Virus record (IMG/VR): IMGVR_UViG_3300044628_000433 | Span: 1-64,000 of that record | Strand: one strand, 5' to 3' | DNA: 64,000 nucleotides | DNA from: a virus | In this document: positions 1 through 64,000 of the stretch, piece by piece | Layout of the letters: each line of letters opens with the position of its first letter | Position numbering within the stretch: the first letter of the stretch is position 1 | The notes under the pieces: model-generated | The model's database searches: none | What the model was told of the DNA's origin: nothing | Seen by the model: the letters and a program-made list of their open reading frames with translations, nothing else | Translations under genes and position numbers: made by a program

Positions 1-1905
1 GCATCTGTTGATTGTAGAATCCCAAAGAAGGATGGAGATACCCTGTGTCTTCATCTTATCGAGGTGTTAATCAAGGTAGGGTTGTGTGTTGAACGTCACT
101 CTTACGACAGTAAGGGAAACAGAACAACGTGGTTGATGCCATCTGATTCTGTCACGGACAACTTGAATGCTGTGCATGAAGAACTTATGGCGATGGCAAA
201 GATTATCTATGCCCCCATGATTGTTCCACCAGTACGTCACACAATCAACGAGTGTGGTGGTACACATTCACCACATCTCCGCAAGGGTATTGTGTCATCG
301 TCGTATCTCTTCTTTCAAGACGATACGTACAAGACTAAGTATGTGGGATCAGAGCCTTCGTCCAAGTGTGTCGAGGCTGCTAATCGTTTGATGTCTACCG
401 AATGGTGTGTCAACGAACGTGTGTTCGAGGTGATGAAGAATCTATTCGAGAACAACACTAGGGTTGGCAACCTTCCATCATATGAACCTGATCCTAAATT
501 GTTTTCTGATTCTGGAAACGAAGAAAGTATTCGAGTCAATCTATGGAAGGATTGGTTCAGACGATTGAATGACACCGTTCGTATGCACCTTCGATTGAAG
601 ATTGCAAACGACATGATTGGACACGGATACTTCTATCATGGTTGGACGTTCGACTTTCGTGGTCGAGCCTATGCCTTGTCTGATTTGTTGTCCCCACAAT
701 CAGGGGATCACGACAAGTCATTGCTGTTGTTTGCCAATCCCATGAAGCAAACACCTGACGGATTGTATTGGTTGAAGGTACAGGTTGCGAATCTGTTTGA
801 CCAAGACAAGTTACCATTCGCTGATCGTGTGGCATGGGTGGATAAGAATATGGATATGCTACGCTGTATCCATAACGATCCATACAGTACGGTTCGTTTG
901 TGGGCAGACGATAAGCCAAAGAAGAATCAATCCTTCCAACGTCTTGCTGCTGTGTTCGAGTTGTTTCGTACTGATGGTATGACACAACTTCCGATTGGTA
1001 TGGATGGTTCATGCAACGGTATCCAACATTGGGCTGCTATTGCAAGAGATCCAGTCATCGGTGCTATGGTTAATCTGTTACCATCAGATAAGCCAGGAGA
1101 TGCTTACTCAGTTGTTGCCAAGTCTGTGACTGCTAGTGTTGCAGCGTGTGTTGGCAAGGATGATTGGGCAACGATCTTTATGGAGTACTGGAAGGGATCT
1201 GTTGGTCGAGGTGTTGTGAAGCGAGCTGTTATGACAGATCCTTATGGTGTCACTAGGCGTGGCATTGTGGACGGTCTAGTGAATGATGGCAACCTGTTGT
1301 TCATCGACATCAAGGAACGACACAAGGCTGCTAACTATCTAGCCGACCACATCATCAAGGCTATGGATCATCTGTTGAAGATTCCAAACCAAGGTAAGTT
1401 GTGGCTTAAGGAAGTCACGAAGATTGCTGCTGAAATGAACAAGCACCTTGCTTGGGTAACACCTACTGGGTTCCTTGTTCGTCACCGATACTACCCGATG
1501 ATAAACAGATCGGTTGATATCTATACGTTGGTCAAGCGTCGGCAAGTTTTGTTCGCTGAGTTTGATCGCTATGCTGTTCACCCACGACGTGCAAAGAATG
1601 GTATCTCACCAAACGTCATCCACTCCTTCGATGCTGCACATATGGTCAACACCATCTGTGAGATGGCAGATGAGGGTATCGAAGACTTCTCGTTTATCCA
1701 CGACTCGTATGGTTGCCATGCTCCACTGGTAAACAAGATGCGTGAGATTACCAAGCGCAAGTTTGTTGAACTCCATAGTGAGAATCTGCTAGCAAATCTT
1801 AAGGAGCAATTAGAAAAGTATCTTGGTGTTGAGTTGCCACCTGTTCCTGAAACGGGTACACTTGACATCAACAAGGTATTAGAAAGTGAGTACTTCTTCC
1901 ATTGA
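1..1905 (+). CDS. Phage single-subunit RNA polymerase, C-terminal 634 residues (gene broken by the contig ends)
   Basis: This is the catalytic part of a T7-type DNA-directed RNA polymerase, which transcribes the phage middle and late genes. The frame is open from base 1 and the N-terminal part is at 63394-64000. In the joined protein (about 798 residues; T7 has 883) motif A DGSCNGIQHW places the catalytic Asp at residue 499. Motif B has Lys571 and Tyr579, the spacing of T7 Lys631/Tyr639. Motif C FIHDSYG gives the second Asp at 732. The upstream FDFRGRAY block and the late NVIHSFDAAH block also match the family. The GTG at 64 is an internal codon, not a start. The protein ends in SEYFFH, an aromatic tail like the FAFA end of T7 polymerase. 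The family assignment is secure; the only defect is the artificial split. Confidence 0.97.
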   Translation, partial: ASVDCRIPKKDGDTLCLHLIEVLIKVGLCVERHSYDSKGNRTTWLMPSDSVTDNLNAVHEELMAMAKIIYAPMIVPPVRHTINECGGTHSPHLRKGIVSSSYLFFQDDTYKTKYVGSEPSSKCVEAANRLMSTEWCVNERVFEVMKNLFENNTRVGNLPSYEPDPKLFSDSGNEESIRVNLWKDWFRRLNDTVRMHLRLKIANDMIGHGYFYHGWTFDFRGRAYALSDLLSPQSGDHDKSLLLFANPMKQTPDGLYWLKVQVANLFDQDKLPFADRVAWVDKNMDMLRCIHNDPYSTVRLWADDKPKKNQSFQRLAAVFELFRTDGMTQLPIGMDGSCNGIQHWAAIARDPVIGAMVNLLPSDKPGDAYSVVAKSVTASVAACVGKDDWATIFMEYWKGSVGRGVVKRAVMTDPYGVTRRGIVDGLVNDGNLLFIDIKERHKAANYLADHIIKAMDHLLKIPNQGKLWLKEVTKIAAEMNKHLAWVTPTGFLVRHRYYPMINRSVDIYTLVKRRQVLFAEFDRYAVHPRRAKNGISPNVIHSFDAAHMVNTICEMADEGIEDFSFIHDSYGCHAPLVNKMREITKRKFVELHSENLLANLKEQLEKYLGVELPPVPETGTLDINKVLESEYFFH

Positions 1906-2129
1906 AAGTACACATCGTAGATAATGAAGGGGCAATCGAAGAAGCAGTCAAGTCTATTCACAAGGCTATGATTGACAAGAAGAAGACAGAAGTAACATTG
2001 AGTTTCATGTGTCCTAGTGACTTCATGCACACTCAGTTCCTATCCTACTTAGCCAAGTACCTTGGCGCAAAGAAAGCAAAGAAGGCTACGCATGTCAAAG
2101 TTGACATCTACATCGAAGAACAAAGTTGA
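1902..2129 (+). CDS. Small hypothetical protein, 75 aa
   Basis: I do not recognise this protein. It is a small lysine-rich alpha/beta-looking protein with no membrane segment or cysteine motif. The reading starts at a TTG overlapping the polymerase stop by 4 bases, a typical translational-coupling arrangement in this genome, but the ribosome-binding sequence in front is weak. The ATG at 1965 would give a shorter version. Its 3' end overlaps the next small gene. It is supported by the tight packing between polymerase and phosphoesterase and by the lack of a better frame. Confidence 0.5.
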   Translation: MKVHIVDNEGAIEEAVKSIHKAMIDKKKTEVTLSFMCPSDFMHTQFLSYLAKYLGAKKAKKATHVKVDIYIEEQS

Positions 2130-2310
2130 ATTGAATGGACGAAGCTATCGTACTGGAGATCTCTACGATAGTTGGAACGTGCATCAACAAGCACACTTCG
2201 ATGGCACTGGCATTAATGTTTACGCACCTATCCCACAAAAGGATGGGCCTCCACTTCCATCCCTCGCTGAACAATGGCGAGAGGAATATAAGAACAGGAA
2301 GAATAAATGA
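2092..2310 (+). CDS. Small hypothetical protein, 72 aa
   Basis: Unrecognised. I chose the ATG at 2092 (MSKLTSTSKN) rather than the TTG 30 bases upstream because the latter runs deeper into the preceding gene. The middle is hydrophilic and ends in a charged KNRKNK tail. The stop overlaps the ATG of the metallophosphoesterase by 4 bases (ATGA), so the two are probably translationally coupled. A frame from 2135 on the same strand is a shadow of this one. Confidence 0.6.
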   Translation: MSKLTSTSKNKVELNGRSYRTGDLYDSWNVHQQAHFDGTGINVYAPIPQKDGPPLPSLAEQWREEYKNRKNK

Positions 2311-2966
2311 GTCGAGTTCTAGTTATCGGTGACTTGCATTGTCCTGCTGTACATCCACAGTACTTGGACTTTGTGAAGGATGTCAAGAAGAAGTATCGTA
2401 CTGATACAACGGTGTTCATCGGAGACGTGGTGGATCACGCATCCATCTCCTTTCACAAGAAGAATCCCGAACATCCCGCAGCAATGGATGAATACCATCA
2501 GACTGCTGAGTCTTTGCAGAAGTGGATCAAAGCTTTTCCTAAGGCTGTTGTGACGATTGGTAATCACGACGAACGTGTTGCACGTCTTGCTGCCGATGCG
2601 GGTATTCCCTCGCACTATCTTCGAGAGTATGATGCTATCTACAAGACCAAGGGTTGGTCGTGGGTTAACTCACACGAAGAAGATAACGTCTATTACTATC
2701 ACGGTGTTGGTGCTGGCGGTATGTACCCCGCAATCAACGCTGCTAAGATGCGACTTCAATCTGTAGTGATGGGTCACTATCACAGTGTGGCTGGTATCAA
2801 CTGGATTGTTGGGCCAACCTCACGTATCTTCGGAATGAATGTTGGGTCTGGTGTTGATCGCTTCCATCCCGCAATGCAATATGGTTCGGCATATCTTAAG
2901 AAGCCAATCGTTTCGTGTGCTGTTGTTATCAATGGTCATCCATATCTTGAACTGATGAATCTTTAA
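2307..2966 (+). CDS. Calcineurin-like metallophosphoesterase
   Basis: This is a predicted metal-dependent phosphoesterase. The two-metal signature is complete and in order: GDLH (Asp9, His11), GDVVDH (Asp40), GNHDE (Asn86, His87), a lone His132 in a YYYHG strand, and GHYH (His157, His159). At 219 residues it is a minimal single-domain enzyme with no signal peptide, so it acts in the cytoplasm. Family members hydrolyse phosphodiesters or phosphomonoesters; substrate cannot be read from the sequence. Placement directly downstream of the RNA polymerase and upstream of DNA-metabolism genes fits a role in nucleic-acid or nucleotide processing. It overlaps the preceding gene by 4 bases. Confidence 0.9.
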   Translation: MSRVLVIGDLHCPAVHPQYLDFVKDVKKKYRTDTTVFIGDVVDHASISFHKKNPEHPAAMDEYHQTAESLQKWIKAFPKAVVTIGNHDERVARLAADAGIPSHYLREYDAIYKTKGWSWVNSHEEDNVYYYHGVGAGGMYPAINAAKMRLQSVVMGHYHSVAGINWIVGPTSRIFGMNVGSGVDRFHPAMQYGSAYLKKPIVSCAVVINGHPYLELMNL

Positions 2967-2975
2967 GGAGAACTC

Positions 2976-3362
2976 ATGGGCTTGGATACATACGCTTACT
3001 ATGGTGGGCTTAGCCCACAAGCCACGGCAGAGGGAGACAACATGATGCCAGATCATCTGTTCCCACCTAATCGTTTGTGTGGTGGCTTGTTCTCTGGCGG
3101 CGGTGCTTCCTTTCGTGGTAAGGTATACAACGAATGGATTGAGTGGTGTACAAACGGTAAGTACACCCTTTACACGGAAGAGTTGAGCGAGAATCAAGTT
3201 CGTGATATCTATGATGCTTTGTACCGCAAGCAAGAAGATACATACTACAAACAGTTTGTTCGTGAAACAGGTAGTGACATCACCTACGGACAGACTATTG
3301 ACCTTCTCAAATGGTTTGAGATTGTGGTGGATAACAAAGGTGTCGTTGTAGGCTGGTGGTAA
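2976..3362 (+). CDS. Hypothetical protein, paralogue of the protein at 12985
   Basis: The function is unknown. AAGGAG stands just before the ATG. The protein begins MGLDTYAYYG, has a central RGKVYNEWIEW stretch and a YTLY segment, and ends in an aromatic GWW. The 118-residue protein at 12985-13341 begins MSLDTIAMIG, has RGRYYDEVI and YTLY in the same order, and ends AWY. They are diverged paralogues about 10 kb apart. There are no catalytic motifs, membrane segments or paired cysteines, and the size (128 residues) suggests a small soluble protein. Confidence 0.8.
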   Translation: MGLDTYAYYGGLSPQATAEGDNMMPDHLFPPNRLCGGLFSGGGASFRGKVYNEWIEWCTNGKYTLYTEELSENQVRDIYDALYRKQEDTYYKQFVRETGSDITYGQTIDLLKWFEIVVDNKGVVVGWW

Positions 3363-3363
3363 T

Positions 3364-3810
3364 GTGAATCTAACCTTACTCAGAAAGCGAGCCAAGTATT
3401 GGCAAAACCAACTTGGCCTCAAGCATTGGACAATTAAAGTTGTGTGGGCCAAGGCTGGAGAATTAGACGATGAAGATAACCTTCGGGTCTATGGTTTGAA
3501 CACCTATGATCCCAATCACATGACATCTCTAATTCAAGTCTTGAACCCCAAGGATGCAGACGAAACGTATAACGTAGAGGAAACGCTTATACACGAACTG
3601 CTGCACCTTTTTATGTTCCCGCTGGAATCGGCGGCGGGTTTCTCAATCAAGTCTCCTACCGATCAATGGGAGACGGCTATGGAACAGACGATCAATCGTC
3701 TATCGGAGTTATTGAATAATGGAAGAACAAGTTCAGAATCAAGTGGTAGCCGTCAGCGATCTTCGGACTTACCTGACAGCAATGCAGACGGACATCAATC
3801 GAATCCGTGA
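3364..3810 (+). CDS. Zinc-metallopeptidase-like protein (HELLH)
   Basis: A 148-residue protein with a HELLHLF helix at about residues 78-84, the HExxH signature of zincin metallopeptidases or SprT-like proteins. The N-terminal part (RAKYWQNQLGLKHWTIKV) has the look of the fold that precedes the zinc helix in small phage metallopeptidase-like proteins. The start is a GTG one base after the stop of the previous gene. The C-terminal 40 residues are serine- and asparagine-rich and disordered; this stretch overlaps a separate small gene at 3719 in another frame and may be under dual coding constraint. Substrate unknown. A SprT-like role on DNA-bound proteins is possible but only a guess. Confidence 0.75.
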   Translation: MNLTLLRKRAKYWQNQLGLKHWTIKVVWAKAGELDDEDNLRVYGLNTYDPNHMTSLIQVLNPKDADETYNVEETLIHELLHLFMFPLESAAGFSIKSPTDQWETAMEQTINRLSELLNNGRTSSESSGSRQRSSDLPDSNADGHQSNP

Positions 3811-3895
3811 TTTTGCCAACGAACTTAGTAATCAGGTTGGTGTAGTAATCATCAACATCGACACCCTTTCTACGGAGACACCAAGCAATGGCTGA
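3719..3895 (+). CDS. Small hypothetical protein, 58 aa, overlapping frame
   Basis: A short frame from the ATG at 3719 (MEEQVQNQVV) to a TGA at 3893-3895. It bridges the 77 bases that would otherwise be empty between the metallopeptidase-like gene and the ssDNA-binding protein gene. It overlaps the former by 92 bases and the latter by 8. The product looks like one amphipathic helix followed by a hydrophobic VGVVIINI strand. The overlap with the next start codon is the usual layout here, which is the main argument that it is real. Confidence 0.55.
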   Translation: MEEQVQNQVVAVSDLRTYLTAMQTDINRIRDFANELSNQVGVVIINIDTLSTETPSNG

Positions 3896-4436
3896 TCGTA
3901 TCAAGAACTTTATCACCACCAATCTTACTGTTAAGTGGAGCAATCTTCTTAAGCCTGATACCATGTTCGGAGATGCGTCTGCCAACCACAACATCACCGT
4001 GGTATTGACTCCAGAGTTTGAGCAATCACTTATGCAGATTGCTAAGGACAATGGTGTGAAGAAGGTAAACGGTACCTACGAAAAGGATGGTGTTAAGACC
4101 ATCAAGTTCAAGAGCAAGTCTCACGTTGACAAGGGTGCATATCCTTGCCAAGATGCAACTGGTAACTTTACCGATGTTGTTCCATTCGGTGAAGACGTTG
4201 TTCGTCTTAAGCTTGCCCCTGTTGTTATCACCAAGGGTGCAAGTAAGTCTATGTCGTTCTATCTCAACGGTGTTCAGATCGTTCAGAAGAATGCTACGAT
4301 GGAGAAGAAGACCAATGGTTTCGCACCTGTTGAGGGAGGGTTTGTTGGGACGCACGTCGATGCACCAACAACAAGCAAGCCGACTGAGGCTTCCCCAACT
4401 CCTGCTGGAATTACGGATGACGAGATTCCATTCTAA
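3888..4436 (+). CDS. Single-stranded DNA-binding protein, T7 gp2.5-like
   Basis: A 182-residue protein predicted to coat single-stranded DNA at the replication fork and to contact the polymerase and primase-helicase. A beta-rich body is followed by a flexible Pro/Thr/Ser linker (about residues 155-172) and an acidic tail DDEIPF. The acidic tip ending in Phe is the partner-docking element of ssDNA-binding proteins, in T7 gp2.5 as in bacterial SSB. Gene order (SSB, then resolvase, before primase and polymerase) matches gp2.5, gp3, gp4, gp5 of T7. The stop shares a base with the start of the resolvase. Confidence 0.85.
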   Translation: MADRIKNFITTNLTVKWSNLLKPDTMFGDASANHNITVVLTPEFEQSLMQIAKDNGVKKVNGTYEKDGVKTIKFKSKSHVDKGAYPCQDATGNFTDVVPFGEDVVRLKLAPVVITKGASKSMSFYLNGVQIVQKNATMEKKTNGFAPVEGGFVGTHVDAPTTSKPTEASPTPAGITDDEIPF

Positions 4437-4801
4437 TGAAGTGGAAGTTCCCAATCTCACCTGTGGCTGCATCACGGCCACGGGTGAGTAAGTGGGGCAG
4501 TTACTATACTGGAACTTATAAAGAGTTTCGAGAACAGGCCGTGCCTGTAATTGAAAAAGTATTAGAGGGATACGAACCAACAGATAAGAATCTACGTGTG
4601 TACGTTCAACTCTATGTCGATAAGCCCAAGTCCAGTAAACTGGATTATCCCCGACCTGATATCGACAACTACCTTAAGTCTGTGTTTGATCTAATGAACG
4701 GTCGCCTGTGGACAGATGACCGTCAGATCATATTCGTAGAAGCAACTAAAGAGTGGGCCAAGTCCACTGGCTACTTTACTGTGGAGATTCAAGATGTCTG
4801 A
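4436..4801 (+). CDS. RusA-type Holliday junction resolvase
   Basis: A 121-residue endodeoxyribonuclease of the RusA family, cutting branched DNA such as Holliday junctions and replication intermediates before packaging. The family core is plain: PRPDIDNYLKSVFDLMNG contains Asp75, Asp77 and Lys81, followed by the WTDDRQI block with Asp94 and Asp95. It takes the position held by endonuclease I (gp3) in T7, an example of non-homologous replacement. It overlaps the ssDNA-binding protein gene by one base and the next gene by 8. Confidence 0.92.
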   Translation: MKWKFPISPVAASRPRVSKWGSYYTGTYKEFREQAVPVIEKVLEGYEPTDKNLRVYVQLYVDKPKSSKLDYPRPDIDNYLKSVFDLMNGRLWTDDRQIIFVEATKEWAKSTGYFTVEIQDV

Positions 4802-4997
4802 TTGGAAGCTTACTGGAACAATGTATAGCAGCGAAGACAATAGCAAGGCTGCTGTTGTCATCGAACGGTGTGAAGAAGATAGCATGAAGGTTACTGTTTC
4901 TGTTATGGAATATGGAACCACATGCACATGCAAGGTTTACCTTGACGATCTTGAACAGATCATCCGTGCGTTGAACACCAACGACCCAATCTTCTAA
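4794..4997 (+). CDS. Small hypothetical protein, 67 aa
   Basis: Unrecognised. Starts at an ATG overlapping the resolvase end by 8 bases. Predicted beta-rich and mildly acidic, with a TTCTCKVYLDDL stretch and a C-terminal helix. It is the last gene before the first tRNA cluster; the 37 bases after it hold a small GTGCG/CGCAC hairpin and nothing else I can name. Confidence 0.65.
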   Translation: MSDWKLTGTMYSSEDNSKAAVVIERCEEDSMKVTVSVMEYGTTCTCKVYLDDLEQIIRALNTNDPIF

Positions 4998-5034
4998 TGT
5001 AACAGAGGGGTGCGGCTCTCCAACGCACGTTCAT

Positions 5035-5112
5035 GGAAGGGTGCCTGATAGATTTGGTAAAAGGTCGTGACTTATAATCGCGCTCATGTGGGTTCGACTC
5101 CCACCCCTTCTA
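5035..5112 (+). tRNA. tRNA-Ile (anticodon UAU)
   Basis: A full cloverleaf can be drawn. Acceptor GGAAGGG pairs with CCCTTCT (1-72 is G:U). The D stem is weak, CCTG against AAGG. Anticodon stem CGTGA/TCGCG holds loop CTTATAA, giving anticodon TAT. The variable loop is 5 bases. T stem GTGGG/CCCAC has the canonical loop TTCGACT, and the discriminator is A. CCA is not encoded. It reads the isoleucine codon AUA, which is rare in many bacteria. Confidence 0.85.
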
Positions 5113-5118
5113 CTATAA

Positions 5119-5191
5119 GCCACAGTAGACCAATGGCAGAGTCAATAGACTTAAAATCTGTGTAGTGTGGGTTCGAGTCCCACCTGTGGTA
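5119..5191 (+). tRNA. tRNA with anticodon UAA (nominal Leu), short variable loop
   Basis: Acceptor GCCACAG/CTGTGGT (1-72 G:U), D stem GAC/GTC, anticodon stem ATAGA/TCTGT around loop CTTAAAA with anticodon TAA, T stem GTGGG/CCCAC with loop TTCGAGT, discriminator A. The anticodon reads the leucine codon UUA. The variable region is only 5 bases, whereas bacterial tRNA-Leu normally has the long variable arm of class II tRNAs. The transcript is intact-looking, but its charging identity is uncertain. Six bases separate it from the preceding tRNA. Confidence 0.8.
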
Positions 5192-5205
5192 TTAAAGGAG
5201 ATCAT

Positions 5206-5424
5206 ATGCAACGAATGTACAGCGTGACAATTGAGTTAGTTAGGAACGTTTCGGAAACATGGTCATTCCCCATTTCTAAAGACACTGATGTTGCTCAACT
5301 TGAAGAAGACTTGAAGCGCAACCCAGATATCTTGTGGACAAAGTATGACGCAGATCTTGTGATGTCTGATGACTTTGCTGAAAAGGTAACACAAATTGTG
5401 GAGGGCTTCGAATGGCAGACGTGA
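5206..5424 (+). CDS. Small hypothetical protein, 72 aa, first of a tandem pair
   Basis: Start at the ATG at 5206 after AAAGGAG; the frame is open upstream through the tRNA but that is not coding. The protein opens MQRMYSVTIELVRN and has ETWSF at residues 17-21. The next gene opens MADVMSVTVEIVYR with ETWSF at about the same place, so the two are tandem duplicates. Both look like a beta hairpin plus an acidic helix. Function unknown. Confidence 0.75.
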   Translation: MQRMYSVTIELVRNVSETWSFPISKDTDVAQLEEDLKRNPDILWTKYDADLVMSDDFAEKVTQIVEGFEWQT

Positions 5425-5642
5425 TGAGTGTAACAGTTGAGATCGTCTATCGTCGCTATGAAACGTGGTCGTTCGACATAGACGATGATGATAAGCCGAC
5501 AAAGATCTTCAAACAAATTCAAGAAGATCCGTCTCTGTTGTTTAAACAATCCCGTGTTGAATGCGTCAAGGCATCAGATATTTCTGAAACAATTCTTGAA
5601 GTAATTGATTTCGATACTGATACCTTAAACATCATCGAATAA
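5412..5642 (+). CDS. Small hypothetical protein, 76 aa, second of a tandem pair
   Basis: Paralogue of the preceding protein (shared SVT[IV]E[LI] strand and ETWSF), overlapping it by 13 bases. It is more acidic, with an IDDDDKP loop after ETWSF and a C-terminal IDFDTDTLNII segment. Unrecognised. The stop is 7 bases before tRNA-Arg. Confidence 0.75.
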   Translation: MADVMSVTVEIVYRRYETWSFDIDDDDKPTKIFKQIQEDPSLLFKQSRVECVKASDISETILEVIDFDTDTLNIIE

Positions 5643-5649
5643 ATAAATT

Positions 5650-5723
5650 ATCCCTGTAGCTCAGTTGGATAGAGCATTCGCCTTCTAAGCGAATGGTCAG
5701 TGGTTCGAGTCCACTCAGGGATG
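5650..5723 (+). tRNA. tRNA-Arg (anticodon UCU)
   Basis: Cloverleaf with perfect arms: acceptor ATCCCTG/CAGGGAT, D stem GCTC/GAGC, anticodon stem TTCGC/GCGAA with loop CTTCTAA and anticodon TCT, variable loop TGGTC, T stem AGTGG/CCACT with loop TTCGAGT, discriminator G. It reads AGA, a codon this phage uses freely and one that is scarce in many GC-rich bacteria. CCA is not encoded. Confidence 0.95.
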
Positions 5724-5738
5724 CTAGAAAGGAAACCT

Positions 5739-6038
5739 ATGGATACTATTATTTTTATTGGTGGCGCGGTGTTGGTTATTGGTAGCGTAGTTATACAGTG
5801 GAAGATGCAAGATAACGAGATTGCAAAGCTTCGAAAAGAGGTTGAAGAAAACTATGAACTGATGTACGAACTCAAGGCAACAACAGAACAGGGTCTTAAC
5901 AACCGAATCAGTGCAGTTGTTCGTGAGGTATCAGCATGGCAACACTCGCTTGCCGATATCAAGAAGGCGGAAGACGAGAAGCGTCGTGTCGCTGAAACGA
6001 AGTCTGTTATCAAGAAGCTTCGAGACTCTATTAAGTAA
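5739..6038 (+). CDS. Small membrane-anchored coiled-coil protein, 99 aa
   Basis: I place the start at the ATG at 5739, behind AAAGG, not at the upstream GTG inside tRNA-Arg. Residues 3-20 form one hydrophobic segment (TIIFIGGAVLVIGSVVI), followed by about 75 residues of charged heptad-like sequence with a Lys/Arg-rich end. The topology (short N-terminal anchor, long coiled coil) resembles inner-membrane spanins or small membrane regulators. It is far from the lysis-like genes near 30 kb, so I do not name it. Confidence 0.65.
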   Translation: MDTIIFIGGAVLVIGSVVIQWKMQDNEIAKLRKEVEENYELMYELKATTEQGLNNRISAVVREVSAWQHSLADIKKAEDEKRRVAETKSVIKKLRDSIK

Positions 6039-6048
6039 GAGGATGGCG

Positions 6049-6129
6049 ATGCCTAAGACAGTACACTTTCCACCAGATGAACCAAACGACTTGGGCTTCA
6101 AGGAGAAAAAGACCAATGGATTACCATGA
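6049..6129 (+). CDS. Possible micro-gene, 26 aa
   Basis: A 26-residue frame (begins MPKTVHFPPDEP) placed between two better supported genes, with AAGAGG 6 bases before the ATG. An in-frame ATG at 6043 is closer to the Shine-Dalgarno and less likely. It overlaps the next gene by 14 bases. It is too short for compositional evidence; listed because it has a good ribosome-binding site and fills the gap exactly. Confidence 0.3.
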   Translation: MPKTVHFPPDEPNDLGFKEKKTNGLP

Positions 6130-6310
6130 TATTGAAGATCCTGAAATTAAACTAGAGATTCTTCAGCAACGTATTTACAATGCCTCTATCCTCTTGGCTG
6201 ATTGGGATGGTTACTATAATCCCAAGACTAGGAAAGGCAACGCAGAGGAGCTTGCCAAGTTAATTGAAGAGGTGTACATCGTATTGCAGGGAAAGAGTTG
6301 GCGTAATTAA
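6116..6310 (+). CDS. Small hypothetical protein, 64 aa
   Basis: Start at the ATG at 6116 (MDYHDIEDPE) behind AAGGAG. Mostly helical, acidic first half, with a tryptophan/tyrosine-rich WDGYYNPKTRKG loop. This resembles small phage proteins of unknown function in replication regions; not recognised further. Last gene before the PEP-CTERM-like cassette. Confidence 0.65.
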   Translation: MDYHDIEDPEIKLEILQQRIYNASILLADWDGYYNPKTRKGNAEELAKLIEEVYIVLQGKSWRN

Positions 6311-6315
6311 TTCTA

Positions 6316-6352
6316 AGGGAATGTGTAGTTCGTTCCCTAAAACTTTTAGGGA
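6316..6352 (+). promoter_or_regulatory. Two mutually exclusive hairpins (attenuator-like leader)
   Basis: In the 60-base gap before the PEP-CTERM-like gene, AGGGAA (6316-6321) can pair with TTCCCT (6333-6338). Alternatively TCCCTAAAA (6334-6342) can pair with TTTTAGGGA (6344-6352). The central TCCCT is shared, so only one hairpin can form at a time. The second hairpin lacks a following U-tract. Function as an attenuator or an insulator is inference. Confidence 0.5.
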
Positions 6353-6370
6353 TATGTAGGAGATTTTAGA

Positions 6371-7030
6371 ATGAAGAATGTGATCGGTTTGCTTAGTTTG
6401 GTTGTGGCTGGTTCAGCATCAGCAGAGTTCGTTGTTGTTAATAACCCAGTAGTAGAGACTATTGGGTTCTACTCAGATGCCTTCTCGTCTGATGGTGCAT
6501 ACACCTATGCACAGAGTGGCGCACAGCTTTTTGATTTAGAGGATTCGTATACAACCTCATCCCTCAAGTGGTGGGGTTCATCCAACGGATTCAATGACCA
6601 AGGCGTATCAAACTTTACCTCATTCGAGATTAATGTTTGGGATGCTGACTTTAACGGTATTGTCTATACGACAACCGTTGATATATCAAATGTAGAGATC
6701 AATAAGACAGGTGATGCAAACTTCTTTGGTCAACCCGTCTATGAGTTTTACGTTCCTTTTGTTGCTCAACTTGCCTCTGGTAGTTATGCAATGAACATTG
6801 GTGTTAATCTTGAGGACGCAAACGGAGATCAGTTTGTGTGGTCTCAAGGTGCGGACTCAAACAACTTCTGGCAAACATCTCCGTTTGGTCCGGGTGGTTG
6901 GGGATCGTGGCGTCCATTGCCACCATCTATTGGTAATACCGCTGGTGGTGCATTCGTTCTTTCAGCACCATCACCCGCAGCGATTGCGCTGCTTGGTTTA
7001 GCAGGACTTGTTGCTAAGCGTCGCCGCTAA
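6371..7030 (+). CDS. Secreted protein with PEP-CTERM-like C-terminal sorting signal
   Basis: 219 residues with a signal peptide (charged MKN, hydrophobic core, cleavage likely after SASA at residue 18). A beta-rich body of about 180 residues is full of Ser, Asn and aromatic residues. The C-terminus has the three-part form of PEP-CTERM anchors: a PSP motif near residue 199, a hydrophobic AAIALLGLAGLVA stretch and a final KRRR. In bacteria that carry an exosortase, such tails route proteins to the envelope or matrix. The short body resembles no phage structural protein I know. It sits between replication genes with its own ribosome-binding site and flanking hairpins, so it looks like an inserted cargo cassette (moron) taken from a host. 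Confidence 0.8.
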   Translation: MKNVIGLLSLVVAGSASAEFVVVNNPVVETIGFYSDAFSSDGAYTYAQSGAQLFDLEDSYTTSSLKWWGSSNGFNDQGVSNFTSFEINVWDADFNGIVYTTTVDISNVEINKTGDANFFGQPVYEFYVPFVAQLASGSYAMNIGVNLEDANGDQFVWSQGADSNNFWQTSPFGPGGWGSWRPLPPSIGNTAGGAFVLSAPSPAAIALLGLAGLVAKRRR

Positions 7031-7042
7031 GCAAACTAACAA

Positions 7043-7073
7043 AACCCCACAGGTCGCTTGGGCCTGTGGGGTT
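7043..7073 (+). terminator. Strong hairpin after the PEP-CTERM-like gene
   Basis: AACCCCACAGG (7043-7053) pairs perfectly with CCTGTGGGGTT (7063-7073) around a 9-base loop. It begins 13 bases after the stop codon. There is no T-run after it, and it runs directly into the ThyX ribosome-binding site. It may be an inefficient terminator or an mRNA-end stabiliser rather than a full stop. Confidence 0.6.
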
Positions 7074-7082
7074 GGAGGATAA

Positions 7083-7730
7083 ATGTTAACTTACGTAGAT
7101 CATATGGGTTGTGATGAGTCTGTGTGTGATGCTGCTCGCGTGAGCATGAACAAGACAGCTGATCTGTTTACTGTTACGCAGAACGAGAGACTGATTAATT
7201 ACTTGGCAAGACACAATCACTGGAGTCCCTTCTCGCATTGTGTCCTAAAGGTTCGCGTAACAGCACCAATCTTTATCGCACGTCAACTGGCAAAGCATCA
7301 GGTTGGTTTCTCTTGGAATGAAGTATCACGTCGATACGTCTCAAGCGACCCAGAGTTTTGGACTCCAGACGAGTTTAGAGATAAGGCAGACAACGTAAAG
7401 CAGGGGTCATCCAACACAGTCAATTATTACTCTCAACTCTATAAGACACAACTTGATACTTTGTGTAAGCAAGCGGCTAGTATCTATAGTGATATGTTAA
7501 AGGATAACATCTGCCCAGAACAAGCACGTGCAATTCTTCCACAAGCCATGATGACTGAATGGATCTGGACTGGATCATTGTATGCGTGGTCTCGTATGTA
7601 TAATCTTCGAGCAGATTCACACTCTCAAGTTGAGGTTCGAAGTTATGCTACCGCAATCGGTTCAATATGTGACAAGTACTTTCCACTTTCATGGAGAGCA
7701 TTGACGAACTATGGCGTTCAATCTGAATGA
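7083..7730 (+). CDS. thyX: Flavin-dependent thymidylate synthase ThyX
   Basis: A 215-residue enzyme making dTMP from dUMP with FAD, NADPH and methylene-tetrahydrofolate, supplying thymidine for phage DNA. The core is recognisable: IARQLAKHQ followed by WNEVSRRY at about residues 65-85. The usual ThyX signature is RHR, seven residues, then Ser. Here RHR is replaced by Lys71-His72-Gln73 and eight residues separate it from Ser82, while the preceding RQ and the NExSxRY block are kept. The N-terminal SMNKTAD segment and the late NLRADSHSQVEVR block also fit the family. It starts behind GGAGG and overlaps the deaminase-like gene by 20 bases, so the two dTMP-pathway genes are probably coupled. Confidence 0.9.
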   Translation: MLTYVDHMGCDESVCDAARVSMNKTADLFTVTQNERLINYLARHNHWSPFSHCVLKVRVTAPIFIARQLAKHQVGFSWNEVSRRYVSSDPEFWTPDEFRDKADNVKQGSSNTVNYYSQLYKTQLDTLCKQAASIYSDMLKDNICPEQARAILPQAMMTEWIWTGSLYAWSRMYNLRADSHSQVEVRSYATAIGSICDKYFPLSWRALTNYGVQSE

Positions 7731-8073
7731 TCTACTGAAACTCGCACGGTTGTTTCCACCAAAGGAACGAACACACTATTCTGTTGTGTTGCATGGTAAT
7801 AAGATCATGGCCTGTGGCGAGGAGAATAGAAAGAAGACACACCCCAAGGCAAAGAAGCTTGGCTATAAATATCCAACAATTCACTCTGAACTTGCTGCCT
7901 TCATGGCAATCGACAAGTCAATCGCAAAGGAGTGTACGTTGATAAACATGCGGATCACGCCAACGGGTTCTGTTGGTATGTCTAAGCCCTGCCCATATTG
8001 TCTTGGGTGGGTGTCGGAGGTTTTTAAAGATGTCTGGTATACAAATCAGGATGGAGTTTTTGTGAGGCTATGA
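7711..8073 (+). CDS. Cytidine/deoxycytidylate deaminase-like protein
   Basis: 120 residues with the zinc site of the cytidine-deaminase superfamily: HSELAA (His ligand and catalytic Glu, near residue 58) and SKPCPYC (two Cys ligands, near residue 93). HSE in place of the common HAE is conservative. Next to ThyX and upstream of dUTPase, the likely reaction is dCMP to dUMP, feeding thymidylate synthesis, although a free-nucleoside substrate cannot be excluded. It is shorter than typical phage dCMP deaminases (about 150-190 residues). Confidence 0.85.
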   Translation: MAFNLNDLLKLARLFPPKERTHYSVVLHGNKIMACGEENRKKTHPKAKKLGYKYPTIHSELAAFMAIDKSIAKECTLINMRITPTGSVGMSKPCPYCLGWVSEVFKDVWYTNQDGVFVRL

Positions 8074-8255
8074 AACGCGCAAACATTAATGTAACTCTTC
8101 TAAAGGAACAGATCGAACTAATTGAGAGTGGTCTGCCATACAGTTTGCTTACCGACGAGGAAGCAAGGATTGATGGCCTGTTAGATTTTCTACACGATAT
8201 TGCAACAGGCGAGATCGTGTGCTATAAGAAAGAACTAAATGGAAACCTTGAATGA
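8070..8255 (+). CDS. Small hypothetical protein, 61 aa
   Basis: Overlaps the deaminase stop by 4 bases (ATGA) and the primase-helicase start by 17. Predicted two-helix protein with the segment LLTDEEARIDGLLDFLHD. Not recognised. The tight coupling on both sides is the reason to accept it. Confidence 0.65.
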   Translation: MKRANINVTLLKEQIELIESGLPYSLLTDEEARIDGLLDFLHDIATGEIVCYKKELNGNLE

Positions 8256-9972
8256 GTCTACTGTAGTTTCGAGAGATCGTTGTCCCAAGTGTGCCGCAAT
8301 GGGCGGTGACAACAGCGGAGATAATCTTGCCGTCTATAGTGACGGTCACGTACACTGCTATTGCTGCGGATATCACAAAGGAAACAAAATGTCAGCCGAA
8401 CCTAGTACTTCTAACTTTAACAAACTGAATGGTACCTTCTCCGACCTCAGTCATCGACGCATTGAGGAGAAGACGTGTCGGCAATTTGGTTATCAAGTTG
8501 CACACGTAAACAACAACGATGTCGAGATTGCCAACTACTTCTCCACAGAAGGTGAGTTGGTTGCTCAACATATCCGTGGACCCAACAAGCAATTCGCTTG
8601 GAAGGGTTCACCCAAGAGTGTTCAACTCTTCGGTCAACACCTGTGGAAGATGTCAGGTAAGCGGTTGGTTATCACCGAAGGTGAGATCGACTGCATGACT
8701 GTGTGTCAATTGCTTGGTGGTACTTGGCCTGTTGTGTCTGTTCCTAACGGAGCGCAATCAGCACTCAAGGCTATCAAGGATAACCTTGAGTTCGTCTCTT
8801 CTTACCAAGAGGTTGTCCTCTGCTTTGATATGGATGACGCGGGTCAAGATGCGGCCAAGGCTATCAGTGAGATTCTTCCACCTGGCAAGTGTAAGATTGC
8901 CAAGCTTCCACTCAAGGATGCAAACGAATGCTTGGTCACAAACCAAGGCAAGGCTGTTGTGTCTGCGATCTGGGAAGCACAGGTCTATAGCCCCGATGAG
9001 ATTCTTCACATCTCTAAGATTGTAGAGTCTACCGATAGTCTTCAGGCTAGGGTTTACCCCTTCCCGTTTGACAAGTTGTCTGAGTTCCTCATCGGACAAC
9101 GATCAGGCGAGATTACATTGTGGGCATCAGGTACGGGTTCTGGTAAGTCAACCATCCTTCGTGAGTTGATGTATCACCACCTTGAAGAAGGTCGATCTGT
9201 TGGTGCTATCATGCTTGAGGAATCCCCTCAAGAAACTATGGATGACATGATCTCGCTTATGATTAACAAGCCAGTTCGTGCTATCAATGCAGCGAAGATG
9301 ATGAATGATCTTCGTGTCCGTATGGGTAAGCCGCCAATCGACATTGAGTTGTTGACCAACGACTTCTCTACTGACGAATACTTAGAGGCTAAGAAGAAGC
9401 TGTCTGCCACCAACATGTACATCTACGATCACCTTGGCAACAACGCTATGGCTAACTTGCTTGCTCGCATGGAGTACATGGCTGTGTCTCTGAAGGTAGA
9501 CGTGATTGTCCTCGACCACATCACAGCAGCAGCGGCTGGGTTAATGGGAACATCCGACAAGGACATTGAGGGTGGTGGTTCGGAGCGTATCATTATCGAC
9601 ACGCTTATGAAGGAACTACGATCTCTCGCTGTTCGTACTGGTGTTCACGTCGATATCGTTTCGCAACTCAAGAAGACGGATAAGGCTTATGAAGAAGGCG
9701 ATAGAATTACGCTTCAGGATCTTCGTGGTTCTGGTGCTTTGGCATCTGTACCTAATACGGTCATCGCTCTTGAACGCGATAGACAGAATCAAGACCAGAC
9801 CCTAGCCAACACAACCATCATTCGTGTTCTTAAGAATCGCTTGACTGGTCGTGCTGGCATCGCTAGTGCTTTGTTCTACGACAGAACAACTGGTCGTTTG
9901 CAAGAAGTTGATTGGGCAACCAACGACGAAGGAGAGGTTGTCTTCCAACCTATTCAAAATGGAACAGCATGA
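8239..9972 (+). CDS. DNA primase-helicase, T7 gp4-like
   Basis: 577 residues (T7 gp4 has 566), uniting primer synthesis and fork unwinding in one hexameric protein. An N-terminal zinc ribbon has cysteines at 15, 18, 40 and 43. It is followed by a TOPRIM-type primase domain with VITEGEIDC and CFDMDDAG as its acidic motifs. The RecA-like helicase has Walker A GTGSGKST (Lys303), an EES motif, Walker B IVLDH and the SQLKK stretch. The family-typical LRGSGAL and KNRLTGR segments follow. The C-terminal tail is mildly acidic, as in T7, where it contacts the polymerase. All motifs are intact. Confidence 0.96.
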
Positions 9973-10186
9973 AGTCATGCGAATGATGGCTTGGGATATG
10001 TATGCCGCGTCGATCTTGGGTATGTCTTTACATCCCGGCACAACACGGGATGCAGCTAAACCTAAAACCATAAAAGAGATTTGTAACCTTGCCGACGAGA
10101 TGTTGGCAGAAAGAGATACTAGATTTAATGCGCTTGGTTATCGACATCGAATCGAATGCCTTGATGGAGTTGACCCTCGACAATAA
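9959..10186 (+). CDS. Small hypothetical protein, 75 aa
   Basis: Start at the ATG at 9959 ([12 protein letters not shown]), overlapping the primase-helicase end by 14 bases and the DNA polymerase start by 59. Methionine-rich helical N-terminus and an [16 protein letters not shown] helix. Unrecognised. It fills the only gap between gp4-like and gp5-like genes. The ribosome-binding site is weak, so the exact start is uncertain. Confidence 0.6.
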
Positions 10187-11834
10187 GGGTAGACCTGTCA
10201 AGGAGTGTACAAAAGTTCACGTTGTTGTTACAAAGGATATTGATAGCGGAGAGGTTCGAACATGGACTGTGTTTGATGAGACCTTCGATGCGTATCTCAA
10301 CAAGGCAACGCAACTCATTGGACACAATCTCTATGGTTTCGATCTTGAATGTCTTAAGCGTATGCTTGGGTACAAGGGTACCGCTAAGATCTACGACTCA
10401 CTGGTTGTTAGTAAACTGATGTATCCAGATCTTACAAATCACCCGCTTGGTGGTAACTCGCTTGAGTGTTGGGGTAAGCACCTTGGTAATGAGAAGATTA
10501 ATTATCAAGGTACATGGGAGGAGTTGACGGATGACATGATTACGTACTGCATTCAGGACGTACACGTTGCACATCACATCTACAACCACCAACAGAAGTG
10601 GATTGCTGATAACAAGTATGAGAAGATTGTTCAGCTTGAGTTTCTTGCTAGTGCTGTTGTTGCACAGCAGCAAGCCAATGGTTTCAACTTCGACATCAAG
10701 GCTGCTGAGAAACTACAACATGATCTGTTGATGTTCAAGGCATCTGTTGAAGATGAAATGCGTACCATCTTCCCAGACAAGGTTACTGAGCGTTACTCAG
10801 AGAAGACGGGAAAGCGTCTCAAGGATTCCGTTGAGGCTTTTAATCCCGGCTCTCGCAAGCAGATTGCTGAGCGGTTGTATGAGAAGTATGGTTGGTCAGC
10901 ACCAAAGACAGAGAATGGTAATCCCAACGTGGATGCCACAATCCTCAGTCAACTTGATTATCCAGAAGCCAAGAAGCTTGTCGAGTACTTCGATGTTCAG
11001 AAGCTTATGGGTCAGGTAGACGATTGGGTTAGTCGCTCCTCGTACAGTCGAGACGGTCGTATCCACGGCTTTGTAAACGTACAGGGTGCTGCTACTGGTC
11101 GCTGCACACACTCGCAACCAAACGTTGCACAGGTGTCTGGCGATCACCGTGCCAGAGAGTTATGGATTCCACACGATGGCGAGGTGTTACTTGGGTCAGA
11201 CCTTAGTGGCCTTGAGTTGCGTATGCTTGCCCACTACATGGCACCATACGACAAGGGTGCGTATGCCGACGTTATTCTTAACGGAGACATTCACACCCAC
11301 AACCAACAGAAGGCTGGTCTACCTACTCGTAACAATGCCAAGACTTTTATCTACGGCTTCTTGTATGGGGCTGGCGATGCAAAGATTGGTAAGATCATCG
11401 AAGGTTCATCTAAGCAGGGTGCAGCACTCAAGGAGAAGTTTCTTCGAGAGTTGCCAGCACTTGCTAAGGTCAAGCAAGATGTTGAGTTTCAAGTAGCCAA
11501 GCGTAGTGCGGTTAAGTTAGTTGACGGTCGCTATGCACCAGTACGTAGCGCACACGCCGCACTCAATACCTTATTGCAAGGTAGTGGTGCTGTGGTATCT
11601 AAGTACTGGATGATCCTTGCTAACACCAGACTGAGGGAACGATTTGGTGCTAACGTTGTCAAGCAACTAGCGTATGTGCATGACGAACTTCAGTTCTCCT
11701 GCCCATCAGCGATTGCTGAAGAGGCTGGCAAGATAGTTACTAATGCGGCAATCGAAGCGGGTACTAGACTTGCTATCGGTATGCCAATCAACGCGGAGTA
11801 TAAAATTGGAAACAACTGGTCACAAACTCACTAA
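10128..11834 (+). CDS. Family A DNA polymerase, T7 gp5-like
   Basis: 568 residues from the ATG at 10128 ([12 protein letters not shown]). The 3'-5' exonuclease domain carries Asp6/Glu8 (Exo I), [10 protein letters not shown] (Exo II) and a YCIQDVH block with Asp144 (Exo III). The polymerase domain carries motif [10 protein letters not shown] (Asp358), motif [18 protein letters not shown], nearly identical to T7, and motif C YVHDELQ (Asp519). T7 gp5 is 704 residues. Here Exo III and motif A are 214 residues apart instead of 301, so the thumb insertion that binds thioredoxin in T7 appears to be missing. The end NNWSQTH resembles the T7 terminus. It works with the primase-helicase and SSB upstream. 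Confidence 0.96.
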
Positions 11835-12324
11835 CGCATCTGTCGGATTCTACGACTTCAGTAAGATTCAGGGTAGGTATTTGGGATTGTTGGCTAAGAT
11901 TCTTAATGGTAGCCATGTAACACACGCTGGCCTCATCCTTGAGGCTGGCGGCAAGGAGTACCACTTTGTAATCTGTAGTGCAAAACAAGAATGGGATGGT
12001 CGTATAGTACCAGTCAGTAAACTATACAATCTAGAAACCTTACAAGGTTTGGGTGCTGTCCTCATCGGTCGAACAGAAATGTGGATCACTGAGGATATGT
12101 CACTTGAGGATGCTATAACGGGGGCATCATCATATACCGACAGTAATGCTTGGGATATGATTTTCCATTACTTTGTTGGGCGATTCCTTAGTCTAACAAG
12201 ACCACGGAATTGCACAACACACGTTTGTTCTTTCTTTAATATCGAAGACTGCTTTACACCAGCAGAGTTGTATAGGAGATTCAATGATAACCATCTTATT
12301 GTCCGGCCAAGCGAGAGTCGGTAA
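11806..12324 (+). CDS. Hypothetical protein, possible permuted papain-fold (NlpC/P60-like) hydrolase
   Basis: I choose the TTG at 11806, 7 bases after GGAG; an earlier ATG at 11743 lies deep inside the polymerase gene. The 172-residue product has VTHAGLIL (candidate catalytic His, about residue 40) and, about 85 residues later, NCTTHVCSFF (candidate Cys). A His-before-Cys order with H-x-G and N-C-x-x motifs is what circularly permuted papain-fold amidases show. That makes it the best, still weak, candidate for a peptidoglycan amidase in a genome where I find no obvious endolysin; T7 also keeps its amidase in the replication region. No signal peptide. Confidence 0.5.
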   Translation: METTGHKLTNASVGFYDFSKIQGRYLGLLAKILNGSHVTHAGLILEAGGKEYHFVICSAKQEWDGRIVPVSKLYNLETLQGLGAVLIGRTEMWITEDMSLEDAITGASSYTDSNAWDMIFHYFVGRFLSLTRPRNCTTHVCSFFNIEDCFTPAELYRRFNDNHLIVRPSESR

Positions 12325-12988
12325 GACTACAGCTGCTGAATTTATTGCAGCATTTGCAAAGAAGTGTGACTTCAAACCAATCATCCTCCCCTTCGCTAAG
12401 GCTATTAAGGATGAGGCATTAGCTGCCGGGTTTGACAAGGCAACTAAGCCACTAGAGTATCGTGCCTATTGTCAAGACGTTGGTGAATCCAAGCGCAAGG
12501 AAGATCCAGATTACTGGTTGAACTTATTTAAGAATGCTTGGAAAGAAGCAGCGATCAAGGATGCAAAGGCAGCACAAGACGAAGACAAGCTTTGGAAAGA
12601 AACTGTAATCATCGTTGACGATTGTCGGTACCTTAACGAACTTAACTTCGGTCGGACGAATGGAGCCGTTACCGTCTTCATCAGCCGTGGTTCAAGAGAC
12701 CTAGAAGATCAGAATGCTGATTGGCGTAAGCATGAATCAGAAGAGATGGCAAACCGATTCGAGGATGGAGATAAGGACTACGTTCAGATGTTTGACTGGG
12801 TTATCAAGAACGAAGGCGACACTAAGCTTCTTCATTCCAAGTTAAGCGCACGTCTCCCTACTTGGTTGGGTCTTGACCCCCATGCCTATATGTCTTGTGA
12901 TTGCCTTGGCTGTGTAAAGACAAAGAAGGATGAGCCAATGAATCTAGATGAGTTCTTTGAAGAGCTGTTTGGAGACGATGAAGAATGA
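12284..12988 (+). CDS. P-loop kinase, deoxynucleoside monophosphate kinase-like
   Basis: 234 residues opening with a P-loop, SGQARVGKTTAAEF (Lys14), then a VIIVDDCRYLNEL segment that matches the Walker B/DxR region of phage T4-type dNMP kinases. A GRTNGAVTVFISR strand follows. The likely job is phosphorylation of dNMPs toward dNTPs alongside ThyX, dUTPase and the reductase. The C-terminus adds a CDCLGC cysteine cluster and a very acidic tail (EELFGDDEE), not typical of the family. It overlaps its upstream neighbour by 41 bases. Confidence 0.75.
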   Translation: MITILLSGQARVGKTTAAEFIAAFAKKCDFKPIILPFAKAIKDEALAAGFDKATKPLEYRAYCQDVGESKRKEDPDYWLNLFKNAWKEAAIKDAKAAQDEDKLWKETVIIVDDCRYLNELNFGRTNGAVTVFISRGSRDLEDQNADWRKHESEEMANRFEDGDKDYVQMFDWVIKNEGDTKLLHSKLSARLPTWLGLDPHAYMSCDCLGCVKTKKDEPMNLDEFFEELFGDDEE

Positions 12989-13341
12989 GTCTTGATACCA
13001 TTGCAATGATTGGTTACGAACAAGGAGAGTTTAGAGAGGCACCAGAGGATTGGTTCTCTGGTACTGATCTCCTTGTCCGTGGAACAAAGGGAACAGATAA
13101 CTGGATTCGTGGTCGATACTACGATGAAGTTATTAAGCAGACCACTGGTTATACATTGTATCACCAACTTAAGAATGGTACTGTTCAAGATATCTCACGT
13201 CTCTTGAATGAGTATACCTTTGCCCACATCTCTAGCGTAGCGAATAGACGTGTACAAATATCTAACGAAGAGCTGCAACAATTAAACAAATGGTTTAAGA
13301 TAGCAGCAGAGAAAGGTTGTTTCCTTGAAGCTTGGTATTGA
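12985..13341 (+). CDS. Hypothetical protein, paralogue of the protein at 2976
   Basis: 118 residues starting MSLDTIAMIG, with RGRYYDEVI, YTLYHQL and an aromatic end AWY. The order and spacing of these segments parallel the protein at 2976-3362, but without its glycine-rich FSGGGA loop. Overlaps the kinase stop by 4 bases and the exonuclease start by 17. Function unknown. Confidence 0.8.
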   Translation: MSLDTIAMIGYEQGEFREAPEDWFSGTDLLVRGTKGTDNWIRGRYYDEVIKQTTGYTLYHQLKNGTVQDISRLLNEYTFAHISSVANRRVQISNEELQQLNKWFKIAAEKGCFLEAWY

Positions 13342-14050
13342 TCGTGCAATCTTAGATGGAGACATCATTGCGTATCGTGCTGCCTTCTGGGCAGACCAAG
13401 AGGGAGCTGAGTGGTTAGATAGACGATTGATTGATGACGTTAAACGGTGGACACCTCCGGGAATTACCGATATCACAATCGCTATATCTTGTTCACGTAA
13501 GGATAACATCCGCAAGGATTACCTTCCCAGTTACAAAGAACACAGAGAAGGTAGACCATCACCTGATTGTCTATCCGACGCTATTGCTTTCTTACGAGAT
13601 AACTATAAGACAACCAGTGAACCACGACTTGAGGCCGATGACCTGATGGGTATTGCTAAGTCTGGGTTCAAAGCAATTTGTGTAACTATCGACAAGGATT
13701 TACAACAAGTTCCCGGCTATTCGTGGAAGCCACGGCTGAACTTGGATGACCCAGAGACTGAGATAGAATATACCTCAGTTTCTGACGCAGACTTTTGGTT
13801 CCATCGGCAATGGATCACAGGAGATTCGACCGATAATATCGGGGGTATTTGGAAGCTTGGCCCCAAGAAGGCTGAGAAGCTTCTGAATTCCACCCACCCC
13901 AAGAACCATACCGCCCTCGTCCTGAGCCTCTACGAGACCCGTAGCGACAAGGACGGCAAGCCGTATACCCTTGAGGATGCTGTAGCAATGGGACGCTGTG
14001 TCCGCATTCTACGGGATGGGGAGAATACCCCATGGCACCCATACGAGTAG
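13325..14050 (+). CDS. 5'-3' exonuclease, T7 gp6/FEN-like
   Basis: 241 residues from a TTG behind GAAAGG. It removes RNA primers and degrades DNA from 5' ends, and probably takes part in recombination and host DNA breakdown. The metal-binding motifs of the FEN/5'-nuclease family are present: an early LDGDIIAYRAA, LEADDLMG, TIDKDLQQVPGY and TGDSTDNIGG, followed by a helix-hairpin-helix-like WKLGPKKAEKLL. The length is somewhat shorter than T7 gp6 (300). The stop codon lies at the left edge of the phage promoter-like motif at 14049. Confidence 0.9.
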   Translation: MKLGIDRAILDGDIIAYRAAFWADQEGAEWLDRRLIDDVKRWTPPGITDITIAISCSRKDNIRKDYLPSYKEHREGRPSPDCLSDAIAFLRDNYKTTSEPRLEADDLMGIAKSGFKAICVTIDKDLQQVPGYSWKPRLNLDDPETEIEYTSVSDADFWFHRQWITGDSTDNIGGIWKLGPKKAEKLLNSTHPKNHTALVLSLYETRSDKDGKPYTLEDAVAMGRCVRILRDGENTPWHPYE

Positions 14051-14071
14051 TCCCTGAGTTAGAGCTAGGAA
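14049..14071 (+). promoter_or_regulatory. Phage RNA polymerase promoter-like motif, copy before dUTPase
   Basis: AGTCCCTGA, then GTTAGA, then GCTAGGAA. It shares AGTCCCTGA-(N6)-GCTAGG with the copies at 57551 and 63324, with identical spacing. The ACCCT...CTA(A/T)AGGGA skeleton of T3/T7-class promoters is similar. It lies 9 bases upstream of the dUTPase ATG and would drive dUTPase and the reductase. Confidence 0.65.
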
Positions 14072-14079
14072 ACAAGAAG

Positions 14080-14592
14080 ATGACCGAATATAATACTAAT
14101 ACAACAACCTTTGACAACCCTAATAACTATACATCAACAAGTTCCGTCTTTGTGAAAGACACAGACGTGTACATTAAAACAGGAAGACATGGCTATCCCT
14201 CTAGGGGAACCCAAGCAGCAGCTGGGTTTGACCTACGGGCAGACATCTATGAACCAATAAAGATCAAGCCTAATGAAACGGTTATGGTTTCTACTGGTGT
14301 TCAGTTAGCTCTTCCAGAAAACGTTTGCGCTTTGGTCTTACCAAGGTCTGGCCTTGCGGCCAAGCATGGTATTACCGTAGCAAACACACCAGGTCTTATT
14401 GACCCAGACTATCGTGGCGAGATTAAAGTTCTACTTCGTAATGAAGGAACCAATACATTTGTCGTTGAGGATGGCGACCGTATTGCACAACTTTTATTCA
14501 CTCCCTTCTTTGCACCGTCCTTTGTAACCGTTGAGGAACTTAGCCAGACACTCAGAAATGACGGTGGCTTTGGCTCAACTAACGTAAAGTAA
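14080..14592 (+). CDS. dut: dUTP pyrophosphatase (dUTPase)
   Basis: 170 residues from the ATG at 14080; an in-frame ATG at 14032 lies before the promoter-like motif and inside the exonuclease gene, so I reject it. It hydrolyses dUTP to dUMP and pyrophosphate, keeping uracil out of phage DNA and providing ThyX substrate. All five trimeric-dUTPase motifs are in order: AAGFDLRA, PRSGLAAKHGI, GLIDPDYRGEIKVLL, GDRIAQLLF and the C-terminal RNDGGFGSTN. An N-terminal extension of about 40 Thr/Asn-rich residues precedes the fold. Confidence 0.95.
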   Translation: MTEYNTNTTTFDNPNNYTSTSSVFVKDTDVYIKTGRHGYPSRGTQAAAGFDLRADIYEPIKIKPNETVMVSTGVQLALPENVCALVLPRSGLAAKHGITVANTPGLIDPDYRGEIKVLLRNEGTNTFVVEDGDRIAQLLFTPFFAPSFVTVEELSQTLRNDGGFGSTNVK

Positions 14593-14594
14593 TT

Positions 14595-16475
14595 ATGAAT
14601 ACATTTGAGAATTTTATTGCTCTTAGTCGATACGCCCGATGGATTGAATCTGAACAACGTCGAGAGACTTGGGAAGAAACTGTTGATCGTTGGTGGAATT
14701 ATTTCACAAACAAGGAACCAGTTCTTAAGGAAAGACCAGACATCAAGCAAGCCGTGTTGGATCGGGAAGTATTCCCATCCATGCGAGCGTTGATGACCGC
14801 TGGCCCCGCCTTGGATCGTGACCACACCGCTCTTTATAATTGCTCTTATCTAGAGATTGACTCTGTTGAGTCATTTGCCGAACTTCAATATATCTTGATG
14901 TGTGGTACTGGTGTTGGCTACAGCGTTGAACGACGTTGTATCGGTAAGCTTCCACAGGTACCATCAACAATCGAACGTAAGCCAGATACCGTCATCACGG
15001 TAGAAGACTCAAGAGAAGGTTGGTGCGATGCACTTAAGGATCTCTTGATCTGTCTTTATCATGGCGTCCATCCAACGTGGGATACTACACTGGTACGTCC
15101 CGCTGGCGCACGTCTCAAGACATTCGGTGGCAGAGCATCTGGCCCCGGACCACTTGAGGCCGTGTTCAAGTTCATCGTTAACTCTTTCTATAAGGCTAAG
15201 GGTAGACGCTTAACAAGTCTTGAATGCCACGATATCTGCTGCGTCATTGCTCAGTCAGTTATTGTTGGTGGTGTTCGTCGCTCTGCGATGATCTCCCTCA
15301 GCGATCTTGAGGACAAAGAGATGGCAGATTGCAAGAGTGGTAACTGGTGGCAAAGCCACTCGTACCGCGCCCTTGCAAACAACTCCGCAGTTTATGCGGA
15401 GAAACCAAGCCTTGGTAAGTTCATGCAAGAGTGGTCTTCATTGTATAATTCATTTAGTGGAGAACGCGGCATCCTTAACCGTGAAGCTCTTCAGACAGTT
15501 TGCTCACGTGTTGGTCGTGGAGTACCAGAGGGTGTCTATCTTGGAACCAACCCATGTTCTGAGATCATCCTAAGACCAATGGAGTTCTGCAATCTATCGA
15601 CTATTGTCGTAAGACCAAACGATAGCAAGAAGGCTATTCGACGCAAGATTGAACAGGCCACCATCATCGGTACCGTTCAATCGAAGTTCACCTACTTCCC
15701 ATACCTACGGGAAGAGTGGAAGAAGAACTGTGAAGAAGAACGCTTGCTTGGTGTCAGCATGACTGGCATCTTTGATAACATGTTTACTGCGGGACAGACA
15801 AGCCCAATGGATCTCATTGGCTTCTTGCAGGACATCAGAGATGCAGCACAAGACATCAACGTTGAGTGGGCTAACAAGCTAGACACGGAACCAAGCAAGG
15901 CTATTACTTGCGTCAAGCCAGAAGGTACAACTTCATGCTTGGCTGGTTGCTCGTCTGGTATTCACCCACCATACGCACCATACTACATTCGACGTGTTCG
16001 CTTGGATAAGAAAGATCCGATGTATCACTTGATGAAGGATCAGGGCGTACCAGTAGAGGATTGTGTAAACAACCCAGACTCAACCGCTGTCTTCTCCTTT
16101 GCAATGAAGTCAGCACCCGGATGCAAGACAACCCAAGACCTCGATGCACAGACGCACTTGATCTTGTGGAGAATCTACGCAGACTATTACTGCGAACACA
16201 AACCATCCGTAACAATTAACTATACCGATGACGAGTTCTTGCGACTTGGTGCATCGGTCTATGAGCAGTTTGATTATATTTCCGGTGTGTCATTCTTGCC
16301 TAAGGCTGAACACACCTATGAGCAAGCACCATTTGAACCAATCACAGAAGAAGAATACAATAACTTCCCAAAGGTCGTGGTCGATTTCTCTCTCTTAAAG
16401 CAGTATGAAAAAGAAGATGAAACAAAGGCAGCACACGAACCAGCGTGTACTGCAGGAGGTTGCACAATCGTATGA
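14595..16475 (+). CDS. Class II (adenosylcobalamin-dependent) ribonucleotide reductase, monomeric type
   Basis: 626 residues; reduces ribonucleoside triphosphates or diphosphates to deoxy forms. NPCSEI near residue 322 is the active-site Asn-Cys-x-Glu motif of all reductases. A single chain without a small subunit, an FGGRASGPGPL segment and a C-terminal ACTAGGCTIV with a redox cysteine pair fit the monomeric B12-dependent class (RTPR type), which is common in aquatic podoviruses. No NrdB or activase gene is seen, so the phage relies on cobalamin made or taken up by the host. Two bases separate it from dUTPase; both follow the promoter-like motif at 14049. Confidence 0.93.
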   Translation: MNTFENFIALSRYARWIESEQRRETWEETVDRWWNYFTNKEPVLKERPDIKQAVLDREVFPSMRALMTAGPALDRDHTALYNCSYLEIDSVESFAELQYILMCGTGVGYSVERRCIGKLPQVPSTIERKPDTVITVEDSREGWCDALKDLLICLYHGVHPTWDTTLVRPAGARLKTFGGRASGPGPLEAVFKFIVNSFYKAKGRRLTSLECHDICCVIAQSVIVGGVRRSAMISLSDLEDKEMADCKSGNWWQSHSYRALANNSAVYAEKPSLGKFMQEWSSLYNSFSGERGILNREALQTVCSRVGRGVPEGVYLGTNPCSEIILRPMEFCNLSTIVVRPNDSKKAIRRKIEQATIIGTVQSKFTYFPYLREEWKKNCEEERLLGVSMTGIFDNMFTAGQTSPMDLIGFLQDIRDAAQDINVEWANKLDTEPSKAITCVKPEGTTSCLAGCSSGIHPPYAPYYIRRVRLDKKDPMYHLMKDQGVPVEDCVNNPDSTAVFSFAMKSAPGCKTTQDLDAQTHLILWRIYADYYCEHKPSVTINYTDDEFLRLGASVYEQFDYISGVSFLPKAEHTYEQAPFEPITEEEYNNFPKVVVDFSLLKQYEKEDETKAAHEPACTAGGCTIV

Positions 16476-16687
16476 TCGAAGAAACACTAAAGGTAAAACT
16501 TGAGCGTGGTCTTCCAATGACCGAAGCTGAGTTTAGTCGGCTTGCTCGCCAACTTTATAATATGATGACCGCTCTAGAGAAGGAACTAAATGAAATCAAA
16601 GTATCCCTACCTAGACCCCGAATGGATTCCTTTGCTGAGGGAAATGATTTCCCCGACAAATCAGTACGATCCAAACCAAACAAGTGA
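16472..16687 (+). CDS. Small hypothetical protein, 71 aa
   Basis: ATG at 16472 overlaps the reductase stop by 4 bases. A helical N-terminal two thirds (LTEAEFSRLARQLYNMM-like) is followed by a proline- and lysine-rich tail that overlaps the next gene by 98 bases. Unrecognised. The last 33 residues share DNA with the following frame, so either protein could be shorter than drawn. Confidence 0.55.
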   Translation: MIEETLKVKLERGLPMTEAEFSRLARQLYNMMTALEKELNEIKVSLPRPRMDSFAEGNDFPDKSVRSKPNK

Positions 16688-16790
16688 ATATCTAGCTCGT
16701 AGCCTTGCTTACCAAGCTGGCAAGCTAGATCTATTATCAAAATTAGAAGCTGTTGTTAGAAAGCAACAGGAGGATATGACAAATGGCTGA
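16590..16790 (+). CDS. Small hypothetical protein, 66 aa
   Basis: ATG at 16590 behind GAAGGA. Residues 1-30 are proline- and aromatic-rich (YPYLDPEWIPLL), then an alpha-helical KLDLLSKLEAVVRKQQ end. Overlaps both neighbours. The position just before the virion genes is where several T7-like phages keep small unknown proteins. Confidence 0.6.
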   Translation: MKSKYPYLDPEWIPLLREMISPTNQYDPNQTSEYLARSLAYQAGKLDLLSKLEAVVRKQQEDMTNG

Positions 16791-17532
16791 TCCTTTTGTA
16801 AACTATAACGCAGCACTACAGGCGTTTATGCAGGGAGGCAGGACAGATACTGCCTCTCTGTATGAGGCCACGAATAGACTGCGACAAACTTCTTTTGTGG
16901 GAGAAGAAAGCACACCACTAAGTCGTTTCTATAACGACGTTGCACAACGTTATCTAGAAAAGACTGAAGCTGCCAAGATCGAAGAAGAATCTATGCGTGA
17001 GAAGTATAACGCAAAGTATAAGGCTGCTGAAGATCAGTGGCTTGGTATTGCTAAAGAACAACTTCTTGAAAACATGACAGCTACTAGAGGTCGTGATCTA
17101 TTAAGCCGCAGTGAAAAACAAAAACAACTAGATGAAATTTCTGCGATAACTTCTGTAGAAGATTTTAGAAAGAGATTTCCATCGTTTAAGATGCAGACTG
17201 AAGGTGGTAGTTTTAAATCTTCGGCCCGAAGAAGTCAGAATAGTATGTTCAAAATTCTAACAGAAACGGGAGAACGCCGTCCGGCATCTGAAATCTACCG
17301 TAGCACGGCACTTCCGGACTGGGGTAACTACGCAAAGGCTATGACTGATGTGGAAGTCTTTGGTTCCCAATCAGCATCCGCAAAGAAATCTGCTCAACAA
17401 GAGTTAGATAAACTTGTTAAAGAAAACGAACGAAGACAACGTGAGTTTAACGAATCTAAACAACAACTTTTAGAAAGTGCCGAAGCAATCGGGAGTACCA
17501 AACGTCCCGGATATGTTGAGCGGCCCTTATAA
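16783..17532 (+). CDS. Hypothetical protein, helical, 249 aa, first gene of the structural block
   Basis: Starts after an AGGAGG site. Almost entirely charged and helical, with two long stretches of predicted coiled coil (about residues 55-110 and 195-240) and no hydrophobic segment. It stands two genes before the portal, so a virion or assembly role is likely, but I recognise no family. A 5'-overlap of 8 bases couples it to the gene before. Confidence 0.75.
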   Translation: MADPFVNYNAALQAFMQGGRTDTASLYEATNRLRQTSFVGEESTPLSRFYNDVAQRYLEKTEAAKIEEESMREKYNAKYKAAEDQWLGIAKEQLLENMTATRGRDLLSRSEKQKQLDEISAITSVEDFRKRFPSFKMQTEGGSFKSSARRSQNSMFKILTETGERRPASEIYRSTALPDWGNYAKAMTDVEVFGSQSASAKKSAQQELDKLVKENERRQREFNESKQQLLESAEAIGSTKRPGYVERPL

Positions 17533-17541
17533 GGAGCTAAT

Positions 17542-17865
17542 ATGGGCGCACCAAAAATCTCTGGCGGTATGACCGCCGCAGAACAGAAGGAGCTGCTCGC
17601 TGAAGAGCGGGAGTTTCAAAAAGAACAAGAAGAACGCCGCCGTCTCATGGCGGAAGAAGAAGAGAATAGACGCTTGGCTAGAGAAGATGCCGAAAAGCAA
17701 CGACTCGCTGCCCAAGAAGCGGAGAAGATAGCCTCAGCAGATCGTGCCGAACAGTCATTGATCGAAGAAGCTGAGGGCATGGATGAAAAGAAGGAGAAGG
17801 GTGTTATGGCCCTCACATTCTTTGAAGCCTTGAATAAGGGTGTAACGACCCAGAGGCCACAATGA
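17542..17865 (+). CDS. Highly charged coiled-coil protein, 107 aa
   Basis: ATG after AAGGAG. Residues 12-80 are an almost uninterrupted run of Glu, Lys, Arg and Ala with heptad spacing, a long single helix. The C-terminal part is more ordinary (ALTFFEALNKG). It overlaps the portal gene start by 4 bases. This is possibly a portal- or head-assembly helper; function is unknown. Confidence 0.7.
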   Translation: MGAPKISGGMTAAEQKELLAEEREFQKEQEERRRLMAEEEENRRLAREDAEKQRLAAQEAEKIASADRAEQSLIEEAEGMDEKKEKGVMALTFFEALNKGVTTQRPQ

Positions 17866-19403
17866 ATACACTAGCCGAACGCTTTCAGAGAATGCACGGC
17901 AATCGGCAAACTAAATTAAACAGAGCAAGGTATTGCTCAGCTGTTACCGTACCCACACTGCTTCCGCCAGAAGGATGGAGTGAAGGTACGTCATTACCCC
18001 AACCATACTCTTCGGTTGGTAGTCGTGGTGTAACGGGATTAGCAAGCCGAATCCTTAGTGCATTAATGCCTTTGAATGATACACCATTCTTTAAATTTCA
18101 ACTAAGAGATGGTAGTCAGGCACCGCCAGAAATTCAACAATACCTAGATACCTTATCGTTTCAAGTATACAATAAGTTATCCTCTACAAACCTTAGAGAA
18201 ACTGTATATCAAGCCCTTCAACATCTCATCGTTACTGGTGACGTGCTGATTGAAATGGATTCAGATTACTTCTTTACCATCTATCGCCTTGACCAATACT
18301 CCGTACAAAGAGATATCATGGGTGAGGTGCTTGAGGTTATTCACCTTGAGTATGAGGTAGATGATCCAGAGTTTATTGATTACTCATCGTACTCTGACAT
18401 CGAACACAGAGTTGGTTACAAGACCTACTACTGCCAGTATCTTCGTCAAGATGATGGTACATGGGCATACTCGAAAGAGAATGCTGAGGGTGAAGTTATA
18501 GAGTCTGGTATCTATCTCGTTGTTCCTATGGCCGTCCTTCGATGGTACGCCATCGCTGGCGAGAACTACGGCAGATCGCATTGCGAAGATATCCTTGGAG
18601 ATCTCAATACACTTGAGGCTTATACGAAAGCGCAGATCGAAGGCATGGCAGCTGCCAGTGCTTTCTGGATCGCAGTTGATCCTCAGGGTATTACAGAGGT
18701 CGATGATCTAGCTGGTGTTAGAAACGGATCATTCGTTGCTGCAAAGGCTTCGGATATCTCTGTCATCTCACCAGCGGGAACCATTCAACCACAGGTAGCA
18801 GCAGCTGCTCAAGCTGTCGAGAACATGAGACGTGAGGTTGGTCAGGCATTCCTAATGACTGGTCAAGCAATTCCATCAGGTGATCGTGTTACCGCTACAG
18901 CAGTACGTATGATCGGACAAGAACTTGAAACGGTTCTTGGTGGTGCATTCTCTTCGATTGCACGTACACTTATGGAACCAATCGTCAAGCGTTGCATTGT
19001 ACAAATGTTGGAAGATAAACTTCTAGATGAACGCCTAACAGAACAGTTCTTTGACAACGACGGTACCTTAACCGTCAATATTGTAACAGGTCTTCAAGCA
19101 CTTAGCCGTGACTCCGATCTTCAGAAGCTTATGCAAATGGGTGAGATGGTTCGTAACCTTCCACCAGATGCGTTGGCTACCTTTAAATGGGACTCATACT
19201 CCAGTGCGCTTATTACAGCCCTTGGGTTTGACGCAAGAAACTGGGTTAAGTCTCAGGATGAAATTGCACAGGAAAGAATGGCAGCTCAATCTATGCAAGT
19301 ACAAGCAGATACTGCTTCTGCTGTTGGTACTGGTATTGCTTCATCCGCTCAGGATTTAGCAAGTGCCGCTGTTCCCGCACTCATGGAGCAACAATTACAA
19401 TGA
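17862..19403 (+). CDS. Portal / head-tail connector protein, T7 gp8-like
   Basis: 513 residues (T7 gp8 has 536). Forms the ring at one head vertex through which DNA is packaged and ejected. Typical features are the N-terminal GSRGVTGLASRILSALMPLN segment, the EMDSDYFFTIYRLDQY core strand, a VVPMAVLRWYAIAGENYGRS block and a glutamine-rich C-terminal helix (QQLQ end). Position two genes before scaffold and capsid, with two unusual genes between, confirms the identity. Confidence 0.94.
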   Translation: MNTLAERFQRMHGNRQTKLNRARYCSAVTVPTLLPPEGWSEGTSLPQPYSSVGSRGVTGLASRILSALMPLNDTPFFKFQLRDGSQAPPEIQQYLDTLSFQVYNKLSSTNLRETVYQALQHLIVTGDVLIEMDSDYFFTIYRLDQYSVQRDIMGEVLEVIHLEYEVDDPEFIDYSSYSDIEHRVGYKTYYCQYLRQDDGTWAYSKENAEGEVIESGIYLVVPMAVLRWYAIAGENYGRSHCEDILGDLNTLEAYTKAQIEGMAAASAFWIAVDPQGITEVDDLAGVRNGSFVAAKASDISVISPAGTIQPQVAAAAQAVENMRREVGQAFLMTGQAIPSGDRVTATAVRMIGQELETVLGGAFSSIARTLMEPIVKRCIVQMLEDKLLDERLTEQFFDNDGTLTVNIVTGLQALSRDSDLQKLMQMGEMVRNLPPDALATFKWDSYSSALITALGFDARNWVKSQDEIAQERMAAQSMQVQADTASAVGTGIASSAQDLASAAVPALMEQQLQ

Positions 19404-20056
19404 ACCCAATGAGAATTATTGGTGCAAGTAATAACGACATCAAGTCCGTAAATCGAGTAACGTATGTTATCGACACGGATGAAGTTGTTGCTTACGTAAA
19501 TAAATCAACCCTACTTGGACGTTATCCAAATCTTTACTATGCGTATGAAGCTGTTCGTGGTGCGATGATGCGTTGTGGCTGCAAAGACATGATTGATGTC
19601 ATCACAAAACCAGTAGATGTGATTACAACACAAAACACCACAACGACGGGTAACACATTTTTTTCAACACCACTAAATGAAGTTGCATCATCTGGCGGGT
19701 CGTTTAATTATGCAACTGCTCAACTTCGGTTTGAAGGAATTCAGACAATACCGTGGGTCTTTTTTCTATTGTTTGATGTACCACCACAGGTTAGAATAGC
19801 ATATAAAATAGATCCAGCATCAATTACGGCACCAGCAACACCAACAGCCGCGTTGGCTGCTGGATTCCAATATATAAACTCTGGTGATCCTATTCTATTT
19901 CCTACCGGAAATGGAACCAATAACAGATGGTTTATTCGAATCGCCCCCATGTGGGATGAAACTACGACGTTTACCGTACCATCCTTTACCGTAAGTCTAC
20001 GGGCAGCAATACGACCAGCAGTTGTGTTTAGCTCAACAACCATAAATTTTAGCTAG
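19400..20056 (+). CDS. Hypothetical protein, 218 aa, between portal and scaffold
   Basis: ATG overlaps the portal stop by 4 bases. The N-terminal 70 residues are alpha/beta with a MRCGCKD turn; the rest is a Thr/Ala/Asn-rich beta structure (for example TFTVPSFTVSLRAAIRP), the composition of virion surface proteins. In T7 nothing lies between portal and scaffold, so this gene and the next form an insertion. Possible head decoration or neck protein; not recognised. Confidence 0.7.
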   Translation: MNPMRIIGASNNDIKSVNRVTYVIDTDEVVAYVNKSTLLGRYPNLYYAYEAVRGAMMRCGCKDMIDVITKPVDVITTQNTTTTGNTFFSTPLNEVASSGGSFNYATAQLRFEGIQTIPWVFFLLFDVPPQVRIAYKIDPASITAPATPTAALAAGFQYINSGDPILFPTGNGTNNRWFIRIAPMWDETTTFTVPSFTVSLRAAIRPAVVFSSTTINFS

Positions 20057-20064
20057 GATTCCAT

Positions 20065-21801
20065 ATGCCTTTTATTACATATAACCCAACAAGTTTTACT
20101 ACTCCGGCGTATGAGGATGCAAGATCTTTTGCTATCTGGGGTGTGTCGTGGTTTACAGAAACAGACCTAAGTCGCTTAGGTCCAGCAGCACCAGCCGTTG
20201 TTTGGATGGCTCCTCAGACTTTTAATGGTGGAGTACGTCGATCTGACCACACCGGAACAACGAACTTACCAACAGCTGTAACATCTTATATTGATAAGGT
20301 TAAACAATTCCCTAAGGGAAGACGTGTTATCATGCCACAGTATTGGTTGGATGACACTCTTGGTGGTAATGATCGCGCAAACAGTAACTACTATAAAACA
20401 CTTGGACAGCAAATGGCAGCACACGGTGCTGCTGGTACTTTCATAAATTCCCCGTTCCAACGTTTACACCAATCCGTTGACTTTAAAACCACGTGGACCA
20501 AGTGGGTAGAGTTGTGCGAAACAAACGACGCAACGTTTGATTATATCATAGATGATCAAGAACAGTGGCGTTTGTGGGCGCTAAACAGCAATCAAATTAT
20601 AGCCGATGCTGGTTGGACTGCACCAGCTTGGATGACAGATAAGGATGCTAGAGTACCATTCTCTATGATAAACGACGCACGTTTTGAGAATCCACTGTAT
20701 GGCGATCCGGTTACAAATCAAAGCATGAGAGAGTTGTTAGTCTATTACACAAACATTGCGAGACCATCCTCTCCAATAGCTAATACACTATCGGCTGTTC
20801 AGACTGCATACGCTGATTGGAACATTACAGTAGAAAATCCGGGAATTTCTCCATACACTACCAGTAGAAATCCTCTCTGGTATGCGTGGCGAAGAATGAT
20901 TGGCCGCGTTCATATTCGACAACGTGTAGAGTTAGTTCTAAAAGAGACCATTCAAAAGCCGTGGTTTACTGGATTCTATTCTGACTACGGCGTTATTGGT
21001 GGAGAGCCGTGGGAAACTCCTTGGCTCATTCGCGCACAACACTATGCAGAAAACTATTTAGCACACCCTCTTTGTCGAGGAGCGCCGGAGCTATACGGAT
21101 ACGCTAGCAACATGCCAACAGTCTTTGGATATCACCCAACACCAACGACTGATATTCAAAGATATGGTTTTGTTCGACCAGCTGATGGCGGCGTTTTAAC
21201 CAATGCTTTAGCCGGAGATGCTGGCCGCGTCATGTACTCCTTCATGGGAGATCTTGCTGAGGCTGTTGAAACATCTAGAGTAAACTATAGACGGGATTGG
21301 GCCGCATGGGTAGGCACACCACACTGGCAGTATAATCCATCATTCTATCGGTTTGATGATCGTTATGCCATTGAGTTGTATTACCACCTTGCTTTATTGG
21401 GTTGCAACCCTTTCTGCATTTTCCCCGGAGAGGGTGAGATCCCAGAAGGAGAAAACCCATACGTATTGCCATCTGATATTCTTGTTGAGATTAAACGAAT
21501 TACAGATAACGGTGGCTTACGACCATGTGACTCTACTGGTAATCAGTACGCCCCACCAGATAGATATGTATTAGCTGATTGTTTAACCGACAAGGGTATT
21601 GTTACGGGTGGAACAATTCAGCACGGACCAAAGAAGGGCCTAAATGTTTGGAGAATTACAGTACCTCCTCATATTATAGATGGTAGTGGCAATTCTTTCA
21701 TTAACCTACCCGATGGAACAAAGTATCAAGTAGGACCAACTACAAGAGGTGCTTGGTACTTTGGTCAAACTAAACCAACTGTAACTATTACGACAAGTTA
21801 A
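20065..21801 (+). CDS. Large unknown protein, 578 aa, glycoside-hydrolase-like appearance
   Basis: Not recognised as a known phage protein. The sequence is rich in Trp, Tyr and Asp, with alternating strand and helix segments and local motifs reminiscent of TIM-barrel glycosidases: FDYIIDDQEQWRLW near residue 160 and FTGFYSDYGVIGGEPW near residue 305 place acidic residues at strand ends. A small C-terminal beta domain of about 80 residues follows (WRITVPPHI onward). No signal peptide or membrane segment. Encoded between portal and scaffold, where virion proteins are expected. A neck- or head-associated polysaccharide-binding or cleaving protein is my hypothesis only. Confidence 0.6.
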   Translation: MPFITYNPTSFTTPAYEDARSFAIWGVSWFTETDLSRLGPAAPAVVWMAPQTFNGGVRRSDHTGTTNLPTAVTSYIDKVKQFPKGRRVIMPQYWLDDTLGGNDRANSNYYKTLGQQMAAHGAAGTFINSPFQRLHQSVDFKTTWTKWVELCETNDATFDYIIDDQEQWRLWALNSNQIIADAGWTAPAWMTDKDARVPFSMINDARFENPLYGDPVTNQSMRELLVYYTNIARPSSPIANTLSAVQTAYADWNITVENPGISPYTTSRNPLWYAWRRMIGRVHIRQRVELVLKETIQKPWFTGFYSDYGVIGGEPWETPWLIRAQHYAENYLAHPLCRGAPELYGYASNMPTVFGYHPTPTTDIQRYGFVRPADGGVLTNALAGDAGRVMYSFMGDLAEAVETSRVNYRRDWAAWVGTPHWQYNPSFYRFDDRYAIELYYHLALLGCNPFCIFPGEGEIPEGENPYVLPSDILVEIKRITDNGGLRPCDSTGNQYAPPDRYVLADCLTDKGIVTGGTIQHGPKKGLNVWRITVPPHIIDGSGNSFINLPDGTKYQVGPTTRGAWYFGQTKPTVTITTS

Positions 21802-21803
21802 TT

Positions 21804-22682
21804 ATGGAAAACACAGAACCAACGACTCCACAAGCAGTGGAACAATCAGCGGTTTCAACACCTGTTGACCGCGAGGCTAAGGCGTTTGAAACACACGTTA
21901 TTCAAAACCAAATCCAAGTACCAGACAACTTCAAGTCTGTCGGGGATTGGTTTAACGCCCTTAAGTCTGCTCAAAAAGAGTATACCAAGGCTCGACAGGA
22001 AATCTCTGACCTTAAGAAGCAGATTCCAGTAGCAACACCCGAAGCTCCAGAGCAACCAAAGGAAGCCCCAGCTCCTGTGATTCCGGAGGAACTTCGCATT
22101 CCAGATAAGCTACCGGAGCAACCTCCTTCACCACAGCAGACAGAAATTCTCACTAAGGATGAATGGAACAAGTATTCAACTGAAGTTGCTGTCAACGGCA
22201 CTCTATCTAATGAGTCACGTGAAGCAATCAAGACGAAGACAAAGTTACCAGACTACGTTATTGATGACTTCTTAGCGGGACAGAAGGCCCGTCTGCAACA
22301 GGCATACGGCAGCGCAGCAGAGGTTGTAGGAGGAAAGGATCAACTCGCCCGTGTATTCGATTGGGCAAGTAAGAACCTTTCATCCGAAGACCAGAAGTCT
22401 GTGAATGCCGCATTGTCTTCACCTTCTTGGGAGGTAGCTTTGCTTGGATTGAACGCTAAGTATCAATCCGCAGCAGCAAAGAAACCAACCGCAAATGAGC
22501 CAGTTAAGGCACCATCATCCCAAAAGGTTGGTGCTACGACGGCTACCCCAACGCTTGGAGCGTATGCTTCCAAAGCGGAATTTTATAAGGATCGTAGAGA
22601 CCCCCGATTCGCGGGTGATCCACGATTCCGCCAAGCGGTAGAAACCCGAATGGCAAAAACAGATTTCAATTCATTAAGATAA
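21804..22682 (+). CDS. Capsid assembly scaffold, T7 gp9-like
   Basis: 292 residues, acidic, rich in Glu, Pro and Gln, with a coiled-coil N-terminal region and a proline-rich hinge (EQPKEAPAPVIPEE). The C-terminus has the pattern EFYKDRRDPRF followed by a helix ending AKTDFNSLR, close in form to the capsid-binding end of gp9-type scaffolds. Directly upstream of the major capsid gene, as expected. It guides procapsid assembly and leaves before maturation. Confidence 0.9.
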   Translation: MENTEPTTPQAVEQSAVSTPVDREAKAFETHVIQNQIQVPDNFKSVGDWFNALKSAQKEYTKARQEISDLKKQIPVATPEAPEQPKEAPAPVIPEELRIPDKLPEQPPSPQQTEILTKDEWNKYSTEVAVNGTLSNESREAIKTKTKLPDYVIDDFLAGQKARLQQAYGSAAEVVGGKDQLARVFDWASKNLSSEDQKSVNAALSSPSWEVALLGLNAKYQSAAAKKPTANEPVKAPSSQKVGATTATPTLGAYASKAEFYKDRRDPRFAGDPRFRQAVETRMAKTDFNSLR

Positions 22683-22696
22683 TAAGGATATAAAAC

Positions 22697-24091
22697 ATGC
22701 CAGGTACAGGACACGATGTAGGAGCAGGAGATCTTCCATATAGATCAGACGTAGCAGCAGGAATCACAGGTCCAATCGCTGGTCAGAATAAACTCTGGCT
22801 TTCGATTTGGTCTGGTGAAACCATTCACGCTTACGATGAATACAACATGTTTGAGTCACTCGTTGATTCAAAGACCATCAGCAACGGCGTTGCTATGGAA
22901 TTCCCAATCACTGGTACCGTAGCTCTCAATGCTGCATGGGCCGCTGGTAAGGAACTTATTGGTTCAACAACCGACAGCACCTCTGCGACCATCGCTATCA
23001 AGCTTGATAAGCGTCCAATCGCAGCACACTTCGAAATCGACAACGTAGACCTCATGCAAACTCAGTGGGAATTCCGCTCTGAACTTGCACGTCAAGCTGG
23101 TCTCACCCTCGCTAATGCACGTGATAAGCAAATTGCTGCTTACGTTGCAAGAGCTGGTGCCGAAGACCTTAACTTTAACACAGCATGGGATGGCGACGGA
23201 ACACCATCTGTCGTTGGCACTGATGACCCACGCTCAGTTCCAGCTGGACCAGTCTTCCTAAATGGTAAGTTCTTCGACCTCGGTCGTTCAGCTTCTGCTT
23301 CAGCAGACCGCGCAAACGCAGCTCTCGCAGCTCTTCAAGCTTGCGAAGACTTCGTTGTATACCTCCAGACGATCAACGCACCAACCGATGGCGTTTACCT
23401 CGCCGTCGAACCACGCGCATTCCAAGACATCCGTGCGCTTGGCGTTGCACGTGCATCAACCGAAACTGTCAACATGCAACCAATGTTCGGTGGCGTTGCT
23501 CAGGCTGGCGGTCTTGGTGCTGCTCTCACACAGGGTATGAACGGTCTCATGGACTCGCTTGAGTACATGGGTGTTCGTATCATCAAGAGCAACCACCTCC
23601 CAACCTCCAACTTCTCCGGCATCGGTGAAGATCGTTACAACCTCGCCTTCGGTGATGCTGGTGTATGCGGTCTTCTCTTCCAACGTAGCGCGGTTGCAGC
23701 TCTCAAGTTGCAAGGTCTCAAGGTTGATACCCTTGACGATATCCGTCGCAACACCACCTTCACTGTCGCAAGCATGATGGCTGGTACTGGCGTTCTCCGT
23801 CCAGAATGCGCCGCAGTTCTTGTCAAGCCAACCGCAAGCAACTGGGTCGTTACTACTGAAACAACTGAAGCGGCCTTTGCTGCTGCAACCACCACAACGA
23901 ATAAGGCAAATGCAAACTTCTTCACTGGTGCAAACCTCAACGGCACGGCTACCGTAGCAACCTACCTCCAAGCAGCTGGCTCCGGTGGCGAAGCTGCAGC
24001 TAAGGCACGTCACGGCCTTCGTTGCAACTTCGGCGCAAACTTCAGCCGTGAAGTTGTAAACACTGCAAGTGGTGCCTTCCCCTACGCATAA
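22697..24091 (+). CDS. Major capsid protein, T7 gp10-like
   Basis: 464 residues after AAGGATATAAAAC. HK97-fold podoviral capsid features: an N-terminal arm, LSIWSGETIHAYDEYNMFES, a KTISNGVAMEFPITG strand, a long helix ANARDKQIAAYVARAG and the DGVYLAVEPRAFQDIR core. The C-terminal 60 residues are alanine/threonine-rich. Codons are strikingly C-ended compared with neighbours (CTC, GCA, AAC, ACC), typical of selection for very high expression. An intrinsic terminator follows after 54 bases, as after gene 10 of T7. Confidence 0.94.
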   Translation: MPGTGHDVGAGDLPYRSDVAAGITGPIAGQNKLWLSIWSGETIHAYDEYNMFESLVDSKTISNGVAMEFPITGTVALNAAWAAGKELIGSTTDSTSATIAIKLDKRPIAAHFEIDNVDLMQTQWEFRSELARQAGLTLANARDKQIAAYVARAGAEDLNFNTAWDGDGTPSVVGTDDPRSVPAGPVFLNGKFFDLGRSASASADRANAALAALQACEDFVVYLQTINAPTDGVYLAVEPRAFQDIRALGVARASTETVNMQPMFGGVAQAGGLGAALTQGMNGLMDSLEYMGVRIIKSNHLPTSNFSGIGEDRYNLAFGDAGVCGLLFQRSAVAALKLQGLKVDTLDDIRRNTTFTVASMMAGTGVLRPECAAVLVKPTASNWVVTTETTEAAFAAATTTTNKANANFFTGANLNGTATVATYLQAAGSGGEAAAKARHGLRCNFGANFSREVVNTASGAFPYA

Positions 24092-24145
24092 TTAGTGTAG
24101 GATACTTCTATTACTTTTGTAATGGAACGGTGATCATATATCTAG

Positions 24146-24182
24146 CCAAGAGTCCTCGAAAGGGGACTCTTGGTTTTTTTTT
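24146..24182 (+). terminator. Intrinsic terminator after the capsid gene
   Basis: CCAAGAGTCC (24146-24155) and GGACTCTTGG (24164-24173) form a perfect 10-bp stem with an 8-base loop, followed by nine T residues. It corresponds in position to the T-phi terminator after gene 10 of T7 and would lower transcription of tail genes relative to capsid. Confidence 0.95.
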
Positions 24183-24204
24183 CTTTCTTAGAAAGGTAAA
24201 CAAC

Positions 24205-24864
24205 ATGGGATACTTAACTAAACTAGATGCAGTAAATCAAATGCTGCTTGCTGCTGGAGAATCGCTTGTTGCGGATCTTAACGAAGCAAGTGGTATTGAT
24301 ACAGGAATTTCAGAATTTCTCTTAGACCAAGCCTCACTTGAATATCAATTAAGAGGCTTAGCTAATAACAAGATCATTAAGACAGTACAGCCAGATGCTC
24401 AAGGATACATTCTTTTGGGTTATCCAAATACAGACTTTGGTGGCGTACTCGATGCTAAGTTACTATCGTTACACCAAACAGAAGATGGTTCGGCCATCGT
24501 TGCCAGAGTACAAGAGGGAAATCCCCCAAAGCTTTGGAACATGACAGAAGACACAGATGTTTGGGTAGATGGTGATTATCGTATTGAGCAGATTAACTTC
24601 TTACAATACGACCAACTAGATACAAACTCTCAGCGTACAATTCTTTCAGCTGCTACCAGAAAGTATCAGCTATATACTCAAGCAGATCCAGCCGTAGACA
24701 ACTACTTGGCACAACGAGAAATGCTTGATCGTATGCGGTCACGTGCAAACGATATCTCAGCAAAGCAAAGAACCATTTGGGCAAACGATGTCTCTTATGC
24801 AGCTGGCAAACGACCGCCATACTTTGGTACAGATCCTGCCGCAATTAGACGAGGACTAATATGA
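24205..24864 (+). CDS. Tail tubular protein A, T7 gp11-like
   Basis: Start at the ATG at 24205 (MGYLTKLDAVNQML) behind AAAGG; the frame is open upstream through the terminator but cannot be coding there. 219 residues, with the gatekeeper-type opening LDAVNQMLLAAGE seen in podoviral tail tube proteins and a YDQLD-type middle. It forms the upper tail ring between portal and nozzle. Overlaps the gp12-like gene by 4 bases. Confidence 0.92.
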   Translation: MGYLTKLDAVNQMLLAAGESLVADLNEASGIDTGISEFLLDQASLEYQLRGLANNKIIKTVQPDAQGYILLGYPNTDFGGVLDAKLLSLHQTEDGSAIVARVQEGNPPKLWNMTEDTDVWVDGDYRIEQINFLQYDQLDTNSQRTILSAATRKYQLYTQADPAVDNYLAQREMLDRMRSRANDISAKQRTIWANDVSYAAGKRPPYFGTDPAAIRRGLI

Positions 24865-27512
24865 AAATAACAATTCCTGTTTACTCATTAAGCGGGGGTG
24901 TAAGCCGACAGCCAGACTCAAAGCGTACTCCCTTTGAGGCACAGGAGATTGATAACTGCTTCGTCACAGTAGAGAAATCTATTGAGAAGAGGGCTGGCTT
25001 TAAAGTTCTTGATAGCAATACCGGAAACTATGATCTATCTTTTCTTCCGTTAACTGTAGACCCAGCATTCGTTTGGTATACTATTAATGACGAAAACAGA
25101 TATCTCTTAATCATTGATCGTAACGCATCTGGTGCAACAACTAATATCTTGTATATTGTTAAGCTTACAAGCGATGGTTGGGTAAACGAAACACCGAACT
25201 TTCAATGGGATTCAGAAGATCCATCTCTAGAGTGGGATGGCTCTACCGCAATTCTAGACGGAGATGTTAGGTATCCAATCCATCAACTAGCATTACAAGA
25301 AGGTGGATTAGATACACTTCTTGTTAGATATAACACCGTAAAATCGCGTGGTATTATTTCACGATACTCAAGAGCCTACCTTACACACGAAACCGGAAAC
25401 GCACAAGAAATCATAAAGTCATTACAGTTTGGTACTTCAATCTTAATGTTGAATACCAAGGTATATGCTGGCTTTACTTCGGGGACCAACGGAAAGACAG
25501 TAAATCTCAACGGGCAAGAAACAACCGAAGACGATTTAGTTGGTCGAGCTGTTACGTACTATACGTCAGCTCGCATTCGTAAGACAACCAATGGTCGTTT
25601 GTATCCAGAAGGTACAACCCTAAACGATGGTGAGGCATGGGATACTGGCTTCATTGCTAAGCAGATTCCAGTTGAAGATTACATCTACGGGGATTTTGAT
25701 AAGCCTTGGTTGGGTCAATCAATGGCTAACTTCTCTGAGATTCGCTTTCCACCGGATAAGAATGACTGGAAAGCCATCAACAAGAACTTAGATACAACGC
25801 CTGTCGATGCTAAAGCAAAGACAATGTTGGATCTTTTATACGATCCAGACGCACCGCTAGGTTCTCTACAAGAAGGCGATGGAAAGGTCTACTTTACCGC
25901 AGCTCCATACCTTTCGGTTGATGCGGGGTATTACCGTATCGTTTCGTTCCCAGAAACAGAAGCTTATGGTGGTTCTGTTATTGGTCCGGGAAAGCCATAT
26001 ACGCAACGTGTACGAACTCCCGATCACTGCAGCGTTCTTGATAAAGCAAGAATGCCACAGAGGATTACCTTTAACAACGGTAAGTTCACGATGGCACCTA
26101 TTGATTGGGCTGCTAGAACTATTGGAGATCGGGAAACAAATCCCGGACCTTCGCCATTTCTCACATCAACGAGACAAGCAAGACACATTCAATTAACAGC
26201 TCTTGCTAACTTTAGAGATAGATTGTTTATTGCCGCTGGTGATATTATCTTCTCATCTCAACTTGGTGTATTAGAAGATCTATGGATTAAAGACCCATCA
26301 AACGTTACCACAGCTGACCCAATTGATATTCGCGCAGCGAGTAACTCATACGCTGAAGTTACAGCGATGATTCCATTCAATGCCTATCTCTTTATCAATA
26401 CAAAGTCAAATGTTCAGTTCGAACTCAAAGGCGACAGTAATCTAATCTCTCCACTCACAGCAGAAATCTCTGCGACAACATTCTATTCTACAGCTGAACT
26501 TGTTGATCCAATTAGCCTTGGCAGTAACATCTACTTCTGGGATAGCCAGAGATTGTACATTTACTTGAATCAAGACAGTAGAGAATTCAATACCGCCTTT
26601 GATTTATCACAGGGTATTCGAGGCTACTTGCCGTCCACCTTTAAGTCAATCGCCGTAGCCACAGCTAACAACCAACTCATTGCTGTAGACGGTGCAAGCA
26701 CACACCACCTTTACTTCTATGGCTCACGTTTCATGGGTGATGAGATTCGTCAATCAGCATTCTGGCGATATACGCTATCGGATGTTGAAGACATTCAAAG
26801 CATCAATACCTATAAAACAATTCTGTATGCTATTACCAAGAGACAGACAACTAATGCAACTGCTTGGTATTTGCTTGCACATGATTTAGAAGACCACGAA
26901 AATCCAAGACTAGATAACTTCTCAGACATTGTTCTAACAGAAAGCAATTGCACAAGTGTTGGTATGACATCGACACTTATCGTTCCTTACGTCTTAGATA
27001 CCACACAAGATGTCTATGTTGTATTGGAAGAAGATTGGGAAGGTCTAGCCGGATCGGTCTTCAAGGCAGCTGCTAGCTCCGTTGTTGGTTTTAATACCGA
27101 ACTTACTATTGCTGGTATCTCTTTACCAGACCATGTAGGAAAGACAGTCTTTGTTGGTTCTAGTTTTAGAATGAACGTCGAGTTGTCAAAGCAATACTAC
27201 AGACAGAATGATGGAAACATTATTGAGGGTGTTGCAAACCTTAAGACCTTACACATCAGGCACAACGACACAGGTACATACCGTGTTGAAGTAACCAGAC
27301 GTGGAAGACCAACACCACTTATCAGTGAATTCTCTGCAACCAATACCGAAACCACAGAATACAGAGAAGGTAACGGAACGTTTGTTGCTAAGGTATTTGG
27401 GTTTTCTGATGAGACAACGGTTCGTTTAATCTCTGATGGTGTTACTCCATGTAACATAACCCAACTAGAATTTAGAGGAACCTTTAATAAGAAATCAAAA
27501 TCATTGAGATAA
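24861..27512 (+). CDS. Tail tubular protein B (nozzle), T7 gp12-like
   Basis: 883 residues (T7 gp12 has 794). The N-terminus SGGVSRQPDSKRTPFEAQEIDNCFV is characteristic of podoviral nozzle proteins. The central part is a beta-propeller-like array containing the LTALANFRDRLFIAAGD segment and a SNIYFWDSQRLYIY strand. It makes the distal tail tube and anchors the fibres encoded next. The start overlaps gp11-like by 4 bases. No catalytic motif seen. Confidence 0.93.
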   Translation: MKITIPVYSLSGGVSRQPDSKRTPFEAQEIDNCFVTVEKSIEKRAGFKVLDSNTGNYDLSFLPLTVDPAFVWYTINDENRYLLIIDRNASGATTNILYIVKLTSDGWVNETPNFQWDSEDPSLEWDGSTAILDGDVRYPIHQLALQEGGLDTLLVRYNTVKSRGIISRYSRAYLTHETGNAQEIIKSLQFGTSILMLNTKVYAGFTSGTNGKTVNLNGQETTEDDLVGRAVTYYTSARIRKTTNGRLYPEGTTLNDGEAWDTGFIAKQIPVEDYIYGDFDKPWLGQSMANFSEIRFPPDKNDWKAINKNLDTTPVDAKAKTMLDLLYDPDAPLGSLQEGDGKVYFTAAPYLSVDAGYYRIVSFPETEAYGGSVIGPGKPYTQRVRTPDHCSVLDKARMPQRITFNNGKFTMAPIDWAARTIGDRETNPGPSPFLTSTRQARHIQLTALANFRDRLFIAAGDIIFSSQLGVLEDLWIKDPSNVTTADPIDIRAASNSYAEVTAMIPFNAYLFINTKSNVQFELKGDSNLISPLTAEISATTFYSTAELVDPISLGSNIYFWDSQRLYIYLNQDSREFNTAFDLSQGIRGYLPSTFKSIAVATANNQLIAVDGASTHHLYFYGSRFMGDEIRQSAFWRYTLSDVEDIQSINTYKTILYAITKRQTTNATAWYLLAHDLEDHENPRLDNFSDIVLTESNCTSVGMTSTLIVPYVLDTTQDVYVVLEEDWEGLAGSVFKAAASSVVGFNTELTIAGISLPDHVGKTVFVGSSFRMNVELSKQYYRQNDGNIIEGVANLKTLHIRHNDTGTYRVEVTRRGRPTPLISEFSATNTETTEYREGNGTFVAKVFGFSDETTVRLISDGVTPCNITQLEFRGTFNKKSKSLR

Positions 27513-27515
27513 TCT

Positions 27516-28421
27516 ATGCCTACAAATCAGACTTCAGTAACAACAACAGTACAAACAACGTATGTGTTACCGATCTCCTTCTCAGCCTTAACGATGGCAG
27601 ACGGAATCGGAATGCAAGAACAGTTGTTAGTATTTAGACCAAACATTGACTCTATCTATGGGTCATCACTAACCATTGAGGACTATCGCGGTCTTGGTCA
27701 AATCGCTTCCTCTTGGCTCACAATCAACACCACAACAAGACAGATTACAGGAATCTCTATTCCACCGTCAGCAACCTATACCCTCAGTACAGGTGCTACA
27801 GTGGCATATCCAGCTCTTGTTGCGGCAGAGCCTCTTATTGTTTTACGCTCTGTAGTTTCATCAGAGCCTTATGTTGATTGGGTAACTGGATCAAGAATCA
27901 CAGCTGACCAGCTTAATCTTAATACGTCACAGCTCTTGGCTGTATCGCAAGAACTTAAGAATTCCTTAAGTGATAAGATTGGTCGTGATGACTTTGATGC
28001 TATCGTTAATCCTCTCACAGAAGACTTGAATTGCAATACTAAGAAATTAACAAACCTTGCAACACCAACTTCAGCATCGGATGCGGCAACTAAGGCATAC
28101 GTAGATGACGCTATTAACACAGCCGTCACAATCAAACTTGGTCAAGCCAACGGTATTGCAACTCTTGATTCAAGCAGTTTGCTAACCACATCACAGCGTC
28201 CTTCCTCAACGTCCGTACTACCCGGATCATTCTTCTCTAAGGCTACCGCACCTGTTAGAACAACAGGTGGCGATGGTCTGTACAAGCATGGTTCAATCTG
28301 GTTCAATACATCAACTGGTCGGTTGTTTGTATACATTCCAGATGATCGGTATACTGGATTATTAGACACACATAACGGAGACATTGGCTATTGGGTCGAT
28401 GTTTCCTCACCCGCATTGTGA
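27516..28421 (+). CDS. Tail fibre, tail-attachment type, T7 gp17 N-terminus-like
   Basis: 301 residues. The first half resembles the tail-binding domain of T7 gp17: a beta-rich YVLPISF start, a long polyproline-free strand array, then DWVTGSRITADQLNL followed by a LLAVSQEL helix. After it comes LTNLATPTSASDAATKAYVD, a segment found in many trimeric fibres. The short C-terminal part ends in a small IWFNTSTGRLFVYI strand pair. It lacks a large receptor-binding end, so it is probably the adaptor on which the longer fibres sit. Confidence 0.85.
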   Translation: MPTNQTSVTTTVQTTYVLPISFSALTMADGIGMQEQLLVFRPNIDSIYGSSLTIEDYRGLGQIASSWLTINTTTRQITGISIPPSATYTLSTGATVAYPALVAAEPLIVLRSVVSSEPYVDWVTGSRITADQLNLNTSQLLAVSQELKNSLSDKIGRDDFDAIVNPLTEDLNCNTKKLTNLATPTSASDAATKAYVDDAINTAVTIKLGQANGIATLDSSSLLTTSQRPSSTSVLPGSFFSKATAPVRTTGGDGLYKHGSIWFNTSTGRLFVYIPDDRYTGLLDTHNGDIGYWVDVSSPAL

Positions 28422-28428
28422 GGCATTC

Positions 28429-29859
28429 TTGGCTATTAACTTTCCAAACGCTCCCGCAGATGGAGCAACATACACTGAGGGTAGTGTTCAATGGCAGTAC
28501 TCCAGTTCTAATAATGCTTGGACAATGATCACCACGGGAACCGTTGGCATTGACAACGGGGTGAATCACGATCAAGAAGTTGTCTTCTTAGACCGTAACG
28601 TCACAAATCAAAACATTCCTACAGCTGGTGTTGGTCTTACCTATAATCCAACAACCAGAAAGCTTGGCATCAAGGCCAACGTATCTCAAGCAAACAACCT
28701 ATTCGAACTTACGAATAGTTCAGACGTAGTTCTTTCTGCGTTCAATGCTAGAGGTATTCTCAACAAGGCTGGTCAGATCTATTACCAAGGCACTTCGCCA
28801 ACGGTTGATGCTGCTGATACAGGTCAACTTTGGTATAACACGGCGTCCAGTACACTTAATATTTGGACTGGTTCCGTATGGTCATCTGCTGGCGGTGGCG
28901 TAGACATTGCCTCTAATCAGGTTATTACTGGTGCCAAGTCATTCTCAACTAACGTTACCTTGGGCAGCAGCGCATCTTTAGTTGGTGAGTCATCGTTGGT
29001 GTTTAAGCCAACGAACACCACAGCATTAACGCTTACAACCACAGCAGCAACCTTTGCTGTGCCTGTAAACTTCTCAGCTGTTGGAGTAGACGTTAAGAAC
29101 GCTGTTGTAACCAAGGCAGATAACATGACGGTTGATGGGGTTAAGACCTTTAGCGGAACAATTAATGCCGCTGCTGGTATTCTTATGAACTCAGGTTCTG
29201 GAACAAGCAGAATCTTTTCATCAGCTGCCACATCAAGTGGTGCAATAACAAATAATCTAGTTATTCAACCAAGCCAAAGTTCAACTGGTCGATACATTCA
29301 GCTCAATTCTAACTCAGATACTCTTGCATCGCAAGGTATTACAATTAGACCTAAGAATGAAAATAATCAAGGCGACTTAAACGTAATTGGTAATACAAAG
29401 ATTACTGGTAATCTAGAAATTACTGGATCGTTTACCGTACCAACTACTGTTGCAACTATTGGTGCGACATCTATTGGCTCCTTTAAATCACAGAGTGGCA
29501 CAGGCGATGGCAATATTAATACCGTTCCTGTAGACATTGGACCACTCAGCTTTAGTCACACCCTTGATACCTCGACTTGGCTTCCTACGACAACCGTATC
29601 AAATAACTCATCTGCTCCTGTATCCTTTTATTACAAGCGAGAGCAAATAAAGAATACTGGTATTTCAACCCACGGTATTAACAAGTTTAAGTTATTTGGT
29701 AATAAGTCAGTAGTTATTCCAATTACAAATTTAAGTGGAATGACCGCAGACCCAGCGGCTTACGAACGCACTGTAGTTGTCGCACACAACGTAGCTGTTC
29801 AGCTAGCTGGTCAAACAGACGCACCCGTTATTACGAGTTTTACAATATGTCCGGGTTAA
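28429..29859 (+). CDS. Tail fibre or fibre-associated protein, 476 aa
   Basis: I choose the TTG at 28429, behind GAGG that itself contains the stop of the preceding gene; earlier in-frame TTG/ATG codons would overlap that gene. The N-terminus NFPNAPADGATYT followed by a W-x-Y strand is a module repeated in many phage fibres. The middle consists of Ser/Thr/Asn-rich beta repeats with KAGQIYYQG and GQLWYNTASSTLNIW segments. The C-terminal domain is compact and beta-rich. Probably trimeric; receptor unknown. Confidence 0.8.
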   Translation: MAINFPNAPADGATYTEGSVQWQYSSSNNAWTMITTGTVGIDNGVNHDQEVVFLDRNVTNQNIPTAGVGLTYNPTTRKLGIKANVSQANNLFELTNSSDVVLSAFNARGILNKAGQIYYQGTSPTVDAADTGQLWYNTASSTLNIWTGSVWSSAGGGVDIASNQVITGAKSFSTNVTLGSSASLVGESSLVFKPTNTTALTLTTTAATFAVPVNFSAVGVDVKNAVVTKADNMTVDGVKTFSGTINAAAGILMNSGSGTSRIFSSAATSSGAITNNLVIQPSQSSTGRYIQLNSNSDTLASQGITIRPKNENNQGDLNVIGNTKITGNLEITGSFTVPTTVATIGATSIGSFKSQSGTGDGNINTVPVDIGPLSFSHTLDTSTWLPTTTVSNNSSAPVSFYYKREQIKNTGISTHGINKFKLFGNKSVVIPITNLSGMTADPAAYERTVVVAHNVAVQLAGQTDAPVITSFTICPG

Positions 29860-30128
29860 CAGTCGAGCAGTTATTAGCCGTCATTACGGCAGTTGTTATT
29901 CCTATTTCGGTTTCGACCTATTGGATCGCAAACCGTCTATCATCTCTAGAGACTGCGCTTAAAATGCAAAAAGAAGTGACAGACCTAGAGCAAAGACAAG
30001 TTCTCTACCGTGTTGATAAACTAGAAAAACACGTCCATGAAATTAGAAACGTCTTACAAGCACTCACTTTTAAGTTAATGAGGGGAGATACATTGGATGA
30101 CGATTTTAAGACTCCTACTGGTTTGTAG
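29847..30128 (+). CDS. Small membrane protein with coiled coil, 93 aa (lysis candidate)
   Basis: One hydrophobic segment at residues 8-28 (QLLAVITAVVIPISVSTYWIA) and then about 50 residues of heptad-like helix. It overlaps the fibre gene by 13 bases and the lipoprotein gene downstream by 32. Topology fits an i-spanin or a coiled-coil membrane accessory to lysis; holin function is also possible. I cannot decide from sequence. Confidence 0.65.
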   Translation: MSGLTVEQLLAVITAVVIPISVSTYWIANRLSSLETALKMQKEVTDLEQRQVLYRVDKLEKHVHEIRNVLQALTFKLMRGDTLDDDFKTPTGL

Positions 30129-30714
30129 CTTTCTTTTTGGTTGTTCTTCGGTAAAGAAGATCCAAGCGGGTTCGAATACTATTAACACAGCATCAACGAC
30201 AACAACCAAGGCTTTGGAAGAAATTAAAGAAGCTGCTATTGTTGCCGATCATAGTTTAGAGGTTATCTATGAGAACGTCAAAGAAATCCCAGCGGCAGAA
30301 GAAATCAAACAACACGTCGCAATCGCCTCAGAAGCCCAGCAAACGATCATCGAAAGATCCGATCAAGGGCTTTTGGAACAGGCCACGATCTCTTCGACAG
30401 TTAAAGAAATCATCGAGGCAACCTCGTCGGTGAAAGATGCAGAACCGTGGTGGGCTGTACTATTGCAGTACGCCTCAGTTGCGGTTATTAGCTTGGCTGT
30501 TGTAATTATCTTATGGCAGACAGGCGTTGGTTTAGTTATTCGACGGCTTATTGGATTTATTCCCACAGCCAAGAAGGAAGAAGCAAAGATACTAGATGAG
30601 GCTTTGTCCTCAGAGTCCGAAACAACTATCCGCGAAGCTGTTGCAATGCTTAGGGCTAAAGACCCAGAGCTAAACGAAGCTTTTAAACGGAGAAAGAAAC
30701 GTGCCAAACTATAA
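30097..30714 (+). CDS. Lipoprotein with C-proximal membrane segment, unimolecular-spanin-like
   Basis: 205 residues. The N-terminus MTILRLLLVCSFLFGCSS has a lipobox LFGC with Cys16, so an outer-membrane lipoprotein is predicted. About 100 residues of helical periplasmic sequence follow, then a hydrophobic segment at about 118-148 (WWAVLLQYASVAVISLAVVI), then a basic cytoplasmic tail ending KRRKKRAKL. An N-terminal lipid anchor plus C-terminal transmembrane domain is the definition of u-spanins (T1 gp11 type), which fuse inner and outer membranes at lysis. The 55-residue tail after the membrane segment is longer than usual. Next to another small membrane protein, in the fibre region. Confidence 0.75.
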   Translation: MTILRLLLVCSFLFGCSSVKKIQAGSNTINTASTTTTKALEEIKEAAIVADHSLEVIYENVKEIPAAEEIKQHVAIASEAQQTIIERSDQGLLEQATISSTVKEIIEATSSVKDAEPWWAVLLQYASVAVISLAVVIILWQTGVGLVIRRLIGFIPTAKKEEAKILDEALSSESETTIREAVAMLRAKDPELNEAFKRRKKRAKL

Positions 30715-30985
30715 ACGTACTGGAATTAAACCACCAGATCTTGATTTGCGTGGTAGAATTTCACGTATTTATACCAACAGCAACGGAGATCTGGTATTTG
30801 AATTTGCTACAGGAAACATAACTGTAGTTCAAGGCGGTGGTACTTCACCCGTCTCTTCTATTCTGGACGGTGGCAACGCATTAGCCGTCAACACAAATGA
30901 TATTGATGGCGGCAACGCTCTTGCAAATAACGTAAATGATTATGATGGCGGCGATACAGACGCTAATGTCATCTTCCCACCATAA
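30701..30985 (+). CDS. Small protein with DGG repeats, 94 aa
   Basis: GTG start at 30701 after GGAGAAA, overlapping the lipoprotein gene by 14 bases. The first half is a basic, beta-rich RGRISRIYTNSNGDL piece. The second half carries three imperfect copies of an (L/I/Y)DGGxAxA-xNxND unit, ending NVIFPP. Proteins with similar DGG repeats lie near fibre genes of aquatic phages; function unknown. Confidence 0.7.
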   Translation: MPNYKRTGIKPPDLDLRGRISRIYTNSNGDLVFEFATGNITVVQGGGTSPVSSILDGGNALAVNTNDIDGGNALANNVNDYDGGDTDANVIFPP

Positions 30986-30994
30986 GGATAATAC

Positions 30995-33900
30995 ATGAAT
31001 GACTTAATTCGAATACGGCGTGATACATATACAAACTGGGAATCAGCAAATCCAGTTCTTCCGTTAGGTGAAATTACATACGACAGAACCAACGCTGAAA
31101 TTCGCGTTGGTGATGGTACGTCTAATTGGCTTTCTCTTCCCACGATTGGCTCAGCAAGCCTTGCTGATGGAGACAAGGGTGATATTGTTGTCTCGGCAGG
31201 TGGAACTACTTGGTCATTGTCTTCAGCCGTTGCTGCGGATATTGCGGCAAAGCTAGAGGCATCCGATCTCAACCTTGGTACCTCGACCACCCCCGCTACT
31301 ACACCCCTTCAGATTAGACGCGGTGCCACATCTAGCTGGACAGGAATTATCCTAGCAGCTGGTGAAATTGGCTTTGACTCATTACTAAACGAAATTCGTA
31401 TTGGTGATGGTACTACTGATTGGGATAACTTAGATCCAGTTGGTCTTAACAAGTTACAGAATCTCTCACTTGAGCAGATCGGTGACGTTAACATTACCAA
31501 CCTAGAGATCGGAGATTTTCTTTCTCACGATGGAATGGATTGGGTTAATACTCCAATTACCTTCCCAGCGGTTGACCTTGACGATCTAACCTCAGTTACC
31601 CTTACGTCTCCAACTCTAGGTCAAATCCTACAGTTTAACGGATCGGCTTGGGTAAATGCTGCAGCACCTACTGGCGGTCCCGGTGTAACTCTTGGTGCTA
31701 AGAATGACATCACTGTTGTTGGGGAAAACGATTGGCAAATCACAACCAATAGTATTGAAACAGCGATGATTAAGAACGCCAACGTCACGGTTTCAAAGCT
31801 TGGCGGTACTGGCATTACAGTCGCTGGTAAAGAGCTTTTAAATATCGCGGTTGCAGCTAACGATCAAATTCTAGTCTATAATGAAGGTGAAGTTCGTTGG
31901 GATCCAACCGATCTTACTACCGCCGTTGGTGGTCCAGCCTTAAACGCTGTTGCTCAAATTACCAACGTTCCTAACGGAGTTCTTGGTATCTCTAACGAAT
32001 CTATTGTTGATCCAAGCTTCCTTGGTTATGGTCACTTAACCACAGAACGTCAGGTACTCAGTAATACTTCTTGGATTCCAGAAGATCTCTATAAGAATCC
32101 AAATACAGAGACCGTAGCATATACGGATGGAAAGACCGCTGGTAACTGGACAACACTAACTACAACTGGTGCAGTTCAATTTAACTCACCGGGTCAAACA
32201 GCTATTATTTCCGCTAAAGCCACAACAGTTAATTCAACTGGACAACTTAGGCTTTTAGAACCAAATAAGTTAATTGATACTTCAATCAAATTAACTTCTC
32301 GGGTTCGTGTACGCGGTACTGCTGTAAGCCCAAATACTAATTATGTTGTTGGTTTTTATACAACCACCACAAGCACAAAGAGATTTGCTGCTGTTGGTAT
32401 TAGACCAGGACAAACAACATGGCATGTTATAGAAAAACCAGTAAGCTCAGAACCGGGATCCGTCTACGATAGTGGAATCAGCGCGTTAGAGTGGGTTAAC
32501 ATTGACATTAGTGTTAAAGACGGCTTGATTACGTGTCTAGTAAACGAAAGCGTGGTTGCGGTCTTAACAGCATCTAACTTTGGAACTACACAATATAATA
32601 TTGGTTGTTCTGTGTTTTGCGAAGCTTCAACAACACCACAGCCAGAACTTGAAGTTGATTACTTGCGTTGTTATATTCAAGAACAACCAACCGTATCTAC
32701 AAGATTGCTTGAACAGTCCAACGCTGCTACTGGTGAGGTTTTAAACTGGAATGGTACTAATTGGGAACCAACAGATGTATCTCAGATTGTTATTCCAGCT
32801 GCTCTTGATGCCGTTTTTGAAACAAAAGATATTGCTAATGGCTTGCTTGGTATTTCAAATAATAGCCTTGTTGATCCAACCTTCTTAGGAAAATCCTATT
32901 TAACAAATACCCAACAAGTATTAACGAATACCGGGTGGATACCATCGTCGCTATACACTAACACTAATACACAAACAGTGGCTTATAGCGACGGAACGGA
33001 TGTTGGTAGTTGGTCTATACCTACCCTTACTAGCGGTAGTGTGACTTTTAATCCAACTGGAATAATTGCGGCATACGCGGCAACGGCGGATTCAACGGCC
33101 AGCGTAAAACTACCAACAATACAACGGATTACAGATACTGCGATAGATTTTACAGCAAGAGTTCGTGTTCGTGGTGCCGCAATCACACCAAACACAAGCT
33201 ATGTAATCGGTTTCTTTAGTTTAACACCTAGCACTAAGCTATATGCTGCGGTAGTTGCCAAAGATACATCAACATGGAAAGTTATCTCTAAACCCGGCGC
33301 AACAGCAACAGAAACAAACACGACAGTTTCCGTACTAAACTGGACCGATGTTAGAATCACGACCAATAACAATCAAATTAAATTTTATATTAACGGCACA
33401 CTAATAACCACCGTTAATGCGTCTGATTTTATTGGTGTTAGTTTAAATCTTGGTTGCGCTGTTTATTGCGAATCAGCAGTATCTCCACAACCAGAGCTTG
33501 AATTTTCTAGTTTACAAACCAATGTTATGGTTTTGCCTAATATTTCTCCACGAATTATTGAGCAAGATGGGGCAACCTCTAATCAAGTCCTTTCTTGGAA
33601 CGGAACAAAGTGGACCCCAGCAACTGTAACAACAGGTCCAAGTGGAGCCACAACTTTAAGTGATCTTACAGATGTTACCATAACCACCCCAACACAGGGT
33701 CACTTCTTGTGGTACGATACTGGCGAGTGGAAGAATAATTTTCTAACTCTAGATAAGGCATTCGATGTTGATGTGTTTACTGGGTTGGCGAATGAACAAG
33801 TTCTTGCCTATGATGGAAGTGCCGGTTTGTGGCAAAATAAGAATAAGATAACGCTAGATAGACTTTCCTTTAATTTCACACCTTCAGCCTTTTCTGTTCT

Positions 33901-36577
33901 TGAGGGTCAGATTTTCTACGGGCAAACAGAACAAGCTCTAGTAGCCTCCCTTAATGGAAACGTTAAGGCTAAGATCGGCTTAGATCAATACGTTAAGGTA
34001 TGGAATAACACCGGAGACGATATTCTATCTGGTCGCGTTGTTCGTGTTACTGGCGGACACGCATCAACAATGTTAACAGTAACCTTAGCAGATGCAACGT
34101 CTGAAGCTAACTCTTCAGCTACAATAGGTGTTGCCGCAGAACTTCTCCCCAATGGTGGACCTGGATATGTAATTACCAGCGGATTACTTCGCGGTATTAA
34201 TACAAATCTTCTTGTAAACGGAATAAACCCACAAGAAGGTAACGCTATCTGGCTTGATACCATAACTGGTGAGATGACAGTTGACAGACCAACCGCACCA
34301 AACCACGGTGTCTTTATGGGTTGGCTTATTAAGAAATCGTCTGGAGCGGCTGGTGAAATCTATGTTAAGGTTATCAACGGCCATGAACTAGATGAAATTC
34401 ACGACGTTAGTATTACAACACCAACCAATGGACAAGTACTAAAGTATAATGGTACGCTTTGGGTAAACTCTGATTTACCAACGCACACTCATGTCATCTC
34501 AGACGTTACTAACTTACAGACAACGTTAGATGGTAAAGCTGCGTCGAGCCACACTCACAGCGGTTCAGATATTACTACAGGCACGGTACCCGCAGCTAGA
34601 CTTGGCAGTGGTACAGCTAATAACACCACATTCTTGCGTGGTGATAATACTTGGCAAACCGTATCAGGAGGAGCCTCTAACCTAGATGGCCTTACTGATG
34701 TTACCATTACATCTGCCGCACAAGGTAACTATTTATGGTATGATTCTGGTACTTGGAAGAACGATTTCTTCTATTTAAGTCGAGCAGCTGATGTTGGAAA
34801 CTTAACATCCACTGAAGGAGATATTTTAACATTTACTAGTGGCGAGTGGATAAACGTAAATTTTAATGATTTCCTTACCGACAACCAAGTAACCGTTACC
34901 CAGCTTGCTCCTTCCGCTACTCCTGGAAGATTATACATGTCTTCTGGATTAACTACATCCGGAACTGAATTAGTGTCTGTTGTTAATGGTAGTTTTATTG
35001 CTACAAACACAATTGATGCAGTATTTGAAGATCGCTCAATCGGTACGCCATCAAACATAGCCAAGTGGAAGTTCGATGTAAAAGATTCATCAATCACAAC
35101 AACAAAGCTTGGTGGAGATATTACATCAGCTGGTAAGGCATTGTTAGATGACGCTGACGCAGCAGCTCAAAGAGCCACCCTTGAATTGGGAACAGCAGCA
35201 ACAGCCAACACAAGTGCTTTTGCTGCTGCCTCACACACTCATGCCATCTCTGACGTTACGGGTTTACAGACAGCTTTAGACGGTAAGGCTTCTACAACCC
35301 ACACTCACGCAGCTGGTGACATTACTTCGGGAACAATAGCTACAGCTAGACTTGGTTCTGGAACCGCAGATAACACAACCTTCCTACGTGGAGACAACAC
35401 TTGGCAAACGGTATCTGGTGGCTCTACAAACCTAGATGGACTTACAGACGTTACCATAACGTCGGTTGCTTCAAATAATCTATTAAGTTACAACGGATCT
35501 GCTTGGATTAATAGAGCAGTAGCAGATGCGATACCAGATGGATCGGTTGGTGTTGGAAAGCTTTCACAAGGCACAGCAACCAGCGGTCAAGTATTGGCTT
35601 GGAATAACATAAGTGGTTGGACCGCTGCTGATCCTAGCGGCGGCAGCACAACCCCACAAGGTAGTGATGGCTCTATTCAATACAACAGCGCAGGAGGATT
35701 TGAAGGTGCAACATACGCCTCTATTTCCCCAGCTGGAAACATTCAACTCGCTAATTCCACAGAATCAAACGGCGTAGCTAGCACGGCTATTCTAACATCG
35801 CAAGATTTAGCTGGTAGACCAATGCTTTCCATGATTAGTGGAGACAACTGTCCTATTACAAATCTGCAAACATGTATTGCAAGAAACCGTATTAGTTGGA
35901 TTATAGCTAACGGTGGTACTGGTTTTCATTCAATGGGACTTGCTTCTTCGGTCGTTGGAACGGGTGTGGCAGGAACAATCGCTGATAGTAGCAATTTAGC
36001 AAGAGTTGTAAGAGTTATACAACCATCGTCAGCTGCACTAAACTCATTTGGTAATTTTAGAATAACAACACTTGCAGCTATGCGAGGAACGGTTTCTGGA
36101 TCTGGTGGTGGTCACATCATTTATAAATTCGGTAGATCGGATGCCCTTAGTAACTGTTCGGAATATCACGGACTTACAACAACGACATCAGCACCAGCAG
36201 CAGCACAAGTCGATCCGTCCGCAGCAAGTTCATTTTCACATAAATTTGGTATAGGTTTACGAACTACTGATACAAACTATCAGTTAATGCACTGCACAAA
36301 CACTGCTGCAGCTACTGTTGTTGATACAGGAATAGCTGCAGCTCAAAACGTTGCATATACGCTGGAGTTATTCTGGCCTCCAAACCCATCCACAACAATG
36401 TATTGGAAACTTACGAGAGATGATACCGGAGCATCGGCTACTGGTAGCGCAACATCTAACTTACCGTCAGCCGGTACCGCGCTTGGTTTTTCAAGCGCAA
36501 GGTGTACTGCAGCAAATACAACAGCAGTATCACTTAATGTTATTTCTTACTATCACGAAAGAATAGGAAACAAATAA
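30995..36577 (+). CDS. Giant tail fibre, 1,860 aa, with internal duplications
   Basis: Starts ATG after AAGGATAATAC. Residues 1-50 and about 102-150 are two copies of an IRR-x-T...W...L-x-x-GEI-x-(Y/F)D...EIR(V/I)GDGT module also seen at the N-terminus of other fibre and tropism proteins. About 31942-32767 and 32809-33613 encode two diverged copies of a domain of roughly 270 residues with a lectin-like beta pattern (VDPSFLG/VDPTFLG, VGFYTTT/IGFFSLT). Two further copies of an HTHxISDVTxLQ...FLRGDNTWQTVSGG unit lie at 34481-34770 and 35230-35520. The last 160 residues form a unique tip, probably the receptor-binding domain. Trimeric assembly and host attachment are inferred from family knowledge. 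Confidence 0.85.
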   Translation: MNDLIRIRRDTYTNWESANPVLPLGEITYDRTNAEIRVGDGTSNWLSLPTIGSASLADGDKGDIVVSAGGTTWSLSSAVAADIAAKLEASDLNLGTSTTPATTPLQIRRGATSSWTGIILAAGEIGFDSLLNEIRIGDGTTDWDNLDPVGLNKLQNLSLEQIGDVNITNLEIGDFLSHDGMDWVNTPITFPAVDLDDLTSVTLTSPTLGQILQFNGSAWVNAAAPTGGPGVTLGAKNDITVVGENDWQITTNSIETAMIKNANVTVSKLGGTGITVAGKELLNIAVAANDQILVYNEGEVRWDPTDLTTAVGGPALNAVAQITNVPNGVLGISNESIVDPSFLGYGHLTTERQVLSNTSWIPEDLYKNPNTETVAYTDGKTAGNWTTLTTTGAVQFNSPGQTAIISAKATTVNSTGQLRLLEPNKLIDTSIKLTSRVRVRGTAVSPNTNYVVGFYTTTTSTKRFAAVGIRPGQTTWHVIEKPVSSEPGSVYDSGISALEWVNIDISVKDGLITCLVNESVVAVLTASNFGTTQYNIGCSVFCEASTTPQPELEVDYLRCYIQEQPTVSTRLLEQSNAATGEVLNWNGTNWEPTDVSQIVIPAALDAVFETKDIANGLLGISNNSLVDPTFLGKSYLTNTQQVLTNTGWIPSSLYTNTNTQTVAYSDGTDVGSWSIPTLTSGSVTFNPTGIIAAYAATADSTASVKLPTIQRITDTAIDFTARVRVRGAAITPNTSYVIGFFSLTPSTKLYAAVVAKDTSTWKVISKPGATATETNTTVSVLNWTDVRITTNNNQIKFYINGTLITTVNASDFIGVSLNLGCAVYCESAVSPQPELEFSSLQTNVMVLPNISPRIIEQDGATSNQVLSWNGTKWTPATVTTGPSGATTLSDLTDVTITTPTQGHFLWYDTGEWKNNFLTLDKAFDVDVFTGLANEQVLAYDGSAGLWQNKNKITLDRLSFNFTPSAFSVLEGQIFYGQTEQALVASLNGNVKAKIGLDQYVKVWNNTGDDILSGRVVRVTGGHASTMLTVTLADATSEANSSATIGVAAELLPNGGPGYVITSGLLRGINTNLLVNGINPQEGNAIWLDTITGEMTVDRPTAPNHGVFMGWLIKKSSGAAGEIYVKVINGHELDEIHDVSITTPTNGQVLKYNGTLWVNSDLPTHTHVISDVTNLQTTLDGKAASSHTHSGSDITTGTVPAARLGSGTANNTTFLRGDNTWQTVSGGASNLDGLTDVTITSAAQGNYLWYDSGTWKNDFFYLSRAADVGNLTSTEGDILTFTSGEWINVNFNDFLTDNQVTVTQLAPSATPGRLYMSSGLTTSGTELVSVVNGSFIATNTIDAVFEDRSIGTPSNIAKWKFDVKDSSITTTKLGGDITSAGKALLDDADAAAQRATLELGTAATANTSAFAAASHTHAISDVTGLQTALDGKASTTHTHAAGDITSGTIATARLGSGTADNTTFLRGDNTWQTVSGGSTNLDGLTDVTITSVASNNLLSYNGSAWINRAVADAIPDGSVGVGKLSQGTATSGQVLAWNNISGWTAADPSGGSTTPQGSDGSIQYNSAGGFEGATYASISPAGNIQLANSTESNGVASTAILTSQDLAGRPMLSMISGDNCPITNLQTCIARNRISWIIANGGTGFHSMGLASSVVGTGVAGTIADSSNLARVVRVIQPSSAALNSFGNFRITTLAAMRGTVSGSGGGHIIYKFGRSDALSNCSEYHGLTTTTSAPAAAQVDPSAASSFSHKFGIGLRTTDTNYQLMHCTNTAAATVVDTGIAAAQNVAYTLELFWPPNPSTTMYWKLTRDDTGASATGSATSNLPSAGTALGFSSARCTAANTTAVSLNVISYYHERIGNK

Positions 36578-36578
36578 A

Positions 36579-36710
36579 ATGATTTTAGCTTCATTCGAAT
36601 CGTTACTTGGCAGCATCTGGTTTGCTGGCCTCACTTTAGTTGTCGGCTACATTGCCGGACAGGTATTTCCAATCTCAAGTCTTACAGACCTCTTTAAGAA
36701 AGGTAAGTAA
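36579..36710 (+). CDS. Tiny membrane protein, 43 aa (holin candidate)
   Basis: ATG at 36579, directly after the fibre stop. Hydrophobic residues 12-31 (SIWFAGLTLVVGYIAGQVFP) form one membrane-spanning helix with short polar ends and a basic FKKGK tail. The stop is one base before the next gene. One-helix proteins of this size beside structural genes are often holins or pinholins, but there is no direct sequence proof. Confidence 0.6.
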   Translation: MILASFESLLGSIWFAGLTLVVGYIAGQVFPISSLTDLFKKGK

Positions 36711-36711
36711 T

Positions 36712-36822
36712 ATGCCAAAGGTAGGAAAGAAAGAATTCCCATATACTGCTAAGGGTATGGCAATGGCTAAGGCCGCTGCTAAGAAGAAGCCTATGAAGAA
36801 GGCACCAAAGAAGAAGAAGTAA
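36712..36822 (+). CDS. Very lysine-rich peptide, 36 aa
   Basis: ATG at 36712 after AAAGGTAAG. It starts MPKVGKKEFPYTAKG, and 15 of its 36 residues are Lys. The FPYTAKG start followed by an Ala/Lys tail recurs in my memory of aquatic phage genomes without an assigned role. The composition suggests nucleic-acid binding or packing with DNA in the head. Its stop shares a base with the start of the next basic protein. Confidence 0.65.
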   Translation: MPKVGKKEFPYTAKGMAMAKAAAKKKPMKKAPKKKK

Positions 36823-37157
36823 TGCCAAAGAAACCATCAGTCTCCATGACCAAGAAGGATAAGAATCCAAAGGGTGGTCTTACCCAATCTGGTCGAAACA
36901 AATATAACAGAGCAACTGGATCAAACCTAAAGGCACCTGTTGGCCGTGCGCCAAAGACACCAGAGGAAATGCGTAGACAGGGTTCATTCTTAGTTAGAAT
37001 GGGTTCTGCAGCTGGACCACTAAAGGATGAGAAGGGACGTAAGACCCGACTCAAGCTAAGCCTAGAGGCATGGAATCACTATGGTGATAAAGCTTCTGCG
37101 GTTTCAAAGGGTCGCCGCCTTCTTGACCGATACCAGAACAAAAAGAAAAAGAAGTGA
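36822..37157 (+). CDS. Basic protein, 111 aa (DUF6321-like)
   Basis: Starts MPKKPSVSMTKKDKNPKGGL and continues with a TQSGRNKYNRATGSNLK segment and EEMRRQGSFLVRM. This KDKNPKGGLT...GR-x-KYN...G-x-LK pattern matches a family of unknown function that I recall from phages and metagenomes. It ends in a run of six Lys after QN. Strong positive charge suggests DNA binding. It lies just upstream of the terminase pair. Confidence 0.7.
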   Translation: MPKKPSVSMTKKDKNPKGGLTQSGRNKYNRATGSNLKAPVGRAPKTPEEMRRQGSFLVRMGSAAGPLKDEKGRKTRLKLSLEAWNHYGDKASAVSKGRRLLDRYQNKKKKK

Positions 37158-37160
37158 CAC

Positions 37161-37361
37161 ATGGACAAGGGAATCAATACACTAAAGGATCTTCTCATTG
37201 ATTGTCTGATTGAAGATCTTAGCGATCCCGATAAGCGATCACCTGGACTATATCAAGTAGTCGCACGGGTAGTTGCAGATAATAAATCAGACACAATTCC
37301 AGCCGTCAGGGCTGAAACCTTAGAGGGACTATCTCCCTTTAAGCTCAAGAAACAAGCCTAG
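37161..37361 (+). CDS. Terminase small subunit-like protein, 66 aa
   Basis: The segment EDLSDPDKRSPGLYQVVARV near residues 18-37 is characteristic of short small-terminase subunits of T7-like marine phages: a brief helical protein recognising DNA and handing it to the large subunit. T7 gp18 is 89 residues. It sits 161 bases before the large subunit. Confidence 0.75.
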   Translation: MDKGINTLKDLLIDCLIEDLSDPDKRSPGLYQVVARVVADNKSDTIPAVRAETLEGLSPFKLKKQA

Positions 37362-37522
37362 TCCGCATAGACAGCGCAAGCTGGGACTAGTCTATATTGG
37401 CCGCACCCGCTATGATAGGCTGGTGTATTATGGCCGCTCTACCGGGCAATCAATTGCGCCGGGAATTTCGCTACGGGAGGGTAGATCGGTAGGTCTACCC
37501 TCCTATTTGAAAGGAGGTACTC
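37362..37522 (+). ncRNA. Structured leader between terminase subunits (candidate RNA element)
   Basis: 161 bases, GC-richer than surrounding genes, with no frame. ATAGAC (37367-37372) pairs with GTCTAT (37390-37395) around an inner CAGC-GCAA-GCTG hairpin with a GNRA tetraloop. GGCCGC occurs twice (37399 and 37432). CCGGGCAAT...GCGCCGGG can fold. GGAGGGTAGA (37476-37485) and TCTACCCTCC (37494-37503) form a perfect 10-bp stem ending 6 bases before the large-terminase AAAGGAGG. It could be a cis-acting RNA, a terminator or a packaging signal; the call as RNA is inference. Confidence 0.5.
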
Positions 37523-39193
37523 ATGCAAGTACCAGATGAAGTCTTAGAAGACTTTCGAAATCATTGCTTCTTTTGTATGAAGTACCTAGGACTTGGTGAG
37601 CCAAGCCCACTTCAGTATGCAATCGCTGAGTGTGTACAGAATGGCCCCAAGGATATGCAGCTCCAAGCTGGTCGTGGTGCTGGCAAGTCAACCATCGTTG
37701 CTATGTATGCTTCGTGGTTATTGTTAAATAATCCAAACACAACAATCATGGTCTTGTCTGCAACACAGGACAAGGCCATTAAGTTTATTTCTCAGGTTCG
37801 TCAGATCCTGAGTTTAGTCCCCTATATGCAACACCTACTTCCAAAGGAACATGATAAAGACTCAGCCTTTGGTTTTAATGTTGGTATTCGGGATAAGGTT
37901 GGTCAGGACTTGTCTTGTTATGCCAAGGGTATCACAGGACAGATTACAGGTAGCCACGCAGATTATGTGTTGGCTGACGATATTGAGATTGAGAAGAACT
38001 CCGATAGTCCTCAAGCTCGACAGAAGTTGTTAGACAAGTTAACAGAACTAGAACAGATTAGAAACCCAGTTCCATACGGTAGGATTGTATTCTTGGGTAC
38101 GTATCAAAGTACGGATTCAATCTATCTACGTCTACCCTATGAGATTGTAAAGTTTCCTGCTGTCATCCCAGATCCAGAAATTGAGTCTCAGTGGTTACAC
38201 TGTCACGAATACATCTCTGATCTTGAGGGACAACCCGGAGATACTGTAGATCCCATGCGCTTTCCTCAGCACATTCTAGAGGAACGCCTAGCTAAGATTG
38301 GACCACGGCAGTTTGCTTTGCACTACTTGCTTGACCCATCTCTTAGCGATGCCAGCAAGCATCCTCTAAAGCTTGAGGATCTTGTTGTCATGGATGTATC
38401 TCCAGAGGTATTCCCAGAGAAGGTTGTGTGGGCAAGAAACAAGCCACTAGACATTCCTAGCTATGGCTTGAATGGAGATCTATTGTATGGCCCTATGTGG
38501 GCATCTGCTACGATGACCAAGTATGTTGATACCAGATTGTGTATCGACCCCTCTGGTCGTGGTGCAGACGAAACAGCTTACTGTGTGGCATCCTTCGTGA
38601 ATGGATACATTGTCATCCACGAACTAGATGGTCTACCAGGTGGCTATGATGATATTACCTTGGGTCGAATTGCAAAGATTGCAAATCAATATCAAGTATC
38701 AACCATCATGGTCGAAGCAAACTACGGAGACGGTATGTTTACGTCATTGCTTAGACCTATCGTATATGGAATCTGTGGTCGTGTTGCGATTGAAGAGTTC
38801 AAGGTATCGGGAGCTAAAGAGAAAAGAATCTTAGATACACTAGAACCTGTAATGTCTCAACACCGATTGATCTTTGATACCGAAGCTATTCGATCAAAGG
38901 AAACACAAATCCAAATCTCAAGAATGCAAAATAAGCGGGGAGCGTTAAAGCACGATGACCGTGTTGACGTTCTCGCCAGTATTGTAAAACTCTGGGTAGA
39001 CAATCTGGTCATCACACCAGATGAGATTATCCAAAGAAACGTAGACAGAGAACACCGTGATACCGTCAAGGAATGGCTCAGCAATAAGCGTATTGTTGGT
39101 CTACTTGGTGAGAAGTATCGAGGTATCGTTGAAGCACAAGAGCGTGTCAATAAACGCCACGGCTCTATAATTGATAATTTCTACAGGAGATAA
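37523..39193 (+). CDS. Terminase large subunit, T7 gp19-like
   Basis: 556 residues. ATPase domain: Walker A GRGAGKST with Lys55, motif III-like LSATQDKA and a Walker B VLADDIEI. Nuclease domain: CIDPSGRGADETAY with Asp342, a MVEANYGDG motif and HDDRVDVLA at 477-485 supplying the third acidic cluster. It packages concatemeric DNA into the procapsid through the portal and cuts at genome ends. Strong AAAGGAGG before the ATG. Confidence 0.96.
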   Translation: MQVPDEVLEDFRNHCFFCMKYLGLGEPSPLQYAIAECVQNGPKDMQLQAGRGAGKSTIVAMYASWLLLNNPNTTIMVLSATQDKAIKFISQVRQILSLVPYMQHLLPKEHDKDSAFGFNVGIRDKVGQDLSCYAKGITGQITGSHADYVLADDIEIEKNSDSPQARQKLLDKLTELEQIRNPVPYGRIVFLGTYQSTDSIYLRLPYEIVKFPAVIPDPEIESQWLHCHEYISDLEGQPGDTVDPMRFPQHILEERLAKIGPRQFALHYLLDPSLSDASKHPLKLEDLVVMDVSPEVFPEKVVWARNKPLDIPSYGLNGDLLYGPMWASATMTKYVDTRLCIDPSGRGADETAYCVASFVNGYIVIHELDGLPGGYDDITLGRIAKIANQYQVSTIMVEANYGDGMFTSLLRPIVYGICGRVAIEEFKVSGAKEKRILDTLEPVMSQHRLIFDTEAIRSKETQIQISRMQNKRGALKHDDRVDVLASIVKLWVDNLVITPDEIIQRNVDREHRDTVKEWLSNKRIVGLLGEKYRGIVEAQERVNKRHGSIIDNFYRR

Positions 39194-39194
39194 T

Positions 39195-39833
39195 ATGCCT
39201 CCATTTACGGCAGCAATCGTCGGTGGTCTAGCCGCTGGATCTGGAATCTTAAGCGGAATGAGCGGAGCTTCTCAAGCAAACGCTCAGGCTATGGCCCAGC
39301 AGATGCAACAAGACCAACAGAACTTTCAGAATCGTTGGGCTAATGAAACACAAAACAGAAACATTCTCAGACAGTGGCAAGCTCAGTACCACACGAATAG
39401 AGCATTAGAACGCTCGTCATTGCAACAAGCTGTGGCAGCTCAGTACTATGGCACCAAGTCATATCAGAATGCCACGTCAGAACTTAGCAAGCAAACTCGT
39501 CAAGTTACAGATCAGGCATTAGCTTCTGCATCCTCTAGTGGTATTTCGTTGAACTCTGCTTCTGTTCGGGCAACCCTCAGACAAGCGGCAACGGAAGCTC
39601 AAAAGATGTCCAAGAATATGCGAGTTAATTATATGAACACAATGCAAGATATTTCTACACAACGAGAGAACATCTTGGGCCAAAGAAACCTAGCTGCTCC
39701 AGAGCAGATGGCTTTCTTAAACACAACGGGCGGTATTGTTAATTCGTCCTCAAACATTATGGCAACTGGCTTGGCTACTGGACTCATGTCTGGTCTATCT
39801 GCTGGTATCGGCGCATATAGGGCGGGATCATAA
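39195..39833 (+). CDS. Internal virion protein, T7 gp14-like
   Basis: 212 residues from the ATG at 39195 after GGAG. N-terminal glycine/alanine-rich hydrophobic segment (AAIVGGLAAGSGILSGMSG), then long Gln/Asn/Ala-rich helices and a glycine-rich C-terminal hydrophobic stretch (GLATGLMSGLSAGIGAYR). This two-ended hydrophobic pattern and the place directly after the terminase/tail genes fit gp14, which is ejected and inserts in the outer membrane. Confidence 0.8.
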   Translation: MPPFTAAIVGGLAAGSGILSGMSGASQANAQAMAQQMQQDQQNFQNRWANETQNRNILRQWQAQYHTNRALERSSLQQAVAAQYYGTKSYQNATSELSKQTRQVTDQALASASSSGISLNSASVRATLRQAATEAQKMSKNMRVNYMNTMQDISTQRENILGQRNLAAPEQMAFLNTTGGIVNSSSNIMATGLATGLMSGLSAGIGAYRAGS

Positions 39834-40801
39834 TGCTTAATCAAAACAAACTACAGAAGCTGTTTGAAATTGCTACTGGTCAACAACCAGAAACGCAACG
39901 TCTAACAGCTGCAAAGAAGAAGACCAACACATTAGATCGTGTAAAGAAGCGTAAGGATATCTTTAAGTCTATCTATAACGATCCGTTTGATGCCTTCGAA
40001 AAGTGGTACCAAGACTCTCTTAAGGATGTCTCTTCAGACAACGCTGATGAGTTTTGGTCTGAAGCTGAGCAGGAGTTTCCCGGCAGTCCCGATCAAGCTA
40101 AGGATTGGTTACGGTCTCAAGTTAAGAAGCCAACCGATCCAGCTGCACGGGAATCGTCTTTACGAAACACAATGACCAAGGCACCGTCGTGGTTAAACCA
40201 AGAGCTATCCCCAGAGTTAGCAAACACAGAACAAGAAGTAACGTCACAAAATCTCAGCAAGTCACAGCTTGCATATCGCAAGGTTCTTGAAAATAAGATT
40301 CAAGCTTTTAAGTTTGATCAATTAGATCCAGACGTTCCAGCTGAAATTCACGTAGATGACATGATTAAGTTAGAGCTTATGGGCCTACTTGATGGTGCAT
40401 CAATCATTGAGGGACGCTTTGCAACAACAAATAGAGATGGCTCTATTCAACCAGCATTTGCTTTAAGCAATTCTACTGAAGCTAATGGTGTTGGTCTTGG
40501 TCCAGAAACTGAACTCATTACAAAGATGGCTAAGCCATTGTTTGAACGAGCCGTGGTTGATGGACTAGATACGGGTATCGCAACACAGGAAATGAACAAC
40601 AGAGCGGTAACAGGTGCTGGCCTACAGATGCTACCAAACATGGATGTATCTGAGTGGTCAACAATCTTAGGCGCAATGCCAAAGCAAGATATTCCAGCTG
40701 CTGTTCAACAGGGCTTTAACAGACGGGCTGAGATAGATCCCTTTGCCTCTGGTGAAGAGATGCTAGCTGATTCCCTATCTATAGAGGACTTACTTAGATG
40801 A
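39833..40801 (+). CDS. Unknown virion-region protein, 322 aa
   Basis: Hydrophilic, acidic, mostly helical, no signal peptide or motif I recognise. It shares a base with the gp14-like stop and overlaps the 1,519-residue protein by 4 bases. By order it lies between gp14 and gp15 analogues and is probably an internal (ejection) protein or a chaperone for one. Confidence 0.7.
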   Translation: MLNQNKLQKLFEIATGQQPETQRLTAAKKKTNTLDRVKKRKDIFKSIYNDPFDAFEKWYQDSLKDVSSDNADEFWSEAEQEFPGSPDQAKDWLRSQVKKPTDPAARESSLRNTMTKAPSWLNQELSPELANTEQEVTSQNLSKSQLAYRKVLENKIQAFKFDQLDPDVPAEIHVDDMIKLELMGLLDGASIIEGRFATTNRDGSIQPAFALSNSTEANGVGLGPETELITKMAKPLFERAVVDGLDTGIATQEMNNRAVTGAGLQMLPNMDVSEWSTILGAMPKQDIPAAVQQGFNRRAEIDPFASGEEMLADSLSIEDLLR

Positions 40802-43800
40802 TTGAAATGCAAGGACCGGGGGTATTTCTAAATCCCCCTAATCAACCAATATATCAAGAAACACAAGTTAAGCTTCCAGAGAATGTCGTTGGCGTTGGTC
40901 AAGGAATTGACTGGGGTGCCATTGGTGAATCTGTTGCCAAGTTTGGAACAGAACTCGTATCTTATGATATTGAAGATAAGCGTAAGAAAAAGCAACGCCT
41001 ACTTGAAGATCTAGAAGCAAAAACACAAATGAGCATTGACAATGCGTCTGCTTATAATGATTTTGATTCTGTAGATGCTCAAATTACAGAGTATAAAAAC
41101 CAAGTCAAAGAAATCGTTGGTTACGATATTGACTCGGATGGTGGCGGTGAAACAAGCTCAGCTCTGTTGGAGCAAGCTAGAAAGACTGCTTATAATTTCG
41201 ATCTCTACGGTCAAAGGGCTAGACGAGAAACAGCAGATGATGTTATGTTATCTGCGTTTAACGATGACAGTCTTGCGTTTCAGGAATACCTATTAACATC
41301 CGACAATCCAACTTTTGATATTGAAGGTAGACTTGTCCAGCTTGAGCAAATGCAAAAAGACGTTCAAGATAAACCTCAAAAGACAATGGGTGATAGAGCC
41401 TATCTTGCTGCTGTTCGTAAAGAAAAGATTGACTTACTAGAAACACAGGGAAAGATGACAGCAGCTTCTGCTAAAAGTTTTAACGAGGCTAGAGAAGCTG
41501 ATAAGAAACAACTGGAAGGTCGCATTGCAAACCACAACAAGGAACTAAGAAGTATTTGGGAGCGGACAGAACAGCTTGCAAAAGAAACTTCAGCATTACG
41601 CGCTAAACCGGATAAGACAGAAGCTGAAGTTGCTGAACTTAGATCCCTTGAAATTAGAATGAATTCAGAAGCTTATCAGGTTCAAAGACTAGAAGCTATA
41701 GCATATAAACTTCAAGACTCTTATGCACAGGAGTTTTATGGTAGATCTTGGGATGAAAATATTGCCAAGAGCATGCCAGAAGATACGTATTCAAATATCT
41801 TAAATGCTAAAAACAGTAGAACAAATGCCCTTAACACGGCATCCTTTCTACCGTACAAGAGAGCTGAAGAAGCTCAGAGAATGCAGATCGCTAGCGTAAC
41901 GGATAGAGTTAACTCAGCAATTAGACAAGCTGAAGCTGATATTAATCTTATAGATTCGGTTATTAAATCTGCACCGGAAGCTGATAGACAAGGATTTATT
42001 AACGCAAGACACGCTAGAATCACAAAACTTGAAAAAGCTCTATTAGAAATTAATAGTGGTGGTGTTCCGCTTATTGTTCAAGATCTAACTAAAACAGTAG
42101 ACGGCTTAAAATTCTTCGGTCAATCACTTAAGTTTGATTCGTCACCAACTGCATTAACGGAGTTTACAGCTAACGCAGTAGAGTCCTATAGTCAACCGCA
42201 CGAAACAATTTATAAGACATTTAGAAATACCGTCGATAAGTTCAATCAGTTCTTGTCAACTCGTCAGGATATTCCTGGGTCATCAATTACCGGAGATTCC
42301 AGAGAAAAGCGAACAAAGAAAAATTTAGCTAGCTATAGTAAATTATATCAGCGAATACCAAATTTAAATTTAAACCCGTCTGAGATCAACGAAGTATTTC
42401 TTGACGTAATACAAAAAAATGGTGTTGATCCTTATCAAGCGGATGGCATCAACATCAAGCCGTGGAGTGAACTTTCAAAAGAAATACAGGCAGCTGGTAT
42501 TCAACTAACACCAAATGGATTCTTACACACAGAAATTGGCGTAAATGCTATTACTGAATTGTTAAGATCTAATGCTCCACTAGATCAATGGCAAAATATG
42601 TTGGCGTTTGGTTCTGCGGGAAATGAGTGGTTTGCCGTGCTGAACGCTTCTCACAGCGAATCTCCAATGAATGGTGGTGTTGCGGATATGCTTGCTGGGG
42701 CGTTAATGAACCCAGACACACGCCAAGCAGCGACAGCTGCGTTTATTATGTTTACACCAAAGGATCATATTGCTAGCAATTTAGATAGAATTCGTAACAC
42801 GGGAATTGGACAGCAAAACCCAGCTGGTTTTACCAATGCTTTCGAAACACTACAGGCTCTAGCTAAAGAGCATGGTGGTAATGGAGATCCTTTAAAGTTT
42901 ATTCAAGGCCAGCTTATTGATGTTGAGTTACTAAAGGAAAAGCAGAGACTTCAGAAACTTAGCCGCAGCTCAGACGTTCTACAACCGCTGGTTGGAGCCT
43001 ATAGTACACGTGAGAATCTCTCTGAAGAAACACAAGACAAAGTTAAATTGAATGCTATTATGGTGGAATTACGAGATAATGTATTTCCACAAATAGAAGC
43101 TAGGGTTGGCCCTAATGTAAATCTACAGAGTTTATTAACTGGAAATGCTGTAAATCCAGCACTTAGGGAGATTTCAGAAATTGCAATAGGTCACTACTAT
43201 GATGCAAAATACGATCCACGAACTAAATACTCAGATGAAGATTTGTGGGAAATAGCCGCAGATCGAACAAACAAAAGTCTACAGAATTTTGTTGTTAAGT
43301 CCTCTGGATTACAGCTAGAGAAACCAGACACTCCGGAACCACCAGTGGGAATAGCCGACCGATTCATTGCTGGATCTGATATTCAATATGGATTACAGGA
43401 CGGTGGTAAACAAAATCTTAATGTTCTATTAGATGCAGACTTTGATGTGAATGGCCTTGACAAAAGTACATTCAATCAATACGGTACATTTACCGCCCCA
43501 CCAACAGATATGGAAAACCCAGCCGCAGTGGCTCTGGCTGTGTCAGCTGTACGTGGCATGGACGTATCAGGAATTCCTGGCAATGCCTCCAGTAATATAA
43601 TGGCAATAGCTACAGAAGTTATTGGTGGTCACAAGGATAATAGAACAATGCTTGTGGCTCAAGCCGCCCTAAAAGACTTAGGAAATCCCAAAACACTTAC
43701 AGAAGCCATTGCAACCGCTAAAAGAAATATGCAACGCATACAAGCTGGTATTGACAGTGGCGAGTTCAAGTTTGTTGTCGGTACGGACATTAGTAACCTA

Positions 43801-45357
43801 AACAAAAAGCAAACAGCAACAACTGTTGAACTTCGAAATAAGGATAATGTTCTAGCTACATTCCAACCATCTCCAATCAAGAAATCAATGCTTGGTTCTA
43901 ATGCTCACCGCTCAGCATTAAAGAGAATGTCCAAAGAACAATTCTCCAGATTTGCAGTAGGTAAGATTAATGCTGGTGAGGTAAACCACGCAATGGTTGT
44001 GGATTACCTAACCGCTAATGGTATCTCTAATCAATCCCTTAGAGAAACTACACAGTGGGGTAATATTATTCCATGGGCTTCACCGATGTCTGGTCTTCCT
44101 ATTCCAATGAGTATTCCAAACGAAGATTATCGTTACGAGTATGTTGACCACATGGGTAAACCACAATGGTTTGTTACTAAGGATGGTGAGCCGAGACAGC
44201 CAGTAAACGGATTCTTATCTACTGATGGTTTAAAACCTTATCGAACAATATTAAAACCACAACCAAAAGCACCTCAACAACCCAAAACATCACAACAACC
44301 AAAAGAAACATACGGCAAATATGTTTACACTGGGGCAGAATCAAGATTATCTCGTCGTACTGGTGTAACTGGTATTGCTGGTAAGCCCCTGCTCATGTAT
44401 GAGTGGAAGGGAATGGGTACGCCTTGGCAGTTAGATACAGCTCGTTATGGTGATGATACGTCACCTACAAAGGTAACGTTAGAGCCACAGGAAATGGAGT
44501 TTGAAACAACTCTTCGAAACACACTACAGGCACCGATGCCCTTTATGAAGACGTGGAGTGAATTTATTGCTCCACACATGAGGCCAAAACGGGAACAAGT
44601 AACAAGCACAAAAGACGCTTCACCTGCAATACAGACTTTTAGGGAGTGGGAAAAAGATCAAAAACTTTTGGGTGTTACATCCGAAACAACGGAAGAACCG
44701 GAATCACGTCTTGGTGTACGTAGCGATGGTCTGATTGACCATAAGACCGTACTTACAACCGTTGCTGGTAAACCTGTTGTAATCTCCTACTCTAAGCCGA
44801 CCCTCAGTAATAACTGGGTCATGGAGGTTGTTGAACCGGAGGTCGAAGAAAGCGAAAGCACAAACGGCTTCATGGACTTTAAGCGAGTATCCAGCGTTGT
44901 TAAGGGGGTTGCGGCTTCATTCATTTATGCCAAGCCAACTTCCAGTAAGAACTGGAATCTAATTCAGGGACCGATGGTAACTGATCTTGGTGGTGAAGTG
45001 ATTCAATCACTGCAACAAGGATATGTAGATGGTCAGTTGTTTGGTCTTCGTCTTCCAACTAAAAATCAAGTAGTCAAGGCAGCAATGGAAGTAAACAATG
45101 CTGTTGAGAAATACTCGATGATTGCTGGTGAGGTTTGGAGACAAGCTCAACTTGCAAACTATATACACCCAACCAACAAGCATGTAAGACGGCAATACGT
45201 CGAAGCTCACGAAGCTTATATGAGATCATTAACTTTGATTGCAGAACGCAATCGAATCAGAAACCAACCACGCGAGACTGTAAAAATCTTCGATGACTTT
45301 GTGTCAAGAGAAGCTGATAATCTCGTTGAAATTTCTGATAATTATGTCGAACGATAA
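40798..45357 (+). CDS. Large internal virion protein, 1,519 aa, gp15-like position
   Basis: Long, mostly helical protein with coiled-coil stretches at roughly residues 230-310 and 370-410, resembling ejection proteins of podoviruses. No lytic transglycosylase or peptidase motif seen. Residues about 1176-1390 contain three imperfect copies of a beta unit with the core G-(x)-AGKPLLMYEWKG / VAGKPVVISYSKP / VKGVAASFIYAKP followed by NW. The C-terminal 100 residues are a helix bundle. It occupies the place of T7 gp15, with a terminator after it. Confidence 0.8.
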   Translation: MIEMQGPGVFLNPPNQPIYQETQVKLPENVVGVGQGIDWGAIGESVAKFGTELVSYDIEDKRKKKQRLLEDLEAKTQMSIDNASAYNDFDSVDAQITEYKNQVKEIVGYDIDSDGGGETSSALLEQARKTAYNFDLYGQRARRETADDVMLSAFNDDSLAFQEYLLTSDNPTFDIEGRLVQLEQMQKDVQDKPQKTMGDRAYLAAVRKEKIDLLETQGKMTAASAKSFNEAREADKKQLEGRIANHNKELRSIWERTEQLAKETSALRAKPDKTEAEVAELRSLEIRMNSEAYQVQRLEAIAYKLQDSYAQEFYGRSWDENIAKSMPEDTYSNILNAKNSRTNALNTASFLPYKRAEEAQRMQIASVTDRVNSAIRQAEADINLIDSVIKSAPEADRQGFINARHARITKLEKALLEINSGGVPLIVQDLTKTVDGLKFFGQSLKFDSSPTALTEFTANAVESYSQPHETIYKTFRNTVDKFNQFLSTRQDIPGSSITGDSREKRTKKNLASYSKLYQRIPNLNLNPSEINEVFLDVIQKNGVDPYQADGINIKPWSELSKEIQAAGIQLTPNGFLHTEIGVNAITELLRSNAPLDQWQNMLAFGSAGNEWFAVLNASHSESPMNGGVADMLAGALMNPDTRQAATAAFIMFTPKDHIASNLDRIRNTGIGQQNPAGFTNAFETLQALAKEHGGNGDPLKFIQGQLIDVELLKEKQRLQKLSRSSDVLQPLVGAYSTRENLSEETQDKVKLNAIMVELRDNVFPQIEARVGPNVNLQSLLTGNAVNPALREISEIAIGHYYDAKYDPRTKYSDEDLWEIAADRTNKSLQNFVVKSSGLQLEKPDTPEPPVGIADRFIAGSDIQYGLQDGGKQNLNVLLDADFDVNGLDKSTFNQYGTFTAPPTDMENPAAVALAVSAVRGMDVSGIPGNASSNIMAIATEVIGGHKDNRTMLVAQAALKDLGNPKTLTEAIATAKRNMQRIQAGIDSGEFKFVVGTDISNLNKKQTATTVELRNKDNVLATFQPSPIKKSMLGSNAHRSALKRMSKEQFSRFAVGKINAGEVNHAMVVDYLTANGISNQSLRETTQWGNIIPWASPMSGLPIPMSIPNEDYRYEYVDHMGKPQWFVTKDGEPRQPVNGFLSTDGLKPYRTILKPQPKAPQQPKTSQQPKETYGKYVYTGAESRLSRRTGVTGIAGKPLLMYEWKGMGTPWQLDTARYGDDTSPTKVTLEPQEMEFETTLRNTLQAPMPFMKTWSEFIAPHMRPKREQVTSTKDASPAIQTFREWEKDQKLLGVTSETTEEPESRLGVRSDGLIDHKTVLTTVAGKPVVISYSKPTLSNNWVMEVVEPEVEESESTNGFMDFKRVSSVVKGVAASFIYAKPTSSKNWNLIQGPMVTDLGGEVIQSLQQGYVDGQLFGLRLPTKNQVVKAAMEVNNAVEKYSMIAGEVWRQAQLANYIHPTNKHVRRQYVEAHEAYMRSLTLIAERNRIRNQPRETVKIFDDFVSREADNLVEISDNYVER

Positions 45358-45361
45358 CAAT

Positions 45362-45392
45362 GGTGGGGGTCTAACAGCCCCCACCTATTTTT
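45362..45392 (+). terminator. Intrinsic terminator after the 1,519-aa protein gene
   Basis: GGTGGGGG (45362-45369) pairs with CCCCCACC (45378-45385) around an 8-base loop, followed by TATTTTT. It lies 5 bases after the stop codon and 10 bases before the giant gene start, so the giant gene depends on read-through or partial termination. Confidence 0.85.
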
Positions 45393-45402
45393 AAGGACTT
45401 AA

Positions 45403-48400
45403 ATGAATAACGATTTAGATCGACTTTTCGAAGAGAACAGCAAACCTCTTCCTTCAAAGTCACCTACCGTAAACTTCACAAATCCAACGTCTATGTATTC
45501 TGGTCAAACACCAGACATGGGCGAACAACAAATCAAGAATGAAAAGATTTCTCTTGGTCTTCTTAGCCCATCCTTTCTAAATGGAAGGTGGAATCTAACT
45601 GAATCTGGGTTGACCAAAGAAGAAGTAGGCGATACAGCCCTTTCCTTTACTATTGGTGAGGGTTCTAAGGGATGGGGTGAACGCTCCATTCAAAAAGCAT
45701 ACCGTATGGTGGATCAGTTTGAGAACAAGGGCGATGCCATGTTCACAACGGATAACCGTGAAACTCACCACTGGGAACAGTTTGTAGAAGGTATTAACTT
45801 CTTCAATATTTTTGGAGAGAACGAAACGTTCCGTAGGGCCGATGAAGTTAAGAAGATTCTTAGCACTGTTGACCCAGAGTGGACTTATGAAAAGCAACTA
45901 TCAGCCCTTACGGAGTGGCAAGAATCAAACCCAGAAGTAAATGACTTTGTGGCTCAGGCAGGAATTAATATCCAAGATTATGTACTAGAGACACGAAACC
46001 AACAAGCATTTATCTTTAACATTAACGAAGCCGTACAGCAAGCCAGATTAAACATCGGCATGCAACGGTTTGAAAAGGACAATGGAACGTTGTCCAAGCT
46101 TGGCAACTCCTTAATTGAGGGTATAAAAGACCCATTGATCCTCCGGGATATGGCACTCACCAGCGTAGCTACCCTTGGTTTGGGTACCGTGGCTGGCCTT
46201 GCTGGGGTCTCTGCCAGAGCCTTGTCTGGGTCGGTTGCTGCTGGTGTTAATTCCTCCCGCGCCCTTAGGGGTTTAAACCTCGTTAGACAGGCCGCTAACA
46301 CCGCCGCGCTAGCGACAGGCCCAATGACTGGTCTCATCGAAGGACCAGCCTACGCGGCTATTAGGGCCGTTGTACCGTCAGCTGGTAGATCAGCTGTCAG
46401 TACCCTGTCAGCCCGTGGATTGGCATTAGCCCTTGAGGGTGGCGTTGCTGGGGCAGTATCGTCCTTGGCAGACCAGAAGGCCGATAACGAATGGCGTTCC
46501 TTGGTCTTTGCAGATACCGAAAAGGCGCTTAAGTATAACCTTGGCGAAACCGCCCTAGCTGCTCTAACTGGCTCCCTTGGTGCCGTTGGTGTTGCAAGCG
46601 CAGTACGCTTTGGTCTGGGGTCCATCGGTGACTATAAGTATTATAAGACCGGAGACTGGGACGGTTTCCGTAGACAGATTGCAAACTCAATGGATACGTG
46701 GGCAACCACCAAGGATGGCGATATCGTCTGGGGTAATACCCTTAGCGATGGTCGTGGTATCTTCTTTGGTGATACAGTCGATAAGTTTATGAAGAGCTAT
46801 GACGGCAGAGACTTTACAAACGTCATGCTCAATGGCTCACGTCTCTTTGGTAAGTTCAATCCCCGTATTGCGGGTAAGATGAACCTTGACGTTAAGCGCG
46901 TCATGCCAGTTATCGAAGAGTTTGAGAAGGCAACAGGTGTGGCTGGTGAAGCTGCTATGCTTAGCGTAGATGGCGTAGATCCAGAAACCCGTGGTATCTT
47001 TAATCAACTTGTTAACGAGTCAAACCTTGCAGATGCAGACCTAACCATTGATGATGTTAAGGCTGTATTGGTTGATTACAATACCAAGCAACAACCACAA
47101 CCACCTACGGCAACTGGTCGGTTACTTACCGAAGCACCAGTAGCCACCCAACAAGTTGAGGTTGCAAGACAACTTAAGAGATTGGTTGCTGCCAAGAGTG
47201 TTGATAGACGCTTGGAACAAATCGGATTATCATCCGCTACGGTTCTAAACAACGCAGAAGCAACACTTGGTCGCAGTATCAATCTATCGTCAGATGCAGA
47301 TTTCCAGAACTTTATTACCGCCGCACGATACGAAGCGGCATCGGTAGATGAATCTCAGGTTGTAAATACCTTTAAGAGAATCGTCACTGGTGACTTTGGT
47401 GGCGGTCGTGTCATTCCAAAGGAAGTTGTTGATAGCATCTTTGTTGCAGCTTTTGGCGATAAGCCAATCGTTGTTACCGCAACGGGTTCAAATAAGAACT
47501 TTGCCGTTGTCGTTGATCCAAAGAATAAGGATGTCTTTGCCACCAAGCGAACCTTGGAGAAGGGCGATGATGGACAACTCAGCATTAAGCTTCGAGCCGA
47601 TGATCCTAAGTCCCCATTCTTCTCAAAGGATGTCCTTACGGTTGATACGGATACCTTGCAAGCAAAGCTTGTTGAGGTAAACGAAAAGCTTAACAAGGCT
47701 TGGAATGACGTAAAGACGGCTAAGATTAAGGAAACAATTGAAAAGGTAAAGAAGACAAAGGTCAAGGAAGAACTTGTTAAGACCTTTGCTGAAGGTACCT
47801 CTGTAACCGTAGACAGCATTAAGAAGATCTTCGATCTTACTAAGGAAGAGGCTACGGTTGCTAAGATCATCATGGACTCATTAGGTTATGATGGTGATTC
47901 TAATCTACTTAGAATCGCTTCCCTAGTGGCTGATGATAGAAACGCAGAGATCTTCTTCGAGGGTAACACCGCTCTTATTCGAGCAACCAAGTCTTCAGAC
48001 GTTGGTACCGTTACCCACGAAATGTCTCACTACTTACAGGTAATGATTCTTGATGAACTTACTCCAGACGCTCGACATGCCATTGGTATTACAGACGAGA
48101 TCTGGGAAAAGTTTAAGGACTGGGTTGGTTATACGGGAACTGAGTGGACCGAAAAGGCAGCAGAGAAGTTCGCTAATGGTATGTCACAATACGTTAGACG
48201 AGTTATGTCTGGTGATGGTCGCGCTCCTAAGACCCAAGTTCAACGTCTATTCCACAGAATTGGCGACCACCTTGGAGATCTTGGTCAACGCTTCAAGAGC
48301 CAAGAGGCACTAGAAGCTGGCATGATAATGAGCAAGGAAGCCGAAGATGTATTCGAAGCTTTGTTCAATCGTTCCAACTCTAAGATCGGTGAGTTGTTTG

Positions 48401-51400
48401 ACTCAGCCTATCAGGGCTTGTTTAAGCGATTGCCAAAGGAACAACGCCTTGCCATTGGTAAGGAAATCCTTGGAGAGATGGCCTTTAACGACTATCTTGC
48501 TAAGAAAGAAATTGAATTCGAAAAGGCTAAGCCAGTTGTAGATAAGCTTGCTGAAGCTGCGGCAACTAAGCCAGTTACTGTAACAAGTGTTGTGAATGAG
48601 ATCTATGAAAAGGTCAACAACGCAACACGTAAGGTCATTAAGGAAGCTATTGCTTCTGGTATGAGCAGAGAATCTGTTCTCACCTTCCTAAAGGACGAAG
48701 AAGCAAAGATTGGTACGGTTACATCTATTGATGCCCGTCCAGCTAATAAGCTTACAAAGCCAACAAAGCTTACAGACGAAGAGCTTGCAAAGTTTGCTGC
48801 AATTGAATCCCCATTCATCAGCGTTGTAGACGATGTAAAGGTTAAGTTTATTGATGCCGCTTTCAAGACTGAAGAGAGTAAGTTATTCTTCAGTAAGGAA
48901 GATCTACAGGATGAGATTAAGAGACGCGCTGCGTCAAAGGTCAGTAAGACTGAAACTGATATCGGTATTTCATCTGAGCTTAAGGCAGACCTTGAAGAAC
49001 TTCTTGGTCCAGGAACCTTTGTCGATTCTGCTGGCATGAAGGTAGAACTAACCCCAACTGAAACTGTTGTTGCTACTAAGGTTGCAACCGTAGTTGAAAC
49101 GGCTAAGGTAGACAAGGAACACGCTACGGCTGTCATTGCTGCTTTGGAAGAAGGTAGAACACTAGATGCTGTAGAAGCAAAACGTGCGCCTATCGTTACT
49201 CCAGAGGTTATCAATGTTGAAGAAACTCCAGTAAGCGTTGAGACTGAGCTTGTTGCTTTGGCTGCCATCAGTACTGAAGCTTCGGCTACAGCTGACAGCC
49301 TAAGTATTCCTGCAGCAAAGAAGGCCGAAGTTAAGACTGTTGTTGCTGCAGCTGTTGCAAATCCAAGTAGAGCCAAGTCTTTGCTTGAGAAGTATACTAC
49401 TACAAAGCTTGAGGATGTTGCTGGTGTTTCTGCTAAAGCGGAAGCTACAACCACAAGACAGCTTCCAAGCGATCTAGTTAAGCAATTCTTTGAAGCTGAA
49501 TTACGCGCTCAAATCTCTAGACACACCATCGAAGGAATTATGGGTCTAGACGATAAGAACTTTAGTCGTTTCCTAGAATTAGAAAAACTAGCTGAAAAGT
49601 TTGAAGGTCCGCTTGATGCTTTAGTTAGAGAACCAACCCCAGAAAATCTACAAGCAACAGCTAATACCATTAACTGGTCAATGGAAGACTTGAAGGTTTA
49701 CGTCAGCGGTGCATTGCACAAGCGTAACGGTTCTTTGATTGCAGAGTTTGTTGGAGCTAAGAAATTTGTAGAGCGGAACATTGATACAATTAAAGAAACT
49801 AGAAAATATATTGAGGATAAGAAGTCGGCTTATGATGCAGCTAGAGCTGTACCTGAGGCAAATAGATCTAAGGCTCAAGAAGACTTAATTAAGAAGTATG
49901 ATAAAGCCAAGGGAACAGTCAGTCAATTTAATAACTCCATAGAGAGACTAAAGATTGGTGTACTTGGTAACACCGTACTCGAAGTAGTGCCACAGAAAAT
50001 TAGTAAAGCTAAGGCTTATCTAGATAAGGGTGAGTCTATTCAAACAAAGTGGTTGCAACTACAGAGCCTTGGCGCAACGGTTCAAGACTTATTATTTAAA
50101 AATATGATTGAAGCCGATCCAATTACTATTCTCAAAGCAATTGAGAAAAACATTGATCGTCTTGCTGAATTGGTTGAAACAGACGGAGAAGAAGTAGGTT
50201 TTCCGGACTGGAGAGAACTACCTAAGATTGAACTGTGGGCTAATGGATACATGAAATCAAAGGCTGCTTCCTCCTTTGTAAAGAAGATTATTCGTAATCT
50301 TGAATTAAATGCAAAGCGAAGATTGGAAGGAACCAAGAAGAAGGTTGGAAGTGAAGAGGTAGTGGGTGCTAGTGGTGATGCGGTAAACGTATTAGAGGGA
50401 TCGCAAAAGGTTGAAGGGGTGTACACAGACGATGAGAAAAAGGACTTCTACGTAAAGCAACAAGCTGAAAGCGAAGCTCTTAGAAATCTAGCTACACTGT
50501 TTCATGCTCACCTAGTTGATATTGGTAAGACCGAACTCGCTGCTGTCTTTATGGCAAGACGTGAGGGTATATTACAAAAGGCTTCTGATATTGATAACAC
50601 AGCACGACTTCTAGAGAATTACGGAATTCAACTAACCGTAAATTCTGTTGAGAATCGTATCTCAGATCTTCGTAATGAACTTACAACATTTGTTGATGGT
50701 CTAGCAGAGGACGAAGCTAAGGCAATTCGAAAGCTTCTTGATCTTGAGTTTAAGCCTAAGAAACAAAAAACTCTTGCTCAACGCATCTCTACAGAAGACA
50801 TGGAAGATCTATCAGAACGCTTAATGTCAGCTGGACCACTTGATGTCATTCGCGCTCCTGATTATTTAATCAGAGCTGCTCAAGAATCTTCCAGTGATCT
50901 CTATAGAAGGATTCTTTCAGGTGAACTAGAAAATGGTGTTCAAGTTCTTGAAGAACTAGCGAACAATCCGCAATCAAAGTATAAGACACTTGCTGGTCAA
51001 ATCCTAAACGAACATAGAGACTATTTAGAAACGGTCGGTGTTTGGGTAGCAAAGCTTGACGATAATACTGAGGGTCTATACACCTATGACAACATCTTCC
51101 TAAATGTTAAGGAAGGTACGGTCAATGTACCAGCCCTCATTCACGAAGTCATTCACGCCATAACAACGAAGGAAATAGACGAAGCTGGCTTTACTCAAAT
51201 AGAAGGACGTGGACACGTTGCCTATCTAGAAGCACTTCGCAATAGTGTTCAATCCGGTGTTGATCTAAACGGTAAAAAACTAAAGGCAAGTGTCAAGTCA
51301 ATCGCTGCTAGTTATCTAGCAACAGTTGATTGGATTGATCGTACTCCTGAAGCTTTACAGTTATTGGGTTCAGACTATAAAGAAAAGTTTGTTGGTCGAG

Positions 51401-54400
51401 CTGATGCTGTAGAGTTTCCCACAACAACCCACTATGCTTTGATCAATCTTCACGAATTCATTGCAAACACATTGACTGATTCTGATGTTCTCGCTTTCTT
51501 TGCTGGGGCTAAGGCTGCTAGTGGAGCAGCTAAAACAAGACCAGTTAAGGAAATGCTTAATGGTATTTCTAGGTCTATCTTTCCTAGAGCAACCGAAGAA
51601 CAGATAAAGAACGTTGATAAAACACTACAAGAAACTATTGTTTCAAATCTTGTAACTGGTGTGGTCAAGAGTAAGGTAGAACCAGTTGATCAAATGGGCA
51701 TGGTATTAATGCCTGAGCCTACTTATGTTCCCTTTAGATTAGTCGGTACTGAGATTCAAATTCCTGAGGTTGTTAGACTTGGAGATGAAGCTGAACTTCG
51801 TTCTGCTCTCAAATCTGCTAAGGGTAGGGTCTATGCTCAACTTAACAAGATTACGGAAGAAGAAGCTAAGGGTGGGGATTGGACTTTAGATGGTTCTATT
51901 CTAGAAAACGAATATGGTGAAGAATTCGAAGCTTTTGGTTTCGAGGACGGCACAATTGGTGCATTGCTTGCACACAACGAACTTGCGTATAAGGGCGCTA
52001 CTAAGTATTTTGAAACACCTGATAAAGTCTTTATTAAGATAAAAACAAACGAAAAACCGTATTCTGACTCAGTAACACAAGCTTTACAACTTATTCTAGA
52101 CGGTAGCTTATACGATCTTTTTCCAAAAATGGATTTACAGCAATTGTCGTATGAAAAGTATTCTAATAGTGACTTTGCAAAGCTACCCATTAATGAGCAA
52201 TTAAAAACGGCTCAGTACGCATATACAAAAATTACAACTATTCAAAACTTACTACCATACAAACATAAGGTTTTTGAGACACAGAGCAATAATGCAAAAA
52301 CATTATTAGAAGCAGTTACTCAATTAAAATCAGCGTTAGACTTGGCTTTTCCACCCGAACCTACAATATCAAAGGTAGGTGATAGTAAGTATTTTAAGAA
52401 GCTTACTGAGTTACCTACTATCTTCGATGAGTGGACGGTTGGAATAACCCATAAAGACTTATCAACAAGTGATGGTTATTACTTTAAGGTTAAAGATTAT
52501 CAGAAAGATAATGCATTTATATTAAGTGCGCTTCTTACTCAAAAGCCACTAGAGTGGGCTGAAGACAATGGTGAGTTTATGCTTAAGTATACACCAACAA
52601 TTAGCGAACTTTCAACAGCTCAACAAACATTGCTGTACTTTTTACTTGGGGAAGTACCAAGTTCTGATAAAGTTCCAATATGGGAACCAACAGTTTCTAT
52701 ACTCTACGATGTTCACTTAGAAAATTATTTTAAGGAATTTGGTGTGGATGGTATAAAAGCTGTACTTAAGTCTGAAATAGCACTTGACCTTATTCCAGTA
52801 GATATTGATTCTCAAGTACTAATAGATATTAAAACAAATCTAAAGAAGTTAAGCAACTATTGGTATGATGAATTAGACAAAAAGGGTGTTAATGTAGAAG
52901 ACGATCTTTCTGCTGTTCCTACAGATGATGTACAATTTCTTTTAGATAACTATACCGTAGCAAAACTTGAAGTTGATTCGGTGTTTCCAGAAAACGCCAC
53001 GATTATTGGTCCACAACTTGGATCTAATCCAGGACATCAAGTTGAAATTAATGGTAGCAAGTATTATCTAAAGGCAGCAAAGAGCAAGCGGCATGCTAAT
53101 ATGGAAAGAGCAGCTCAGTTGCTCTATCGTATGCTTGGTCACGAATCCTTGGTATCTGAATTTACAGATGCTTCAAATCTTGGTTCCGAGTTTAAAACAT
53201 CCATTTTGACTCCCTGGGTAACAACAACCAAGTTTGATTTTGATAATAAGGACCACGCTGCAAAAGCAAAGTTGCTATACATTCCATCAGCTTGGCTTGC
53301 AAATTGGGATGTCTTTGGTCAAACCTATGACAATGTTTCTGCCGAAGGTGTGATTCTTGATGCCGGAGGATCGCTTGTTTATAGAGCTAGGGGTGGAGAG
53401 AAGGACTTTTCAAATACCTCTGTTAAGGAATTAGACTCGCTACGAGACCTAAGTAAAAACTTCACAGCAGCTAATATCTTTATGGAGCTAACACCAGAGG
53501 AAATTAAAAGTCAGATTGCTAATTTAGAAGCAACGGCATCAAATGAACAAATTAGAGATGTTGTATTCAGTGTGTTTGATCTTTCAGATCCCTCTGAAAA
53601 AGCAGACGCTGACAATCTAGTTAAAACATTGATTGCTAGAAAAAACATTATTGTTGCATCTTTAAAGGAATTAGGTTCTATTGAGAGCAGAATGCCAACA
53701 GAGCTTCGTCGTTTTATCAAAATGCCAACTACGGCAGCCGAAGAAGATATCTTTTACATAAGAGAAGCAGCCAAAACCTTTGAAAACGCATCGCTAGAGG
53801 ATAAGCAAAAAGCATTGGAATTTATGCACACCGTTCTAGCCAATGCTGACATGAGTGGAGAACTTCTTCGTTCTAATTTCTATAATGCTTATACAGAGTT
53901 TCGCTTAAAGTTATTGGGTGGTACTCAACTTAATAGAAGAGAACTTATTTCTAAATTCTTTACCAATGATAGTGGTAGAGATATTGCTATTAGAGATGAA
54001 CTTGGAATGCCAATTACGTTTTATCGTGGAACTAATAGGCCAGATGTTGATGCTCAAAACGGCGATGAAGTAAGTAAAGGTTCTTGGTGGGGAACCGATC
54101 TAAACGTTGCTAGAGATTATGGCGGCGGAAGATCTATTATGAGTGCTTATGCTGCCGTTCCACCAGAACGTATTAAGGTTGTTAAGCTTCGTGAAATGAC
54201 ACATTGGTCACACGTAAAGAAATCAGATATCCTTGATCCAGAAGTTGTAAAGTATTTAGAAGATCGAAACTTTAACTTTGGTGGTAAAGTAGATGACATT
54301 GCATTTGCTTACTTAGATCTTGTTGAAGATAAATATGATGCTGTACGATTGCTCGATGTTAAGGATTATGCAAAGCTTGGTTCAAAGAAAATTCCACACG

Positions 54401-57400
54401 ATCAGTGGGTATTCAGACCAGATAAGCAACTCTTAAAGAATCGCAATGCTCTTGAGTTTAAGAAGACAGGATCACAAAATCTTCTATCGCAAAAGCGAGC
54501 TGTGCAAATCACAAGAGATATCATTGATGTCGCTAAGTCGGTTGGTGCAGACACGAAGGAACTAGAAGCAAAGCTTGCTGAGCTTGTTGACTCCGCTGAG
54601 GTTCGTAGACGTAATCTACTAGCTGCTGGCTTACATGAAGAAATGGAACCAGAAGATCTAGAGATTATCAATAGTATGATCAAGGGAACGAAGGCGTTTA
54701 GTCAGCCAGCCGTTGATCACCTCACACGAAGAACCAAGCCATCAGCTACCGTGGCTGCGGCTTCTAGAATTAAGTTCTCAGGTAAGAACTACAGAGACTT
54801 GACAGATGACGAAAGACGATCTTTCGTTAGTGACGTATTGCTTCCAACAGTAGAAGAAAAGCTTGGCAATAGAAACCGCAGTGCTGGTATCTATTCATTG
54901 ATTACCGACTCCAAGGTTGGTAAGGGCTTTAACTCTCTCGTTGGTGGTGGTGCCGCTTACGGCGATACTGCCGATGCTCAGTCAATGATGCTACAGTTCT
55001 TCTCAAAGATTTACGATCCTCTTATGGATCTTAGAGATGGTGAGCTATCAGGTACATTCGATCTCTTCTCCGTTGACATGGTTAACGCAGAAACAAATAA
55101 CATGTACAGTGCAGCTGGTCTCTTGGATATCCAGAGAAAGATTACAGCTCAGGTCACAAAGACCGCAGAGTTGGAACAGCTATACGAAACAGCTTGGCTA
55201 TACCTTGCTGATCTAGAGAGCTTACCAAGTAATGCCGTCCACAGAGAATTGATTGTGGAACTCATTAAGGGTGTCCACAAGTACAATACCTTGGTATCTG
55301 GCTTACTTGAGAAGTATGGTACGTTGGTTACGCCAATGAAGCCAACAGAGTACGGTACAATCCACAAGGTCAACATGTTAGCCTTCGAGCAACAAGACCA
55401 GTTCGTTGATGCCCTTGTTAAGCATGCCTTGGCAAAGGAACGAGAAAGCAAGGATCTATCCATCATTACGTTGGATGCCTTGGGCTGGGTAAAGCTTACA
55501 AGAGATTCGGTTTCTGACGATATCGTATCTGTTGAGGTTAAGGAAGGTTCACCTCTTGGTTATGAACCAGCTGTCTACAAGTATTCTGAATTCAAGAATA
55601 TGGCTAAGAAAGCCTCACTTGGTAAGGATGCGTTGACTATCTATGAGGATGCCTTAGTGTCTTCTAGAAACTACGTCAACTGGGATATCTATCGGTCACG
55701 TGGTGATAACTATACGGCTCTTAGACATACGATGACCGTAGCTAAGAACCGATACCTCAACATCGACTCTCCAGAATCCCGTGGCGGTAAGCCACGTACT
55801 GAAGGTGTTGGTGGTGGACGTGAAATGGATATTACCAGAATCTTGTCCCACAACGATATCGCAAAGAATCCAGAACTTGCCAAGTACTTTGATAAGGATA
55901 TCTACGGATTGATCTATCAACAGTTACGAAGCAGTGTAACCGATGCCATTATGACCAAGTATATCACAGATATGTTTGGTGTTAAGATGTCATTCTTGGA
56001 TCTCGTTGAGGTTTCTAGAAAGCACGGTGAGGCAAGCAGAGGTCAACTCGCTAAGACTGAACAGGATTCAGTAAACCGTGGTTATGACAGAATTAAGGAT
56101 ATCTGGGAATCAAATACCGGAAAGTTAATGGCAAGTAGAGACGGTCTAGATCGTCACTATAGGTCATTGCTTGAATCTGGCTCTAGACCCCTTGTCCTTT
56201 CAGCAAGTGGTCTCAGAGCGGCTTTAACCTCAACTGGTGAAACCGCAAGAGCTATCCTCGCTAGTAACCATAACCGTGGTATGCTACGTCAAGTAATTCC
56301 TAACTTCATCCAGACCCTAAAGCTATTTAGTCGGGATAAGAGACAGACCATCCAGCAAGTAGCATCCGCTACTCACTGGCTCCGTGGTCTATCTTCTGAC
56401 CACCTATTGTTAAGAGCTGAGATGAACCCAAACAATCCATTCGGTGGAACAATCATGGGTTCTAAGCAGGGTGGCTGGTTTAAGAGTTGGGCTGCATCTT
56501 GGGCAGGAGCTAAGGAACGAAACAAGTTAGAAGACTCTATTGTTGGTAAGGCAGCTAACTATCTGTCTATCCCAGCAAGTAGACTAGGCGCTCCTCTTGC
56601 TTTCGTAAACGATGTAACGACTACATTGCATGTCCAGAATATGCAATACAACCTTACAACAAACTCTTCAAAGTTCATGGCTCTTGCTAAAGCATTGAAG
56701 ACATCTAACCCAGAATCATTGTCTGACTTTGCATCTCTAGCTAAAAAGTGTGGTCTATCCCCCAAGGAAGCTATAGATCTATCTGCTCTGGGTTTATTAG
56801 ACCCAGCTAGAATCCAAGTTATGATTGATGCAGCTAAGGACCAACGTAACTATTCCGAAGGTCTATTGGATATCCAACGTCTATTCCTATGGGCTGATGG
56901 AGATCCCATCAGGATAGATACCATTAACCGTATGGGTGCCTTGGTAAACGCTACTACAAGACACACCAATACTGATCCTACCTTATTGGATCTACGGATT
57001 AATCAATCCCCCTATGCTAGATCTATGGGTGTATTCATGCAGTTCTTGCTTAGTCACTCTACCCAAGAAATAGGTAGACGTAGACGTTATACAACTACTG
57101 CATACTCTAAGCACCTCGCTGGTCTAGTTATGATGGAATCTATTGCCTATAGCTTGGCTAGACCCAAGGATGACGATGATGATAGCTGGATCTGGGAAGA
57201 CGCTAAGGAGAAACCAATCCAAACGGTAATTAAGGTAGGTACCTCTCTCCCTCTCTTGGGAAGCTATCAGTACCTATCTGCTCTTATCCGTATGGGTCTA
57301 CTAGAAACCCACTCTCAGATTACTGGAGAGAAGTCAGATGAACGATATAGAATTCCTGATCTTTACTCTGGTCCTTCAGAGAACGTACCAAAGAAAGCTT

Positions 57401-57426
57401 TGGATATGATCAAGGATCTATTGTAA
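45403..57426 (+). CDS. Giant multidomain virion/ejection protein, 4,007 aa (polyvalent-type)
   Basis: Single uninterrupted frame, last gene of the late block, in the place of T7 gp16 (1,318 aa). Visible pieces in order: Gly/Ala-rich hydrophobic segments at about 248-410, as expected for a membrane-crossing ejection protein; HEMSH at 872-876; HEVIH at 1914-1918; a kinase-like segment with YYLKAAK (Lys2557), NWD (2634-2636), YDN (2642-2644) and LDAGG (2652-2656); an ADP-ribosyltransferase-like segment opening ITFYRGTN (Arg2875), with WWGTDLNVARDYGGG near 2895-2909 and closing DQWVFRPDK; a C-terminal helical domain with FMQFLLSHSTQEIGRR near 3878. No transglycosylase motif found. This architecture recalls polyvalent proteins that phages inject to act on the host. 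Individual domain calls are by motif only. Confidence 0.8.
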   Translation: MNNDLDRLFEENSKPLPSKSPTVNFTNPTSMYSGQTPDMGEQQIKNEKISLGLLSPSFLNGRWNLTESGLTKEEVGDTALSFTIGEGSKGWGERSIQKAYRMVDQFENKGDAMFTTDNRETHHWEQFVEGINFFNIFGENETFRRADEVKKILSTVDPEWTYEKQLSALTEWQESNPEVNDFVAQAGINIQDYVLETRNQQAFIFNINEAVQQARLNIGMQRFEKDNGTLSKLGNSLIEGIKDPLILRDMALTSVATLGLGTVAGLAGVSARALSGSVAAGVNSSRALRGLNLVRQAANTAALATGPMTGLIEGPAYAAIRAVVPSAGRSAVSTLSARGLALALEGGVAGAVSSLADQKADNEWRSLVFADTEKALKYNLGETALAALTGSLGAVGVASAVRFGLGSIGDYKYYKTGDWDGFRRQIANSMDTWATTKDGDIVWGNTLSDGRGIFFGDTVDKFMKSYDGRDFTNVMLNGSRLFGKFNPRIAGKMNLDVKRVMPVIEEFEKATGVAGEAAMLSVDGVDPETRGIFNQLVNESNLADADLTIDDVKAVLVDYNTKQQPQPPTATGRLLTEAPVATQQVEVARQLKRLVAAKSVDRRLEQIGLSSATVLNNAEATLGRSINLSSDADFQNFITAARYEAASVDESQVVNTFKRIVTGDFGGGRVIPKEVVDSIFVAAFGDKPIVVTATGSNKNFAVVVDPKNKDVFATKRTLEKGDDGQLSIKLRADDPKSPFFSKDVLTVDTDTLQAKLVEVNEKLNKAWNDVKTAKIKETIEKVKKTKVKEELVKTFAEGTSVTVDSIKKIFDLTKEEATVAKIIMDSLGYDGDSNLLRIASLVADDRNAEIFFEGNTALIRATKSSDVGTVTHEMSHYLQVMILDELTPDARHAIGITDEIWEKFKDWVGYTGTEWTEKAAEKFANGMSQYVRRVMSGDGRAPKTQVQRLFHRIGDHLGDLGQRFKSQEALEAGMIMSKEAEDVFEALFNRSNSKIGELFDSAYQGLFKRLPKEQRLAIGKEILGEMAFNDYLAKKEIEFEKAKPVVDKLAEAAATKPVTVTSVVNEIYEKVNNATRKVIKEAIASGMSRESVLTFLKDEEAKIGTVTSIDARPANKLTKPTKLTDEELAKFAAIESPFISVVDDVKVKFIDAAFKTEESKLFFSKEDLQDEIKRRAASKVSKTETDIGISSELKADLEELLGPGTFVDSAGMKVELTPTETVVATKVATVVETAKVDKEHATAVIAALEEGRTLDAVEAKRAPIVTPEVINVEETPVSVETELVALAAISTEASATADSLSIPAAKKAEVKTVVAAAVANPSRAKSLLEKYTTTKLEDVAGVSAKAEATTTRQLPSDLVKQFFEAELRAQISRHTIEGIMGLDDKNFSRFLELEKLAEKFEGPLDALVREPTPENLQATANTINWSMEDLKVYVSGALHKRNGSLIAEFVGAKKFVERNIDTIKETRKYIEDKKSAYDAARAVPEANRSKAQEDLIKKYDKAKGTVSQFNNSIERLKIGVLGNTVLEVVPQKISKAKAYLDKGESIQTKWLQLQSLGATVQDLLFKNMIEADPITILKAIEKNIDRLAELVETDGEEVGFPDWRELPKIELWANGYMKSKAASSFVKKIIRNLELNAKRRLEGTKKKVGSEEVVGASGDAVNVLEGSQKVEGVYTDDEKKDFYVKQQAESEALRNLATLFHAHLVDIGKTELAAVFMARREGILQKASDIDNTARLLENYGIQLTVNSVENRISDLRNELTTFVDGLAEDEAKAIRKLLDLEFKPKKQKTLAQRISTEDMEDLSERLMSAGPLDVIRAPDYLIRAAQESSSDLYRRILSGELENGVQVLEELANNPQSKYKTLAGQILNEHRDYLETVGVWVAKLDDNTEGLYTYDNIFLNVKEGTVNVPALIHEVIHAITTKEIDEAGFTQIEGRGHVAYLEALRNSVQSGVDLNGKKLKASVKSIAASYLATVDWIDRTPEALQLLGSDYKEKFVGRADAVEFPTTTHYALINLHEFIANTLTDSDVLAFFAGAKAASGAAKTRPVKEMLNGISRSIFPRATEEQIKNVDKTLQETIVSNLVTGVVKSKVEPVDQMGMVLMPEPTYVPFRLVGTEIQIPEVVRLGDEAELRSALKSAKGRVYAQLNKITEEEAKGGDWTLDGSILENEYGEEFEAFGFEDGTIGALLAHNELAYKGATKYFETPDKVFIKIKTNEKPYSDSVTQALQLILDGSLYDLFPKMDLQQLSYEKYSNSDFAKLPINEQLKTAQYAYTKITTIQNLLPYKHKVFETQSNNAKTLLEAVTQLKSALDLAFPPEPTISKVGDSKYFKKLTELPTIFDEWTVGITHKDLSTSDGYYFKVKDYQKDNAFILSALLTQKPLEWAEDNGEFMLKYTPTISELSTAQQTLLYFLLGEVPSSDKVPIWEPTVSILYDVHLENYFKEFGVDGIKAVLKSEIALDLIPVDIDSQVLIDIKTNLKKLSNYWYDELDKKGVNVEDDLSAVPTDDVQFLLDNYTVAKLEVDSVFPENATIIGPQLGSNPGHQVEINGSKYYLKAAKSKRHANMERAAQLLYRMLGHESLVSEFTDASNLGSEFKTSILTPWVTTTKFDFDNKDHAAKAKLLYIPSAWLANWDVFGQTYDNVSAEGVILDAGGSLVYRARGGEKDFSNTSVKELDSLRDLSKNFTAANIFMELTPEEIKSQIANLEATASNEQIRDVVFSVFDLSDPSEKADADNLVKTLIARKNIIVASLKELGSIESRMPTELRRFIKMPTTAAEEDIFYIREAAKTFENASLEDKQKALEFMHTVLANADMSGELLRSNFYNAYTEFRLKLLGGTQLNRRELISKFFTNDSGRDIAIRDELGMPITFYRGTNRPDVDAQNGDEVSKGSWWGTDLNVARDYGGGRSIMSAYAAVPPERIKVVKLREMTHWSHVKKSDILDPEVVKYLEDRNFNFGGKVDDIAFAYLDLVEDKYDAVRLLDVKDYAKLGSKKIPHDQWVFRPDKQLLKNRNALEFKKTGSQNLLSQKRAVQITRDIIDVAKSVGADTKELEAKLAELVDSAEVRRRNLLAAGLHEEMEPEDLEIINSMIKGTKAFSQPAVDHLTRRTKPSATVAAASRIKFSGKNYRDLTDDERRSFVSDVLLPTVEEKLGNRNRSAGIYSLITDSKVGKGFNSLVGGGAAYGDTADAQSMMLQFFSKIYDPLMDLRDGELSGTFDLFSVDMVNAETNNMYSAAGLLDIQRKITAQVTKTAELEQLYETAWLYLADLESLPSNAVHRELIVELIKGVHKYNTLVSGLLEKYGTLVTPMKPTEYGTIHKVNMLAFEQQDQFVDALVKHALAKERESKDLSIITLDALGWVKLTRDSVSDDIVSVEVKEGSPLGYEPAVYKYSEFKNMAKKASLGKDALTIYEDALVSSRNYVNWDIYRSRGDNYTALRHTMTVAKNRYLNIDSPESRGGKPRTEGVGGGREMDITRILSHNDIAKNPELAKYFDKDIYGLIYQQLRSSVTDAIMTKYITDMFGVKMSFLDLVEVSRKHGEASRGQLAKTEQDSVNRGYDRIKDIWESNTGKLMASRDGLDRHYRSLLESGSRPLVLSASGLRAALTSTGETARAILASNHNRGMLRQVIPNFIQTLKLFSRDKRQTIQQVASATHWLRGLSSDHLLLRAEMNPNNPFGGTIMGSKQGGWFKSWAASWAGAKERNKLEDSIVGKAANYLSIPASRLGAPLAFVNDVTTTLHVQNMQYNLTTNSSKFMALAKALKTSNPESLSDFASLAKKCGLSPKEAIDLSALGLLDPARIQVMIDAAKDQRNYSEGLLDIQRLFLWADGDPIRIDTINRMGALVNATTRHTNTDPTLLDLRINQSPYARSMGVFMQFLLSHSTQEIGRRRRYTTTAYSKHLAGLVMMESIAYSLARPKDDDDDSWIWEDAKEKPIQTVIKVGTSLPLLGSYQYLSALIRMGLLETHSQITGEKSDERYRIPDLYSGPSENVPKKALDMIKDLL

Positions 57427-57441
57427 TCTAGCTAGAATGCC

Positions 57442-57504
57442 ATTAGAGACGTTCCTGCAGTTAAGACCCCCATCCATAGGGGTAGACTCAGGAACGTCTC
57501 TAAT
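57442..57504 (+). terminator. Long hairpin after the giant gene (late-transcript end)
   Basis: ATTAGAGACGTTCCTG (57442-57457) and CAGGAACGTCTCTAAT (57489-57504) are a perfect 16-bp inverted repeat, with an inner ACCCC/GGGGT stem (57466-57470, 57479-57483). No T-run follows, so it is either a terminator for the phage polymerase, an RNase III-type site or an RNA-stabilising end. Confidence 0.7.
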
Positions 57505-57550
57505 AGGCTTATAGGAGGTTTATTGGGGTGGGGTATTTACCTAGACGAGC

Positions 57551-57573
57551 AGTCCCTGATTTGGTGCTAGGGA
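57551..57573 (+). promoter_or_regulatory. Phage RNA polymerase promoter-like motif, copy before the early block
   Basis: AGTCCCTGA-TTTGGT-GCTAGGGA. It has the same 23-base layout as the copies at 14049 and 63324; this copy has the most perfect TCCCT...AGGGA symmetry. It points into the gene-free block and early genes, so the transcript would start with that structured region. Confidence 0.65.
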
Positions 57574-58401
57574 ACAACCTAGCTGTGATGGAACACAATA
57601 AAACAAGAGCGGACTCTCCACTAGGGGAGAGTCTAGGAAAGATAGTAAGGGGAGTATCTAGGGATAACGTAAGGAAGTAACGTAGGATTGTCTTAGAATA
57701 ATAACGTTACATAAACCCATAACATAAAACACATAGGGAAGTCCTAAGGATATACCCCATACATAACCATTTCACTTTGGAGTTGATCGTTTGGGGACAA
57801 CGCCCGATAGCTCCAAAGCCGCCTCAGGTACATTCCCCCGTCTGTATCCTGAGTCTATCTATCCCGCTTCCCCTTAACGGGGGAGGTGGGGTTTTCTAAG
57901 AAAACGTTTTAGGTATCGAAAATTTTAGGAGGGTACCCCCTTCCCCCACCGGGTATTGGCGTCCCCCTCTACCCCCCCGGCCCTGCGGGAAATTTACCCG
58001 GCCTGCGGCTGCTTACCCCCCCTCGGGACAGTCTAGTATCAGCGATCTTCCGCAGAGAGTGACCCTTGGGGTGTTACTGCGGAGGGGATCGCAAGGATAG
58101 CCGCGCCTACTTTGTAGGTTTTATGTTACGGGCTACCTTCCCAAACCTTCGGTTTGAAAGTTACTGAAGCCTAACATGTCGTGACGAGCGGCGATAGGGT
58201 ATGATCCTGCGATACGTTCGCAGGGGTGAATCATCCCGCGTCAAGTCTCAAGTGCGATCTCGGAGACGAGTGAGGCTAGGTAACGAATAAGATCGAAGGC
58301 AGTCTACCGCGTAGGGTGTCATCCTACGTTGAAATTCCCGCAACAAAGTCTTTGTTTCAAACATTGACGCGGGAACGTTGGAAACGACGTTCCTGCGATT
58401 C

Positions 58402-58426
58402 GTTTCAAGGGATGTTCCCTTGAAAC
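58402..58426 (+). promoter_or_regulatory. Perfect 11-bp hairpin in the leader of the first early gene
   Basis: GTTTCAAGGGA pairs with TCCCTTGAAAC around a TGT loop, ending 29 bases before the first early start codon. Shared with no other site I found. May shield or expose the leader, or be part of the larger structured region. Confidence 0.55.
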
Positions 58427-58455
58427 TTTCCGAAACTTTCACGGAGTTATCTACC

Positions 58456-58845
58456 ATGTCTACCTTCAACATGCCGAATGTCGAATCTTTCCGCCGTGTG
58501 TTTCTCCCTACGTTTGTTTCATACCTTCAGGAGAACGGCAAGTTCTCTGTTAGTGGTGACTTGAAGTTGTCGTGTGTGAATTCGTTGGGTGATGTTCCCG
58601 TCTTTGTTTCGGGAACTAAATTGACCTTCCGCAGTGTGGTCGCAGGGAAGAATGGCGTCGAATGTGCGTCGCAAGTCAATTGGCGCGAAGTCGATACTGC
58701 GGGAACGTTGGCGCAAGTCGCACGGGACTATCTCGTGTCCGAATTGGAGCGTGAAGTTCCCGAATGGTTCAATAACGAGCGCAAGGTCTATAAGTCTGGC
58801 CGTGGTGCTGTTAGTGTGGACGTGCTTGAATCGCTCGGCCTCTAA
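58456..58845 (+). CDS. First early gene, unknown 129-aa protein
   Basis: I take the ATG at 58456 (MSTFNMPNVESFRR) behind ACGGAG; a TTG at 58378 lies before the leader hairpin. The protein is a mix of strands and helices with a C-terminal WFNNERKVYKSGRGAVSVDV region. First gene after the presumed genome end, the usual site of anti-host proteins, but I recognise nothing in it. A conserved-loop hairpin begins 21 bases after the stop. Confidence 0.7.
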   Translation: MSTFNMPNVESFRRVFLPTFVSYLQENGKFSVSGDLKLSCVNSLGDVPVFVSGTKLTFRSVVAGKNGVECASQVNWREVDTAGTLAQVARDYLVSELEREVPEWFNNERKVYKSGRGAVSVDVLESLGL

Positions 58846-58866
58846 TCGCCAGCGTGTGTTCTCTTC

Positions 58867-58901
58867 AGGGTGTCGGGGGTGAAATTATCCCCCGATACTC
58901 T
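58867..58901 (+). promoter_or_regulatory. Conserved-loop hairpin 1
   Basis: AGGGTGTCGGGGG (58867-58879) pairs with CCCCCGATACTCT (58889-58901) over 13 positions including G:T pairs; loop TGAAATTAT. Followed by TTCC. Member of a family of four in the early region whose stems differ and whose loop begins TGAAA. Confidence 0.75.
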
Positions 58902-58940
58902 TTCCGTCTAAATTGTTCGCCCCTAACGTTGGGAGTCAAT

Positions 58941-59144
58941 ATGTCCAAAGTCAATCCAAAGGTACGGGATGTCATGGCACCGATTGTGCAAGCGCAAGTA
59001 AAGGCGGCGTGTGAACTTCGCACGGAACGTGCCTTGCGTGAAGCATTGGATAGTGTTGTCAAGTGGTCTGGACAATCGCGGACAAAGTGTTTCGCGGCAT
59101 TGTGTGTCAAGTATCCGCAATTCAAACAATTAGGGAGTCTCTAA
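58941..59144 (+). CDS. Small basic early protein, 67 aa
   Basis: ATG at 58941 behind GGGAG. Helical, basic, with KVNPKVRDVMAPIVQAQVKAA and a VKWSGQSRTKCFAAL end resembling a short DNA-binding helix pair. Unrecognised. Its stop overlaps the next start by one base. Confidence 0.65.
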   Translation: MSKVNPKVRDVMAPIVQAQVKAACELRTERALREALDSVVKWSGQSRTKCFAALCVKYPQFKQLGSL

Positions 59145-59464
59145 TGGTCAAGCCAATTCACTACCTTCGAACGTGTGTAGGGAATGTGTCTCGGATTGTT
59201 CCTGCGGAGTATGTCCACAATCGGGAACAATGCGAAACGTGCGGGGATTATATCTCCGTCAAGTGTGTGGTGGCATTGGTTTGGGCCGATGTCGATAGGC
59301 CAATTGAGTGGGGACGTGTGAATCCCGCAGGTGTCGGGATTAGTTGGGAGGATATTGAGTTGGCCGACTTTGTTCACACAAAGTGTCCTGCTCCCGTGTG
59401 GATTGTTCCACACGGATTCAACGTCGAAGATATCGACGCACACTGGGGCGTAGATTGTGACTAA
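59144..59464 (+). CDS. Early protein with a CxxC pair, 106 aa
   Basis: ATG at 59144 behind GGGAG. Contains CETCGDYISVKC (three cysteines, possible zinc or disulfide), then an acidic WEDIELADFVHTKC segment and the end WGVDCD. With Cys near the N-terminus, six cysteines in all, unusual for a phage this poor in Cys. Function unknown. Followed by conserved-loop hairpin 2. Confidence 0.65.
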   Translation: MVKPIHYLRTCVGNVSRIVPAEYVHNREQCETCGDYISVKCVVALVWADVDRPIEWGRVNPAGVGISWEDIELADFVHTKCPAPVWIVPHGFNVEDIDAHWGVDCD

Positions 59465-59467
59465 TCA

Positions 59468-59500
59468 GGAATGTTCGGGTGAAAGTATCCCGAACGTTTC
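59468..59500 (+). promoter_or_regulatory. Conserved-loop hairpin 2
   Basis: GGAATGTTCGGG (59468-59479) pairs with CCCGAACGTTTC (59489-59500) over 12 positions; loop TGAAAGTAT. Begins 3 bases after a stop codon and is followed by TTTC. Confidence 0.75.
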
Positions 59501-59538
59501 TTTCATCGTGTGTCTTCTCGCAACTTTGGAGTCAAACA

Positions 59539-59637
59539 ATGTACGTGACTGAATTGTTCTTCTACTGTGCCGTGGCAATGTTTGTGACGGGATGTATCTA
59601 CGTGGCTGGCAACATGATCTCTAACCTTGAGGATTGA
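59539..59637 (+). CDS. Tiny early membrane protein, 32 aa
   Basis: ATG at 59539 behind TTTGGAG. Sequence from MYVTELFFY continues as one hydrophobic helix (about residues 5-24) and ends ISNLED. Too short for most gene finders, but it has a good ribosome-binding site and fills the space between hairpin 2 and the next gene. Possibly an early membrane-acting host modulator; no family known. Confidence 0.5.
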   Translation: MYVTELFFYCAVAMFVTGCIYVAGNMISNLED

Positions 59638-59639
59638 TA

Positions 59640-59966
59640 ATGCGTCAAATTGAACGTGCAATGTGCATCGCAATTCGTTCGAACAAATCTTTCAAGCGTG
59701 GAAATACGGAAGTGTTGGTGACAAACAACGGTGCGGAGGTGTTCCTGCACGGGAATAGTATCGCACGATATCACCGTCCGTCACACACTATGTTTGTGAC
59801 GTTGTGTGGGTGGAATACTAGCACAACAAAGTCACGAATCAATGCCCTGCTTGATTCGTTCGGGACTGGTGTACGAGTGTACACTAAGAAGTTTGAGCCA
59901 CACTATATGGTGTGTGGTCAATCGTTTGAATTTGAGAGCGAAGGACATATCTTCCTCTGTAACTAA
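59640..59966 (+). CDS. Early unknown protein, 108 aa
   Basis: ATG at 59640 after GAGG. Basic beta-rich protein with histidine- and asparagine-rich loops (FLHGNSIARYHRPSHT). It resembles small phage proteins that annotate as hypothetical in many genomes; no motif. Followed by hairpin 3 after 4 bases. Confidence 0.65.
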   Translation: MRQIERAMCIAIRSNKSFKRGNTEVLVTNNGAEVFLHGNSIARYHRPSHTMFVTLCGWNTSTTKSRINALLDSFGTGVRVYTKKFEPHYMVCGQSFEFESEGHIFLCN

Positions 59967-59970
59967 TCTC

Positions 59971-60002
59971 GGAATGTGTGGGTGAAATACCCCACACCTT
60001 CC
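59971..60002 (+). promoter_or_regulatory. Conserved-loop hairpin 3
   Basis: GGAATGTGTGGG (59971-59982) pairs with CCCACACCTTCC (59991-60002), with one T-C mismatch; loop TGAAATAC. Same outer GGAA as hairpin 2, different inner stem. Followed by TTTA. Confidence 0.75.
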
Positions 60003-60191
60003 TTTACTCTGTCTGTAGACACATAGTTAGGTCACAGATTATCAAGGGAAGATAATCTAGTGGCAACTCATACGTCTTCCCAACGTATGTGGTATTATGT
60101 CGGGGGTTAGATTCCCCTGCGAGATTTCCCGAAATGTATGGGTGAAATATCCGATACGTTTCATCGTGTGTTTCTTTACAAGGAGTAAGAA
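60003..60191 (+). other. Gene-free segment with three more hairpins and hairpin 4
   Basis: Holds AGATTATC/GATAATCT (60036-60058), CATACGT/ACGTATG (60069-60089, seven-base loop), GGGG/CCCC (60103-60117) and conserved-loop hairpin 4. The middle hairpins look like anticodon and T arms, but there is no matching acceptor stem. No open frame. Probably a structured leader for the gene at 60192. Confidence 0.55.
60131..60162 (+). promoter_or_regulatory. Conserved-loop hairpin 4
   Basis: GAAATGTATGGG (60131-60142) pairs with CCGATACGTTTC (60151-60162), with one G-G mismatch; loop TGAAATAT. This copy is not next to a stop codon but 30 bases before the ATG at 60192. Confidence 0.7.
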
Positions 60192-60530
60192 ATGTCCAAG
60201 ACCGAACAAGAACTTCGTGAGTGGTGTGAAGGTGTTGAGGCAGATAACGATACTCTTCGTCGTGAGGTTGCACGTCTCAGCAAGGAGCGGGATGAACTCA
60301 AGCAACTTGTGACGGATTCAATGCGCCTTACGGAACGTTGTGCCTTGAAGTGTGAGGAACTCAACAGGGAGGCAAAGGAACTTCAACGTATGTACTGCCA
60401 CGCGGCAGCGTTAATTGGCCGATGTACCCCAAATCAGATTGCGAAGCAACAAGGTTGGGACTGCTTCTACAATGATTTAGTTGACGCAAACGCAAACAAC
60501 CAAGACTTCCGTACTACGGATATGGGCTAA
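60192..60530 (+). CDS. Early coiled-coil protein, 112 aa
   Basis: ATG after CAAGGAG. About 75 residues of heptad-patterned, Glu/Arg-rich coiled coil, then a C-terminal segment with CTPNQIAKQQGWDCFYND. Probably dimeric; function unknown. Similar coiled-coil proteins with a short C-terminal domain are common in phage early regions. Confidence 0.7.
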   Translation: MSKTEQELREWCEGVEADNDTLRREVARLSKERDELKQLVTDSMRLTERCALKCEELNREAKELQRMYCHAAALIGRCTPNQIAKQQGWDCFYNDLVDANANNQDFRTTDMG

Positions 60531-60542
60531 GGAGATAAACCA

Positions 60543-61016
60543 ATGGGCTACTACGTTTCGACAGAACGTTCAGACATCTCAATCTGTGACGAAACTTTGT
60601 TCGTTGAATGTGTCAAGCGTCTGTTCTCTCCTGAGAATATCGCCAAGTATGGTGAGACGTATTCGTGGGGAGATGATGGTAGTGTTGTGAAGTCTCTCAA
60701 GTTCATTGACCCCGACGATGTGCGTATGGCGTTCATCAGAGATTCTCTCGCCAGAATCTTTGATCTCTTTGGGTATGTCGTTAATGAGTGTGGAGATGGT
60801 TCGATTCAGATTAGTAAGGACGGCAAGTGGGGAGATGATGAATTGTTCTTCTCAACTATTGCCCCTGCTATTGGTGACGGTAGTTATGTTGATATCGTGG
60901 GTGAGTGTGGCGAACGTTGGCGATACGAATACCATGACGGTGTTTGTTATCTCCGTGAATGCAACGAAGTTCGGTGGATATTCGATCCCGCAATCAAACT
61001 GAAAGGACTGCAATGA
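60543..61016 (+). CDS. Early acidic protein, 157 aa
   Basis: ATG after AAGGAG. Alternating strands and turns rich in Asp, Gly and Trp (MGYYVSTERSDI start, a YSWGDDGSVV repeat-like motif and KWGDDELFF). The MGYY start and GDDG turns recall a widespread phage/actinobacterial protein of unknown function. Overlaps the next gene by 4 bases. Confidence 0.7.
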   Translation: MGYYVSTERSDISICDETLFVECVKRLFSPENIAKYGETYSWGDDGSVVKSLKFIDPDDVRMAFIRDSLARIFDLFGYVVNECGDGSIQISKDGKWGDDELFFSTIAPAIGDGSYVDIVGECGERWRYEYHDGVCYLRECNEVRWIFDPAIKLKGLQ

Positions 61017-61318
61017 ACAAGTACACGATCTACATTCCGTTCTACATTGCCGACGAAACTGGCAACCCCAGTGTGTGTGCCAAACAGATTGGCCTGTCGA
61101 TTGTCGAGGAGATTGTCAACGAAACTGGAGGTGCAACTGTCACCGAAGGTAAGGGGTACTGGAGTAACGGGAAGCACATCGTCAATGAAAGTGTGTTCAT
61201 TGTCGAAACATGTGCTGAAACTCTCAACACACAACGTATTGCAGCAAGTATCAAGTTGCAACTGAACCAACAAAGTGTTCTCATTCTTCGCCAAGAAGTG
61301 GAGTCTTTCTTCCTATGA
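61013..61318 (+). CDS. Early hypothetical protein, 101 aa
   Basis: ATG at 61013 overlaps the previous stop by 4 bases. Starts MNKYTIYIPFYIADE, alpha/beta, with a GYWSNGKHIVNESVFIVET strand-turn-strand. No motif. It begins a run of tightly overlapping small genes. Confidence 0.65.
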   Translation: MNKYTIYIPFYIADETGNPSVCAKQIGLSIVEEIVNETGGATVTEGKGYWSNGKHIVNESVFIVETCAETLNTQRIAASIKLQLNQQSVLILRQEVESFFL

Positions 61319-61488
61319 ATACAACGACATACATTTCGGACAACCTTGTTCAGTCAGCAATGTTCGGGATTCGTAACGAGCAGGAGTATAACTGGTGGCA
61401 GTTTGTCCAGTCTAACTTCTGGTTGAACGATACCGAATCTTCCATTCTCGCAGATCTCATTGAGGAGTACAACAATGAAAGCGTATAA
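61315..61488 (+). CDS. Early hypothetical protein, 57 aa
   Basis: ATG at 61315 overlaps the preceding stop by 4 bases and the frame runs to a TAA at 61486-61488, 14 bases into the next gene. Trp/Asn-rich helix (YNWWQFVQSNFWLND) and an acidic C-terminal helix. Without it there would be a 156-base hole in an otherwise overlapping gene train. Confidence 0.65.
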   Translation: MNTTTYISDNLVQSAMFGIRNEQEYNWWQFVQSNFWLNDTESSILADLIEEYNNESV

Positions 61489-61759
61489 TATCTACACCAG
61501 TAATCGTGAATCAATCGCTGTGGATTTGTCTGTGATGTCTGATGATGGTCGAGACTATCAAGGTCTATTGACTGTATATCTTTCACGGTGCTACCGTAAG
61601 AGCGGTATGACGTGGGACGTATCTTTCGTCCGCTATAAGGATGGAACTGAACATCGACATGAACCAACTCTGAAGATTGAATTCTTCGAGCAACTGTGGG
61701 TAGCCGCAATGTTTGAACCCGAACGTCTTCTTCAATACTACACGGAGGTCACTAAGTGA
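61475..61759 (+). CDS. Early hypothetical protein, 94 aa
   Basis: ATG at 61475 behind GAGGAG. Starts MKAYNIYTSNRESIAVD; beta-rich first half, helix KIEFFEQLWVAAMF near the end. Unrecognised; overlaps its downstream neighbour by 4 bases. Confidence 0.65.
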   Translation: MKAYNIYTSNRESIAVDLSVMSDDGRDYQGLLTVYLSRCYRKSGMTWDVSFVRYKDGTEHRHEPTLKIEFFEQLWVAAMFEPERLLQYYTEVTK

Positions 61760-62001
61760 ATCACTATATCGGTCTGCTCTATGTCGAATCTAGTTTGCAG
61801 GATTTGAAGCATGCTTGTGAGGATCTCGGTATTATCCCACAGAATGTGGAGATTGAAGAGGGTGTGTGTTTCTTCGATGTCCACCTTCTCACTTCGGATA
61901 ACTACGAAGATCCTGAGATGTACTTCGATACCTTGGCACGTGACTTGTCCGAATACATGAACCGCGAAGTTGTCCTCGAAGATATCGAGGAGGAGAACTA
62001 A
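61756..62001 (+). CDS. Early acidic protein, 81 aa
   Basis: GTG start behind CGGAGG. Strongly acidic (two clusters, VEIEEGV and VVLEDIEEEN), ferredoxin-like alternation of strands and helices. The charge could suit a DNA- or RNA-mimicking inhibitor, though less extreme than the protein at 63125. Confidence 0.65.
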   Translation: MNHYIGLLYVESSLQDLKHACEDLGIIPQNVEIEEGVCFFDVHLLTSDNYEDPEMYFDTLARDLSEYMNREVVLEDIEEEN

Positions 62002-62145
62002 ATGACCAACGAGAAGATTGATATTACATTGTTGCTCAAGCGTCTTGAAACTGATTACCCTCTCAACTACAATGTGAATGTGTTGCGAGAAGCGGCACGG
62101 GTTATTCGAGAACTCCAACTGGAGAAGAAGAATGGACAACAATAA
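62002..62145 (+). CDS. Early hypothetical protein, 47 aa
   Basis: ATG at 62002 right after the previous stop, behind GGAGGAG. Two predicted helices (IDITLLLKRLETD and NVLREAARVIRELQLEKK) and a QQ end. It overlaps the next gene by 14 bases. Similar helical mini-proteins are frequent in phages; function unknown. Confidence 0.6.
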   Translation: MTNEKIDITLLLKRLETDYPLNYNVNVLREAARVIRELQLEKKNGQQ

Positions 62146-62266
62146 CTATGTATCGTTCGATGGTAAGTGGTGGAATGTCTTTGTTGCAGGGGAGTGTGTT
62201 GACGGGTTTCGAGAAGAGGATGATGCTCGTCTCTTTCTTAGCCATGTGTTGAGGTACGGTCAATGA
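62132..62266 (+). CDS. Early hypothetical protein, 44 aa
   Basis: ATG at 62132 behind GGAGAAG. Begins MDNNNYVSFDGKWWNVF, a small beta sheet plus a helix DARLFLSHVLRY. Overlaps neighbours by 14 and 4 bases. Not recognised. Confidence 0.55.
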   Translation: MDNNNYVSFDGKWWNVFVAGECVDGFREEDDARLFLSHVLRYGQ

Positions 62267-62355
62267 ACGATCCTATTCCGTGGGGACAAATCGTGTTGAT
62301 CTTTGTGATTGTTGCTATCGGTATCTACTTCAGCAAGGATGATAACAATGGATAA
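62263..62355 (+). CDS. Tiny early membrane protein, 30 aa
   Basis: ATG at 62263 overlaps the preceding stop by 4 bases; one hydrophobic helix (WGQIVLIFVIVAIGIYF) ends in SKDDNNG. Overlaps the next start by 8 bases. The coupling on both sides is the support. Confidence 0.5.
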   Translation: MNDPIPWGQIVLIFVIVAIGIYFSKDDNNG

Positions 62356-62707
62356 AGATGTCAAGAAGCTTTGGATTGATGCACTTCGTTCGGGCAAGTA
62401 TCAGCAGGGAAAGTTTGCTCTGAACTGTCAGGGTCGCTTCTGCTGTCTCGGTGTGTTGTGTGATCTGTACGATCAGCAACGATGTGGTGATACAATGTGG
62501 TACCAACACGACAACGGAGTGAAGGGTATTGGTGGAAGTCTTCACCATCTTCCCGTTCCAGTTCGTGAGTGGGCTGATATTGAATCGTATGATCCTCCCG
62601 TTATTTATGACGGTCGGACTATGGTTATCAGCGATCTGAATGACCATGAGAGACTTTCGTTTGAAGATCTTGCAAACATCATTGAACAACAAGGAGATCA
62701 TTTCTAA
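62348..62707 (+). CDS. Early conserved-type protein, 119 aa
   Basis: ATG at 62348. WIDALRSGKYQQGKFAL, a cysteine patch RFCCLGVLCDLY and the end LNDHERLSFEDLANIIE form a pattern I recognise from many phage and prophage proteins of unknown function. Cys residues may bind metal. Shares a base with the next start. Confidence 0.75.
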   Translation: MDKDVKKLWIDALRSGKYQQGKFALNCQGRFCCLGVLCDLYDQQRCGDTMWYQHDNGVKGIGGSLHHLPVPVREWADIESYDPPVIYDGRTMVISDLNDHERLSFEDLANIIEQQGDHF

Positions 62708-63135
62708 TGTCTAAGTATGTTGATTCGTTCTTTACCGTTCTGAAACTCGACTATAATGGTGGCTGGGAATTGGTTGACTCTATCAAGGGTCTTATCAGCG
62801 ATGAGGTCAATGATCTCTCCATGAGTGTTGACGATATCAAGAAGGAACTTGAGGACTCTGTTAGTCAGGCTGTGTCTAGTGAGGTTAGTAGCACGATTGA
62901 TGACGCGATTTATGACTTGCGTGGCGACCTTGAGAACACAATGACGCAGATGGTGAATGATTGTGTTGACTCAGTTGTGTGCCAGTCTGATACGCTTGAG
63001 CGGGCTGCGGAAAGTGCGGTCGATGAGTACCTTGACAACAACCTTGACTTCTTTGTGCGACGTTACTTGGAGTCTGAGCGTGGTAAGCAATGGCTCAAGG
63101 ATGTTCTCAAGGAAGGAGATGCTAATGTTCAATGA
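62707..63135 (+). CDS. Early acidic helical protein, 142 aa
   Basis: ATG immediately after the previous stop. Acidic and Ser-rich, with a long coiled-coil middle (KKELEDSVSQAVSSEVSS) and a C-terminal RRYLESERGKQWLKDVL helix. Unrecognised. Confidence 0.7.
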   Translation: MSKYVDSFFTVLKLDYNGGWELVDSIKGLISDEVNDLSMSVDDIKKELEDSVSQAVSSEVSSTIDDAIYDLRGDLENTMTQMVNDCVDSVVCQSDTLERAAESAVDEYLDNNLDFFVRRYLESERGKQWLKDVLKEGDANVQ

Positions 63136-63310
63136 CGAAGAGTTTATGAACGACGATACTGGTCGAGACGAATGGGATGGAGGAGTGTGGGATATGTTTA
63201 TTGACGAATATCATTGCACGGATTACTGGGTAGATACTGATGCACTGATGGACGAAGGTGCATTCGAAGATGACATTGAGGTGGAGGAAGAAGACGGTGA
63301 TTGTGGATAA
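63125..63310 (+). CDS. Extremely acidic early protein, 61 aa (DNA-mimic candidate)
   Basis: ATG at 63125 behind AAGGAG, overlapping the previous gene by 11 bases. 25 of 61 residues are Asp or Glu against one Arg and one His, spread evenly rather than in a tail, together with four Trp. Charge pattern and early position resemble Ocr of T7 and other nucleic-acid mimics that block restriction or host polymerase. No homology to Ocr is visible. Last early gene before the polymerase. Confidence 0.7.
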   Translation: MFNDEEFMNDDTGRDEWDGGVWDMFIDEYHCTDYWVDTDALMDEGAFEDDIEVEEEDGDCG

Positions 63311-63323
63311 CTTGTGAACCACC

Positions 63324-63346
63324 AGTCCCTGATTCCGTGCTAGGAA
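63324..63346 (+). promoter_or_regulatory. Phage RNA polymerase promoter-like motif, copy before the polymerase gene
   Basis: AGTCCCTGA-TTCCGT-GCTAGGAA, 47 bases before the polymerase ATG. A TCCAA/TTGGA hairpin (63347-63359) follows at once. Together with the copies at 57551 and 14049 it would let the polymerase amplify its own gene. Confidence 0.65.
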
Positions 63347-63393
63347 TCCAATGGTTGGACTCCAATAACTAAACCAAAACAGAAAGAACATAA

Positions 63394-64000
63394 ATGAACA
63401 ATCTCTGTTATGGTAAGAAGTGGATAGCAGAAAAGAATAAGGAACATAAACTTAATCTTAATGCTGTCATAGAAGAAGCAATGGCTGATAAGTCTATCAT
63501 GGATTACTGTAAGGAACGTAATAGAATCCTTGGAGTACCTGAAACAGATTTATGTTATGCTCTGGTAGACAAGACTGAACAAGCCATTGAGGAATATCTT
63601 AGCGAGTTATCTAAGAGAAACCTTTCTTGGATTACCCCGATCTACAAACTTGGATCTAGGACTGTCTCTGCTATCATTGTCTCTACGTATTTGGATTTTG
63701 TGTTTGTTGATGGCTCTCTTCCTAAGTTACAGTCAGTCATCAAACATATGCGTGTCAACCTTGAACTCGCAAGTACATTCCATCAGACACGTTCAGACAA
63801 CTCAGGTGCATGGGTTCTTGCTTCACGTTCTCTTGGTACAAAGTGGACGAAGCGTCAGATGCAACAGTTTATGAAGACACACAGTGCATCTGTTGATTGC
63901 AGAATCCCAAAGAAGGATGGAGATACCTTGTGTCTTCATCTTATCGAGGTGTTAATCAAGGTAGGGTTGTGTGTTGAACGTCACTCTTACGACAGTAAGG
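63394..64000 (+). CDS. Phage single-subunit RNA polymerase, N-terminal part (continues at base 1)
   Basis: ATG at 63394 (MNNLCYGKKWIAEKNK) with a modest AGAAAG ribosome-binding site. The frame stays open to the window end. Up to base 63885 it gives 164 residues, after which the 115-base overlap continues in frame into base 1. N-terminal domain of T7-type polymerases, which recognises the promoter upstream region; sequence here is, as usual, poorly conserved. The assignment rests on continuity with the catalytic part. Confidence 0.93.
   Translation, partial: MNNLCYGKKWIAEKNKEHKLNLNAVIEEAMADKSIMDYCKERNRILGVPETDLCYALVDKTEQAIEEYLSELSKRNLSWITPIYKLGSRTVSAIIVSTYLDFVFVDGSLPKLQSVIKHMRVNLELASTFHQTRSDNSGAWVLASRSLGTKWTKRQMQQFMKTHSASVDCRIPKKDGDTLCLHLIEVLIKVGLCVERHSYDSK
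63886..64000 (+). repeat. Terminal overlap with bases 1-115
   Basis: 115 bases equal to the first 115 bases of the window except position 15 (T at the start, C here) and position 43 (C at the start, T here). Both fall in the polymerase gene and are synonymous (Cys and Leu codons). Confidence 0.95.

Follow-up and report, generated by a model that had tools for sequence, protein, structure and literature searches.

In phage T7, RNase III sites in the early mRNA define and protect the 3' ends of upstream RNAs. Lambda boxB carries a GAARA loop closed by a U-A pair, and REP/BIME elements occur in both orientations with a 5' GTAG-like tetranucleotide. The PeSLs of T4-type phages (Arbiol 2010; Comeau 2014), as presented in PMC4503421, are composite promoter-terminator motifs. 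We compared these systems with a group of hairpins in an uncultured phage. The DNA analyzed, referred to here as the window, is a stretch of 64,000 nucleotides covering nearly all of a 64,204-bp IMG/VR virus contig. The two ends of the contig share 319 bases at 98% identity, an inexact end repeat, and the genome map is therefore circular. The phage encodes a T7-type RNA polymerase (RNAP; PF00940, phrog_414), a primase-helicase, a portal, a major capsid protein and a terminase. The RNAP gene starts at 63394 and runs on into the contig start, and the series of small genes upstream of it (58456–63300) would, by analogy with T7, be the early region. Directly ahead of these genes lies a 4007-amino acid protein (45403–57426) with no match in Pfam or PHROGs. 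The repeat CAGTCCCTGATTNNGTGCTAGG, possibly a promoter, is found at 57550–57571 before the early region and at 63323–63344 before the RNAP gene. A scan of bacterial genome contigs for relatives of the RNAP, made in search of the host, returned none.

The initial annotation had described four hairpins with stems of 11–13 bp and TGAAA loops in the early region. All four are present with the folding energies and z-scores listed in Table 1. A pattern search of the 64 kb (stem of at least 11 bp, one mismatch allowed, 8–9 nt loop of the TGAAA type) returned exactly HP1–HP4, with none on the opposite strand. In order-2 Markov simulations no such hairpin arose in 300 early regions, indicating that four in one stretch are not a chance occurrence; simulations of the whole 64 kb gave a mean of 0.1 and a maximum of 1. 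Three of the hairpins follow stop codons, as had been claimed: HP1, between genes 58456–58845 and 58941–59144, begins 21 nt past the stop codon, HP2 begins 2 nt past that of gene 59144–59464, and HP3 4 nt past that of gene 59640–59966. HP4 is found upstream of the ribosome-binding site of gene 60192–60530. A proposed weaker fifth member at 58224–58237 was discarded, as this sequence prefers another fold and is missed by both covariance models. Separately, a 13-bp hairpin with a GAAA loop but without a UUU tail occurs at 58368–58397, in the leader of the first early gene, and is also found in L008.

Table 1. Hairpins and associated RNA features in the window and in related genomes (L-numbered contigs).
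Feature	Position	Strand	Structure or score	Remarks
HP1	58867..58901	+	13 bp, loop TGAAATTAT	-23.6 kcal/mol, z -5.5
HP2	59467..59501	+	13 bp, loop TGAAAGTAT	-18.4 kcal/mol, z -3.7
HP3	59971..60002	+	11 of 12 bp paired, one mismatch, loop TGAAATAC	-17.5 kcal/mol, z -5.3
HP4	60131..60162	+	11 of 12 bp, one G.G mismatch, loop TGAAATAT	-13.9 kcal/mol, z -2.6
HP1 3' tail	58902..58906	+	TTCCG	In the 13-bp stem as drawn, the final base is the first U of UUU
Structured non-coding segment	60003..60130	+		Flanked by HP3 and HP4
Pistol ribozyme (predicted)	L286:1996-2072		60.0 bits	Between two hairpins
Pistol ribozyme (predicted)	L322:1741-1817		57.3 bits	Between two hairpins
Pistol ribozyme (predicted)	L291:2482-2553		38.9 bits	Between two hairpins
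Type II hammerhead ribozyme (predicted)	L278:1297-1364 (L266:12929-12996, minus strand)		45.6 bits (threshold 37)

Relatives of the phage were gathered through the major capsid protein and an RNAP alignment. A covariance model built from seven hairpins (R1) found copies in genomes whose RNAP is 45–80% identical. A second model (R2), built from 24 copies that match it by construction, recovers the copies found with R1. The existence of copies in relatives, on which the initial annotation had staked its reading, is confirmed by these searches, with the same hairpin present in more than ten related phages. On an RNAP tree of 31 rows, the hairpin with a UGARA-type loop occurs on both sides of the midpoint root, each side with 100/100 support. 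The distribution is uneven. L308, L310, L312 and L313 have near-identical polymerases and different sets of hairpins, so copies turn over quickly, and the near relatives L282, L318 and L323 have no detectable copy, so the element is not indispensable. Among relatives recognized by RNAP only (41–44% identity), no UGARA-type copies were found save a weak tRNA-adjacent hairpin in L342; in this group L332 and L339 carry the GAAA form described below. No copies occur in the cultured relatives, Agrobacterium phages Atu_ph03 and Alfirin and Limnohabitans phage YIMV22061. A DNA similarity search of the hairpin stretch against annotated phages gave no match, and no family in Rfam 15 matches the hairpin. 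The family is previously undescribed and covaries strongly.

Individual copies can be followed between genomes. HP1 is kept in L008 with a compensatory change from G-C to A-U. Orthologous genes (protein identities 42% and 31%) likewise flank its counterpart in G003/L271, which shares the loop core while most stem pairs differ. Several other candidates were set aside: a permissive DNA pattern for the loop was abandoned after matching viral contigs at least 120 times, apparently by chance; matches in L236 and L241 lack the stem and resemble coding sequence; and the loop of the G011 match differs. In distant relatives, a different hairpin, AAGTAGGCCCCGTG...GGGGCTTACTT, is conserved on the downstream side of the RNAP match (L012 near 13437, L016 near 11140, L021 near 13658 and others). 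In G005, a third hairpin (L234:1842-1880, minus strand) is only half present: its 5' arm and loop (GTGTGCGGGTGAAACTA), without a 3' arm, pass straight into a ribosome-binding site.

To the claim that the hairpins are a functional RNA with covarying stems, the alignment lends strong support, both within the genome and across relatives. In the 24 aligned copies 91.7% of stem cells are paired, and 10 of 13 pairs show double compensatory changes. Double-change cells number 69, compared to 23.4 ± 4.1 in shuffles, and the covariation score is 0.681, compared to 0.268 when shuffled and at most 0.20 in slid controls. G.U cells far outnumber A.C cells in the stems (62 versus 7); therefore, the intact fold is on the coding strand. 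N4-type virion-polymerase promoter hairpins, suggested by the 4007-amino acid protein, were rejected, since, judging by the G.U pairs, the intact fold is on the coding rather than the template strand, and since that protein has no family match. In UGARA copies the first stem pair is a near-invariant G-C. Across 34 copies nothing is conserved in the 5' flank, and UUU(C) at the 3' foot is the sole conserved flank (T at 1.20, 2.00 and 1.81 bits, then C at 0.59, then none). The pyrimidine-rich tail noted in the initial annotation is real, while by flank information its conservation does not extend beyond UUU(C).

The loop had been taken to be read by a protein or RNA, a reading that we regard as hypothetical. 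By position, the UGARA loop consists of U, G (one A), A, A or G, A, an optional base and Y-A-Y. A second form, found in relatives without the UGARA-type loop, has a 13-bp stem, a GAAA tetraloop and the same UUU(C) tail. This form is 100% paired, with 21 double-change cells versus 3.4, and a covariance model built from it (R3) picks up two UGARA copies weakly (E about 0.06). Pentaloops also occur on 13-bp stems (GAATA in L303, GGATA in L299), and both main loop forms are present in L291 and in L313. At one orthologous site the loops are UGAAAUAU and UGAAACAT in L299 and L322 and GAAA in L296; at this site L299 and L296 are 87% identical over the matched stretch. Additionally, the nearest relative of the window has one copy with a UAAAA loop. 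The exchange of UGAAAUAU for GAAA and the UAAAA copy make it less likely that the loop letters as such are the conserved feature. The constant feature is probably a stem of about 13 bp that bears a GNRA-like cap, with UUU(C) on its 3' side, and the 8–9 nt loop may be a GAAA-like turn closed by U-A.

A related possibility is that the hairpin is a protein-bound RNA operator or a boxB-like antitermination site, at which a host or phage protein would read the GNRA-like cap to control early transcription or translation. The loops do fall into few kinds, namely UGARA(N)YAY, GAAA and GNRNA pentaloops such as GAATA and GGATA, and U-GAAA-U-A is similar to the U-A closed GAARA loop of lambda boxB. However, the stem is 12–13 bp long, the lack of a conserved 5' flank leaves no boxA-like element, and downstream only UUU(C) is conserved. 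With the loop forms swapped at an orthologous site and no binding protein found, we consider an operator clearly unlikely.

The hairpins are also constrained in strand and position. In a survey of 425 kb upstream of the RNAP match and 748 kb downstream, all strict UGARA-type copies (20 of 20) were upstream of the RNAP on the sense strand, with 0 elsewhere. The first hairpin of a gap mostly begins 3–11 nt past the stop codon, the exceptions being HP1 and several copies deeper in non-coding stretches. The linker to the ribosome-binding site is often 17–39 nt, and 4 nt in L308/L313. From hairpin to start the gap is 16 nt in L308 and about 28–39 nt for HP1, HP2 and HP4, and these gaps contain a ribosome-binding site only. 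No plus-strand promoter match was found within the hairpin stretch (58850–60200).

The main rival to a role in punctuating the early transcript is that the hairpins are leaky intrinsic terminators (attenuators), in which hairpin and UUU would free part of the polymerases and so give graded early expression and the 3' ends of small RNAs. No flank is better conserved than the UUU at the 3' foot, the hairpins sit right after genes and non-coding segments, and HP3 passes a loose terminator scan. Against this, there are only three U residues: the first 8 tail bases contain on average 3.9 T in the UGARA form and 4.5 in the GAAA form (5 in some single copies), compared to 6–7 in terminator-like hairpins of the same clade, which are separate U6–7 elements located downstream of the RNAP. 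Additionally, the stem foot is often A-T rich, and in L308 the next ribosome-binding site follows after 4 nt. We regard leaky termination as a real but minority possibility.

In five genome pairs (a raw count) a segment begins or ends at a hairpin: window/L008, L302/L309, L310/L312, L286/L322 and window/L271. In L008/L009 a single chimeric hairpin, with an HP3-like 5' arm and an HP4-like 3' arm, replaces HP3, HP4 and the segment between them, and L302/L309 show the same relation of one hairpin to hairpin-segment-hairpin in the other loop class. A stretch of L312 starting at a hairpin is missing from L310, L322 differs from L286 by an extra segment immediately behind a hairpin, and G003/L271 lack HP2 together with its preceding gene (59144–59464), the two being absent as a unit. 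These segment ends, the chimeric hairpin in L008 among them, could be explained if the repeats were mainly DNA-level recombination sites, hot spots at which early cassettes come and go, and played no part as RNA; the copies within G005 can indeed be nearly identical. Yet the hairpins have a single orientation relative to transcription, are confined to the early region and lie close to stop codons, and their stems diverge freely in sequence among copies, tolerating G.U while A.C is rare. A role at the DNA level alone is thus quite improbable.

In several relatives, non-coding segments of roughly 100–600 nt are surrounded by two or three hairpins. Three such segments contain predicted pistol ribozymes (Table 1; Rfam threshold 34.5 bits), which suggests that RNA processing is in use in the hairpin region, and the early region of L278 contains a predicted hammerhead a short way upstream of a ribosome-binding site. 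From these predictions, self-cleavage of RNA appears to be used in the early region in some members. In the window, the segment between HP3 and HP4 includes a tRNA-like stretch (60054–60126) that scores 18.8 bits with the tRNA-Sec model, below the cut-off of 47, and folds into anticodon-like and T-arm-like hairpins. The segment is absent from L008/L009, and G004 has a comparable segment ahead of the orthologous gene. This neighbor, and the combination of UGARA with a 12-bp stem headed by a near-invariant G-C, would suit a mimic of the tRNA acceptor and T-arm, with a T-loop-like UGAAA turn, that is cut by RNase P or RNase Z. The 3' tail is UUUC instead of RCCA, however, and the variants with GAAA and 13 bp do not suit a T-loop, so we find such a mimic very improbable indeed.

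We tentatively favor, at slightly less than even confidence, the reading that the hairpins are intercistronic punctuation defining and protecting the 3' ends of early RNAs. They would act in cis on the early polycistronic transcript in a family of 60–68 kb T7-like phages. Each element would comprise a stem of about 13 bp and a GNRA-type cap followed by UUU(C), the cap being GAAA, GNRNA or, if its U and A pair to close a GAAA-like turn, U-GARA-(N)-Y-A-Y. The element would follow closely on a stop codon, come shortly before a ribosome-binding site or flank a small structured RNA on both sides. Most likely the transcript would be cut by a nuclease at the UUU tail or just past it, after which the hairpin may keep 3' exonucleases from degrading the messenger or small RNA upstream of it. 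Alongside the observed structure, covariation and segment ends, several features make punctuation a better fit than termination, an operator or a DNA-level role: the hairpins are placed after stop codons and fold on the sense strand, the gaps behind them are too small for a promoter, their tail is short, and ribozymes lie nearby. The UUU right behind the hairpin, which also fits a weak intrinsic terminator, counts against it. A stem of 12–13 bp is short for RNase III.

Through their recurrence, the hairpins mark points where gene and RNA cassettes come and go. It is possible, though doubtful, that the early region is built of swappable RNA cassettes (small genes, tRNA-like RNAs, ribozymes), each closed by a GNRA-capped hairpin recognized by shape by one dedicated end-making activity. 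If true, this would be an early-RNA processing system distinct from both T7 RNase III sites and T4 PeSLs. The two loop forms swapping at one orthologous site make the question of shape or sequence directly testable. The hairpins add a strongly covarying structured RNA family absent from current libraries, in a T7-like phage group found in metagenomes only, and join early mRNA organization, self-cleaving ribozymes and cassette exchange within one region.

Compared with known systems, the hairpins differ from REP/BIME elements in occurring on the sense strand only and without a conserved 5' flank. They share with the boxB of lambda nut sites a GNRA-like loop closed by U-A, but the stem is more than twice as long, there is no boxA-like flank, and many copies follow stop codons; to our knowledge, there is no N-like protein for these hairpins. 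Similar to intrinsic terminators, U residues follow the hairpin, but the tail means of 3.9–4.5 do not reach a U-rich tract (about at least 5 of 8) at a G-C rich stem foot. Like PeSLs as presented in PMC4503421, the hairpins are repeated stem-loops between small early genes, tied to the gain, loss and shuffling of early cassettes, and early-module shuffling at stem-loops is seen in the five genome pairs. The strong sigma-70-like early promoter that this account joins to the stem-loop is not found here, the gaps from hairpin to start (16 nt in L308, about 28–39 nt in the window) being too small for one. The account also gives PeSLs an effective terminator stem-loop; the hairpins here are followed by UUU(C) alone and lack a strong U tract. 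The phage, too, differs in being T7-like. T7 R sites, cut by RNase III, are likewise intercistronic early hairpins in a phage with a T7-type RNAP. The hairpins here, known from sequence alone, differ in being short and uninterrupted (12–13 bp) with a GNRA-type cap, and T7 itself has no copies (positions 1–12000: no match with R2; with R3, only one at E 2.3 on the minus strand). The hairpins thus depart from each class in at least one feature compared. In function, T7 R sites and T4 PeSLs come nearest, and by that analogy the hairpins are best read as a putative functional counterpart of the RNase III sites of T7.
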